DNA of 64,000 nucleotides from Neelides folsomi (Eukaryota > Arthropoda > Collembola > Neelipleona > Neelidae): NCBI GenBank assembly GCA_034687125.1, contig JAQGBZ010000038.1, positions 245,771 to 309,770 of the forward strand. Reading direction: 5' to 3'. Under the pieces are notes generated by a model. That model did no database searches. It saw only the letters and a program-made list of their open reading frames with translations, and had not been told where the DNA came from. Shown here in pieces: positions 1 through 64,000 of this stretch; within the stretch, counting starts at the first letter, position 1, and each line of letters starts with the position of its first letter. A program made the position numbers and the translations under genes.

Positions 1-1310
1 AGCTGACATAACCGGCTATTTAATAAAGAGTAAATATCATGCTTAAATTTACTTTATGTATTTATTTTTCAAAATACTTACATGGATAATATTATCTTCG
101 TGACCTTAAAAAATAAAAACCAAATATCATTGTAGTATTATTTAAAATGATATTTTAATATTTTTTAATATTTGACATAATAAAAACGTATAATTTTTAC
201 CGCTCTTCCAACAGAAATGGTTTGGAGTGGACTTATCTACACTTTGGCACCTGTAAATTATATACTTACATATAGTTTAAAATAAAGGCATAAAACCAGC
301 AATATGTTACTAATTGCATTAATACAAATAAACTTGGCAATTTAATTCAATTATTAGTAGAGTACAAAAAATCATTACTCTTTATTTGGAGTTACGCCGA
401 AGAAAAGAGTTCCATTATAAATGAATTCTTCCCCATATTTATCAGAAGTGTAAGTTGCCTTTAAAAACAATTTTCCATCTCTTACAAAACTATTTGATCG
501 GCTATTGACTGCAAAATGAAATTTCGATTCCTGCAAGTAGATAATTGCCCAAAATTCACTTTCGCTACCATTATGAAATTATTGTACTAAATGTATATAA
601 TGTAATTGTTTTAGGCTCTCATACAGAAATTCCAATTGTGTGCTTCCAAGTGGTGTTTATAATATTCTCAGAAGAATCGAAATTAAAATTGTCAAATTCT
701 TCATAGAAAATATGAGCCCCTGGTTGTACATTTTTTCCATTGACTGTTGTCACAGATAGCTCGGGCGAGGAAGACAAGCTTGCTTCGTATATTGTCCTCG
801 GTGTCGTACTAGAATATATTGTTGAACTTGTGGGTTCTAATTGAGTTTGTGCACTTTGGGCCGAATGTGAATTTTGACTTTCACCATTCTTTTCACTTCC
901 TATGTAAAAGATATTTAATGTTAAAGCCGTTAAACGTAATTTAAGCAAATTATGTATACCATTATTTACGTAATATACTTAGAATAAAACTTTACCTTTA
1001 ATTTCGCTTGGATTGGAATTATTGGAAAATGCAAAAATGAGTGATACAATGAACAGAATTAGCAAAAGAAAAATCACCAGAACAAATAGTATCAAAATAA
1101 TTTTTTTGAGCGCTGCTGAATTTGATGGCAAAACGTCAAATCTTGATTTTGTTGAAACAAGCCGGGAATCCTGACACATTAAAATTTATTTATAATTTTA
1201 AGACAAATTATTATTGTATTTGTACTAACGTGTGAAATGTTTGATAGTGATCCGCTTTCGGTGTCCATTAAAGCATAACTATCTGATGACGATTTTAAAA
1301 TGCCCGTCAT
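1..1310 (-). CDS. Membrane-anchored beta-1,3-glucan-binding protein / GH16-like (partial, runs off the left edge)
   Basis: Seen: five or six short exons join in phase on the minus strand, starting at an ATG at 1310. Residues 1-50 are polar, 51-75 form one strongly hydrophobic segment, and a Ser/Thr-rich stretch follows. After it comes a GH16-like region with the landmarks FYEEFD, RSNSFVRDGKLF, TSDKYGEEF and YNGTLFFG, then a Cys-containing loop and NIIHPVMSA at the window edge. In beta-1,3-glucan-recognition proteins these are the start of the glucanase-like fold. Inferred: a type II membrane protein with the sugar-binding domain outside the cell or in the lumen. The catalytic glutamates lie beyond the window, so enzyme and lectin-like receptor cannot be told apart. 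Most arthropod members are secreted, so the anchor is unusual. An upstream exon cannot be excluded, since the frame stays open to 1382. Family assignment is fairly sure; the exact exon ends are less so. Confidence 0.72.
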
Positions 1311-2676
1311 TTTGAAAATACTATTTTCACTTTCCTTATTTTTTAACAATGTGAGAATTTCTATTTGTTTTCCAATTCCCAAACTGCTAAAGTTGCTTGT
1401 GATTGTGACGATGAAAGTTCACTATTGATAGCGTGATATGTCGTTTTCTTAATAAAATGCCGAAAAAATTTGTTTAGAGGAAAAATGCTGATCAATGGTT
1501 TAATGAGATTATAGGACAAATTAAACCATTAAATCAATTGGATTTTAACATTAACAACTCATTAACTTAAAAAAGCTTCAATATCATTTAAAGATGATGA
1601 AAATGAACATGACAAGATGACAATATCAAACTAAGCTTAAGACTTGTGTTTAAAAGAAAGATAAAAGTGAAGGCTTCGTAAAAACCAGAGTTCAGAAATA
1701 GTACTAGAATCCACTGCTATACTTATTAATTTACTCAATTTCATAGTTTTCTATAAGAATATTTAATGTATAGATATGTATAATAATAATTAGGTTAGGT
1801 ATGATATTTCTGTATCTACTAAGTACATTTTATTTCGTAAGACATTCTTATAATTAAAGTAATATATTACATAAATTGAATGTATATTGTCTATGTTATC
1901 ATATTTATTTTATAGGTTTATAATATCAGCATATAATATACTTTACTGCTTAGTATATGTAAAGTTAGATATTGCACTATGCTTAAATCGTATTTGAGTC
2001 AAAGGTCTCAAAATCTCACATTGATATGTAGAGTGTAATATACCAAATGATCCATTAAATTAATCTAAACTAGTATTTTTTTATTATTAAACCAGCTTGG
2101 CTATCCACAATTAATACAGGATCGTGAAATTACCAATCAATACCAATCTTTTTAGAATGAGTTTAAGATTAATAAATGTACAATGAAGTACACACTCTAT
2201 AATTCTACATGATACTTATACATTAGATCTACATACCATATTTACAATTCATTACAGAGCAGAGTAGCAACAATGATTTTGCATTAAAGAGATAAGCTAT
2301 TATTACAGGTTGTAGGAAAGGTAATAGTGAGTATAATATAGGCGGATAAATAATAGTGGAATATTAATAGTGAGAAATATCATAGTTGTTCCAAAAAAAT
2401 ATTGAGAATATATATAGTGAAGATTATTAATAGTCAGATTTATGATAGTTCTTATGAAATATAGTACAATAAATATAGTGGTGTAAAAAATATCAATTAT
2501 ATTTTATTCAACTGTCATAAAACAAAGTAAAATATGAATAAAAACTTAAAATTATAGATAAGTAATTAGTAAAATAATCATTAAAAATATTTAATCCTAA
2601 TTCAATCAACAAAATCGATAACATTTGATAACATGCGATGCCTTTGATGTAGTCAATAGAAGGCCGTTTTCCAAAA
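1311..2676. other. Intergenic, no gene recognised
   Basis: AT-rich DNA without a convincing coding region. Between about 2320 and 2490 the octamer-like motif ATAGTG recurs roughly every 15-40 bases, in degenerate form; this looks like decayed simple sequence. Confidence 0.5.
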
Positions 2677-3753
2677 TCAGACACAACTCTTAAGTATCAG
2701 ACTTAAATTCTGAATGGCTTCGAAAATATTATCATATGCATTTTTATTACTATTTGACATTAATACATAAATTATTGGAAGAACAATTCCATTTTGGGTT
2801 CCATGGATAACATAAAATTGTTTGAATAATTGTGGCGATGACTTAAAGGTTCCATCTGCGAACCAATGCTCACAACGACCCAAAAATTTTAAGTTATTTC
2901 TCGTTGAAAATATAATTTCCAACGAAAATTCCTTTCAGGAATATATATTTTCTCATAGAATATAGTGTCATATAGAAGAAATTCTTTTCCATTTTGGGTC
3001 ATTTTATAAATATCTGAAATTTCAAGTTCGGATAATATTTTAGGATTTCTTGGAAAATGTGCACTTCTAGTAGCTCGAACTGTTCGTTTTAAAGATGCTG
3101 TTTTTGGCAATATTGCTGCAACTCCATCAGTTAAATTCTGTGAAACTGAAGCAATAGTAGATTTGGTTGAATCCGTTGTAGCTATGGCCTTTTCTTTAAT
3201 CTTTCCATTTATTTCAAGAGTGTCTATTTGTATTGGGTCCGGAAGATGATTGTGATTATCAGAGTGATGAGATACATCATTATTTATTGTGTAACACCCT
3301 TCCCTTGCATTTGTCTCTTTCTTTCGCCTGCCACTTTGTACAACGCCAAATCTTTTTATCATTAGCTTCTTTTGATTCAAAGATAAAAGTAAATCCTTCA
3401 AATACAAGAGTGGGGGGGTGTGTTTGATATACCAAAATGACCGTTGTAACTCCGTTCCAAAAATGACAGCCCGTTTTTTTGATCCGACCCTCCGTCTTTG
3501 AGAAATCAACGATAATGTGGGTTTTTGGGATGGGCGGGAAAAAAGACTTTTGAAATATTTTAAAAAAGTTGGCAAGTTTTTGAGTTTGACATACGTTCAT
3601 AGGGAAACGTTTTTGCAAATTCTTTCCCTCTCTTGCCTGATTCTTTATGATTAAAAAAATTGTGTGCGGCTCCGGGCCCATAATGTACCAGGAGCGGATT
3701 GTTCCTGTCCGCCCCGACCTTCTGGCTCGGGTAATACCCGAATCGGGTGGCAA
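2677..3753 (-). pseudogene. Decayed FLYWCH / MULE-type transposase fragment
   Basis: Seen: the homology continues across three overlapping minus-strand frames. The first frame carries a FLYWCH-like zinc-finger region (LVFEGFTFIFESK, IWRCTKWQAKERDKCKGRVLH) and ends in a stop near 3280. The match then continues one frame over with HHSDNHNHLPDP, giving the His pair expected at the end of FLYWCH, and a linker. Near 2920 it shifts again into WFADGTFKSSPQLFKQFYVIHG and PIIYVLMSNSNKNAYD, the typical start of a MULE transposase core. Known: FLYWCH-plus-MULE proteins are encoded by Mutator-like transposons and by host genes derived from them. The two frameshifts and the loss of the rest of the core indicate a dead copy. 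Nothing is seen that would restore an intact reading frame by splicing. Confidence 0.7.
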
Positions 3754-5454
3754 ATGCCAAACTCTGTGACATTGTCATGATCTTAAGAGGTTTGTAATAT
3801 TAATTAAGCCCACACTATTGTAATAAGAGCTAAATGTCGACGGATTACCTAAATACACTGATATTTTATAACTAAAGACCAGCAAAGAGCACGTCTTCCG
3901 ACGGTTTCGTAACTTCTACCCATTGTATGTCCTGGCCCGAAATCTGTCTGGGGGGTGTGATTTTAAAAGTATCCTGGTCGGGGGACACATATCCTACGGT
4001 TTGTACCATTTAATAGTTTATCAACCGGTCGGGAGACTGGCCGATTGCTGATATTTAATGTAATATAACAATGTAGGTATTAATAGAAAATTACCTTTAA
4101 ATAATTATTTCGAGCAAATGTTATTTTCAAATTAAAACTTGAGTTTGTAATCAATTACACAATTAAAATATGAATACTGATGGAGTTGTTTGCAAAGCAA
4201 AATGAATGTTTGAGTCCTTTGGGTAAAATGAGCTATTTAAAACTTGTTGACAATATTTAATCCAACTATATTTTTAACAACTATATATAAGCTCTATTAT
4301 AAATCTGACCTTTCAACGATTATTACATAATAAAGATACACAATAATAAATGAACGGAAAGAAGATCAGCGTATCCAATTTTGTTCAAATTCAAAAATAA
4401 CAACAAATAAACAAATTTTGAATTTTATCTTGTATATATGGTTTTTGAAATTCCCATTTTGTACGCACGAGTTGAATCGATGAGATTGAAATCTTGTTCT
4501 CTTTCATATGACTCTCTAAGACTTTCACATTACAATTATTTTCTACATAATTACTAATTATTAATAATTTAGCTAATTAGTTTATTTAACAAATATTGGA
4601 ATGGACATTAAAGTATCCATAAGTTTATTGAATTCCATTAATCTCCATCGAAAAAAAGTCGTGATTATTTTTCATTTGTTTAGTAAATGGGGACAAATTG
4701 AAAAGAGTCTTGGGCATGAATACAAAAATGATTATGTGGAGTTTTCTGTAAAAGTTGAAAAAGATCGGTTAAGATCCCAAACAACTTATTTCTTTTTTGT
4801 ATCTACATAAAAGAGATCATTTTGGAATTTCGACCTCTCGCTCCTGTTATATAGTAGTTATTAATTATTAATTTTAATTAACTCTTTAACTTATGATGCA
4901 TTTACACTGCGAGTATCCTTAAGTTTAAAGGGCAATATTAAAAATGCCAAGCTGGGCCTTATAAGAAAAATAGCACAAGCGTTCCCTGGGCCCCACATGC
5001 ATTTTCAATATTGAGTTTTAAACTCTCAGATATTGGCAGCGCAAATGCATTACTAGGTATACACTTTTAAAGAAACTATAAATTGTTCATTATTTAAATA
5101 TTATTTATATTTTTGTCATTTTGTGTTTTGTAAGAACTTATACTGCTAGTATTTTTAATTCTTCAAATTTAGGCAAGGTTACGATTTATTAGAATTAGCT
5201 CGAAATTGGATACGTTGTTCTTCTTTCCGTCAATTCAAATGTAGTAGTTAATATAACTATTTTTAAGAAAACGAAGTTGATACAATGATCTTTAATAACA
5301 AACAATCTTTCATGTGGGATTACAATTAAATTATTGTTACTCATTAAGGTATCACATCACCAGCTACATAAATTATTAGGTATATATATTAAATATATTT
5401 AATACACAAAAAGAAATATATAGGTAATTACTAAAAAAATTACTATTGTTGATT
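3754..5454. other. Intergenic; GC-richer patch 3640-4030
   Basis: The part from about 3640 to 4030 is clearly richer in G+C than its surroundings and contains several CCGG/CGGG-type words, which suggests inserted foreign or transposon DNA next to the dead MULE copy. The rest is AT-rich. A 69-codon open frame at 4601-4810 (+) has no recognisable features and is not called. Confidence 0.4.
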
Positions 5455-8212
5455 TCAATATGCAGGTAATTTTAAACTAATTTCTTTAAATTGTTTATCA
5501 CTTAAAGCTTTCCAATCTTTAAAACATAATAATTTCCCTATTTCTCGTTCAACTTTTAAGTAATCTCGTGCATTAAGTTCAATCCAAAGGCAAAAGTTGT
5601 AATCTAATTCTAATTTGTGAAATTTAAAATCACATTTCAGAATTAGAGCATTTCTCCTGATGTAAAATTGTCTTAAGTTTGGTGATAATGCCGCGATGAT
5701 GAGCGCAGTTGACGTACTGATTCGTTCTCTTATTTGCTAAAAATTAAAAATAAAGCTTAATTTTTCACTTAATTTCGATTAGCAAAATGAGCTTTACCTT
5801 AGATCATTTAAATTTAAATTTTTGGATAATTGAATTTTTAAATGGTAATGAATATTAGAAATTAGAATGATTTTACCAATTTATTTAAATAAGGACATTT
5901 CCTGCACAGTAAAACAAGGGCTGAGTCTGCACGATCCTGGAATTTTCTTGAACTTCCAAATTTTGGTAATCCAAGATGTCTATATTCCTTTAATGTTCCA
6001 GTGTAAAAGTCGATCACGGTCAGCATGGAACTCCACGACACCTTTAATTTACAGATTGGATGTTTAAACACATTGAACCGTTTAATAATATATTCGTAAA
6101 TCTTAATATAATAAATATGTTTAATCTTTTGGCTCTCACTATCTCATAAATTATAGGGTCGTAATTATAGTGTTAAACCCATAAGCCCATAACATATAAA
6201 ACTATCTCAACTCTGATCTTTACATAAATAAGTATAAATAGTTGGATAATTTATGTCTGACAATTTCTTACATAATGTTTATATTAAAATATACATAAAG
6301 ATTAGATAGAGGTAGATCGTCCATATAGTCAACTTATTTCTTACCCGTGTTAAAGGACAGTCATAGATAATTGAACAAACTGGCGCATTTTCTTGCCAGA
6401 TAATTTCTCTGTCCAACTTTCCTTTTGCTCTAAAAATATAAACAGAGATAAATTAATTTACTTGTCAGATTGATGATTTCTTTATTTGATTTATACACTG
6501 AAGAAACATTACAGAAGTGTAACACGATATGCTAAATAGATTTTTAAAATATTTAATCTTTTCTCATCACTTTCCCGATTTTAATACATCCAATGAACCA
6601 ATCAACATTAAAAATAATCCTAATTAATGAAAATAATAATAATAATGCATTTAGCATAGGTAGTAGTGCACTTTGAATGAAAAAAAACTAAATAATGGAT
6701 ATTAAAAATCTTACCTTAAAAATACTTTGAATTTTCTTCCAACCTTTTTCCAATATTTAGAATTAACTGCGAATGCTTCTTCAGTATAACTATTTTGAAT
6801 AATGTGAAGTTCCCTGAGGGAATTGTTGTGCGAGAGCATTTCCACAACTTCTTCGCTCAGATTCTGTGGACTTATTTTGAGGATTGAGAGGTTGACAAAA
6901 CATCCAGGATGAAGAAGCTCATAATGTCCCTTAGTAGCATTGATCAATGTGAGAGACCGAAGTTTTTCACATAAAATCACACATGCATCGTCGAGCAAAT
7001 GAATTGCCTCGTGAGGATCCAATAACAAGTCAATAAGTTCTAATCTCCTTAAATCTTTTAAGTTCATTATAAGTCGTTTCAAAGCTTCTAATAATTTTCC
7101 GCCTGCAAAAGTTATTCATTACCTTAAGAGAGATAAATATTAATTTAATATTTTGTATTTATTAATAACTCTTACCTGTTCCATACACAAACTCTTCTCT
7201 ATTGGCCATGTCACACCAAAATACGAATTTGAGAGAGTTAATTTTCAAAAGACAAGGGCTCGTTCCACTTTCTTTAATTATCAATTAAAACATTATTTAA
7301 CAATTGATTGTCATTAATAATTAGGATTTCGTGAATATATTCATTAAATATTAAAAATTCAATAACCTTCGAATCTTTCTGCATAATATGACACCATGTT
7401 CATAAATTCATACAAGTTGAATAAGTTCCACATTGGTGAAAGCACTAATTTTCGAATATATTTTCCTACCCGAAATAAACAGACTTGTGTTCTGAGGTGA
7501 TCTAAAATTCTCTATAAAACCATATTTATATTAATATTATTTATAATAATTATATTTTGATGATACAGTAATATTTGATATGCAATCTTTATAAGTATTT
7601 TATATAATAATTTATCAATTATTATAAGTAAATGTTATGGATTTGTTTTGTCAAACCTGCCATCCTGTATAATAGTTAAACTTCCTTCTTGTTAGGGTCG
7701 TATCATCTAGCTCAAATTTTGCCCAAGTTTTTTGCATGTGAAAACCCTTTGAATGTTCAACAATTAACAACTTTATATAAATTATTCAGCTTTCATTACC
7801 TAACTCCTCCGATAAACTACAATACTAGTGAAATAATAATAATTAATACTGACCCTGTTCCATTGAATACACACAAGTGACGCACTGTAACGGTCTCTAA
7901 TGCTCAGATGTGCGAAAACCTTTTCCATAATAATGTCTGGTAAACAAGCCCAACCGAATTCGTTTTCTCCTCTTTCTATCTGTTTATTTTCTTCTTCAAT
8001 CGCTTGAAGTTTCTTGTTAAGAAATTGCGCGATGGTCGGCATTTTCTTTGGGTCGTCGTCTTTAAAATAAAATAAAAAATTTAAATTATTCATATTATTA
8101 TTTTAACAATAACTAAATTAATTAAATTAGTTAATAAACTAAGCTAATAAAAAATTATTGTAAATTCGTTACCATCTTCGACTTGATAAAAATCTTCAAA
8201 ATCTTCTTCCAT
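5455..8212 (-). CDS. F-box protein (F-box/LRR-like)
   Basis: Seen: a chain of about nine exons in phase, from ATG 8212 (start MEEDFEDFYQVED) to a TGA at 5455, giving roughly 480 residues. An acidic N-terminus leads into a canonical F-box (WACLPDIIMEKVFAHLSIRDRYSASLVCIQWN, split here as WACLPDIIMEKVF and RYSASLVCIQW) at about residues 60-90. The rest has short Leu-rich stretches such as LKDLRRLELIDLLL, LRSLTLINATK and NLSILKISP, separated by variable spacers, as in F-box/LRR receptors. Known: the F-box binds Skp1 and recruits substrates to SCF ubiquitin ligases through the C-terminal part. Inferred: a substrate adaptor with unknown target. Introns lie at about 8160-8063, 7852-7755, 7655-7515, 7370-7285, 7175-7106, 6710-6430, 6346-6098 and 5871-5740. 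The last exon has few LRR features and ends with KLPAY. The first donor-side exon boundary after the F-box is the least certain. Confidence 0.75.
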
Positions 8213-9524
8213 TTTTCTTCATATTAGAAAGATGAGAAACGGCGAGGGGAGAAAAGGCACATGGTGGGACCTTTGGTACTTTTTCTCAAATGGTTCAATG
8301 GGAAACACGGAGGTGAGATATATAAAGTGGTAGGTTAGGACTAACAACACAACAAAGACCAGTGCCAAGATCAAAATAGACATGTACGACTGAACACTAA
8401 AGGGCTTTCAACTTTACTGTATACAAAGTTTTTTGTTCGTCTGCCAATTTTTAATATTCTCCGAGACATTAGGTGTTAAAATCCTGTTGGAATATCAATA
8501 TTTTTACGTGAACAACGCCCTTTGCTGTGTATGAGATTCAAAATTTGAGACGTAGACTCCTGAACTCAGGGGAAATATGGATGATGAAGATGAGTCTTTA
8601 TTTTTAGATGTGATTCCTTCACACCTTTTCTCTTTGGGGACTTGCTGGGGCAAAGGACATTTAATTGACTAATTGACTGACTGTCATTGAGTGCGAGTAA
8701 TCAGAAAATTTATTGAACAATTCTTTAAGATTTATTTTTATTTCATATTATTGCTCATATTTGAATGACTATTATATTACTAATAATTATAATTATTATA
8801 ATAAATAAATAGGTGTATAATATTATGTATTTTTTGAGTATTTATTATTTATAAAGCACTTTGAATTTTACTAACAGTATACTTTTATTAAGTTTATGAT
8901 TAGTTGATTAGAGTTGACACACATTCGTACATTAAATTTAGTTAGTTTAATATAAAAATCAGATTTAAAATAAATTATTGTAAAATTTTGTTACGTTTTA
9001 TTTTGTAAGTGATTGAATTGGTAAATTTCCGTATATAAGCACACCTCTATTGTATCTGTATTTTTAAGCCATAGTGGAAATACAAATAAAGCGTGTCTAA
9101 ATCGTAATCAGTTTTTAACGAGGAAAAGATCCAAAATTATTTTGTGTAATTGAATTTTTACATATAATACATACGAGTATATGCTAGTAGATCAAAGATA
9201 CAATATTGCATTTATTTAATGCTGCTAATCATTAATTTTGTTTTATTACAATTGTTATTTGTCATTTACCATATTTATGTTTGATAAGGATTTATCTAAT
9301 TCAACAAGTTGAGTGCTGCCAATCAATCATAATATTAAGCAAGCAATTATTATATTCAATTTCAATAAAAAAAAAGTAAATTATTATTTTTGTATTAATA
9401 TTTAATTTTTTGAACGTAAATATTAGAATCCATTGAGATATAAATGATAAAATTTTGAAGTTAATGTGTTAATCCAGTTACGTGTAAAATCGTAATTAAC
9501 AACCTAAATGAGTATATAAGTGCC
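8213..9524. other. Intergenic, presumed F-box gene promoter region
   Basis: No coding signal. 8220-8660 is somewhat GC-richer and lies directly upstream of the minus-strand F-box gene, so it probably holds its promoter and 5' UTR. 8700-9520 is very AT-rich. Confidence 0.4.
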
Positions 9525-9942
9525 TATTTCATAAAATTTTTATTATCAATCAACTGAAGTTCTAATTGACTGATATCTTTACTGCATAAGTAAATGTACT
9601 TGTAAATTAATTGTATCAAATTTGAAGGAATTTCTAAACAGTTAGTCCTAATATGAAAATTAAGCATTTTAAGCATTATATACTTATTTTCACTAAATTG
9701 AATTGTTATCAAAACTGGTGTATGTGACGATCTTATTTCATAAAATTTTCATTATCAATCAACTGAAGTTCTAATTGACTGATATTTTTACTGCATAGGT
9801 AAATGTACTTGTAAATTAATTGTATCAAATTTGAAGGAACTTCTAAACAGTTAGTCATAATATGAAAATTAAGCATTTTTAGCATTACATACTTATTTTG
9901 ACTAAATTGAATTGTTATCAAAACTGGTGTATGTGACGATCC
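9525..9942. repeat. Tandem duplication, two 209-bp units
   Basis: Unit 1 is 9525-9733 and unit 2 is 9734-9942. They differ at fewer than about a dozen positions. Each unit contains an open minus-strand frame (about 62 and 76 codons), but nearly all differences between the units change the amino acid, which argues against a conserved protein. The repeat ends just before the 5' UTR of the mannosidase gene. Confidence 0.85.
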
Positions 9943-10144
9943 TATTAGAAGTTTATACGACAATTGGGAGTTGTTTTGAAGAGGTCTGTGGGCGAAGTGC
10001 AGCAGTTGAAAAGCTCCAAAGCTCTTTTAGGGTCAGGGTAAGTGAGTCTTCAACTTTCACATTGTGAGGGGCCGATAGGAATTAATGGGAATCTTTTGAT
10101 TCTTTGCAGCTGTCTGAATATTCCTCCAATTCATTGTTTTTACA

Positions 10145-13570
<3,426 letters not shown>

Positions 13571-14089
13571 TTTTAAATTACCAAATATTTTCAAGTGTGA
13601 ACTGTCAGATTCCATGCGATTCCGCCTTACCAAAAACCTTATATAATTCTTTCAACTCCCAACCATGAAATTCAACGGCTCAAGGATTTTGCTTTAAGTT
13701 TAATAAATATCTAGAAATAAATATCTATTGTTATTACACAATGCCTCCAAATTGGCATTGAAAAGAAATATAAATAATTTATTTTGAAATAAATTCTTGT
13801 TAAATCTTTGCTTAAAATTCAATAAAAGATTAAAAAATTTATGCATCACATCCTTTTAATTAACCTTTGGTAAAAAATAAAAACAATAATTTCTCAATTG
13901 CTTACCATAATAAATAACATATAACGTTCATACCTATGCTGCAATGCAAAGTGAAAATAAATTTTCTATAAATGAATCTCAGAATTTAGCGATCACGAGT
14001 AACAAAATCTTTATACAAACTATAACAAAATAAATTTACAAGATCATTTAATAAGATAGTAAATGAATCCTTTCGATTCCTTCAGCGGC
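13571..14089. other. Convergent 3' region between two genes
   Basis: AT-rich spacer holding the 3' UTRs of the plus-strand mannosidase and the minus-strand acyltransferase. Several AATAAA-type words are present (for example near 13705 and 13820). No gene seen. Confidence 0.5.
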
Positions 14090-17000
14090 TTATGGAAAGA
14101 CCAAACAATTTCTGTAGACATTTGAAGGGATATTAGAAAAAGCATTGGTTCGACTCCTCGGCCGCTCTCCAACAATTTCCTTCGCAAGGTAATCGAGTTC
14201 TATCGACAATTGGGCCATAAGGCGATGAAGATCGTAACGGGTCATCCAGGATGAACTGGCCGAGCATCCAATCCTCAACGTTCCATTGTAGCTCAAGTTA
14301 ACAAATGAGATCCCTGCAAACAAAAACTTGGATCATTTAAATGAGGGAATGCATGAAGCAAAGAGAATTCTTCTCTCACGCAATAACCAATAAACGCGTG
14401 AAAAGAATTATTCCCAAGCTGTAATGAAAAAGAAGAAATTAAATTGATGTATCTGATCAGAGCTTGTAACCTGCATTAGCAAATAGCGGAGCAAAGGCCA
14501 TTATTTGCTCACAAGTTTCTCCAAAAAGTTCAATCTGTTTAGAAGCGAGGGGAATATTGCAAATGATCGCTGTGTGAGTTTTGGCCGTCTCTCGACTAAA
14601 CAACTCCGAGTTCAACTTCATCTTCGAAATGCATAATTTAAGGAAGTCGGTAAGGATGGATTGGAGAAATGGCCCATACGACACGAGCATCTCATTCAAT
14701 ACACATTTCTTCCTCGTCCGCTCCAATTTCATCTTCTCTTTATAACAATCTTCTTCACAAGTCGTGGCTGAAGGAGCTGCGGGGAAAAAGAAATCTCGGG
14801 ACATTAAATTGTTCCAAAATAAATTCCACCCAATGTTTCCTCTTAGTAACCGGAACTTAAAATAGGACGGAGAAGAATATCTGTAAAAATTTTGATCCAC
14901 AATGTGTTCCATCCTCTCTACCAAACTATTTTGAAGAGAAATCCCAATAAGAGTTGTAATAAGGCAGCTAATAGGAATATTCGTTTTTAATTGTATTTTC
15001 TTCAAAAGTGTAAAATCGAGCGGGTCGCTCCATGAGAGATATTTATGAACATTTGATTGTGGTTCTTCTTCATCTTCTTCATATTTTCGTTCAACCCAAC
15101 TAGGGTTTTTTTCCTCTGGCTCCACAGAGAAAAACAAATCGACTGGGCATCGGATGAGGAATTGGAGCGTGGAGAAGAATTTATACTTCAATGGCAGTGT
15201 GAAGGAATTCTGTGGGACGGCGTAAGGAAACGGATTGGTCTCGCTTAGCAAAGCAGTCGTTTTAATCATTGAGATCCCTTCTTTGTATCTGCATTAAAGA
15301 ATTAACTCGGTCAGCGTTAAGAATTATCCCACTGGCCAAGTCATCATTTTTATCATCTAAAGGATTTAAATTTCAATAAGAGACATGACCATGAGAAAAT
15401 TAGATATTAAATGTCTTATTGAGGTTTGAGTATAAGCAGATCTTAATCCAAAGTTTATTTATTGAATAGGGAAAGATATTATATCAGAATAATTTATTGG
15501 ATACTAAATTCATCATGATAATCTGTATTGAATTTAAGAAATGGGTACTTCTATTTAATGATATTTTTGTTATCTTTATATAAAGGATTGATATACCCAA
15601 TATGAAATCTTGAAATCTGAATGGTTTCCACGCCGTTGTTTCTCATGTGAACATCTTTGACTAGAATCCATTCCCACTGCGGTCGACTCTCATCCATATC
15701 ATTCATCAGAGTTTCGCAATATTCGAGCAAATCTGATTCTGTTAATATCCGCTCCTTCCCATTGTACTCCTTGATATGATTCTTCAAATTAAAGTTCTCA
15801 TCTTCCTTCCAGCAATTATACCTTGAAAACAATTTTTAATAGTTTTTTTAATCGACGACATGCTTATTACCTTTCAATTGTAATTATTCTAATAGATCAA
15901 ATTATCTTTTATTCGAACAAAAAACAGGGAAATATTTATGTTATTAAACCATTAAATTAGCCAACTACTTTAAATGGTGATGTACCTGTTTACCTATTCA
16001 ATGTTATATTCTGTAGTAAAGATATACCTAAATACGTCATATCAACTGTGACATTGAATTAATAATTATTTTAGTTTCTACATCTAGCAATTGGAATAAT
16101 GATCCATCATATTTATTTATAATATGAATGCTTAAATATTGTAGTACGTTCAAAGAAAGTTAAGTTTTTAACTTTTATTTTAAGTTATAGATGATTTTCT
16201 GTCAAAATTTCTAAATATTAAACTTAAATTGAAAATGATTAAACTAGTTGGAATGCTCCTATTAATATTAATATAACATTAAATTTATAAAGGCTTTTAT
16301 CTAAATACATAATTATTACATCGTGTATTAAAAGAATAGTTACATTGTGCCCAAAATGAGGCACATTGGACCCATAACCGGGCACATAGGACCCTTAAAG
16401 AGGCACAAATTGGGCACAAAACGGGCATAATGTGCCCGATTGAATCGTGTGGTAGGACCGTATAGAAGTTTGGATTCTTTAGGTTAGGTTAGGTTTGGTA
16501 AAAGGGAGCAACTTGTTACTTCTATCTTTTAACATTACAATTCCTAATAATCTTATTAAATAAAACTTATTTAATGCCCTTGTTTCAATTGATTTTAAGA
16601 TATTTATATCGAGTACTCTTTAAATCATAAAATTCATTTCATTTTAAGCGTATATTTAATAATTTTTGAAAGTCAATTGTGCTCGTTAAAGGTCACATTT
16701 ACCCAGTTTGGGTCCAAGTGCCCATGTGCTCATTTTCAGGCACTTGTGCCCTATTTTGGTGTGCCCGGTTATAGGTCCAATTTGCCTCATTTTGGACACA
16801 TGTGCCTCTTTTAGTTCCCAGATTGTACACCCTGACCTGTATCTACTATTGTTATCATATTATTGGTTTATGGCAACAACCTGCTATCGAATTTGAATTT
16901 AAAATAACAAATAATAATTAATTTTTTGAATTTATCTAATATGTTTAAAAAGTTTCTCACAGAAACAATGCTTGGGAAGAATGAAGGTTTATAATCTTAA

Positions 17001-17828
17001 TCGTTTTTTTCTCTCTCAAAGTTGTATACACAAATACAACTTTGTTCACTTCTCATCTCTTTCTTCTTGTGTTAAGATATTTTTTATAAATTTTAACTAC
17101 AATTAAATAATAGTGGACAAATTTAATTAACATGGAATTGCTAGTAATCTAAATTCTATAAAAATATCCAAGGTAACGTATTAGTGAGATTAATTGAATT
17201 TTGATAGCAGGTTGTTGCCATAAACCAACCATATCATGAATTTGAATATGGCGTGACATTTCGTTCTGCGTATAAAATATGTTTGTGTTGTAAAGATAAA
17301 AATTATATTCTTTTGGGAAGATGAATAAAAGCTGAAAATGAAGCACGAGTATCGTATCAGTATATTATTGTGTACTTATTGGATTAGGAGACTCAAATTA
17401 AGGAGCATTCCCAAATCTCATTGAAAAATTGACAAGCCGAGCTTTCTGTTTGAGTTAGTTTCAAATGATAGAAAAGTGTAAAAGGAAGGTAAAACGAACC
17501 CGTATTTCTTAGTAAATATTTTAGTAAGTTTCTGAAACTTCCCATTTCGACTCTTCATCATCCAAATGTCTTGAGTCTTATCAACACTAATTGGTAGAGT
17601 CCACGTGTGGATTGCAATGCAAATGCGACTCTGATCGGCAGTCTTATGTCCAAGGAAAAAATCCGAACCCCTCTCGGCTAACGTGAACTTCTTTCCGAAT
17701 TTCACTCGTAGAATGAGTTTAACTCTGAGCCTTCTCACACTATTTGAGATCCAAACACAGAGACACAAAGGTAAGAAGAAGGACCAAGTGGCGAGTCCGA
17801 TGAAACAAACCCAAAGAGACGAAATCAT
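14090..17828 (-). CDS. WS/DGAT-like O-acyltransferase (WSD family) with degenerate HHxxxDG motif
   Basis: Seen: four exons (17500-17828, 15597-15821, 14471-15288, 14090-14313) join in phase to 531 residues. The start has two adjacent hydrophobic stretches (about residues 4-28), then a WSD N-terminal region, a long variable middle and the WSD C-terminal part (AICNIPLASKQIELFG, FANAGISFVNLSYNGTLRIG). Known: WSD enzymes join fatty acyl-CoA to alcohols or diacylglycerol, using the second His of HHxxxDG. Here the site, formed across the exon 2/3 junction at about residues 182-188, reads H-I-G-Y-K-E-G. The catalytic His is Ile and the Asp is Glu. The splice junction gives this residue string in the only frame that keeps both exons open. 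Inferred: either catalytically dead or acting by another mechanism. No frameshift or stop suggests decay. The 1.68-kb first intron holds two inverted-repeat elements. Family call is good; the activity is doubtful. Confidence 0.8.
16345..16835. mobile_element. Foldback/MITE-like element in the acyltransferase intron
   Basis: Arms 16347-16389 and 16761-16798 are inverted copies, about 35 of 38 positions matching in the inner part (core CCCATAACCGGGCAC against GTGCCCGGTTATAGG). Further GTGCCC/GGGCAC words inside each half extend the palindromic pattern. The interior is AT-rich and contains a short GGTTAGGTTAGG run. No coding capacity, so it would be non-autonomous. Confidence 0.75.
16853..17238. 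mobile_element. Second inverted-repeat element in the same intron
   Basis: Arms 16853-16897 and 17193-17238 are inverted copies around the core GGTTTATGGCAACAACCTGC. The whole is about 385 bases, non-coding, and begins within 20 bases of the end of the preceding element. It looks like a MITE; no target-site duplication could be defined with confidence. Confidence 0.65.
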
Positions 17829-20127
17829 ATTGAGTGGAGTGAGAGGAGGCTCAGAGACAACTGAATTACTCTTCCATTCACAAGAACCCTTTCACTATCT
17901 AAATACATTGTCTATGTTCTTAATTGGACGATCGAATACGTTTTCTCACTATCCTCGCTCGTATATCAAATATCCTATCTCGACGTGGCTTATGGGTATG
18001 GCTATGAGTGATCCTCGAGTGTATGGTGACTCACGGCCACAATGCACAAAACCTCAAATTCCCATTATTAATAAAAATCTACAGCAGAGGAATAAGTGAA
18101 AATAAATTTTATAACATTTGGTACATTTATTTACCTATTTACCGCCTTATGCCCACAACATAATACTAACCAATTTTATATAATAACATTGTTCATTTAG
18201 ATTGTGTTCTTTTCTTTTGTGTACTTATGCGGATGAAGTAAAGGATACATAAATATTATATGTTAGTATTTATATAACAAATTAATTTTAATGCATTAAC
18301 ATAATCCACGTTTGCATATTGTTATTGTAAATACGAGTTATATAAAGGATTAATTTTCATAAACAGATCTTATGTTAGTGTCGAAGGACTTAAGTTTATT
18401 AAATACTGAATAATAAATATTTATATAACATTGAGAATATTTCCAAGTTGACCTTTTTTGCAAAAGTGTTAGTGTTAAAAGGTTGAATAATATGATAATC
18501 TACCTACATAATGTTTATACATAAGATACATACCTATGTACATTACGTAAATACATAATATATTTTGCATATTATACAACTACAACACGTAAGAGATGCC
18601 TTCAATAAGTAGAATAGCAAAATTATTTTACCTGCTTGCATACAATATTAGTGCAGTTGTACGTATTTAGAAAATGAATTTCCCCTTATTAAATTGTAAA
18701 AGTACAAAGGTATATTTTAACAATCAAATCATAAATAATGCACAAATGCATTTTTACACTATAGTATGAAACGTGATTGTCGCGTTATACGTTGAATATG
18801 AAAATTATGTACTAAATGTAAGAGTATATAACATCAGCAAATACCCACATATATTAGATAAATTCTCCACATAATATAACATCAGCAAAATACTAATTGT
18901 AAGTACATAATGTAGGTACAAGTTTGATGAAAATATTTAAATATATAATTATTGTCAGAAAGGGGATTTTAAAGTCAATCATAGTGATCGGAACATGTTC
19001 ATGTCTTCGTCTGATTTGATGCACCTTTCTCGCACACAAAAACATAGAATATAAAAGGTTTATTCATGTTGACTGCATCGTGTTAATTGCATCTATTCAA
19101 CATTGTTTAGCAGTCCCTCGCTTATTCAGCCTCAGACTGGGACAAGAAAATGTTGATTGCCTTGAACTTTTCTTGTGTATTTCATAATCTCACTCACTCT
19201 CCCACACACTCCTATCCTCCGTGTTCAACGAGGAGGGCAGATTTTGTATGACACATTTTGTAAATGAAAATAAAATACAGCTCATGCAAACTTTGTATTT
19301 ATTAGGAAGCTTGTAGAATCTTCAGAGATTGCTAGAAATAAACCATTCATTGTATAACCGATCAGAATGGTCTTTTTTTATCAACAATTAAAATTAAGTA
19401 ATTACATAGGATTTCAACTAACGTAAACTTTATTATGCGTTAGATTTATCCCCTTGATAAGATTTACAAACAAGTTGTCAATAAAGAGTTAAAATACAAT
19501 AACAAGAGCATGTTCATTCATTCATTTTTTATAAATATAACAATTTTATTTAGATTGCTAATTTTGCTGAGTTCAATATACCTTCGTGTGTAACATAATG
19601 GTGTGTATTTATTATAATATCGGATGATTCAAAAGAAGGAGAATGCTATTTCATTAGCTACAGGTTTAATGAAGCGCAGATGCAAATTTGTATGCATGTA
19701 TAGTATGCGTATAGTAAGAGTATAATTGTATAATTCTTACATATATTATATTATAGTAAAATAAAATTAATAGGTCATTGGGTCACAGATTCATAAAATA
19801 AACATTATACTTTTGTGTCTTTTATTATTAAGTGGCAGACTTCATGTATTGTCATTTATCATGTTATCTTTTCCTTTGTATCACTACAAATTTATTGTAT
19901 GATGCTGATACCTATAATATTAATTGGCTATTTAAGCTAAACTTTGTAATATTAAACTTTTTTATACTGTAATAGTGTAGTGATATGATATCCATAATTA
20001 ATGAGTGAATTTAAAATTATTAATTATATCACATTTGATGAATGATATGAATAAAGTATTTAGTACAAATAATCGATATTATATATTATATTATTAATCA
20101 TAAATGAAAAATTAATTGTAAACAGAA
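17829..20127. other. Intergenic, no gene recognised
   Basis: AT-rich. 17829-18100 contains GC-richer sequence upstream of the acyltransferase, probably promoter and 5' UTR; the frame that is open there on the plus strand is the antisense of coding exon 1 and its leader. 18970-19250 is another GC-richer island without a convincing reading frame. Confidence 0.4.
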
Positions 20128-20253
20128 GGAGAAATGATTTACTGAATGAAGATTTTCCAACTCCGAGAAACGACGTACAAATTGAAGACGCTTCAGATGT
20201 GCAACTACGTGGAAAATTCATTCAAGATTGCATTATTAGATGTCATTTCACAT
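20128..20253 (+). pseudogene. Possible last exon of a PIF/Harbinger nuclease
   Basis: After an acceptor-like TAAACAG, a frame reads RRNDLLNEDFPTP, then ASDVQLRGKFIQDCIIRCHF and a TAA at 20253. The ending 'basic-x-x-I-x-x-x-I-aromatic near the stop' resembles the C-terminus of PIF/Harbinger nucleases. No upstream nuclease exons were found. It converges on a Myb/SANT-type frame on the other strand, the pairing known from Harbinger transposons. Short and therefore uncertain. Confidence 0.35.
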
Positions 20254-20268
20254 AAGTTTCATTATTAA

Positions 20269-21155
20269 TTAATTATTAATCATTATAATTATAATTAATA
20301 TTACATTATCTCTGAGTAGGACATTCGAAATTTCTATAATTTCGAACTGAGGGATTTTGGCGGAAATTTCAGCTCGTAGCAATTCTTTTTGTAATTCGTG
20401 TATCTCAGTCTTGTGCTTAAAATTCATTTCAAACTCAATTTTTCTCCTTTCTTCTGTATCTTTGGCCATTCGATTTTCGATTTGAGCAGTTTCGTATTGC
20501 GTTGAGTAAGTTTTCATCCTTATGTTGTGGTCCTCCAACTCCATCTCAGTAACATTTGATCGTGGATCACGCCGCTTTCGCTTCACTAAAATATTTGCAT
20601 TTTTAAATATTTCTTTAAATATGTAATAAATTAATAAATGTAATAATAATTTCAATTCTTCCACGATCTGTTCTTTTGAAGCTGAAATTCCTTCATTTAC
20701 TTCATCGGGCGTTGCGTCAGTCAAAAACATTAACTAAAGGATTCATTTGCATTGGTATCATTCTTATGATCTCATTTACTTCTTCGGTAAGTTCCGAAGG
20801 ACCAGGTCCGCCTCCAGTTTTAGACGACTCCTTCTTATGTTTGACCACCTTTTATATAAAATATTTATTGAATATAAAAGAATATCATGTTTTAAACAAT
20901 TAAAAAATATTGGTTTACATTTTTGGTTCTGGCTTTGGCATTCCCCCACCATATCTTTAATTGATCTGTAGTTCGCTTTTGAACCAAAGAATGACTATTG
21001 AACTCAGTAGAAATTTGATCCCACGCTTTGACTTTTTCAATTTTTGCTTTATCTTTAGTACATTTATTCTCAATAACCTTAATATGTTTATTAATTGTAC
21101 TTAATAGTAGTGTTTTTTCGCCGTCAATTATATTGGAAGCCTTTCTTTCGCTCAT
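20269..21155 (-). pseudogene. Zeste-like Myb/SANT DNA-binding protein with a frameshift
   Basis: Seen: exon 1 (20919-21155) encodes MSERKASNIIDGEKTLLL, then KAWDQISTEFNSHS and RTTDQLKIWWGNAKAR, the tri-helical Myb/SANT-like domain of the zeste/Harbinger type. Exon 2 starts at 20848 with KHKKESSKTGGGPGPSEL, matching the usual basic-plus-Gly/Pro linker, and continues to NPLVNVFD before a TGA at 20717. The next frame then carries TDATPDEVNEG and, after about 20585, an acidic/basic coiled-coil tail (KDTEERRKIEFEMNFKHKTE). The break lies at a run of five T. Known: such proteins are encoded beside the nuclease in PIF/Harbinger elements or are host regulators. Inferred: a relic transposon gene; a sequencing error in the T-run would make it intact. 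Confidence 0.55.
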
Positions 21156-22880
21156 TTTAATCAAAAGAAATTTTAACTATATGAATCCAAAGAAATTTTA
21201 AAAATTCCGCTCGAATATTGTGATTAAATTGTGATCCGTTAATCAAAGTCACCAATCATGTGATTGACAATCACAAATCATTAAAGAATACCAAACTGAT
21301 TTGAGTGTGATTGTGATTGGGCGATCACAATCAAGTTATTGTGATTTTGATTTTGATTGTGATTGGACATTATACGGGCATTAGACGGGCTGTAAGATAT
21401 TATTTACAAACTTGAAATTTCTACTATTTATACGCATTTTTCATACAAATATTTTGTAAATAGTGCCTAAAACTGAATAAATGCATATATGGCAGTAGGT
21501 GTCTTTTATTTAACCTTTGGAAGAGGAGAGTGGAAGTGTGAGTAAATAAACACGTGAAATGGATGAGCTCTCGATTTTCCACTACTATTCAACATAATAA
21601 TTGCATTTATAAAGTGGAATTTGTTAGGGTACAGTTAACATTTACTTTGCCGACCTTCAACGCATTTTGAGTGTAAGGACCTCTGACGAATGTAGTGGTC
21701 TAAATAATTAAATTGTTTTAATAACTTTCCCAGGGGTTAAAAAGGCAAATGGCACTTATTTATCCTTCATGGTTTAATTCCAAAGTGATAGTGCTTCTAG
21801 GAGAGAAAGAATGACTTGTCATTTTCATTATGCTCTCACATAATTCGTCGTTTCGCCTCGTTTATCAATAGTTTATTCTGTAAATGCCATAAAGAAAATG
21901 AAATAAAAATAAAATCAAAATCAAATCAAATCATTTAAATTTTATGCATTATGTACTATGAACATGAACTACCATATTATGCATAAATATGTAGGGTCCA
22001 ATAATCTAACATTTTATAGTATTAATGTATTATTAACTATTTAATTAGAATTTAATTGTAATCGTAGTTTAGAGTTTAGGACTTAACTCCATTGAACATT
22101 AAACGTGTAAGGTTAATAAATTTATTTTTCCCAATCATAGTTTTCTTTGAATATTATACGAATTATGATATAAGTATTTGTTAAGATTAAATCTATTTGT
22201 TCAATTTGAATTGTGACTTTAGTTTAGTTAAAAACAAATACAACCTTTGTAGTGGTTATATCTTATATGTAATGTGGTATAAGTATTATCCATTTAAACG
22301 TTTATTTAAAGATATTTTATTTACTTTTAGCTTACAAAAAGAGATAACTAAATGAGTGAGTGTGTTAAGTAAATGATTTAAACGATACAATTCGTTATAT
22401 TATATAGAGGATAATCTATAATGCCAATATGTACAGATATGTATCTGTATAGTATTATGTAATCTAAATAATACTCTTGTATGATATTCAGGATATTACA
22501 TGTATACTCCATTCAAAGTGTTTTGTATTTCTTTACAGGTTAAAGTATTAGATAACTATTGTATAGCATCAATACACAAATTGATAAAAATATGGACTAA
22601 AAACTTTCATTTTATTATTGATCGTAAGGATATTTATTAGAAATAAAATAATAGAAAAGTAGGTGGAATTTTTTCCGACATTTTCGTAAATCTATGATTA
22701 TTCTATCGATATTATAAAAAAAGATTTTTACATCTCTACTATTGTAAAATTCTGATGAAACTATATAGTTTCATTCAATATATCATTTATCTTTTTAATA
22801 TTGTCTTAAATTGTAGTTTTTGTAGTATTAATAATATTAAAAATTTACCGAACATTTAAATTAAATTCAGTGTAATTAAA
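21156..22880. other. Intergenic; GTGATT-rich low-complexity patch
   Basis: 21230-21370 is dominated by TGTGATT and AATCACA words on both strands, so it could fold on itself. The remainder is AT-rich and includes the presumed promoter of the downstream transporter. No gene seen. Confidence 0.5.
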
Positions 22881-25800
22881 ATGGATATAGACAAAAATCA
22901 TTTCGAAATTCTTGATTATATTGTGGTAATTGCCACATTACTTTTTTCACTACTCATCGGTGTTTATTATGCAATGAAAAAACAATCAAATGAAGATTTG
23001 TTAGTTGGTGGAAGAAACATGAGCCCTTTGCCAATTGCTGCATCAATGCTCGTTACTTATCTCTCAGCTATTACAATTTTAGGTAATTTGGTGAATAAAA
23101 ATTTAAATTGTAATATTTTTTCGATTCTTTAGAATATTATGAAAATCTTAAATTTCAGGATATCCGGCAGAAATATATGCAAATGGGCTCCAAATTTTTA
23201 TGATGACGGTAGCCTCAAGTTGTACTGTTCCAATAAGCATATATTTCTTTGTTTCTTTCTTTTATGAAATGAAATTAACGAGCGTTTATAAGGTTTTGGT
23301 CATTTGTATTTAATAACATTAAGCTCCATTGCAATATTAAAAATACTAATTGTTTATGTTAATCTATTTTATGTTTTTAGTATTTGGAATTAAGATTTAA
23401 CAGTTATGCAGTTCGAATGTTGGCTTCTTCCATTTTCATTTTACAAGTCACTTTGATTTCAGGAATCATTTTATATGCGCCAGCTATAGCATTAAAGTCA
23501 ATTTTAGGATTACCAGTGTGGATTAGTTTGGTTTTGATTGGCATAAGCGGAACGATCTATACTTCCATTGTATGTTTTACAAAATAGTCCTTAAATAATA
23601 AAATATTTATACTATTTTAAAAGATTAAAATTAATGAATTAAATATTATATTTCACAGGGAGGAATAAAAGCTGTGGTATGAACTATTACTACAAATTAG
23701 TATTAAAACATCATAAACGATAAACTTGTTGAAAAATCTATTATTTATTTAAAGGTCTGGACTGATGTTTTTCAATTTGTCATGATAGCTTTCGGTTAGT
23801 AATATATTGATTATTGACCACTATTCAATAGCAAACAATTATAACGCTTTTAAATAATAATACCTTCTAGGAATGTTGGCGATTGTTATAAAAGGAATAA
23901 GCAGTGCTGGTGGAATTATGAATGCATTTAAAATTGCAGGGAAAAACGGGAGATTGCAAGTATTTGAGTAAGATTGGTTCTATAAAATTAACTCTTTATT
24001 TAGACAAATGAATATAATATGAGAATGTTTAATAATCTAGCTTTACAGTCGACCCTTTCATGAGACACAATGTTCTTAATTTTATTGTTGGTTATGGATT
24101 TACGGTAATTGTACTTGCCGGAACTCATCAACCACAAGGTATTGTATTAAAACAATTAAATAATAAATGGATTTCATTAAAGTGGCATCTCAAATTTAAG
24201 AATATTTATGTATTATTATGTATATTTTTATAGTTCAACGATTTTCCAGTTTACCTAGTGCAAGACATGCATACAAGTACATACTTTAAGCTAATTTTAA
24301 TAAATATTAAACTATTTTATACATATCGGATTGAATTTAATAATTTACGAGTTCACTAATAACGGTTCCCTATTCCATTGATTTCCGTATATGTATAGGT
24401 AGGGCAATAATGTACAATATAGTAACTCAATCAATGAAAAATTCTTAAAACTATTTTGATTATCAAAATTATTGAAAGATCGAGTTACTATATTGTTCTC
24501 AATTACCCCAAAATTAATAAATTGAAGATAAATCTGAAATTCTTTTTCTTTTAGAGCAATGGCATTAAGTGTGCCCCTCAACATCTTTATAATGGTGCTT
24601 GTTATATTTACCGGAATTTCCATTTTTGCAACGTATGGACAATGTGATCCGATACTTTTGGGTCATATAAGACGCCCAGATGAAATTGTTCCTTATTTTG
24701 TCGTTAAAAATTTATCAAATATTCCCGGTCTTCTGGGACTTTTTGTAGCTTGTATATTCAGTGCTGTTCTAAGGTGAGTACAAATTTTTTCTCTTTCCGA
24801 TCATTAGTATGGGATATCGTTATATATTAATCATTTATTTAACAATATTACACATGTTAGTACAATATCATCGGCACTTAATTCACTATCAGCAGTAACT
24901 TGGGAAGATTTTCTTAAACGACTACCATATTTCAAAAATTTGAGCGATTTTGGCCAATCGAATACAACGAGAATAACTTGTAAGAACACAATAATGCATG
25001 TATTGATTTACAATCATTTGTTTTATTAATTTACAGCTTTCATTTATGGGATTCTTATTATATTACTTGGATTCGTTGCACAAAATCTTGGACAGATTCT
25101 TCAAGCAACTGTAACTGCCGGTAAATTTCAGAATTTTTTATACGTTATGTTATACGTTTGCCCGCCAATCTTATAAATATTATGCATTGATTCATTTTAT
25201 TTTAGTTGGAGCAACTGGTGGTACACTTGGAGCAATATTTATAATGGGCCTATTCATGCCATGCATAAATAAGTTTGTAAGTATTTTTCATATTAATCAA
25301 GACTTAAAATATGCAAATTTGTTGTTACATTTAAGCATATTAATAATTATTTATATTTTTTGAATTTTAGGGTGCAATTATTGGAATGGTCGTTGGTGAG
25401 TTCAAAATCAATGGACCATTTTATTATTTCATATTAAATGCTGTATTTAATTGGGATTTTTATATTTGGGACACTGAGCATGTTTATTTTTAATAATAAT
25501 TAACAGGATTAGTTTCGATGCTTTATTTAACTTATGCTTCTACAATGTTAAGTAAAACGAAGCCATTTAGTAGAATGCTTCCTACAAGCTTAGAATCTTG
25601 TTCACACAATGTCACAACAATCCAATCATTTATCGATGCATCACCTGGATTGCCTGAATTTGAATAGTATGTTACGTTATTAAGCTAAAATACTTGAAAC
25701 TAATTTTAAATAATACTAATTTAATACTGTTATTTTTAAATAGTGAATGGTATGAAAAAATAGCAACAATATCATATGTTCTTTATTCATTTGTTGGAGC

Positions 25801-26165
25801 CGTAATTACAATTGTTTTTGGATTGTTGGGAAGTCTTATAACTGGAGGTAAATTAATCATTTTAATTAAAAATTCTTCAATTTTTTAAATTTTTACCATT
25901 GTTCTTTGTTGACTATTCCACAACAATATATACTACCTAAACATTTAAAATAGGTTGCGGTAAGAAGAATAAAGTGAATCCCATTTATCTCCACCCACTA
26001 ATTCGCCAGGCAAATTGTTGCTCAACAATCGACAAGTCAATTGAAATCAGCCCTGCTAATAAAAATGTGGATAGAATTAGTAATACAAAAACTTCAAAAG
26101 TTAGGCCTTCTGGCCCATATCCACAATATGAATATAAACAAGCAAAGAATGATAACAAAGTATAA
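22881..26165 (+). CDS. SLC5-family sodium-coupled solute transporter (SMCT-like)
   Basis: Seen: sixteen exons in phase from ATG 22881 to TAA 26165, about 610 residues, with more than ten hydrophobic segments. Landmarks: LLVGGRNMSPLPIAASMLVTYLSA (TM1/TM2 region), GYPAEIYANG, the short GGIKAVVWTDVFQ box, VDPFMRHN, SVPLNIFIMVLV, CDPILLGHIRRPDEIVPYFV, LLGLFVACIFSAVLRSTISSALNSLSAVTWEDF and GATGGTLGAIFIMGLF. Known: these are the marks of the sodium:solute symporter family, and the GGIKAVVWTDVFQ and PDE-PYFV patterns are typical of the sodium-coupled monocarboxylate/multivitamin branch. Inferred: plasma-membrane uptake of monocarboxylates, vitamins or iodide-like anions; the substrate cannot be read from sequence. 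The C-terminal tail (about 70 residues) is cytosolic, polar and unlike conserved parts. Intron 6 is assigned the CTAG acceptor rather than the later TACAG because only that keeps the frame. Confidence 0.88.
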
Positions 26166-26784
26166 ATATAAAAAATCTAATATCACAATTACGGATATAC
26201 ATATTTATATGTACAATTTTTAAGAATCAGTTTTAAATCCAAATAAAATGCATTTACAAGATATACACGTATTAAAATATTTAATAAACTCATTATAAAC
26301 TTGTAATAAATAAATAAAATAAGTATATTGAAAAATATTTGGTATACCAATCAATCTCCAGTAATCAATAAAAATTAACTGAAAATGAATTCGTTTATGT
26401 GAAGTTTAAAAATGGAGTTGGATTACAAATTACATAGACCAATAAAAGACATCCATAAGACAATAACTGTTGCCTATTTAACTACAGATCTATTTACTTT
26501 ATATCTATCCATATTTTATCCATCTCAGAATCCGTATGTTTGACTAAATTGACTGCATAATTTTAAATTACTCAATAATATTTTCATTACATACAGATAT
26601 TTGTCAATGTAATCGCGTATGGTTTTTAATCCCGTCTTCTTTGACTCCTCTCTGCCAACTGATGTCATTCGCATTGTTTCTCTCATCCATTCACTATATA
26701 ATTTCCTCTCTTTATTTCAAATCTAAATCTAAACTTTTACAAAAGTAACATAATAATTTCATAAAATATCAAAAACCCATCAAA
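26166..26784. other. Intergenic spacer
   Basis: 3' UTR of the SLC5 gene with AATAAA words near 26240 and 26310, then the presumed promoter of the malate synthase gene. No gene seen. Confidence 0.5.
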
Positions 26785-29518
26785 ATGGACAGCAACAGAA
26801 CAATCGAGCTTGAAGGTCCTCCTCGAGGATATGAAAGAAAATTCAAGACTTTGTTCACTCCAGAAGCAGTCAATTTTCTGGTCGACTTGGTCTCAACCTT
26901 TCAATTTAGAACAAACGAGGTTCAAAGTTCAAATTATTAAAGCTTTAACTCAAACAATATATGTAATGTATAAACTTATTTTTATGCTGAAATGTAGAAA
27001 AGGATAAAATTGGTGTCTAATGCACTAATTATTTAAATAGATTTTGCGTACGAGGAAAGTGAAGAAGTTGAGTCTCAACCAATCCGGGAAATTGCCAACC
27101 TTCTCCCTTGCCAAGGAAATTTTGGGCGACTGGAAAGTTGGTCCAATTCCAGTAAAACTCATCAATCGACATTTAGATTTGGGAGATGTCTCGCCCTCAA
27201 ACGTTGAACATCTCAAAGCAGCTCTGAAAAGCAAAGCTCAGGGCATCCAAATTGACTATGATGATGGACATTGTCCCACTTGGACAAACATGATTGAAGG
27301 TTTAACATGGTTATCATTTAACATTCTTTTTAATCCTATAATTAACACCGTTAAATGTTCAATTAGGTATTTACAACGTTGTAGCATTTTCTCGTGGAGA
27401 ATTTTGTTCCTCTGAAGTGCCAAAGCTTGAAGATGCTCCTGTGCTTCTTCTCCGACCAAGAGCTTGGAACATGAATGAGCATAACATCATGGTAATGATA
27501 TTTTACTGCATTTTCATCTATTTTGAATGAGACTATGAGGGTTTACATTTTTTCTTTTATCTACGGGATTTTAACCACTTGTAAAATTCAATTTCAGCGC
27601 ACAAATTTAATATTCTTTAATTTAAAAGGTGAACGGAAGGGAAATCCCAGGGCCATTGATGGATTTTGGTCTTCTCATATTTCACACTGGAAAAAAATTT
27701 GCGTCTCTTGGAATTGGACCTTTCTTTTATCTTTCTAAAGTGGAAGGAGCTAACGAGGCCAAATTATGGAACGATATTTTCGTTTGGGCTCAAAACCAAC
27801 TTGGAATCCCAAATGGTTTGTTTGACATTATTATTTTGTTCGAAGTATCTGACTTTGGCAAAGCATGTGTGACACAACTGCAACAATAACAAAATCTAAA
27901 AGAATCTGGGGCATTATAAAACTGTCCGCACTTCCACCTATCAACGAAAATTATAATCATATAGTTTATAACGTGACTGGTAGATGGGGCTTAATATTTT
28001 TATATAATGCCCCAACTTTTCTGGGACGCCACGCTTGCATAAATTTGAAAACGTAAATACCTACACTATCAAATACATTATTTAGGGACGGATTCATATC
28101 AGTAAATACTCATTTTCGTCATAGGCTAATTATATCGAGCTATTTAGATCATATTATAGATGACATTAGACATTAATAATTACAAATATTTTATTGTCCT
28201 TAATTTACAGGAACGATTAAGGCATGTGTTTTGATTGAGAATATTCTTGCGTCATTCGAGATGGAAGAAATTCTCTACGAACTTCGAGATCACTCCATTG
28301 GACTTAACTGCGGAATATGGGATTATGCGGCTTCTTTTGTAAACAAATTTGGTAATCATTAGGTTATAAGTTAAAGTATTATACCATAAGTGCCTATTAT
28401 ATATTTGTTTACATTATTAATCCTTATTAATTCAAAAGTAATAATAATTAAATATTATAGTCAATAAATTAATAAATGTTAGGTATACATATTTGCAATT
28501 TAAGTATTTAGAATATTTGCGTCATTAAATTATTGCAGGAGAACGAAAGCAATTTCTTCTGCCAGATCGGAATAAGTATGTAAACATGGACAAACACTTT
28601 CTCGCTAGTTACATGAGGCTTGTGGTTCAAACGTGTCATCGACGAGGAGCTCACGCGACCGGAGGAATGGCCGCTTTAACCATCGACTCCTCCAATCGTC
28701 ATAAAAAGTATAGTTTAAAATTCAATTACGTAATTGGGATTAAAATGGATTTATTTAACGTTCAGAATGGACATCATTGAGAATGTGTGCAAGGCAAAGC
28801 TCCGCGAGATTCATACAGGAATTGATGGATTTTTGGTGTATGACCCTGAACTTGTATCTTGGATGAATGACCTCTGGGATAAATTTGGTTCTGAACAAGG
28901 ACCTAATCAAATTAAGTCTGTTTCACTTGCCAATATAACGATTACTCCAAATGATCTTCTCCAGGTTAATTATTATTTTTAAAGAAAATTAATTAATAAC
29001 TTTAAATTTTTTATTTATTTTTATTTATTTATTAAATTAAAAAATCTTTTAGATTCCTCAAGGTGGAGTGACAATTGACGGACTTAGAAAGAATGTCAAA
29101 GTTGGGATTCTGTTTATTTATTCCTGGATTGCAAAGGGCCAGGGACATTTCATTTTAGATGGAGCGGTGGAAGATTCTGCAACGGCTGAAATTTCACGTT
29201 CGCAAATATGGCAATGGATTTTCCATCAGGTTAATACATTTGATAACTAACGAATAATATTAACTTAATATTATTTTTAAACAAATTATTCAGGAAGCAT
29301 TAGAAGACCACACTAAAGAAACAATAACAAAATCTCTTGTCACATTGATGACTTGGGACTTTTTCGAAAAGAACAAATTTGCTGGAAAATATTCTCATGA
29401 TCTTCTCAAGAAATCTTGTCAAATGCTTTTGGAAATTGTGACTTCATTCGAATTCCCAGAATTTATCACAACTTTCCTTTACAATCATTCCAATTTCAGA
29501 GAGAGTCAACTTGTCTGA
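26785..29518 (+). CDS. Malate synthase (type A)
   Basis: Condenses glyoxylate with acetyl-CoA to malate, the second step specific to the glyoxylate cycle. Nine exons in phase from ATG 26785 to TGA 29518, about 540 residues. Landmarks: [65 protein letters not shown], the core [17 protein letters not shown] and [18 protein letters not shown] with the Mg2+-binding acids, [27 protein letters not shown] and [16 protein letters not shown], which holds the catalytic-base Asp known in the family. All expected active-site positions are conserved. It is a stand-alone enzyme: no isocitrate lyase domain or gene lies nearby, unlike the fused nematode protein. The C-terminus (RESQLV) is not a peroxisomal SKL-type signal and the N-terminus shows no clear mitochondrial presequence, so the location is open. 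Intron 1 has a weak donor (GTTCAA). Confidence 0.93.
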
Positions 29519-29731
29519 ACCAAATGACTTGTCCTCATATTTGTGATAAAATTTTAATATGTGAATTCATAAATGGCGGACCTTAGGTTAAGATGAATAA
29601 AATTAGTTAGCTAAACATAATTCAAAAATTCAAAACATTTAGATGGCACATTAAATGTGTTTGTCAATAAACTGATTACTGATTTATTATTGAGATTATT
29701 CAATTGGCATCTTTTACATAATTAATATGCA

Positions 29732-31627
29732 TCAAAGAATGGCTACATAAACCGGATCCCCAATCTTGATAGATGAACTCTTAGACCCGATTAATCCAAG
29801 ATGCAATCCCATTACTGCTTTGCTTCGAGTTAGCTCAGTTGTTCTTTTGTCTTTCACTTGTCTTTTAATGCTATAAGAATTTAAAAATAAGATATCTTTT
29901 TAATTCATATTTCAAATAGTAATATTTTTACGAACATCAAATTATTTTTAATATCAGATTATTTTATTTGTCCGAATTTAAAAATTATTAAAATTACTTT
30001 CGAAGTGTCTTTAATGGTTCTCCATCTGGATCAAATATTCCTTTATTTGGATCAACTGTAGTAGTTTTACACCTTGCGTGAAAAAAAATACATGTTACTA
30101 CCAAATGTAAGATCAAAAGAGCTTTTTGTATATTTAATTGTAAGTATAATTATGTAAACTGTTAATTAATAACATGGGTGAAATTTTACCTGATACATGG
30201 CATTGGTGCTCTCAATATTATTTCGTTTTGTTCAGAGCCAATTTTTACATATGACCAAAAATCTTCAGCAAAAGGCTCATAAGTTCCTTTGATGACAATC
30301 GTAGGTCGGAAATTGAATTGAGTGACAGGAGTTTTGAGCTTGGTATTTAAATATCTCACTGATTCTTCTGTCATCATCATATAAGAAGTTTCATCTTGAA
30401 ATAAACCCTTAAATTCAGAAATTGTTCAAGGTTAAGATTCCTCATTTGTATCTTAAAAATACATTGTATAATTTACCTTGTGTGAAAGGTCAAATCCATC
30501 AAATTGTTTTTGATCATTTGTGACAGTTCTTTGAGTTAATTGTGTATCCGGATGATAAACGAGCCTCAGACCACTTTTCCCTGTAAAAGTGTCCAACCAA
30601 GCAGCAACTTTATCTCCGCAATCAATAGCTTTAAGATTTTCACCAATGATCCTTCAAAGTCAATAGAAATTAATTTATTTTCTTCAATAATTTACTAACG
30701 CATACTAACAATTTGGAACAAGGTTCCATGTATGTGTAGATCACAACTTATGATCACACATCGACAAGGAACCGACCAACCAACAATTTTCAAAAGGAAT
30801 ATTAGGGGCAATATGGAAAAATATTTAACTGCCACCTTACAGACTCTCTATAAACTATTTAAGTGTAATCCAAATTTCATAGGTGGCGCTGCGGATTTTT
30901 TAGCTCGCCCAAAAATGTTTTTTAAATATTTCCTCTCATATTTCATTTTATCAAATTAATTAGCAATTATAATTAACAATTGATAACAATTAAGAGCAAA
31001 ATTCAAAATGAAAATAATTATTAAAGAATGAAAATAAATATAATTATAAATATAAAGGTTTAAAGTGTGGTTTTGCAAATATAACAATGCATTTAGTTTT
31101 TATTCATACATACTTGCACTGTTTATCCACTTTTGAGTTTTCCGTAGGAGGAGTAAATGTGATAGGATTTGTACCCGGTCCACTCAATGTTATTTTATTC
31201 TCGTTAACTTCCACTTCCAGGATAGCCAGCTTTGTAATTTTCATTTGCCCTTGATAAATTCCTTTAGAGTCGATGATCATAAATGCTCTGTCTCTCAAAT
31301 ATCTTGACACTAAATTAATCTTTGATAATTAGAGTAAACCACTAAGATGTAACATCTTGGTAAAACAGAATATTTTAACAAACATTTATTACCTCTTAGT
31401 CCCATATTTGTTACATCGGCACTCTCAACTTCTATCCATTTGCAGGACTTTACTGGGTAGACAATCAATTGGCTAATGCTTCCAACTTTGATCCATTTTT
31501 CAGGCAATTCTTTTTTTCGCTTAAAAATTTCAGAAATTAAAAGTCCAAATAATGCGCCTGAAGCACAAATTGAAGAAATTGCAGCCAATTTCCAATTAAT
31601 ATAAGAAGAAAATACTTTATTTAACAT
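29732..31627 (-). CDS. mARC-like MOSC-domain protein (mitochondrial amidoxime-reducing component family)
   Basis: Known family role: molybdenum-cofactor enzyme of the outer mitochondrial membrane that reduces N-hydroxylated compounds with cytochrome b5. Six exons in phase from ATG 31627 to TGA 29732 give 345 residues. Seen: an N-terminal membrane anchor (about residues 14-35), then the MOSC N-terminal beta-barrel (VGSISQLIVYPVKSCKWIEVE, split as ISQLIVYPVKSCK; LRDRAFMIID), and the MOSC core (FRPTIVIKGTYEPFAEDFW, RAPMPCIRCKTTTVDP, IKIGDPVYVAIL). Odd: in mARC proteins a Cys just after the TLxxYRQ-like segment binds molybdenum; here the segment reads TLRNIKRQVKD, with Val (about residue 305). 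RCKTTTVDP is intact. Inferred: cofactor binding or catalysis may be altered. The SLC5/malate synthase genes end 200 bp away on the opposite strand. Confidence 0.9.
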
Positions 31628-32857
31628 GATTGAGACTGAAGCCAGATATATAAAATAATTAATTTCTAAACGGCTCTAACATAGAGGATTGACACTGACT
31701 TGAGTAAGTAAAAGTTACACGAATTTTTACGTAATAACCGAACATTATGCATTATAGCAAGTTTAAAGACCATAAAGTTTATCTTAATGTGCTGATTTTT
31801 AGTGTACTTATGCATTTATATTAGGTATTGGTTTTTATACAAATGTCTTTAAACATTTATGGTAGATGGGTTTATAAATATAGAGAGCTTATCTTTTATG
31901 TATTTATTATTGTATAATGTTAATTATCACAACAATATATTAACTATCTTATGTTAAATGTTGATAGATTACTTATTAATATATTTATCAATCTCGTAAA
32001 TGCTAGAATATCAATTATGCGATATTGTATTGGTATTAATATTAACTTATAGTAGAACTATTGATAATATTATGTGTAGCATTTAATACATACGTAGTAT
32101 AAGGATAAAATATAAAATCTACGCTACGTAATCGACATAACTGTAACATAAGTGTATATTAGTATGTATACACTAAAGCATAATAACTATATTACACTTT
32201 ATCTTACTTATACATACTTATTATTTAATATAAAAGTATATTTATACTATTAATATTCAATCAACTTTAAATCTTTATTTATGAATAAAATTTCTCCAAC
32301 AAGAATACTACAACATTAAGGCGTATATTACTTAATAAGAAAGGCAAATTAACATGGGCAATTAAAACTGAATTATGTAAAAATGTAAATAAATGAACTA
32401 TAAATTATGACAATTGAATCGAAATGTTTAATTCAAAAAATATTTTTTTAAAAAACCTAACAGACACAACCACAATTCACCGCTCTCTTGTTTATTTTGT
32501 TCTCACTTGCATTGTATAGTAAATCATATTTTATTCAAAGTAATGAATTATTAATAACCGATATGTTATTTACATGTAATGGATTCTAAATAAGTTAGAA
32601 AGCAAAGAATGGACGCTAATTTGAAAATGTAAAGAAATAAAGTAAATTGGTTAAATAGCTTTTAATTTGGGCAAATAAACGTCAAGCTTCTCAGAAACAT
32701 AACTCTATAACATTAAGTGAGATGCAGGATGACTCAATTCTGTTTAATTTCTTAAAATTGTACCCAATTGATATAATTAATGTCTTTCAAAACGGTATAA
32801 ATACTCTCATAATTTCTCATTAAAATATGCAACAAGTTTGGAGTTTGATCATTAAAA
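31628..32857. other. Intergenic, no gene recognised
   Basis: Very AT-rich. The last 100 bases before 32858 are closely similar to those before 34058 (including a TTTCAAAAyGGTATAAATA box), so they are probably a duplicated promoter. Confidence 0.5.
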
Positions 32858-33361
32858 ATGTATACAAGTTTCATTTTATTCTTTGCCCTCGCATGCTTCT
32901 CAGCAATTGAAGCTCGTATGAAGCTCGTAGTTAATTCAATAATTATTATAACCATTTTCTTAGGATTTTCATCATTCTATTAAAATGGTTGTTGTTGCTA
33001 AAAGTTTATTCTTACTAATATATTTTATTCTTTGTGTAATTGTTAATTAGATGATGGAGACGCCACTTACTATGACGTTGAGGTTGGATACACAGCCTGC
33101 GGAACAAGGCACTCAAATAACGAGTACATTGCAGCAACTGCCTTTTCATGGTGGACATCTGGGAATCCAAATAATGATCCAATGTGTCAGAAACGAGCAA
33201 GAGTGACGAATCCTAGAAACGGCAGGACAATTACTGTCAATATCAAAGACAAATGCTCTGGATGCAAACGGGGAGATCTTGACTTCACTCCCTCTGCTTT
33301 CCAAGCTCTCGGTGAACCTCTTGAAAAGGGGAGATTTAGAATTCGTTGGGATTTTGTTTAA
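32858..33361 (+). CDS. Secreted RlpA/expansin-like double-psi beta-barrel protein, copy 1
   Basis: Two exons (32858-32915, 33051-33361) give 122 residues. Residues 1-18 are a signal peptide (MYTSFILFFALACFSAIEA); the intron falls exactly at the signal/mature boundary. The mature part is a single double-psi beta-barrel: GDATYYDVEVGYTACG, AATAFSWWTSGNPNNDPMC, RVTNPRNGRTITVNIKDKC, SGCKRGDLDFTPSAFQALG and a C-terminal RFRIRWDFV. Known: this architecture is found in RlpA-like, barwin-like and expansin/loosenin proteins that act on or bind polysaccharide walls; small secreted forms of this pattern are especially common in fungi. The Asp of DKC and the GDLD motif are kept. There is no separate carbohydrate-binding domain. 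Inferred: loosening or binding of plant or fungal cell wall in the gut. A TATA-like TATAAATA lies about 50 bases upstream. A tandem copy follows. Confidence 0.88.
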
Positions 33362-34057
33362 TTATTTCAAAAAATAAAATCATTTATTGCATGGAAATAT
33401 GTTCAAAACTCTTTTATTAGGTAATAACATAACATCAATGTGTAAATATGTACATTTAATACATAGTCATAAAACACATTCCAACGAATTTGTAGTTCAT
33501 TCAATGCGCAATCCATTCAAAATAGTTAATAATAATAATTACAAGATTTACATTATTTACATCATATAAATCTTGTAATTTAATATTATTTGTATGTACT
33601 CTATATTGGTAATGCATAAAGATTTTTAATGAAAAATTCATATCGATTTTTCAAGAGCTTTTTGGGATTTTGGACACATGGTTAAAAGGAATTCTTAACC
33701 GCAATGAATGCACAGCGATTTCCAATTATACAATCAACAAATTTCAAGAAATTTTTACCGTTTATCTTTCATATGGTTCTTTCTATTGAAAAATTGCCAT
33801 ATAAGGATGATATATGATATTATTAGATATATGATGATATTAGGATGATGATATAATAAGTCTTGGCTATAATCTCAGAAATTTTTGGAAATAAAATATT
33901 AAACCACTTTACCATTTATAGTAAAGATTTTGATACTGTGAATTTCCTTAATAAACCACAATTAATCCTGTAAGCATTTAATGAATTTCAAAATGGTATA
34001 AATATGCTTAAACTCATTCAAACATACAACTTCAAGTTGGAAATTTGATCATTTAAA
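33362..34057. other. Spacer between the tandem copies
   Basis: 3' UTR of copy 1 and promoter of copy 2. It includes a short ATGATATT-type simple repeat at about 33800-33860 and a TATAAATA box near 33994-34003. No other gene seen. Confidence 0.5.
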
Positions 34058-34579
34058 ATGTATACAAGTTTCATTTTGTTCTTTGCACTCGCATGCTTCT
34101 CAACAATTGAAGCTTGTATGAAGCTCGTTGTTAATTAAATATAATAAATATACTATATTATTAATTAACATATCAATTTTATATTATTATACAATTAATT
34201 TAATATACTAAAAAGTGTGATCTGCTAAAATCATTTTGTTAATTTATTCTTTAAATATTATTAAATAGACAATGGAGACGCAACTTACTACAACGTACAG
34301 GCTGGATACACAGCATGCGGAACATTGGAATCAAATAGCGACTACGTTGCAGCAACGGCCTTTTCATGGTGGACTTCTCCAAATCCAAACAATGACCAAA
34401 TGTGCAATAGACGAGCAAGAGTGACGAATCCAAGAACCGGAATGACGATTACAGTCAGAATTGAGGACAAGTGTTCTGCATGCCAACGGGAAGATCTTGA
34501 CTTGACTCCTGCTGCTTTCCAAGCTCTGGGTGAATCTCTTGGAACGGGGAGATTTAGAATTTACTGGGATTTTGTTTAA
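34058..34579 (+). CDS. Secreted RlpA/expansin-like double-psi beta-barrel protein, copy 2
   Basis: Two exons (34058-34115, 34269-34579) of exactly the same lengths as copy 1, also 122 residues. The signal peptide is nearly identical (MYTSFILFFALACFSTIEA), and the beginning of the intron is conserved too, showing a tandem duplication of the whole gene. The mature part differs more: NGDATYYNVQAGYTACG, FSWWTSPNPNNDQMC, RVTNPRTGMTITVRIEDKC, SACQREDLDLTPAAFQALG, RFRIYWDFV. All four mature Cys are at the same positions in both copies. Differences concentrate in loops and include charge changes, so the copies may differ in ligand. Same role considerations as copy 1. Confidence 0.88.
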
Positions 34580-34807
34580 AAATTCCAAGATTTAACTTTA
34601 GTGGAATTCCATTTATCTATTGTATTTTTGCCTTTGAAAGTGTTTTAATGGTGAAAAGTGACAATAAATCAATATTATAAAAAACAATTTTAAATGAATT
34701 TATCGTCCATTTATTCAATGCTCTATATTTTGATTTCAACAATCAAGACTAACAAAATCAATTAGAATTAATTTAATACATATTTACTGCTATTTGGAAA
34801 GTTTTGA

Positions 34808-37800
34808 TCAAACTTCAAGGTTTTTGTGAACATTTCTAATTTTCCGAACATGTCTAAGAGCGCATTTGGCAGCTGTACATTTTGCAATTCGGTAATTTCT
34901 CCCAATCCCTCTGAAAGTTCCAATTCCAAAGATTTCCACGCTTACTCGAACTCTTCGACCATCCCAGAGTTTTTCCGGTTTCCCGAATTTAGCTGTTTCG
35001 GGTTCCATTTCCAGCAGTTCTCTTATTGGTGATTTGGGAACATTTTGGCTAAATTGTTCTGAAACCCCAATAGAAAATTTATTAAAACTAAACTAATTAC
35101 AATAATGATTTGAATATATTGATATAAATTAAATAAATGGAAATGGTATTTCTAAACAAAATATGGTTAAATAATTTAAAATCGTACCTATTTCCTTTTT
35201 CATTATTCTGTAATACACGTTCCATACAGCATCTAAAGACATTCCCGAGTCAAGGAAAATCGCCCCTGCCACAGATTCAAAAACATCACCAAGGGCCTTT
35301 GGCACTTCAATGTCTTCAGCCTCTTCGCATTCTTCTTCTCCCATTAAATAATACTATGAAAAAATAATCCAATAATTATTCAATTCGACCAAATAGTTTT
35401 AAGATATGTGGTATAAATTGAAAAATGTATTCGTACGTCTTGAGTAAGAGTGTGGCCATGTTGTTCTTGAAAGGTAACAAACTTTTGTAAAACAGTTGAA
35501 AGCCCCGGGGAAGAATGTCGAAAATATTTATGAAATTCATTTTTAACAGCCAGAGAAGCGAAGATTGTGTTATTTACAAGTGCGGATCTCAAATCAGTCA
35601 ATGAGCCAGGAGAATGTTGGAGAGGATCTTCGTAAAGATGGCGCGTAATGAGATAATCTAAACAAAAAATATTAAAAATAAAATTAACACAAAGCTTTAT
35701 ATTTATGAAATATTCTTAATGGAAAGGAATTCACCTAAAATTGCGTCTCCTAAAAATTCTAATCGCTGGTAACAATCCGTGAGATTATTTGTGGAATAAG
35801 AAGCGTGACTGAATGCTTGCAAAAGGTAACTCCGATCCACAAATTTGTAATTGATAGATTCTTCAAATATTTCATAACCCTAAAACATTTAAAAGATTAA
35901 ACCATTTATACCTCATTCACGGCGAATTTAGGCTTGATATTTAGAGGTCCTATCAAGTGCATTATTAAAATATTGTTGCTAACTGAAATGAGAATTTTAA
36001 TAATGCACTTATTGGGACTCACAAACCCAGGGGCTCGTTGCATCAGTCACTTTTTACTTTGAACTTTGAATATATTTGTATAAATCGTTGCATTTAGCGT
36101 TCTTACTATTACTTTGCAAACCTTGCTTTTTTACTTTTCAAATTCGGTGCAACGATTTATACAATTATTTGCAAAGTAACAAGTAACAAGTTAAAAGTGA
36201 CTGATGCAACGAGCCCCAGATTTTGCACTTTCAAACATTTCCTCAAATTTTATGGAAAAACTATCGAGAAAATTGAACTTTTTTAACTCTTTCAAATTAT
36301 TGTATTAATATTTAAAAACAATTTAACAACATAAATTATCTTGAGCTTTATTAATGTTTTTTAATCTCTTCTATTTCTGCATCATGTCTATATTATATAG
36401 GTACATTCGTTTGGTCTATATGTGATTCTTTAAGTATTAAATGAAATTATTATTTTACCACTAAATAAGTTTAAATGTAAGTGAAAGAGTGCTATTTTCG
36501 CCATAGTTTCTCCATAAATTTTGAGGAAATGTTTGAAGGTGCAAAATCTGGTTCGCTATCATCAATAATAGGGCCTCTATATCTCAAACCTAAATTCGTC
36601 GTGAATGAGGTATAGTAAATATTACCTATTTCATTTCAAATATTGCTTTAAATTTCAATCATTGGTAAACACTTTTAAAATTAATATTAAATAGTGGCTA
36701 CTTACTTTCAACAAAATTGAAAGCTGATTTTCCGAGTCTCTTCCATATCTCAAAAGTGGTGATTTGGGAGGTTGAAGTTTATGAAAGAGAATGAAATGGT
36801 TTGGATCTTGAAAAATGTCCATATAAAAACATTCCTCTGTTTTCTTCTTGGCTTCATTCAATTTATCCAATGCGACGATTTCACTCGGAAGAACTCTCAT
36901 TCCCAACCATGACATAAAGAGAAGGGCGCCAGTCGGACCAGTAGAAGTGAGATAAGCTCCAATGAGGGCCTCAACACAGTCAGCGATACTTTTATCAGGA
37001 ATCGATTGCTGAGTGACGAGATTGTAAGGAATGAATTCCGTGTCAAATTTATTCGTCGGATTTGATTTCAAAGCTTCTTCAATTTCCAAAAATGGAAGAT
37101 CTTTTAAAGCTCTAACTTGAGCCATTGAGAAATTCCCAGGAGGAACTTTGGATTGAATCAAAGCCTTGTCCAGATCTTTAGGAATGTGATAACAAGGTGG
37201 AAGCCAATTGTCATGAGGCTCAAATTTGGCAGAAACCATTAAACCGCCCAAACCTCGTCTTCGACCCAATCGATATAAATGAACATTGCTCACCTATTTA
37301 AAAATTATCATTAATCACTTTCTAAACATAATAAAAGAAATTAATAATGTCGTACTTAATTTAAAAAAATAAAATTAATTGGTTTAAGTTTACCTGCTTT
37401 GATCTCAAATGACTTAATTTTCCTTCATGAATATTCTCAAAAGTGCAAAAGAGATAAGAAGTGATGGCATATTTCAAAAAGGAATCTCCAATTGTTTCCA
37501 ATCTTTCCAAATTCAGCCCATCGTTTGCATTTGACATTGTCATAGCTTGAAGAATTAGACATGGACTTGGGCCGATGTGATTACTCAACTGGGGCTGGTG
37601 ATCAAAACTAAATGCTTTCTCCTCATTCGCATCAACTTCATTTAATGGTTCTTCGGAAGAAACATGAGGTGATTCAGTTAAAGATTTAAGTTGAGATGAA
37701 GCCATTGAAGAGTAAATTGTTAAAGGCTCAATTGGAGTCATAACTTTGAACAATGTTTCGTAATGGGGATTCGGAGGATCCAATTTGTCTTCATGATCGA

Positions 37801-40800
37801 TTGGTTCGATAATTTTCTTATTTCTAACCGGCAACTAAAATCAACAAAAGTGAAAGAATTCATTAAAAAGTCTACAATGAAGACTATTTATGTATATTAG
37901 TTAAAAAATAAAATTATTTTGGATATTTTTAATTACATTAATAATTTCCTCCCAACGAAGCGGCGTTTGAATTTCGCCAATTTTCTTTTGAACTCTCTTC
38001 TCAAACTCTCTCTTTAATTCTTCCTCATTTGCATCGTCTACCCACCAGAGATCCTCTGTATAATTCTCCTCTTCGGGTCGTTGATCGAAAGAAGAAGGGA
38101 ATTTCCTTTTATCCAGCGCTTCAGCCGTGTTTCCATTATGGAACTGAATTTTTAAATTATTTTCTTCGTCCAAAAACGATTCCTCAGATCCACCGCTCAT
38201 ATCGGAATTGATTGACATATTGTCTCCATCAAATATGTTCAATTCATCCATGTCATCAATAGCTCCAAATGCCTCTTGATCCCAAACTTCTCCCCAGTGG
38301 GTTGGGCTTCCATATAACGCTCGATGAACGCGGTGATTAAACCTAATAATAATAATTAATTTACAAAGAATTTACTAAATAAGTATTTTGAATATTTGTC
38401 CTGTCTTACAATCTTGATCTTCCTCCCCATGTCCAATTTTTATCCAACATCATAAGATTAGAAGGAAGAGCAACATTTGGATCCATCAATTCATCCTCAT
38501 CTTCGTCAAATTCGTCCACTTCAACTGCAGAATCCTCACAAGCATCTCCAGCCAAGTCATTCGTCCATGTTCCAATTTCAAGCGTCGGTGGTCGACATTT
38601 CTTCATTTTTTCACAAAGTATTTCATTCACGGATTTCCTAACAAATTATTATCAATGTTAACGATATTAAACAATCCAACGTTTTATGCATATTAATTAA
38701 AAGTCTTTTGAAAGCAATATGCAATAAACTTTCAATAATTTAATATTTAATGATTTACCCTCCCAATTTATCATTCAGAAGAAGAGATTCAGCTAATGTG
38801 ACCCCCAATGGAACTCCTTCTTTAGCTGCTTTTGCAAATCCGCTTTCTTCTTTTTTCGCTTCTCTTTTCTTCTCCTTTTCATCGAATTCGGCTTCATCGA
38901 GGTCTTCAATTTCTACTTTGTTCTCATCTATTATTTTCTCTTCCGCTTTCTTCTCTTCTTCTTTCTCATACGCCACAATTGGTTCTTCTACCAAATCATC
39001 CTCGCTTTTCTTCCCCTCCAAAATAACATCATTGAGGGACCATCCAAATGTCAAAGGTTCCCATTTAAAAGTCCCAGGGAGCGAAATAAGCCCAAGTGAA
39101 TGAACATGGGTTGCGACCATAGCTCTCACATTGTTGGCCAGTAACAGGGCATTAAGCCGGTAAAGAATACAAGGAAGTGAAACGGCTTGTCTCCACAATG
39201 AAGCTCTGAATGGATGAATGGCACAAAGCTCGGGAATAAGAATTTGCTTTTGTTCCAAATTCTCCCTCTTGGCCTTTTTAGTATTTTCTGAAGACGTTGG
39301 CAAAGCCATTCCTTTCCGATTTACATATCTTGGAGTGAGGAAATTAAGTCTGGCAGAAGTATGATCAACGTCCAGAAGAGGTTGAGAAGGATCAGCAATT
39401 TTAATATGATACTTTCTTTGGTAATATTCCTCAAATGTTTTAAATTCACAGCCTGGGAATTGGGAACGTGGAGTGAGTGAAGCACAAATCTCCGCCACGT
39501 AAAAATACTGTGGAATGTCGTTATTCCTATACCAAGGGCTCACCACCGCATCCTCATAATTCTCAACATTAAAGATGAAATTGGTTCGCTCATCGGAAGA
39601 CGTCTGAAGTCGGGGATCTATAGCTTTCCAAATAATGTCCATAAATTCCCAGTCCAACCGCGGAATTTCCATTTCATTAACAAACCCATTTTCCAATTTC
39701 CTTTTGAGTGGAACGACAAAATAACTATTTTCCGAAGCTTTTGGATCAAACAAGGTCAGATATTTGTCCAGCCGCAAGACTGAAGTGAATGAGTAATGGT
39801 GGAACGCTGAGATTTTTTCTAATTGAACGTCTGTGAGGGTTTCCTCACGGCTCAATGGAACCAACTCAACGAGAACTTCTCCACAACGGGTGTAAATTGG
39901 GAATGGCGGAGTTGGGGGAATTTCCTTTGAGAGAATGATCCCAAAGGATTGTCGAGCTTCTTGAGGAGGATGAATTCTTCTACCGCGGGTATTTTGCTCC
40001 TCTGGGATAGGCGTCACAAGAGTCATTTTAAGCCAATAGGTCCAAATTGTGGTGGCGGGTGAGGGCAAACAGGAGATTAATTGGGATGCCAATTGTTTAT
40101 CGTAATATTGCCGTCTTTTCGTACTTCCTGGGCGAAATTCTCCGATCTCTTCACGGTCTCCGAGATCCTCAACTACGAGATCGGGTTCTTGAGTTACGCC
40201 TTCTTTTCCAATTGGTAGAAGATCGTCGTCGATCTCTCCATTGCTGTGAAGGACAAGAACTGTTTGGAGAGCCACGGCCCGTTTTGCCAACACTTCTGAT
40301 GGCATTGGTACACCCTGGAAAATACAATGAAATGTTTAAAATTATAATTTGAACTTTGGATAAGTTAAAGACCTTAAAGATAGAATTGGTGAAAATTAAT
40401 GGAATTAATAAAATTGTTAAAATAAAATGCAACTTACGGAAATAGTCCATTTAACAGGAGAGTTAATTGGTAATCGCAATGAACACGTGTATCTTCTCTC
40501 GCATTCGTTTTCTCCCTTCTCATCGTCTTGGTCGTCGGCTGCAGCTTTCAATTCTATATTCCATATTGGGGCCAGACGAGTAAATGTGTCACTTGGGAGC
40601 CGAGCACAATAACGATTCACAATGGCGATCGCATTTGAGAGCGTTGCGGATTTGAATCTAGGAAATTGTGAGATCCAATCCCCTTCAATGAAATGAGGAC
40701 TTGGCCTTGGAATTATTGAATAGGATAAGAAAGTCTCTTCGACCAATTTATAAGTTGCAATTTGCTCAAGACAACGAGGAAGATCGGAATTGGAAGAAAA

Positions 40801-43750
40801 TATGTAAAACTCTCCTTCAAAACCCTGAGCTCGTCCTTTAGAAAATAAATAAGAACGGAAAGATTTGGAAGAGTCAAAGCGAATTACAAGATTCGGTTTG
40901 GGGAGTTCAATTCCGTCTTCAAGAAGGGAAGTTCCAAGTAACAAGTTGGCTTCACGATATCGAAACCGCCGAAGTGAATCTTCCCGTTTTTTGTGTTCCA
41001 TCTCAGCTTCTCTTGAGTCTTTGGAGTAGTCGGGATTTGAACAAATGGCGATCGTTGGATTGAGTCCTAATAGCCTCGGATCGTGATAAGCTGCTTCTTT
41101 TAAAAAGTGAAATCTGAAAGTTAAACATATTATTTAATATTAATTATTCAAATTATAAAGAGCCTCTTTCCATTAAATCCATTTCCCAAAAAATCTAATT
41201 GTACTTGTATTTATATGTAATTGCTGATTTGATTAATTTATCAAGATTTCAAGATAGATTAATAACAATGATTTCTGAATTAACGATTAATATGATTGAA
41301 AATTTTAATTACAATATTCGAGCATCAAATCTGTTTTCAAGAAGTACAATGCCACACAGAGCATTTTCATCCACTTTATTTCCAGATTTGGTTCTTCTGG
41401 GCGGTCGTTTAAAATTGTTGTCTTCAACCACTGCAGACTTCTCTTTGACAGATTTCCCAATTTCAAGAAACTTGACTTCCTTTTCCACGTCTTTCTTCTC
41501 TTCCAGTGGTTCATCAATCATATGCTTTTTTGCCTCCTCATTTTCAATAATTTGTAATTCGGGATTCGCATCTGATTTCTTCGCCTTTGTAAAACTTTTC
41601 TTATGCCCCTTTGCTTTCTTTTGTGAAACGTCAGTACTCGGTTTTTTATCTTCTTCTTCAGGATACGATGAAGGTTCTACTTTTTCAGTTAACTTTTCTG
41701 TATCATTTTCTTGAACTTTTTCATCTTTTATTTGGATCTCTGAATCTAAAATTTTTAAATTCTTTTCTTTTTGAGCAACGTCTTCACCTATTCCAACTTG
41801 TTGGTTATCTGGTTTTTGAAAATTTCTTCTGGCATCATATCTCTTTCTTCTGTTATTTCCATGCAATTTGTGCCCAAGCCCTTGCTTATGCTTTGCGATG
41901 ATTGGAGTTTCATTCTCTTCTTCGTCGTCCGGTTCCTCTATAGCTATGCTTTTCTCAAGCTGAGGCGTTTGAGTCATGTCGAATCGCCGAAGAATGCTCA
42001 ATACAGCTAGGAGTTTGGGGGTCGAGAATTTCTCAAGGCTTTCGAGAGCTGAAAATTTGGACATTCCATTGTAAAGCCTTTCTTGAGCCATGATTAGTCG
42101 CGTATGAAGAACTCCTAGTATTAGATAATGACGCTCATAGGGTGTTCGGACCTTAAAAACAAAAATAATTTTAATTCAATGAATGACTAAAGATGATCAA
42201 TATCTTTAAAAGTACATAGTTATTTTTATGAAAATAGAATAATTCTAAATACCCTAAGCTTTTCCACCATCTGAAGTAAAATTACGAGAGCTCTGGAAGC
42301 AGACCATGGACCAAATTGATCCAAAATCCATTCCAACCTCGAAATAATATTGAATGGTTCCAATTTGGGATTTGTAACTCGTTTAAGTTCCTCAGAAATG
42401 GTCTCCGATTCAATAATTTCTTCCACTGTAATAAGTCCCGCTTCGATTTGAAGTTGTATTTCATCATTAGTTAAACTCAGATTACTATCATCAACCCCAA
42501 AAAGTTCAATAGGATCATAAACATGATCGTTTAGAAAATCTTTAAGCTTCCCTAAGATGCATTTAACTTCCTGCTTGACTAAGAGTCCTTCTGGAGATAT
42601 GAGATCCTGTTCAAATTGAACAATTCTTTCGGAGGGAATCGTAGAATACCTGAAATTAATACCAAAAATATGAACATTTCGATAAAACTTAATAATTATA
42701 ATGAGTAATACCTAGTCGAGTATTATATAACGATATGAAATAATTTTAATTTTAATTTTATTTTGAGAGTTACCGTAAAAGGGCAAGGGTATCACTTGAT
42801 GTGTCAACTTTTGCTCCGCACAAATATTCTAATTTTTTAAAGGTTCTTTCCATTCTCCAAAACCCAGAAGATTGGTTCCCATAATATTGAAGAAGCGATA
42901 CGGTTAGGCAAACTAGCCGAATCTGAGTTGACGGATTTTTCTTTACGTTTAACATTCTAGAAAATAAAATATTTTTCATCAATAATTAAAATGTCTATGT
43001 AGTAATATCGTGTATTCAATGGTATATTGTTAATATTGTTATAAAAAGTTATAATAGAATTTTATAAAAACCTAATAGTTTTGAAAATTTCTCGAAGCTC
43101 TTCTTTAACATGAGTGTTAATTAAGGCCTCTTGTACATTGTCAATGACTAGAAGAACAAGAGATTTCGCCATTTCCTCCTTCTTTGTCCCATTAAGCAGC
43201 TGAAGGAACTTTTTCCGACTACAGAAAATAACGGATGAAGGAGTGAGAGAGAAATCCTCAGTGTCTTCATTATCCAAATAAATAGTTTGAATGGATGAGA
43301 GAGAGTCTAAAGAGATGTAACTCGGAGATTGTAATTTCTTCAAAAGGTCGGCTCCTTCTTTGGATTTCTTCACATCTTCGTCTTCTGGATCCTCGTCCAT
43401 TTCACTGGATAATTTTGGTTCATTCTTAGCCACAGCTTCCTTTTTCTGAGAATCGTGGATGAAGACACAAATTCCATTTGTTCTGAATAAATTTATAATT
43501 ATGATATATGATATACGAGCCGATAATAAATAATTACTGTTATATTGGATTTTTTTTAATTATGTGCTTTAGAAATATTATCTTACTTGTAATAAAATTC
43601 TTTGAATAGCATGAAAGAAAGAAATTGTTTGGCGTGAGGAGGAAGACAACAAGCCACCACATTGTTGTGCTTTGCAGTCTCAAGCACTTCAACGGGGAAT
43701 TCTTGTGGAGTGAAAAATTCGGAATGAACATCAACGTTGTAATAAGACAT
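34808..43750 (-). CDS. Dicer-1-like ribonuclease III
   Basis: Cuts pre-miRNA hairpins. Fifteen exons (43587-43750, 43072-43482, 42774-42956, 42253-42649, 41313-42151, 40438-41113, 38759-40314, 38410-38637, 37937-38342, 37394-37834, 36706-37293, 35735-35879, 35437-35657, 35188-35353, 34808-35058) join in phase to 2223 residues, the usual Dicer-1 size. Domain order: N-terminal helicase-like region, helicase C part ([11 protein letters not shown]), DUF283 dimerisation fold, platform-PAZ ([20 protein letters not shown] and [24 protein letters not shown], given here as [17 protein letters not shown]), RNase IIIa ([29 protein letters not shown]), RNase IIIb ([34 protein letters not shown]) and a C-terminal dsRBD. 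The RNase III acids are all present. The helicase lacks its ATPase motifs: the Walker A site reads LPPHAKQF, and the DECH box is IDNV. That fits Dicer-1 of insects, where ATP use is lost. A long Glu/Lys-rich insert lies at about residues 430-650. Intron 11 (35880-36705) contains nested inverted repeats. Confidence 0.95.
35904..36618. mobile_element. Nested inverted-repeat elements in Dicer intron 11
   Basis: Outer arms 35904-35952 and 36569-36618 are inverted copies (core ACCTCATTCACGRCGAATTTAG). A second pair, 36217-36266 and 36500-36550, is also inverted (core CAAACATTTCCTCAAA). Inside the left half sits a smaller element, 36030-36217, with perfect 21-bp inverted ends (GGGGCTCGTTGCATCAGTCA...). 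It is flanked by CAG on both sides, which would fit a 3-bp target duplication as made by PIF/Harbinger elements. All are non-coding. This looks like a MITE inserted into an older palindromic element. Confidence 0.8.
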
Positions 43751-45495
43751 GACAAAATGTATTTGATCAAATGGGCTTAAATATCACAAATTATTAATTT
43801 ATATGATAGGCGTTTGAGCTATTGGAATGGAATTAGCTTATATAAACAAACAAACGCAAAGTTTCAATATTCTGATATATCGTATGGATTTTGATACTAA
43901 AATAATATTTTACTATAATGTGAAAATCTTAATTAATTTATTGAATACACGAATACTATTTTATAATCCATAAAAAATGACTGTGAGTTTGTGTTTTGTG
44001 GGATGGGATGAGCCGATGATGGGAATATATTTGGTTTGGGAATTTTGGGAATAATTCAATTTTAAGCTATCAATGGAGCGCGGTTAAAGTACGACGGTTA
44101 ATGTGATGATTTTGTTTATTTCGCATAATACCCTGAAGGCTGCATAAGTAACTGCATATCCTTATATCCATCTCGTATATCTACTTATTGTTAAGCAGTG
44201 CAGTGTAAAGAACTAAAAATATGATGTAAAATATATTGAAGTCAAATAACATATTATAGATACTAGGTATACATTATGTACCATACCATACAAACATAAT
44301 ATAGTAGGATTTTTATCAACAATCCAACTTAAATTAAACCAAATTGAAGTTTGATTTAATTTATATAAAATAAATAATATTTATTACTTTCTCGAGAATG
44401 AGTTAATATTATATTAATTTAAACTTTAATTTATGCTTTGGCATAATTTTTCATTCAGAAAATATTATGTGCATTTTTAAGGTGATACTCAAGGATTAAT
44501 AACGTTAATGGTTGGCACAAATGAAGAATATGAATTTGTAAATAACTTCTGCCTAATAATGATAATCATTACTTTATATTACATTTTATTGCTACCAATT
44601 AATAAGAGGAATATTTTAAATCTGCACAATTTTTATCATACACACCTGCCTATCTTTGTTTACGATAAATGTATATATGACTTTTTTTATCAATTTATTA
44701 CTTAAAAATTTCCAATAAATGTCCATCATTTGAAAAGCATAATGTGATATGTGATAGATAGGTGGACGTTATCTCATTTTTTACCGATTACAATATTCCC
44801 AAAGGTCATTCTAACAGGCTCAAATGTTTAATTAGTGAGAAATGTATAATATACATAATTCTTAACGTTTATTCAGTTAATTTTTCAAAGTTGCCTACCT
44901 ATATAAAACTTCAAACTTGAAGCAGGACATGTTATCGTATGTTTATTATAGTTTTACTGAATAATTATCCCAGTTATATAAAATAGCACTAGTTTCATAT
45001 ACTTGTAAATCATAGATAATATGTATGAGCGTATAATATATATGTTTGCGTTTATTCTATTCACAATTCATTCATATGGTTCAATAGCTTAATTTTACAA
45101 CTTATTTTATACTTACTGTAATACTTGATCGTAAAAAGATGGAAATAAGTAATAGGCAATAGAATAGATATTGCATATTTGAAGCTAATCTTGACCATTT
45201 GTACCTTACTTTTTATCAATTATCATTATCTCCTCTCAAGTCTCAAAAGTTATTATTCAGAATGAGAGCGTTTATGTTTATCCCTCCAGTCACTTCAGTT
45301 CCTCTTGTGTTCCGCTTTATACGCTCTTCATTCTCTTATCACATTTGTGTATTTAATTTGATATTTAATTTGATATATTATAATACTTTAAGCAGTGCAA
45401 TTCCTAATGTTCAAATTTATTTTAACTATTCCTCATGTAAATTCTCCTTTAAGTTGAAATTCTCGTAGTTCAATACCGTTTTAAATGAAAAGAAA
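43751..45495. other. Intergenic, no gene recognised
   Basis: Presumed Dicer promoter just above 43751, then AT-rich DNA. An open frame at 44508-44705 (+) is AT-driven and has no features of a protein gene. Confidence 0.45.
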
Positions 45496-46304
45496 ATGTT
45501 TTCTTTGGGTGAAAATGCAGAATACCTCATAACAAGACCAGGTCTTTTCAAGATTTTAACAATTGTAAGTTGAATCAAAATATTTTGAATCGACTCCAAC
45601 TCTAATTGATCTGATTCTTAATAAAAGGTCTTAGGAGCCGTTGTGGTTGGTCTTGCCACAGAAGGAATCATTGAGTTTAAAGACTCAGGATCGGACCTAA
45701 CCGTCAAAGAAACATTTCTTCTCATCTCGTCAATAGTATCTCTCTCCCTTTCTATTCTTTATCTAATTGCTCATGCTGTCAGCGACGATCTCACAATAAA
45801 CAGATTTAACAGAATTTTTGTAAGTATTATTAAAATACCTACTTATACTTTGTACTAATTCACAGCAATTACCAATCATAATTTATCTTTTCATAATTTT
45901 TTCTTATACTCATGTGCTGATAAAAAATATTTGTGTAGGATTCTTACTTTCACGGAATAATTGGAGTTGTATTGATTGTCGGAGGAATTTTGATGCTCCT
46001 TTCTGGAATCACGACAAAGAAAGAATCATGTGGGAAAGTCAATTTAGGATTTGGTGACATTTGTGCAACGTACGAAGAGAAACTTTCTTCTGGGGTAAGT
46101 TTTTATTAAAAATTCTATTATTTCCAATTTCCAATTTAATCAACTTTATATTATTAAATAACGATTGAGTTATTTAGTGATTCATGAATCATGGTCATTT
46201 ATTGATAAAATCATTTATGCTTAATTATGCAGATACTTGGGATTGCAAACGGATGCATGTACATTGCAACTGGAGTCATTGTTCAAACATCTAAAATTGA
46301 ATAG
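45496..46304 (+). CDS. Small four-helix membrane protein (MARVEL-like topology)
   Basis: Four exons in phase from ATG 45496 to TAG 46304 give about 160 residues. Seen: a short N-terminus (MFSLGENAEYLITRPGLFK), then four hydrophobic segments at about residues 20-38, 60-80, 97-117 and 140-155, with a short extracellular or lumenal loop containing two Cys (SCGKVNLGFGDIC) between helices 3 and 4. This spacing and length resemble MARVEL-type four-helix proteins found in membrane apposition sites and vesicles. No family motif is clear enough to name it. The exon ends coincide with helix boundaries. An earlier ATG at 45485 is in another frame and closes after fifteen codons, so it is a short upstream frame. 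Confidence 0.72.
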
Positions 46305-47160
46305 CGATATGTTTTTATCATGCGTGATGTGATTGTGATTACAAATAGAAACTACTGTGTACCTTATTCTTATACCTAAATTATATTAAATACAATTAAC
46401 TATCATTTCTTTTACATATAATTACAACAATTGTTTGTCATAAAGTCATAATTAATGTTCTTGTATAATTTATATAACCCACCTAACTTTAGATATTTAT
46501 TTACTTGTGAAGCACACTGTAAATTATTCAAATACTAGTGAAAAAATAAAAGTATTAATTTTTAATTAACGTTCAATATTGGTAAAGGTAATTAATCCTA
46601 GCTCCTGCAATAAGTTTTTGGCTCAATATTTTAGAAAGCTTCAAATACATAAGTTGTTCAGATTTGGATGATTGAAGCATATCGGAAGTTGATTTGTTTT
46701 AAGTTTTTCATTACCTCAAAAAAACTGTTAATGTTTTTAAAACTTTTAGCTCCTAAAACTCGGAATCTATAGCCTTTTTCATATAAGTTTATATACCAGT
46801 TCAATCCGAAATGGCATTTTATTTTGATATCGGGTTGTGCTTTTTTGAATAAACACCTTGTTTAAAAGATATTAACGAATATTAAGTATTGGTCTTGTAA
46901 TTAGTTTTATTAGTGACATTTCAAAGATATTGAAATTTGCCCAAATTCAATAATTCCTTTAGAAACGATAATATGGGGCATGGAGCTAAGATTATTGCTC
47001 CTAATGATCGTTTTTATTTTTTGGAATTATTTGTTTATTTTAATTGTTTGATTTCATTTTGAATAATTAAATATGTTACATTAGGTGTAATTCATCGAAG
47101 TATTGGTTTCTACAGTATTGGGGCTTAAACTACAAATTCAAAGATATCCTCATTACATCA
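46305..47160. other. Intergenic, no gene recognised
   Basis: AT-rich, non-coding in all frames as far as can be judged. It leads directly into the inverted-repeat element at 47161. Confidence 0.45.
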
Positions 47161-47689
47161 CTATAGTCCATTCACTCTGAATAAAATCGCCAAACCGAAA
47201 GTGGCGCCTAAATATTTCCACCGTTACCTATTAGACAAAATGTTATCAATAATTGTAGTAAATCGAAGATTAATGATTCACATATTTCCATTTTCAATTT
47301 TCATATTCCTTTTTCGATTAATAATAAAACTTAAAAATGGTGTATTATAAAAAACAAAGAATTCATTACTTGAAGAGCAAAGAAGAGGAACTTGTGAAAA
47401 CAGTGCATGCAAATTTGAAAATTCTTAGTAGCAATAAAGATAACTTTATTTTGTTTAAAGGAAGATGATTCCGATATTGACTAAAAATATTACTTTAGAA
47501 TCGTTATAATTTACGCAAAATCCTTTAATTGTTTTTATCATAATTGATTCAGTGTTTTAATTATAATAAAATTTATTACATATATGCTATAATACAACTA
47601 TGATTAACATATATTCTAATACGTAACGGTGGAAATATTTAGGCGCCACTTTCGGTTTGACGATTTTATTCAGAGTGAATGGACTATAG
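47161..47689. mobile_element. MITE with near-perfect 66-bp terminal inverted repeats
   Basis: Arm 47161-47226 begins CTATAGTCCATTCACTCTGA and ends CCACCGTTA; arm 47624-47689 is its reverse complement with a single mismatch. The 400-bp interior is AT-rich and has no transposase. The ends could include a TA target duplication (CTATAG at both outer edges), as in Tc1/mariner-type insertions. High arm identity suggests a young insertion. Confidence 0.88.
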
Positions 47690-48195
47690 TTTGACATTAT
47701 TTTATAGATGCTAGAATGGTTAGTCGGAAATATTTTTCAATTTTTGGTTAATTCAATGCTGCTTTTAAGTAATTGTGATTAAACGTTCATTGATACTTGA
47801 TACCTCTTGGCTCATCTTTTCTCTCTAAAACAAAGTTTTCTTATAGCAGTCTGAAAGCAGCGAATCTTTACTTCACTCCCAAGCCAAGGTCCCAAGTTCA
47901 ACGACCTTTCCAGCTTTCTCTTTCATTATTTTCACTTGGTCCTTGGTTCTCTGGATCCTCTGTCTAGCAGTCCTTCGAACTTTGGTTCACAATCCATTTT
48001 AACTTCTCTTTGTTCAATATCACTCTTCGTTGCAATTACAACAAGGCAAGCTACTTAATTGACAATTAAATCCTCATTATATTTATTTTTCAGTGGTATT
48101 GATCGAAAATAAGACAATTCTTTCACATTTGATTTACTTTTCGCAAGAGCAATTGACATTGAGTTGATTAATTTGATTTCCTTTCAGGCTGAGTC
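47690..48195. other. Promoter / 5' UTR region of the AT-hook gene
   Basis: 47850-48050 is GC-richer, pyrimidine-biased and probably transcribed. TTTCAG at 48182-48187 is a good acceptor eight bases before the start codon, so a 5' UTR intron is likely. Confidence 0.4.
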
Positions 48196-49186
48196 ATGGC
48201 CATGTCACCAACAATCTTGATGGACCAAGTCATCTTCATGCCTTATTTTGACGAGATAAAGGAGGAGTCAAACAATGAAATTGTTGGACAGGAAGGCGAA
48301 GCCAATCTGGTCCAAACCATTCAAGTCCAAGATCTTCAACCTGAGATCGACCCTTTTGGGTCCATCCAAGGATTTGACACGGTCTTGCATTTTGTCAAGG
48401 AGGAAGGAGGGATCAACGTTGAGGATTTCAACTTTGACACTATGACCGAACTTGATGAGCCGGATGATGAGAGAGATGAAGATTTTCGAGTAATTCATTT
48501 GTTTCCTCTTCTAGAGTTTAATTGTCTATATATGAGTTTAAGTATTTATAATTCAATTTATTATATTGCCACTGCCATACATTTCCAAAAATAATAATCT
48601 TCAAACAAATAATTTATGCATTGGCTTTCAGCTTGAAGATCACGAGCAAAATCTTGAATCTGATCAGGATGATCTGGACGAAGATTTCATGAATACGCCA
48701 GTGAGGTCATCAGGAAATCGAAGGGGACGCGGGCGACCCCCGAAATATCTCAACTCTCGAGACCGCTTGTCACTCAGGCAAAAGGTTGAAAAGAAGCCCA
48801 AGAAATGGACCCGGGCAAGTGGAACGAGAAGAAGGTCAATCAAGGAGGCCGCTGTGAACAAAGCGTGAGTTGTAAAATAATATAATTTAACATTAAAATT
48901 CGCATAAGGTCTGTCTATTTAAGATTCAGATACAAATTATGATTCTGTTCTGATTATTATGGTTTATAGATTCACAAATGAAATCTATACTGGGCCGCAT
49001 GAACATCCATCTCACGAATACATGTATGAGTTTGCTATGAATTTCTATAATGATCCAGCAATTGATTCGTTCTCGGGACTCAATCTTTATCGCCAGGACT
49101 TGAGCCAGTTTCCATTCATTGGAATGGTGGTTGAAAAACCTGAATCTGAGGTAGAAGAGGTCGAGGATACTGAGCAAAATCCATAA
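48196..49186 (+). CDS. Acidic nuclear protein with an AT-hook
   Basis: Three exons in phase: 48196 to about 48491, about 48632-48865, and about 48969-49186, giving about 250 residues. Seen: an acidic N-terminal half with hydrophobic-acidic clusters such as LMDQVIFMPYFDEIKEE and VEDFNFDTMTELDEPDDERDED, of the kind seen in activation domains. Next come NRRGRGRPPKY, an AT-hook that binds the minor groove of AT-rich DNA, and a basic stretch (KKPKKWTRASGTRRR). A C-terminal part rich in aromatic and acidic residues follows (ending EVEEVEDTEQNP). Inferred: a chromatin or transcription factor. No other domain was recognised and it cannot be assigned to a named family. The start at 48196 is followed by a second in-frame ATG two codons on. 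Confidence 0.72.
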
Positions 49187-50314
49187 ACGTTAAGTTATGA
49201 CATTGCGTAAAAATCATGTATTTAAATTAAGTGTTATGTAATTGGAATTACTCATCAAAATATTTAATATGTAACAATATATTATTCTTGTTAGCCTTTC
49301 CATTATAAATAGATAGTTGATTTCAATTATGGAAATTTAATTAGAATTTAAAAATTATATGTTTTGGAAATTACTCTTAAATTTTGACAAAATTGTTGGT
49401 TCATGTTTAGGATACTTCTACTATAAGTTTATGTAATGAGTTAATGAGATTAATAATTCATTAATGTAATGCTGAAAAATATGAACAATAAATTAAATTA
49501 ATATGCTTAATATTAATAAGAACCCTTGATGTAAATATAAAGACCAGTATACAAATGTAAATCTTGTAATTTTATTTAAACATTATTTTAGTATAATAAT
49601 TGTCAATGGTAAGGTTAAGTTTATACAATTATGAGAATTATGATAATCAGATAATTAAGTTCGTAATTGTTTATTACCTTTAGTCTATTGTAAGTTGTAA
49701 CTATTAGTCTAAAATAAATGACTAATTGAACTTTATAAAGTTAATAATGTAAGTAAACAACAACATGTCAAATAGTTATAACTTATTCTATTTGAGCAAT
49801 TATAATATAATTAACGCCGGGTTTTGAAAACTACAACAATGCTAATGTGATGTCTGTGGCATAGTTGCATAATACGCAATTAATGGAATGACCAGTGAAG
49901 TAATTAAGAATATGATAACTATAAGGAGTGTAATTACCATTGTCATATTCTTATTTACATACAAATATTTACAATGTATTTGTTCATTATTTACAATTTA
50001 TTTACGATTAGCTCAAAAGAGTGCAAATGGTTTTTGAATTAGATAGTAAGAAGATATTTATTATGTGAATTGGGTTAAATCCAGTCTGCTTGAATTTATT
50101 CTAGTTTAACATCTTACTAATTTGCCAGATATGACAAAAGAGTTTTTAAGTCATAACTCTGACCCTTAATACTTAATACATATAACAATCTTTATCTAAT
50201 ACCTCTTATTGTCAATCAGTCAGTCGTAAAAGTTCATAGCGATGTTATTCAAATTTTTGAGCATTTCTTTTTAGTCATTTACAGATTTTAGTAAAATTTT
50301 CAAAATATTTTAAC
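49187..50314. other. Intergenic, no gene recognised
   Basis: AT-rich spacer. AATAAA words near 49486 may serve the AT-hook gene. The last 150 bases probably carry the 5' UTR of the pump gene. Confidence 0.45.
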
Positions 50315-53300
50315 ATGGAGCAACAAGCAAACGATAAGCTTCAAGACGTTGAGGTGAGTCAATTTTTTTACATTTTAGGGTTAACTTTACGTTTATTGGG
50401 TTAATATTTTAATTTATAAGCATACCTATGAGCTTGTAATCAAAATATGAACGAAATGATTTCCACTTTTGTTAAAAATTCTAGTATAATGAAATGAGAG
50501 GAATAGGAAAATCAGAAGGTTAACTTTTATGTATTGTGAAACATTTGATAACAAGTGTTTTAATATAGGTTTAAGTATAATATGTATAATGTCATTTGTT
50601 TGCATTGTTTGCATTGTTTGTAAATTGTTTGTGCCTTTACTGATATTTACATAAATATTCGAATGAGTAACATACCTACCATATACCTTTGTATAAAATA
50701 TAATATGTACCACAAATATGGAATTTATAAACAAAAAACCAATGAGTCAAAAAACTTCCCTACTCTAAGAAAGATTATAAGAACTACTGATACTGATAGT
50801 CATTTCAATTACAAACCTTTGGTATTTTAAGAATCTCTCATCTTATTTCCTTTTTTTCGTTGTATTTTAGCTTTCTTCAATGAAAAAATTTGAACATAAA
50901 TCTAAAGGCTCAATCAAAGAGTTTGAGGAAGAAGAATTTGTTGATCATAGAATTGATCTCAATGATCTATACTTTAAATATACGACTAATCCACGAACGG
51001 TAACAAAATATCAATGCCTATTCAATATGTAAATATTTTATTTGTAATTACGACTAATCCTTTACATTACATTTGTAATCACATAAAATGTACTATACCT
51101 TACTTATAAACTTAATTATTTCATACGTTATACATTTTTAAATGATTTTAGGGATTGGGGGCTACACAAGTTTTACTAAATCGGATCAAATTCGGCGAAA
51201 ACGTTCTTAAACCTTCCAAAAAGCAATCCGCAATTTTGAAGATTCTAAGAGCCATTTTCCTAGGGCTCAACTTGCTTCTTTGGATTTGTGCACTTTTATC
51301 TTTTTCCTCATACGCCTCACAATTTTTGTATTCTGATGACATTGCACAAGACAATGTAAATTTTGTTAATTTAAGATACCTAAACATCACGAACAATTCT
51401 CATTCTACAATTTTATTTATTATGACTTTTATTTATTTAACCAATAGCTGTATTTGGGAGTCGCCCTCGTGTTTGTTACAATTCTCTCCGGATTATTCAG
51501 TTACTACCAAGAGTTCAAGTCGAACAGAATTATGGAATCTTTTAAAAATCTTATTCCTCATAAAACCCTTGTGGTTCGGGACGATCGTGTTGAAGATATC
51601 CTCGTTTCGGATATCGTCGTTGGCGACATTGTTCATCTCAAATACGGAGATTTGATTCCCGCAGATGTGAGAATCATCGAATCGCAAAACTTTGAAGTGG
51701 ACAATTCCTGTTTGACTGGAGAATCAGCCGCACAAAAAAGATCCCCTGAATTGGGCCAGGGTCCGAATGAACCTTATATCACAGCAAAAAATCTTGGATT
51801 TTTCTCAACATGTGCCATTGAAGGAACAGCCAAATGCATTGTCATTCGTGTGGGTTCGGAGACCTTAATGGGCAAAGTTGCCAATTTGGCTTCAAACGTG
51901 GAAAGTCGGAAATCCCCAATTGGGATTGAAATGGATCGGTTCATCGTGATAATGACTGTCAGGAGTCTCATTTTTGGAATAACGTTTTTAAGTGTGGCGT
52001 TGCTCATGAAGTACAGCGTGATCGATAGTACTTTCTTCGTCATTGGAATCATCGTTGCGAATATTCCAGAAGGATTGGCCGTTTCTTTCACACTCATCCT
52101 TGCCGTCACTGCTAAGAAAATGGCTGTCAAGTTTTGTTTGGTCAAGAATCTTCAATCTGTGGAAACCTTAGGGTCGACCAGCGTCATTTGCTCGGACAAA
52201 ACTGGAACTTTGACACAAAATAAAATGAGCGTGGCCCATTTGTACTTTAATGGGAGAATCGCTGAGGCTGACACTTCTGAATTTAAAACTGGATCAACTT
52301 TTAATTTGAGTGATGAAGGATTTGAACAACTTTTCAAAGTGGCAGTTCTTTCCTCAAATGCTAAATTTAAACCTGGCCAAGAAAACATTCCTGTTTTGAA
52401 ACGGTAATCAATAAATAGGTTTAAAATATATCGGCAACTACAAATCTTCTTTCTTTTAAATGAATATATTTCATATAAAAAATTAGAGCTGTGGAAGGAG
52501 ACGCTTCGGAATCGGCCATCTTGAAATGTATGGAGCTTCAATATCCAAAAGTAGAAAAATTTAAAAAGAACTTTAATAAAGTGTTTGAAATTCCTTTCAA
52601 TTCACGCGATAAGTTCAGTGCATGCATTTATGAGGACGAAGACGGCTATTTTGCTGTGATGAAAGTAATAAATGAATCAATTTTTAATTGACCAATGACA
52701 ATAAAGATAAGTTCTAAACTTAACATTAATAATGTTTTATCTTATTCAAAGGGTGCTCCAGAAAAAATTGTAGCAAAATGTGAAACAATTTTGATCAAAG
52801 AACGAGAACATGTTTTTGATAAGGATTGGCGTCACAAGTTCGACATGGTTTATGTTACGCTTGGGGGACATGGGGAAAGAGTTTTAGGTAAACATTTATT
52901 TAAATGTAAAGAAATTTTTTATCGAATAGTTAATAAGTTAAATAAGTCTTTTGTTAATTGTTTTTACCTAATTGTTTTTTAGGTTTTTGTGATAAAAGAC
53001 TTGACCCCAACGACTTTCCACAGGATTACAAATTTTCCGAAATTCATCCAGACGAACTTCTCTCAAACCTCCGTTTTGTTGGTTTGATCTCTTTAATTGA
53101 TCCTCCACGTGCAGCCGTTCCAGACGCTGTTTCAAAATGCCGCACGGCTGGAATAAAAGTTGTAATGGTCACCGGAGATCACCCATTGACAGCCAAAGCA
53201 ATTGCTCGCTCCGTGGGAATTATTTCAAAGGGGAATCACACAATCGAGGAAATTGCAGAAAGAATGAACAAACCCATTGAATCAATTGATCCCTTTACAC

Positions 53301-54876
53301 TCTCTGCGGCTGTCATTACCGGAGCTGAATTAAATCTCCTTACTCAAGTAGAACTGGAAATCTTTCTATGCAACCACGAGGAAATTGTTTTTGCTCGGAC
53401 GAGTCCAGAACAAAAATTTAAGATTGTGGAAGCATTTCAAAACTTGGGTTACATTGTAGCCGCGACTGGGGACGGAGTCAACGACACCCCTGCATTAAAG
53501 AAAGCCGATATTGGGATCGCAATGGGAATTTCTGGGACGGAAGTGGCCAAGGAATCGGCCGATATGGTTTTAATGGACGATGACTTTTCCTCGATCATCA
53601 CTGGCATCGAGGAAGGGCGGCGGATTTTCGACAATTTGAAAAAACTCCTTTGTTACAGCTTGGCGGACAACATTGCTGAAATGTACAGTGTTTGGGTTTT
53701 CATAATTTTAAGGATTCCTCTCCCAATGGGAACTATTGCCATGTTGTTGAGCGTTTTGGCCACTGACACTTTTCCAGCCGTGAGCATCGCTTATGAAACT
53801 GCAGAAAAGGATATTTTAAAACTTCAGCCCAGAGATCCAGTTCATGACAATTTGGTCACTAAAGAGTAAGATTAATTGCTGTTTAATTAAATAATACTAA
53901 TTAATTTAAAGAGTTATTATAAAGATTATAAACTTGCAAGATACATATTTTTAGTATTTGTGTATCAACATTTTTTCTTCATAGGCTTCTTTCGTATGCA
54001 TATGGCCAAACGTCAGTTTTTGAAGTGGCCGCTGGATTCTTTGCATATTTCTTAACATTGGGCTACAATGGTTTCTTACCGGATCGGATTATTGGATGCA
54101 GATTAGTATGGGAATCAAATGCTGTTAATGATATGACGGATTCTTATGGACAAGAATGGGTATAGAGATCATTTATACTTTCACACATAATGAAAATAAT
54201 CATCCAATATATAAAATAAAATTCCAATTTCATAATTTTGAATTCTTTCTTGTTTTCAATTATAGACCTATCAAGCTCGACAAGATTTGGGCTATACGGC
54301 TCAAACCGCTTTTTTCATTGCAATTGTTGTGATGCAAGTATCAAATGTGATTATTTGTAAAACAAGGAGACTTTCTTTGTTTCAAAAAGGAATGAGGTTT
54401 GAAAATAGAAATCACAATTTTTTATCTTATTTACCACTAATAATATTTTTGTATTTGTTTAATTACAGCGGTAAAAGATAAACTTAATAACTCTATTGTG
54501 ATTAGTACATAATATTGTATAATATTTAAAACTTTTGTTTTTAGGAATGCATGGATGAACATTGGAATCATATTCGAGCTTTGTTTGGCTGCCGCCTTGA
54601 TTTACACTCCTGTAGTGAACGGCTGGCTCAATTTTAAGCCAATTAAGTAAATACTGAATTAGATAAAACTCCTTTCTCAAAAAAATAAAACTCTAAAATA
54701 AAACTTTACATATAAAAGTACATAGCTTCATATTATTAATTCCAATTAATTTCAGTTATGAATGCTGGCTTGCTCCAATACCATTTGCCTTATTTTTAAT
54801 TTGCTACGATGAACTACGAAAATTTGCGATTCGAAATACGTCAAGCGGATTTTTTCATAATGAGCTATATGCATAA
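50315..54876 (+). CDS. Na+/K+-ATPase alpha-like P-type pump with altered cation-site residues
   Basis: P-type ATPase that would move cations across the plasma membrane with ATP. Eleven exons (50315-50353, 50871-50999, 51152-51355, 51448-52403, 52487-52664, 52752-52887, 52983-53865, 53985-54159, 54266-54396, 54545-54646, 54756-54876) give 1017 residues, normal for an alpha subunit. Seen: TGES actuator loop, phosphorylation site ICSDKTGTLTQNKM (Asp374), GDASESA and KGAPEK in the nucleotide domain, MVTGDHP and TGDGVND hinge motifs, ten membrane helices and a C-terminal YDELRKFAIR. M4 keeps PEGL (Glu332). Odd: M5 reads YSLADNIAE where the family has YTLTSNIPE, so Ser becomes Asp776. M6 reads LSVLATD where the family has CIDLGTD, so the first site Asp becomes Val805. 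M8 reads QVSN instead of QWAD (Asn927), and M9 FEL instead of FEE. The gene is otherwise intact. Inferred: a diverged paralogue with changed ion binding or stoichiometry. Confidence 0.93.
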
Positions 54877-55690
54877 AACACGAAGAATTGTATCTAATTG
54901 TATTAAACTAACAATTAATAATAGTGTTAAATTGTAGCAAATGAATTGCATATATTTTCTAGTATGTGTTAAGTTATGGTTTAAAGTTGTTGTTAATTAA
55001 ATAATAATTCAACTAAAGGACTGAATGAGATTTGGCAGAAAAATGGGCTGAAATTAACCTTGTTAAAATTTAACGATAAACTCCGATTTAAATAAAATCC
55101 TTTTACTTTAATGATCATATATACATTAAGCATATGATACATAATTTTCAGAGTGCTAACATGCTTTAAAGTCTGGAAATAATTTAATCCGCAAGGGTCA
55201 TTATTGCATTCAAATGCATGGAGAACTTGCATAGCCTTCCATAAAAATAAACAATATCTCCATTTTCATATAGTTTAAACATTGTATTAATAGGTTAAAC
55301 GGTTTTCTTTCAAAATATGATGAATACAAAATGCTAACCTGACCCTTTAATATGTAATTAGTTAAATAGTTTAATGACAGTTAAATAAGTGTAATTAAAT
55401 TGTTTAAAAGGTATTTGAAAATAAAAATATGCTTAGGAACATAAAATTAAACAATCTCTCAGTTTTACAATTCAAAAGAATTCCAAGATTTGATTTTCTA
55501 TTTGAATTCATTCTTTTCTCTTTTGGACAATGTCAATCAGATACTGTTCGTTGTGCCCTCATCAGCGCATCAAGTCTTCAAGTAGGGTTCATAGACTTAA
55601 TAATGTCATTTACATTCAAGTTGATTATTATTTCAATTTGCACAATAGGGAAGTAAATAGGAAAGTCGAGATCTGTAAAACATGTTTCAT
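54877..55690. other. Intergenic, no firm gene
   Basis: AT-rich. Two open frames between 55430 and 55840 (+) overlap and lack clear features, although one (LKRLSSKPGKTIYFSNSDHL, about 55705-55765) might be an upstream exon of the following fragment. Confidence 0.35.
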
Positions 55691-55862
55691 TTTCTTTTCA
55701 ATAAGTTTAAAGCGTTTATCAAGCAAACCTGGAAAGACAATCTACTTCTCCAACTCGGACCATTTGGTAATTAATAGTATTTGTATAATTGCTTTTGTAT
55801 GTACAATATGCCATTATCTCATTACATATTATCAAAAATAAATATATTTTAATTGCTTTAGG

Positions 55863-56323
55863 CTCAACAAAGGAATCATCGTTGAAAAAGAAATGTCCTT
55901 CAAATAAAATAGTAAACAACGTGGTAAATAATATTAAATATAATTAATTCAAGAAATGATCAAAATTCAAAGCTCAATGTTTAAATATTCAACTAATGAT
56001 TTAATTTTAGCCGCAAGTCATTGATGAAAGCTCTGAAATCAACACTTCACAAAATCCTAAGGAGTTGGAAATTAGGATTGCTAGTCTGAGGGAACAATTG
56101 AGAGAATGCATGTGCATTAAACCGCGGAAAACTGGATATGAAGCAATCAATCATTACTACTGCACCTGTAAGAATGGATGTCGGACACTGGGGACCTGCT
56201 CTCACGTTGCATCCTTGGTTCTCTACCTCGGACATTACCGTAACAATCTTCATCTTTTAAAAAAGAAATGTCCTACGCTTTCGGTGATGAAAATTCTCAA
56301 CGCAGCCACGTTTACACCAGGTA
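55863..56323 (+). pseudogene. Cysteine-rich SWIM-like tail of a transposase-type protein (fragment)
   Basis: Seen: after a probable intron, a frame opens with PQVIDESSEINTSQ, then KELEIRIASLREQLRECMCI (short coiled coil) and YYCTCKNGCRTLGTCSHVAS, LVLYLGHYRNN. C-x-C-x3-C...C-x-H is a SWIM-like zinc-binding pattern. The motif with a following 'LVLYLG' helix is common at the C-terminus of large transposase-like proteins in invertebrate genomes. The frame ends at a donor-like GGTATT near 56323; no further exon or upstream catalytic core was found. Inferred: remnant of a transposon gene. A functional host gene with very distant exons is possible. Confidence 0.5.
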
Positions 56324-56335
56324 TTAATTAAATTA

Positions 56336-57071
56336 TATATTGTTATGTACAATGAATTATCTTTACAAATATGAATTTGATTTATAGATTTTATATTGTT
56401 TTTATATTTTATAAATAATGCTCATGTATGTTTGTATATATGATCTTTAACATTCTTGAACTGATTGGAATTATCTAAATGGCATCAACTTCTACTCATC
56501 TTTGCGATTCTCAATAATTTATTTAATGTTCTATATAATACATACTTTATGCATTATTTGTACATGTTACGTTTATCACATTCATTCATTATTTATATTT
56601 TCTACATCTTAAAAAATCCATTTACTATAAAGATGATTTTTGTATTCATTTATAACCATATATTAATCAATAAAAATGATTTAAAATTTACATTTTGATT
56701 TTTAGAATTTCTTATTTTGTAAAAATATTTTTCAAAGTGACTATTTATTTACAATTGCTAAGAAAATTAATTATTTAATATGAATTATCAAAGTTTTAAA
56801 TAGTTAGCCCAATTTCTAATGAAAGTTTAATAGGGTCCAATTACCTATATTGCCTATAAAACATCCTAGATTGTAATGTTATTCGGAATTAATTATTTAA
56901 TAATTTTAACGAATGTTAAGTTGTTTGTGATTGTAAAAAATAATGTCATTATGATAATAAATAATTTTCACTAATTTATTTTCAACTTTTAATGGGCCAT
57001 GGGCTTGCTGCTCTAACTTTACCTGAATAAATCAATCGTACATATACATATATTTTCAACCTTTTACCTAT
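56336..57071. other. Intergenic, no gene recognised
   Basis: Very AT-rich. The open frame at 56465-56698 (+) consists of Phe, Tyr, Ile and Asn codons expected from base composition. Confidence 0.5.
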
Positions 57072-58296
57072 TCAATTTAGAATTTTGACAAATATTCTAA
57101 ATAAAAACTGCTTCTTTTTGATCAATCCCGGGCCTAAAGTGGCAATTCCCGTTTTAGGTGATATAATATCATCAAGCGTCTTCAATTCTGAAAGCATACA
57201 TCCAGCTTGCACAGTGAGAAAATTATATGGCATCAAATCTGAAAATAGTTAATGATTCAAATTTTTCAGTGAAATGAATATCATGAAATACATATAATAT
57301 ATTTTAAGATTTTCTATCATATTTTGCATTTTAGTTCTCTCACCGATAAGGTCTGAGAAGAAAAACTTTAACAATGGGACTCCTACAATTGGCGACAAGT
57401 TGTTTAAAAGCCAGCTTGGTGTCATCGGAAATATTCTTAAACTTAAAAGGAAATAGAATAGACGGTCTTCATTTTTGGAAACCTATAATAATAAAAAGCA
57501 AAACGGAATATATCGGTATGATAAAATATTAATTAAATAATATTGTAATATTCGGGATAACATACAAGTTTTCCGAAGTCAAGAACTTTATTTGAAATAA
57601 ATTGTAGAAGGATCCTTTGAGTGACATGCTTAGAAATCAAATAACAAAATGTAGCTCCGAATACATTCAAGGTGTTGCATAAAATGAAACCTAAACATGA
57701 TAAAAAATTATTTAAATATTAGTATGGATTTAGTTTTTAACAAGCAAATAATATTAAAAATTACCTTTCCAGAGTCCAAATATAGTACCACTCAATAAAT
57801 TCTATAAAATTGAAATTGATTTAAAATTAATAGAATATTGGAATGTAAGAATAACATTATTACAAGAAATGTAGATCCAGGAATTCCAAATGTTTGATAG
57901 TAAAGATAAGCTGACGAAAATAGTAAAACCACATATAGGGGACATTCTGTTGCAAAGCCTGTTAAATGCTAACATTTGATTTGACAATAAATGTGATTTA
58001 TAAATCATAATGATAGAATTGATTTTAAAAAATACACTATATTTATTTCATACCTTTGAGATGTAATTAACGTCTTCAATGTCTTTAGGAACTTTTAATC
58101 TTTCCTATAGGAGTAAAAAATATCATTAAATTACAAAGATATAACATACATAGCTGATATTTAGCATAATTACATAAGTACTTGAGTTTTAAGAAGAAAT
58201 TAAAATTCTTACATCACCGCTGCAAATATAAATAAGTTACAAACATAATGTAGAACATCCTAGGATAGTTAAATATAGCAAAATATTTTTGATCAT
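57072..58296 (-). CDS. TMEM41A: TMEM41A-like VTT/DedA-domain membrane protein
   Basis: Known: TMEM41 proteins are ER membrane proteins of the VTT (DedA) family; relatives scramble phospholipids. Seen: a chain of eight short exons in phase ending at TGA 57072, about 225 residues. Landmarks in order: an N-terminal signal anchor (MIKNILLYLTILGCSTLCF), ERLKVPKDIEDVNYIS, AYLYYQTFGIPGSTFLNLLS, the exon with GTIFGLW, LNVFGATFCYLISKHV, SKNEDRLFYFLLSLRIFPMT (glycine/proline-rich VTT core with PSWLLNNLSPIVGVP) and DLMPYNFLTVQAGCMLSEL. Many of these match TMEM41A rather than TMEM41B in spacing. Odd: the first two introns need a 7-base exon (CGGTGAT) and a 21-base intron at 58219-58239; without that splice the frame stops. 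The conserved G of the 'IGL' turn is replaced by D. Last exon and family call are good; the first exon is tentative. Confidence 0.8.
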
Positions 58297-58516
58297 TTTT
58301 GTTCACACCTAATAAAGTTCGTTAAACGTGTGAATAAAGTTCAATACAGACAAGTTGCTTAAAATTTTAAATGACATATGGTTCTTGCTCAAATGCAGAA
58401 TTTTAAATGTGTAAATTAAAAAGTAAATCAAGAGTATGCACTAAATTCTGAGAAAGGTATTTATTTTCATTTTATATGCATTAATTAAAAATTTTTCCTT
58501 CGGCGTTAAAGACTTT

Positions 58517-59267
58517 TTAACAATTAAACTTGAAAGATTTGATCCAACCTGGTAAAATTTCATATGCTGTAATATTATGATATCCTTCTCCAATCCCGTT
58601 TAAATTGGGTTCGAAACAAAACGAATTCCCTTCATAATTCGTTTGATCATAAAAGGCTACAGACTGAGATCCTGTTATGATGAATGAGTTGAACACAAAG
58701 TTCATATTAGGAGCTTCTCTGTCGAAGGTAAGAAAATCACTCTTGAACCCAAGATCTGAATAAACATTCAATGTCGGCTTTTTGATGTCTTGGGCGTCCC
58801 CAGAAAATCTTACTGATTGAATTAAACCACGAACTGATGGGATGAATGCAAAACACGAATTTTCTCCGCTCGCCCACGTCAAATACTGTCCAACTCCAAT
58901 GTAGTCAATATTCATGTAAAATATCCATCTAAATCACACAATTCAAATGGTTTAAAATTTAAGTTATAATAAATAAAAACTAAACATATATTCCAATTTT
59001 AAGTGTAATTTATAACTTATAACATTTAATGTTTTTTTTTCAAAAATATTATGCATATTACGTTCCACTAATACAAAATGATGAAACTCCTTTGAGATCA
59101 ATGAAGCGTGTCAAATCCCGTTGAGACAATTGTGTTTTAATTGTAAAACTAGAATTTTCATCCCATTTGTCTCCATTAAAGAGAGTTATTGAGGGGATTG
59201 TTTGTGTGATGGCAAAACGCTCAGTACAAATGAGGAAAAAATAAGCACAAATAATTTTTTTATACAT
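58517..59267 (-). CDS. Secreted beta/gamma-crystallin-like protein
   Basis: Two exons (59062-59267, 58517-58928) give 205 residues. Seen: a signal peptide (about residues 1-22, MYKKIICAYFFLICTERFA), then alternating hydrophobic/polar strands. The repeated signature is an aromatic-rich Greek-key strand ending in a Cys: SSFCISGTWIFYMNIDYIG, and the better one VAFYDQTNYEGNSFCFEPN followed by YEILPGWIKSFKF. 'FYD..NYEG....F' plus 'SI/SF-F' at the end is the pattern of beta/gamma-crystallin motifs. Known: such proteins often bind Ca2+ or act as secreted structural or defence proteins; several arthropods carry small secreted ones. Inferred: an extracellular one- or two-domain crystallin-type protein. 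The calcium-binding NN-S-S motifs are not evident. Confidence 0.68.
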
Positions 59268-59971
59268 TTTAAGATTGTTTAATATATATTCAAACACAAA
59301 ATAAAAACTTTAAAAATGAATATTAAGATATAAAATAATATTTACTCATGTACTATAGAGTAAATGTATAATATTTGATTAAAGAATAAAAACATATATG
59401 GTATGAGATGTACAACACCTTTATAAAATACAATATAGTAAGTAATATAAGTTTAATGTTTGTATAGTCGTAGAATTTTAAATATGGTAGGTTGAGGTAT
59501 TATTGGCAATTGGTTTGTAATATTATGTAAGGTATAGATAATTGCTGTATGTAGTAGTTATGTATCGAAAAATAAATTAGAATATAATTGTAACCTAATA
59601 TTATTTATCAATCCTATAATTCTTATACAATATGGTTTTTGTAATGATTTATATGTATTATAAATATTCAATAATAACTTAATATTACACATTATCTATA
59701 GATGATTATAATCATTATAAAAATGTAATGATCAAATCAGATCACTTTGAGATCTTCCGACAATATCACTTACAAATTACAAAATACAATTAAAGGTCAC
59801 CTCCAATTTCCTATCATGAAAATATACAACAATTAACCACACTAGATACTTTTAACATTTAAAAACAGCAAACACTTGATATATAATTAATCTGAAGCAT
59901 CAATTTTATTCTATATTACATTTAATACGCTAAAGCCTCAATTTCCAATTCTGCTCCTTATGAATAATTTT
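59268..59971. other. Intergenic, no gene recognised
   Basis: AT-rich spacer holding the presumed promoter of the crystallin-like gene and the 3' UTR of the small PPxY gene. Confidence 0.45.
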
Positions 59972-60460
59972 TCAGACTGGGAAAATGGTTGAGTACAATG
60001 GTGGCGGAGTCTCCAAGTTGCTTGTTTCCAATCGTTCATTATTTAAATTTTGGATTGTGATGGATCTGACAGCTTGATCATAAGAGGGTGGAGGCTTCTC
60101 TCTTTCTTTTGATTTCCTAAATATTGTAAACCATAAAGTTAAAACCTTCAATTCAATATATTTATGACATATTACGTATCTGTATATGAGTAGATAAGCA
60201 GCTATTTTATTTTGAATATAGAAATAATATATAGAAGTATTAAGAGAATTAAAGAATATTTATACATTTTATAATATTAATAACATAATGATATACAGGT
60301 ATTAGGTATTAACCTGGATATTAAGATATTTCTATTATTTTCTATTAGTTATTTTCAATTACCATTTATCGAACTTTTCTTGAAGAAGAATATACCAGCA
60401 AGCAAGAATTAAAATGAGTATTCCACAGATGATCCAATAAATGTGCGAATTCGGAATCAT
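59972..60460 (-). CDS. 80-residue single-pass membrane protein with two PPxY motifs
   Basis: Two exons (60363-60460, 59972-60116) join in phase (98+145 bases) to 80 residues. Seen: MIPNSHIYW, then one hydrophobic helix (about residues 8-26), the basic KFDKWKSKEREK just after it, and a short tail with PPPSYDQA and PPPLYST, ending SSTIFPV-like (YSTIFPV). Both Pro-rich sites are PPxY motifs, which bind WW domains of Nedd4-family ubiquitin ligases. The positive-inside rule puts the tail in the cytosol. Inferred: a small adaptor that recruits a Nedd4-type ligase to a membrane, as known for NDFIP- or PRRG-like tails. Too short to place in a family; the intron and intact splice phase support a real gene. 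Confidence 0.65.
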
Positions 60461-62375
60461 TTTTTATAATATTTAAACTTGTTATAATTTTATATTATAA
60501 ATGTGTACTTTTGTATACCTATACCTATAATATTTAAGTATTTCTCAAAATAGAAGTCTTGATTTGAAATCTTACATAAATGTTTACCCTACATAAAAAA
60601 CTTCAAGGATAACAACTCAAATAATAGGATAAAATAACACATGAATCGAAATACAAAATAACCTTAATGCAAAATTTTAATCTTTAAAAGGTGTTGTGAT
60701 AAAAGTGTTTTCGAAAATTTATTAAAATTAAAAATTTAAATATTCTTCAGAAACCACTAGTATAATACGACTGATAAAAGTCTTTGTTTAATATATTAAT
60801 AATATTTGACTAATTTGATTAATTCGAGACAAAAGCGAATGATTGTAAAAATCAACAACCTTTTAAATTATTTATCAAATGTTAATTGACAGAGCTAAGT
60901 TTGAGGCAACTGAATTCTGAGAAAGGAACTTTGAAGATGAGTTCAAGGAGGAATTGTCAAATGACTCGTGACGTTTGTCTAGAAAAAGTAGGCAATAAAA
61001 TGGGCAAAAAAAGAATAAAGAACTTCCTTTCGTTCTTTTTGCTCAGAGCAAAATGAATAAAAGTACAATGCTCAGTTTCTCGTGGAGTGTCGGGTTCGGA
61101 AAACAAGATTTGAGTAATGTTGAAATGGTATGAATAACAATAAGGTTTTCCACATAGGAAGATATGACAGAGTGTGGATTTAGTAGCAGGGTTAATACAC
61201 AAGGAGGAAATGCCAATATGAAAGTAGGACGTGACAAAAGTCAATGAAACGGTAGAATGAAAGGTTCTTCGTCTGAGAGATCCGAGACGTTGAATAATAT
61301 GAGACATACTCATTCATGAACACGGATGCGGATCTATTAATTAGCAGCTCCAACCATTACGTTCGTAAAATATACCCACATGTAATGTACCTATGCATTT
61401 CTCATATTCACTTTATGAGTAATTATGTAAATTTTAAATGAGAGTCAATAAAGTTAATTAATGTATGTAGTAGTATAATTTAAAGATTAGGAATTTATTA
61501 GTTGTGTAATGTAAAATGTATTTCTTACACATAGATTATAGATTAAATACATATATGTAGGTAGGTAAATTTACCTGATAAACTTATAATTTTAAAATAG
61601 TCTCATATGAAAAGCGCTGAAGATTTCCAATACAATTAAAAATATCTTACAGAAAATATAAAATAATGAAATATCAGCATTTAAGGAAGTGGGATAAGTT
61701 GAGCTAACATACGTGACAATAAAATATCACACGAGATCGTCAGTTCCGGTTCACTTCACTGGATTTGTTTAATTTCCTTGTTAGCGACAAGTCGCGAAGT
61801 CAAATGAGGTTTTTTTAATTTAACCAAAACCATTTAACGGAGTTAACTATATAAAGAATTAAATAGCCGACGACCACATTCAAGAATTTCTCACTTAATA
61901 TTTGCAAACGGAACCAATGGAAAAACATTTTTAAATCAATGTCATGATTCAATACATTAGGATCCTTATTACGAAGTCATGCATGGAGATGCAAACTTCC
62001 TATACTCTGTTACAAGCTGTAAATTACTTTTTTGCATTGTTAGCCAATAAGATTTATCAATGTTGTTGGAGTTGTAAGTGTTAAATTAACTGAATACTTG
62101 CAAGTACTGTTAAGTGTTGAAGTTTCATGTAAGTTAAGTCTAAAAAATTCGACAAAAGTTGGATACGAAATATAAAAATGTTGTATAAAAATCATTAATT
62201 CTTTCTAAATATTAGCAATTAAATTTTTATTCATATAATTAATATTTGATTAATTTATACTGATTCAGTTGGTTAGCCTTAATATTAGAACATTTGGTTT
62301 TGTAAAGGATAAGGTAACTTTGTTTACACGTACACGTACATCTTACAGGCGTTACAAGTAGTAATCACCTCATTT
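60461..62375. other. Intergenic; one unassigned open frame at 60957-61313
   Basis: AT-rich overall. A 118-codon minus-strand frame from ATG 61313 to TGA 60957 lies in a GC-richer island; its product would start MSMSHIIQRLGSLRRR and has six Cys but no recognisable domain, signal or intron structure. It may be the exon of an unknown gene or chance. Other parts show no gene. Confidence 0.35.
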
Positions 62376-63191
62376 TTAATACATTGTTTTGGGTCGCTTT
62401 TCAACCCATGCTTTGATCTGTGGAATGTTGAAGACTCCTTCCATGTGAGTCCTAATAAATGGATAGTCATTTAGTATTTCTGATCCAAAGAAGGAATCTG
62501 TTTGGAAATTGAAATGGGCCACAAGGAGATCCACCCAGGTGTATTGATTCCCAACGAGAAACTTCCCACCACTCGCTTCCAAATCCGCATTGAACTTCTT
62601 GAGGAATTTGGGAATTCCTTCTGTTGCGATTTGTTTCTTGATCTCTTCTTTCTTTGCTTCGTCTTTTTCCATGAAGTATGGTTGCACCGCTGATGATAAA
62701 AATATTAAATAGGTATATGTAATTTTATTTAATATAAGGAGGATCGGTATTCTCAATTATTAATACCGTATCCGATGTCTTTAGCAGCGTCTGCATATTC
62801 GTCACATTTAGCAGCTTCAAAGTCATCAGCTCCAGTTAAGTTATATTGTTTGGCCAAATACCGACAAATGGCAGTTGATTGGGAAAGAACTTTCCCGTCG
62901 ATTTCAATTTGAGGCAGAACTCCCCAAGCATAATCTATTACATATAATTAATTAACTTTAGCTAACACTAATGGCATAATTATAATAGGTAATTAATAAT
63001 AAAAATTAATTTAAAATAATGTGAACGACCATTAGTAAACATTTAAGACAGAACTAACTTGGCTTCACTGCTTGCCATTCATCGGGATCAATTCTCACGT
63101 CTTCGTATTCGACTCCAGCGTATGCAAAGATGAACCTTATAGGCTCACAAAGGCCCCTGATGTTGAAATACGTGAGCTTATATTGAGGCAT
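62376..63191 (-). CDS. Sigma-class glutathione S-transferase
   Basis: Joins glutathione to electrophiles, or acts as a hematopoietic-type prostaglandin-D-synthase-like isomerase; cytosolic. Three exons (63059-63191, 62767-62934, 62376-62689) give 204 residues, the normal length. Seen: the thioredoxin-like half MPQYKLTYFNIRGLCEPIRF, with the active-site Tyr8 (LTYFNIRG) and the sigma-type start, then WGVLPQIEIDGKVLSQSTAICRYLA with the cis-Pro and the glutathione-gamma-glutamyl site QST (residues about 50-70). The alpha-helical half includes GKFLVGNQYTWVDLLVAH, the N-capping box of the family. It ends PKTMY. All introns are phase 1. Related GSTs serve detoxification and protection from lipid peroxides. 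Confidence 0.95.
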
Positions 63192-63728
63192 ATTCACAAT
63201 TTTCTAACAACTCCGAAAAAGTGAAAATATCAAGACCAAATGATTGAATTGATATTCGAGCCTGATGGAGCGAACTGAATGACCAAATCCGAATGTGAGG
63301 TGTGACGTGTATGTATACAATTTTAAAATAGTACCAAAAGAATCTCGTTTTAACAGAAGGCCTTGGTTTTTTATCATGCTACCCAAATGAAGGTCAAAAT
63401 ATTTTTTATCCATATTGACGATGAGTTTGCTTTATTAGGATAAATTCATAAAATACAAATATACTTCTAATATGAGCATACGCATAATAGACAGATGGAA
63501 TGGAAAAGTGACCACTTTTTAAATTAATTATTGATAGATGATTTTATGGACTCTGCAATGTAAACGGTTTTCCTATTCAAATCTACGTAAATCTTCAAAG
63601 AGTAATTTTTAACTTTAGCCCTATCCCTAATTAACTAATTAAATTGCTTATGAATATATCTGTTAGTACTTACCTTTAAATAGTATTAACTTCGTATCAG
63701 GATAAATTTGTATTTATTATTACCGTAA
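63192..63728. other. Promoter region of the GST gene and AT-rich spacer
   Basis: The first 200 bases upstream of the GST start are GC-richer and likely hold its promoter. An open frame at 63204-63413 (-) lies in this leader and is not called. Confidence 0.4.
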
Positions 63729-63868
63729 AAGTTCGAATAGACGCCTTGTTCGAATAGACGCCTCTGTTCGAATAAACGCCCCCCCAAAAGGGCCTAAGTT
63801 TAAATAGACGCCTTGTTCGAATAAACGCCCTGTTCGAATAAACGCCCTGTTCTAATAAACGCCCCTAT
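63729..63868. repeat. Minisatellite of about seven GTTCGAATARACGCCY units
   Basis: A unit of about 18 bases, consensus GTTCGAATARACGCCCYT, is repeated head to tail, with one diverged unit (AGTTTAAATAGACGCCTT) and a C-run interruption at 63779-63785. Units contain a TTCGAA palindrome and a CG, unusual in this AT-rich, CpG-poor setting. Confidence 0.85.
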
Positions 63869-64000
63869 TACTTAACATAGGTAGGTATGCTCATTGTTGT
63901 ATGTTAAACTTAACAGATATTGTAACATTCAAAAATATGACAGTAATTGCAGTAAAGTGGCGATGGGGCCAAAATGATCTTTCAATTTAAAAGTTAAATT
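63869..64000. other. AT-rich end of the window
   Basis: No gene seen in the final 130 bases. Confidence 0.4.

Follow-up and report, generated by a model that had tools for sequence, protein, structure and literature searches.

A divergent Na,K-ATPase-like alpha-subunit gene with altered cation-site residues in the collembolan Neelides folsomi

What does a sodium-pump alpha subunit do when several of the membrane residues that hold Na+ and K+ have been replaced and its catalytic residues have been kept? The question is raised by a gene on contig JAQGBZ010000038.1 of Neelides folsomi, contained in the 64,000-nucleotide stretch of DNA that was analysed here as a whole (the window). The gene comprises 11 exons, with GT-AG borders at 10 of 10 introns and a coding sequence of 3054 nt, and its reading frame of 1017 codons holds no internal stop and no frameshift, which bears out the original prediction of an intact gene. 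Its features are given below; here and throughout, residue numbers are those of pig alpha1 unless window numbering is stated.

50315-54876, plus strand: gene for a divergent P2C alpha subunit like that of the Na,K-ATPase; 11 exons, 1017 aa (gene model, TIGR01106, Pfam)
50315-50353, plus strand: exon 1, with the start codon (gene model)
50871-50999, plus strand: exon 2 (gene model)
51152-51355, plus strand: exon 3, M1 (gene model, membrane segments)
51448-52403, plus strand: exon 4, M2 to N domain (gene model, residue table)
52069-52071, plus strand: codon of M4 Glu332 in exon 4, which also encodes DKTGT with Asp374, both in window numbering (residue table)
52487-52664, plus strand: exon 5 (gene model)
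52752-52887, plus strand: exon 6 (gene model)
52983-53865, plus strand: exon 7, P domain, M5 and M6 (gene model)
53663-53668, plus strand: M5 codons Ala775 and Asp776, window numbering (pig T774, S775; residue table)
53753-53755, plus strand: M6 codon Val805, window numbering (pig D804; residue table)
53985-54159, plus strand: exon 8, M7 and the SYGQ beta-binding motif (gene model, residue table)
54266-54396, plus strand: exon 9, M8 (gene model)
54338-54346, plus strand: M8 codons Val925, Ser926 and Asn927, window numbering (pig W924, A925, D926; residue table)
54545-54646, plus strand: exon 10, M9; window Glu955 at 54576-54578 is pig Glu954, kept (gene model, residue table)
54756-54876, plus strand: exon 11, M10, C terminus NELYA and stop (gene model)

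Regarding the family, the protein scores 1271.2 bits over residues 31-1016 against TIGR01106 (P2C ATPase alpha subunit; cutoff 946.1), and the Pfam models E1-E2_ATPase, Cation_ATPase_C, Cation_ATPase, Hydrolase and Cation_ATPase_N all exceed their own cutoffs. Among the best 60 of 139 PDB matches, the first is Artemia alpha2KK (1076 bits), with Na,K-ATPase (NKA) alpha chains at 1040-1067 bits, an H,K-ATPase cluster, some chains of which are labelled Na/K, at 991-1014 bits, and calcium pumps at 344 bits or less. In alignment rows cut at the C terminus, the window protein shares 49-50% identity with pig alpha1, human alpha3 and Artemia alpha2KK, as compared to 70-88% among these three; to pig alpha1, Artemia alpha2KK is 70% and the window protein 49% identical. 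In a seven-row tree without NAK2 or CG3701 rows, the window protein joins the NKAs at an open fork on a long branch; the tree drew long-branch warnings, its terminal branches measuring 0.96 changes per column for the window protein and 0.23 for Artemia alpha2KK. Three rows of this tree were bacterial P-type ATPases, taken from seven loci on genome contigs, six of which served to gauge the breadth of conservation; the seventh, L006, was left out, since no plus-strand ORF carrying the phosphorylation motif was longer than 500 aa. Another P-type class is represented by L004, L005 and L007, three of the six, as they have Cys at position 327. No relative of the window protein was confirmed in viral contigs, searched both with the single protein and with the alignment. 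When Artemia was set against the two vertebrate chains, 42 residues proved to be as in Artemia, 52 as in vertebrates and 102 as in neither, which gives no guide to an arthropod origin of the gene.

In arthropods, a NAK1 class and a faster-evolving NAK2 class have been described, with CG3701 on a divergent branch of its own (Lind 2013, PMC3793950; published work is represented here by excerpts of each paper). NAK2-class genes and CG3701, compared by description only, are like the window gene divergent, long-branch alpha paralogs outside the NAK1 clade, and the best reading of the sequence is that the gene would be a fast-evolving paralog of this known kind. In the B. improvisus protein aligned there, whose paralog class the passage leaves unspecified, the residues of the K+ sites are reported as conserved (PMC3793950), whereas they are changed in the window gene. 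In FlyAtlas, CG3701 gives a signal of 69 in testis, as compared to 8 in the whole fly and 1-4 in each of the nine further tissues of the table (PMC3734111). Arthropod NAK1 genes have a 27-aa N-terminal exon with DSYR as well as tandem, mutually exclusive exon copies. DSYR occurs in no frame of the window gene region (positions 44000-56000) and no tandem exon copies were found in the window, so the gene is not NAK1-like and NAK1 identity was rejected.

Indeed, tblastn with the protein itself (E <= 1) returned no other copy of the gene or of its exons in the window, all 10 pieces being intragenic, and SNIPE, DLGTD, QWAD and FEET are absent from every frame of the window, whose one NIPE lies in M4; hence no alternative exon restoring these motifs was found in the window, and the case that the original prediction had set against itself, splice forms bringing back TSNIPE, IDLGTD and QWAD, finds no such exon there. 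Since the canonical Na,K-ATPase is an essential pump, we assume that the animal also has a canonical alpha gene. Among the Pfam matches of 19 different ORF segments, covering part of the window, there is no beta-subunit domain, and no Rfam match in the window reaches the gathering threshold. A Dicer gene neighbours the locus on the opposite strand (one segment; 475 bits to Drosophila Dcr-1 and 379 to human Dicer), and it is this gene that points to a probable arthropod as the source of the DNA.

Turning to the cation sites, the residue table confirms the substitutions that had been read in M5, M6 and M8, namely S775D (window Asp776, GAC at 53666-53668), D804V (window Val805, GTT at 53753-53755) and D926N (window Asn927, AAT at 54344-54346). 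Together with T774A, which replaces a side-chain ligand of Na+ site III, the invariant Na,K-ATPase ligands T774, S775, D804 and D926 have become A, D, V and N. Further changes around the sites are V325I, as well as T772S, P778A, I803S, G806A, W924V and A925S; these last six had not figured in the original prediction, nor had T774A, N790R, which brings an arginine to M5 at its outer end, or the C-terminal end, which reads NELYA where canonical alpha subunits have KETYY. The five residues that had been listed as remaining are all there (E327, N776, E779, D808 and Q923, that is 332, 777, 780, 809 and 924 in the window protein), and V322, A323, Y771, T807 and E954 are also unchanged. The last of these is at odds with the Glu-to-Leu change proposed for M9, which proved to be an alignment slip: pig FGLFEETALAAF pairs without a gap with window IGIIFELCLAAA, so that the single M9 Glu of the window protein (955) is pig Glu954, linked to site III and kept, and it is Glu953 that has become Phe. 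Outside the pocket, catalytic motifs had been reported as present, and the six catalytic residues checked (D369, K501, T610, D710, D714 and K719) are unchanged in 6 of 6 cases; the SYGQ motif by which the M7-M8 loop contacts the beta subunit is present as DSYGQEW, and mean hydropathy is near that of pig alpha1 in all 10 membrane segments. Unchanged too are Q111, N122 and T797, which have a part in cardiotonic-steroid binding.

Altered sites of this kind could be mimicked by a decaying gene or by assembly error, and the long end branch as well as the fact that D804V and D926N each lie one base off an Asp codon are in favor of this explanation. However, the change from Ser to Asp at 775 takes at least two base changes whichever Ser codon is considered, which excludes a single miscall for that codon; moreover, the frame is open over its full length with regular introns, the catalytic core is kept, and the chance of meeting zero stops over 518 replaced codons is 1.6e-11, a crude value that assumes random replacement. 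Decay or misassembly is hence very improbable. Of note, A-to-I editing could in principle turn window Asn927 (AAT) into Asp; window Val805 (GTT) is out of its reach.

Constraint is unevenly distributed along the protein. While 49 of the 54 positions common to the three NKAs and the six bacterial P-type ATPases are kept, this is the case for 351 of the 577 positions whose invariance is confined to the three NKAs (Fisher p = 2.9e-6), indicating that the catalytic core is held and that NKA-specific features drift. There is no excess of change at the cation ligands, with 5 of 12 ligand positions changed versus 226 of 619 other NKA-invariant positions (Fisher p = 0.77), which argues against a specially rewired pocket and for a drift like that of the rest of the protein. 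The pocket changes are still worthy of attention, since over the 13 ligand positions compared in the three NKAs the only departure is the Lys of Artemia at 776. Equal drift of pocket and bulk would also fit a relaxed constraint on transport, a reading absent from the original prediction.

Such background drift is what one would expect of a non-transporting alpha paralog which phosphorylates, or acts in scaffolding or signalling as suggested for C. elegans CATP-1, and whose pocket drifts freely. Bulky neutral residues at 775 are known to yield an enzyme that phosphorylates and is otherwise inactive, uncoupling phosphorylation from transport (PMC10812997), and CATP-1 has been reported with possible pump-independent functions, although in another setting its pump activity is likely critical (PMC11631496). 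We nevertheless regard the loss of transport as rather unlikely: a pure scaffold would have no need of the P-type-wide positions that are kept, the M4 site, N776, E779 and D808 are retained, and Asp is not bulky, the Na,K-ATPase being active with Asn, a residue of like size, at this position (S777N in rat numbering; PMC10812997).

Which sites could then still operate? According to published work, Na+ site III consists of T774, S775, D808, Q923 and D926 with the M5 backbone, in agreement with the role in the third Na+ site that had been ascribed to the M8 Asp, and it depends on W924, whose hydrogen-bond network takes in Glu954 and Tyr771 (PMC9463140). In human ATP1A3, D923N (equivalent to D926N) reduces the affinity for Na+ by a factor of more than 100 and is associated with rapid-onset dystonia parkinsonism (PMC9463140), and D801V (equivalent to D804V) is a disease mutation of alternating hemiplegia (PMC8503543). 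The window protein has the identical changes at the same positions; in humans, however, they are single disease alleles of a canonical pump, whereas here both occur together and with S775D. From T774A, S775D, W924V and D926N combined, Na+ site III is very probably gone; T774A and W924V, at positions that the same work ties to this site, strengthen the case beyond the D926N of the original prediction. In Na+ site II, D804 is the sole ligand outside M4 (PMC10812997) and is now Val, so that this site is predicted to be weakened. A conventional 3:2 Na/K pump, with all sites working through compensating changes, could rely on the retained E327, N776, E779, D808, Q923, Y771, T807 and E954, and S775D could stand in for the charge of D804; but D926N and W924V each affect site III by the work cited above (PMC9463140), and T774A takes away one of its ligands, making full compensation improbable.

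Comparison with pumps of unusual stoichiometry is informative in this respect. Artemia franciscana alpha2KK (PDB 8k1l) is, like the window protein, a P2C pump of an arthropod in which the sites have been altered, and it has the same Phe at 953. It differs by its lysines at M4 324 and M5 776, where the window protein has Asn in both cases (N329 and N777 in window numbering), and by keeping S775, D804, W924 and D926, all four of which are changed here. The original prediction had likened the gene to the lysine-bearing Artemia alpha; the window protein has no such lysine, and an alpha2KK type was rejected for want of Lys at 324 or 776. The initial claim of altered cation sites stands for S775D, D804V and D926N, and falls for the M9 Glu.

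At 778, the non-gastric H,K-ATPase (ATP12A; PDB 7x20) has Ala as well, and at 924 its residue is likewise aliphatic (its A797 and I943). These likenesses would be in line with a proton/K+ exchanger arisen independently of vertebrate H/K-ATPases, in which site III is destroyed and the acid at 775 is the proton site; strict H+ selectivity has indeed been predicted to require destroying both site III and site I (PMC9463140). Yet the non-gastric enzyme has Lys775, Arg930 and Gln954, as opposed to Asp775, Cys930 and Glu954 in the window protein, and it keeps the acids at 804 and 926, both lost here; in addition, among the best 60 of 139 PDB matches, the Na,K chains (1040-1076 bits) outscore the H,K cluster. 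Proton exchange therefore appears quite improbable. As to H,K-ATPase identity proper, it was rejected since neither Lys775 nor Arg930, as judged against the non-gastric sequence, is present.

With site III very probably lost, site I presumably rebuilt and site II deprived of D804, fewer ions per cycle become probable, and the analogy with H/K-ATPases, with the C930R mutant (2 Na:2 K; PMC10812997) and with Artemia alpha2KK (2 Na:1 K, quoted in PMC10812997) makes it reasonable to infer an altered stoichiometry or an electroneutral exchange; C930R and Artemia alpha2KK are cases in which a pump goes on running after the loss of one site. Our preferred reading, held tentatively and with a probability of about 0.45, is a pump that carries one or two ions in each direction and generates little current, if any. 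In this proposed mechanism, a fast-evolving Na,K-ATPase alpha paralog of the NAK2 or CG3701 kind would retain its pairing with a beta subunit, as the SYGQ contact suggests, and would still run its phosphorylation cycle. T774A, W924V and D926N would remove or destabilise site III. Site I would be rebuilt, the M6 carboxylate of D804 being replaced by the new M5 carboxylate of S775D beside the retained N776 and D808, and site II would keep its M4 half (E327 and backbone ligands, V325I falling where the ligand is backbone) and lose its only partner outside M4. Per ATP, one or two cations would be exported and one or two K+ imported, with a weak current or none. A carboxylate at 775 could be tolerated, judging from the active Asn mutant and from the non-gastric H,K-ATPase K794E, described as electrogenic, to a lesser extent (PMC9463140).

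Several observations weigh against this favored reading. Ligand positions are no more changed than other NKA-invariant ones, so that plain relaxed constraint fits too; the human equivalent of D804V causes disease; bulky neutral substitutions at 775 give phosphorylating but inactive enzymes; N790R adds a positive residue at the outer end of M5; and the window protein sits on a long branch, with an open fork to the NKAs. A more specific version, in which the ion count is lowered by deletion of acids, not by a Lys or Arg tether, site III is dismantled and the shared M6 carboxylate has moved to M5 Asp775, is conceivable and more doubtful still. By our own count, the pocket of the window protein would contain five acids (E327, D775, E779, D808 and E954), against six in Na,K-ATPase. 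The passage from which the figure of six is taken gives the number without names (PMC5233988). No description of this residue set was found in the literature searched, largely with queries other than residue names.

Taken together, the gene probably encodes a catalytically competent paralog that either moves fewer ions per cycle or has another job. If it pumps, it would offer a natural test of the residues that set the stoichiometry of the sodium pump, bringing together two human disease substitutions and a possible compensating acid. If the acid-deletion reading is true, pumps would moreover have arrived at electroneutral exchange or a reduced stoichiometry in a third way, next to those of the H/K-ATPase and of Artemia alpha2KK, in a protein that unites D804V and D926N, both of them disease mutations in humans. 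Should the window protein not pump, it would be an alpha paralog whose catalytic core is kept and whose canonical transport is gone. Either outcome would inform on the evolution of pump stoichiometry and on the roles of the divergent alpha paralogs of arthropods.

Alongside the pump gene, the divergent Na,K-ATPase-like alpha-subunit gene, the window carries the following features:

11687-12118 (+), glycosyl hydrolase family 47 gene fragment (95.7 bits)
31313-31675 (-), partial MOSC N-terminal domain (scoring 28.8 bits against a cutoff of 25)
36658-41133 (-), Dicer gene, on the strand opposite to the pump gene, with helicase C, Dicer dimerisation, platform, PAZ and RNase III segments
58520-58933 (-), open frame of 138 aa
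62379-62756 (-), Glutathione S-transferase C-terminal domain exon

Regarding the Dicer gene, a search with its platform-PAZ segment returned Drosophila Dcr-1 as the top PDB match. Open frames extending as far as 43559 matched none of the Pfam models and could be either part of this gene or separate from it. The 138-aa open frame had no match among the Pfam models either; it may resemble a beta/gamma-crystallin-like protein.

In the pump gene, arginines are found in two membrane segments, at the outer end of M5 (N790R, pig alpha1 numbering; region 53666-53755, +) and in M3, in place of pig Val291. Regarding its altered cation sites, A-to-I editing could not convert Val805 (GTT) in M6 to Asp. 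Asn927 in M8 is encoded by AAT (54344-54346, +), a codon that such editing could cause to be read as Asp.
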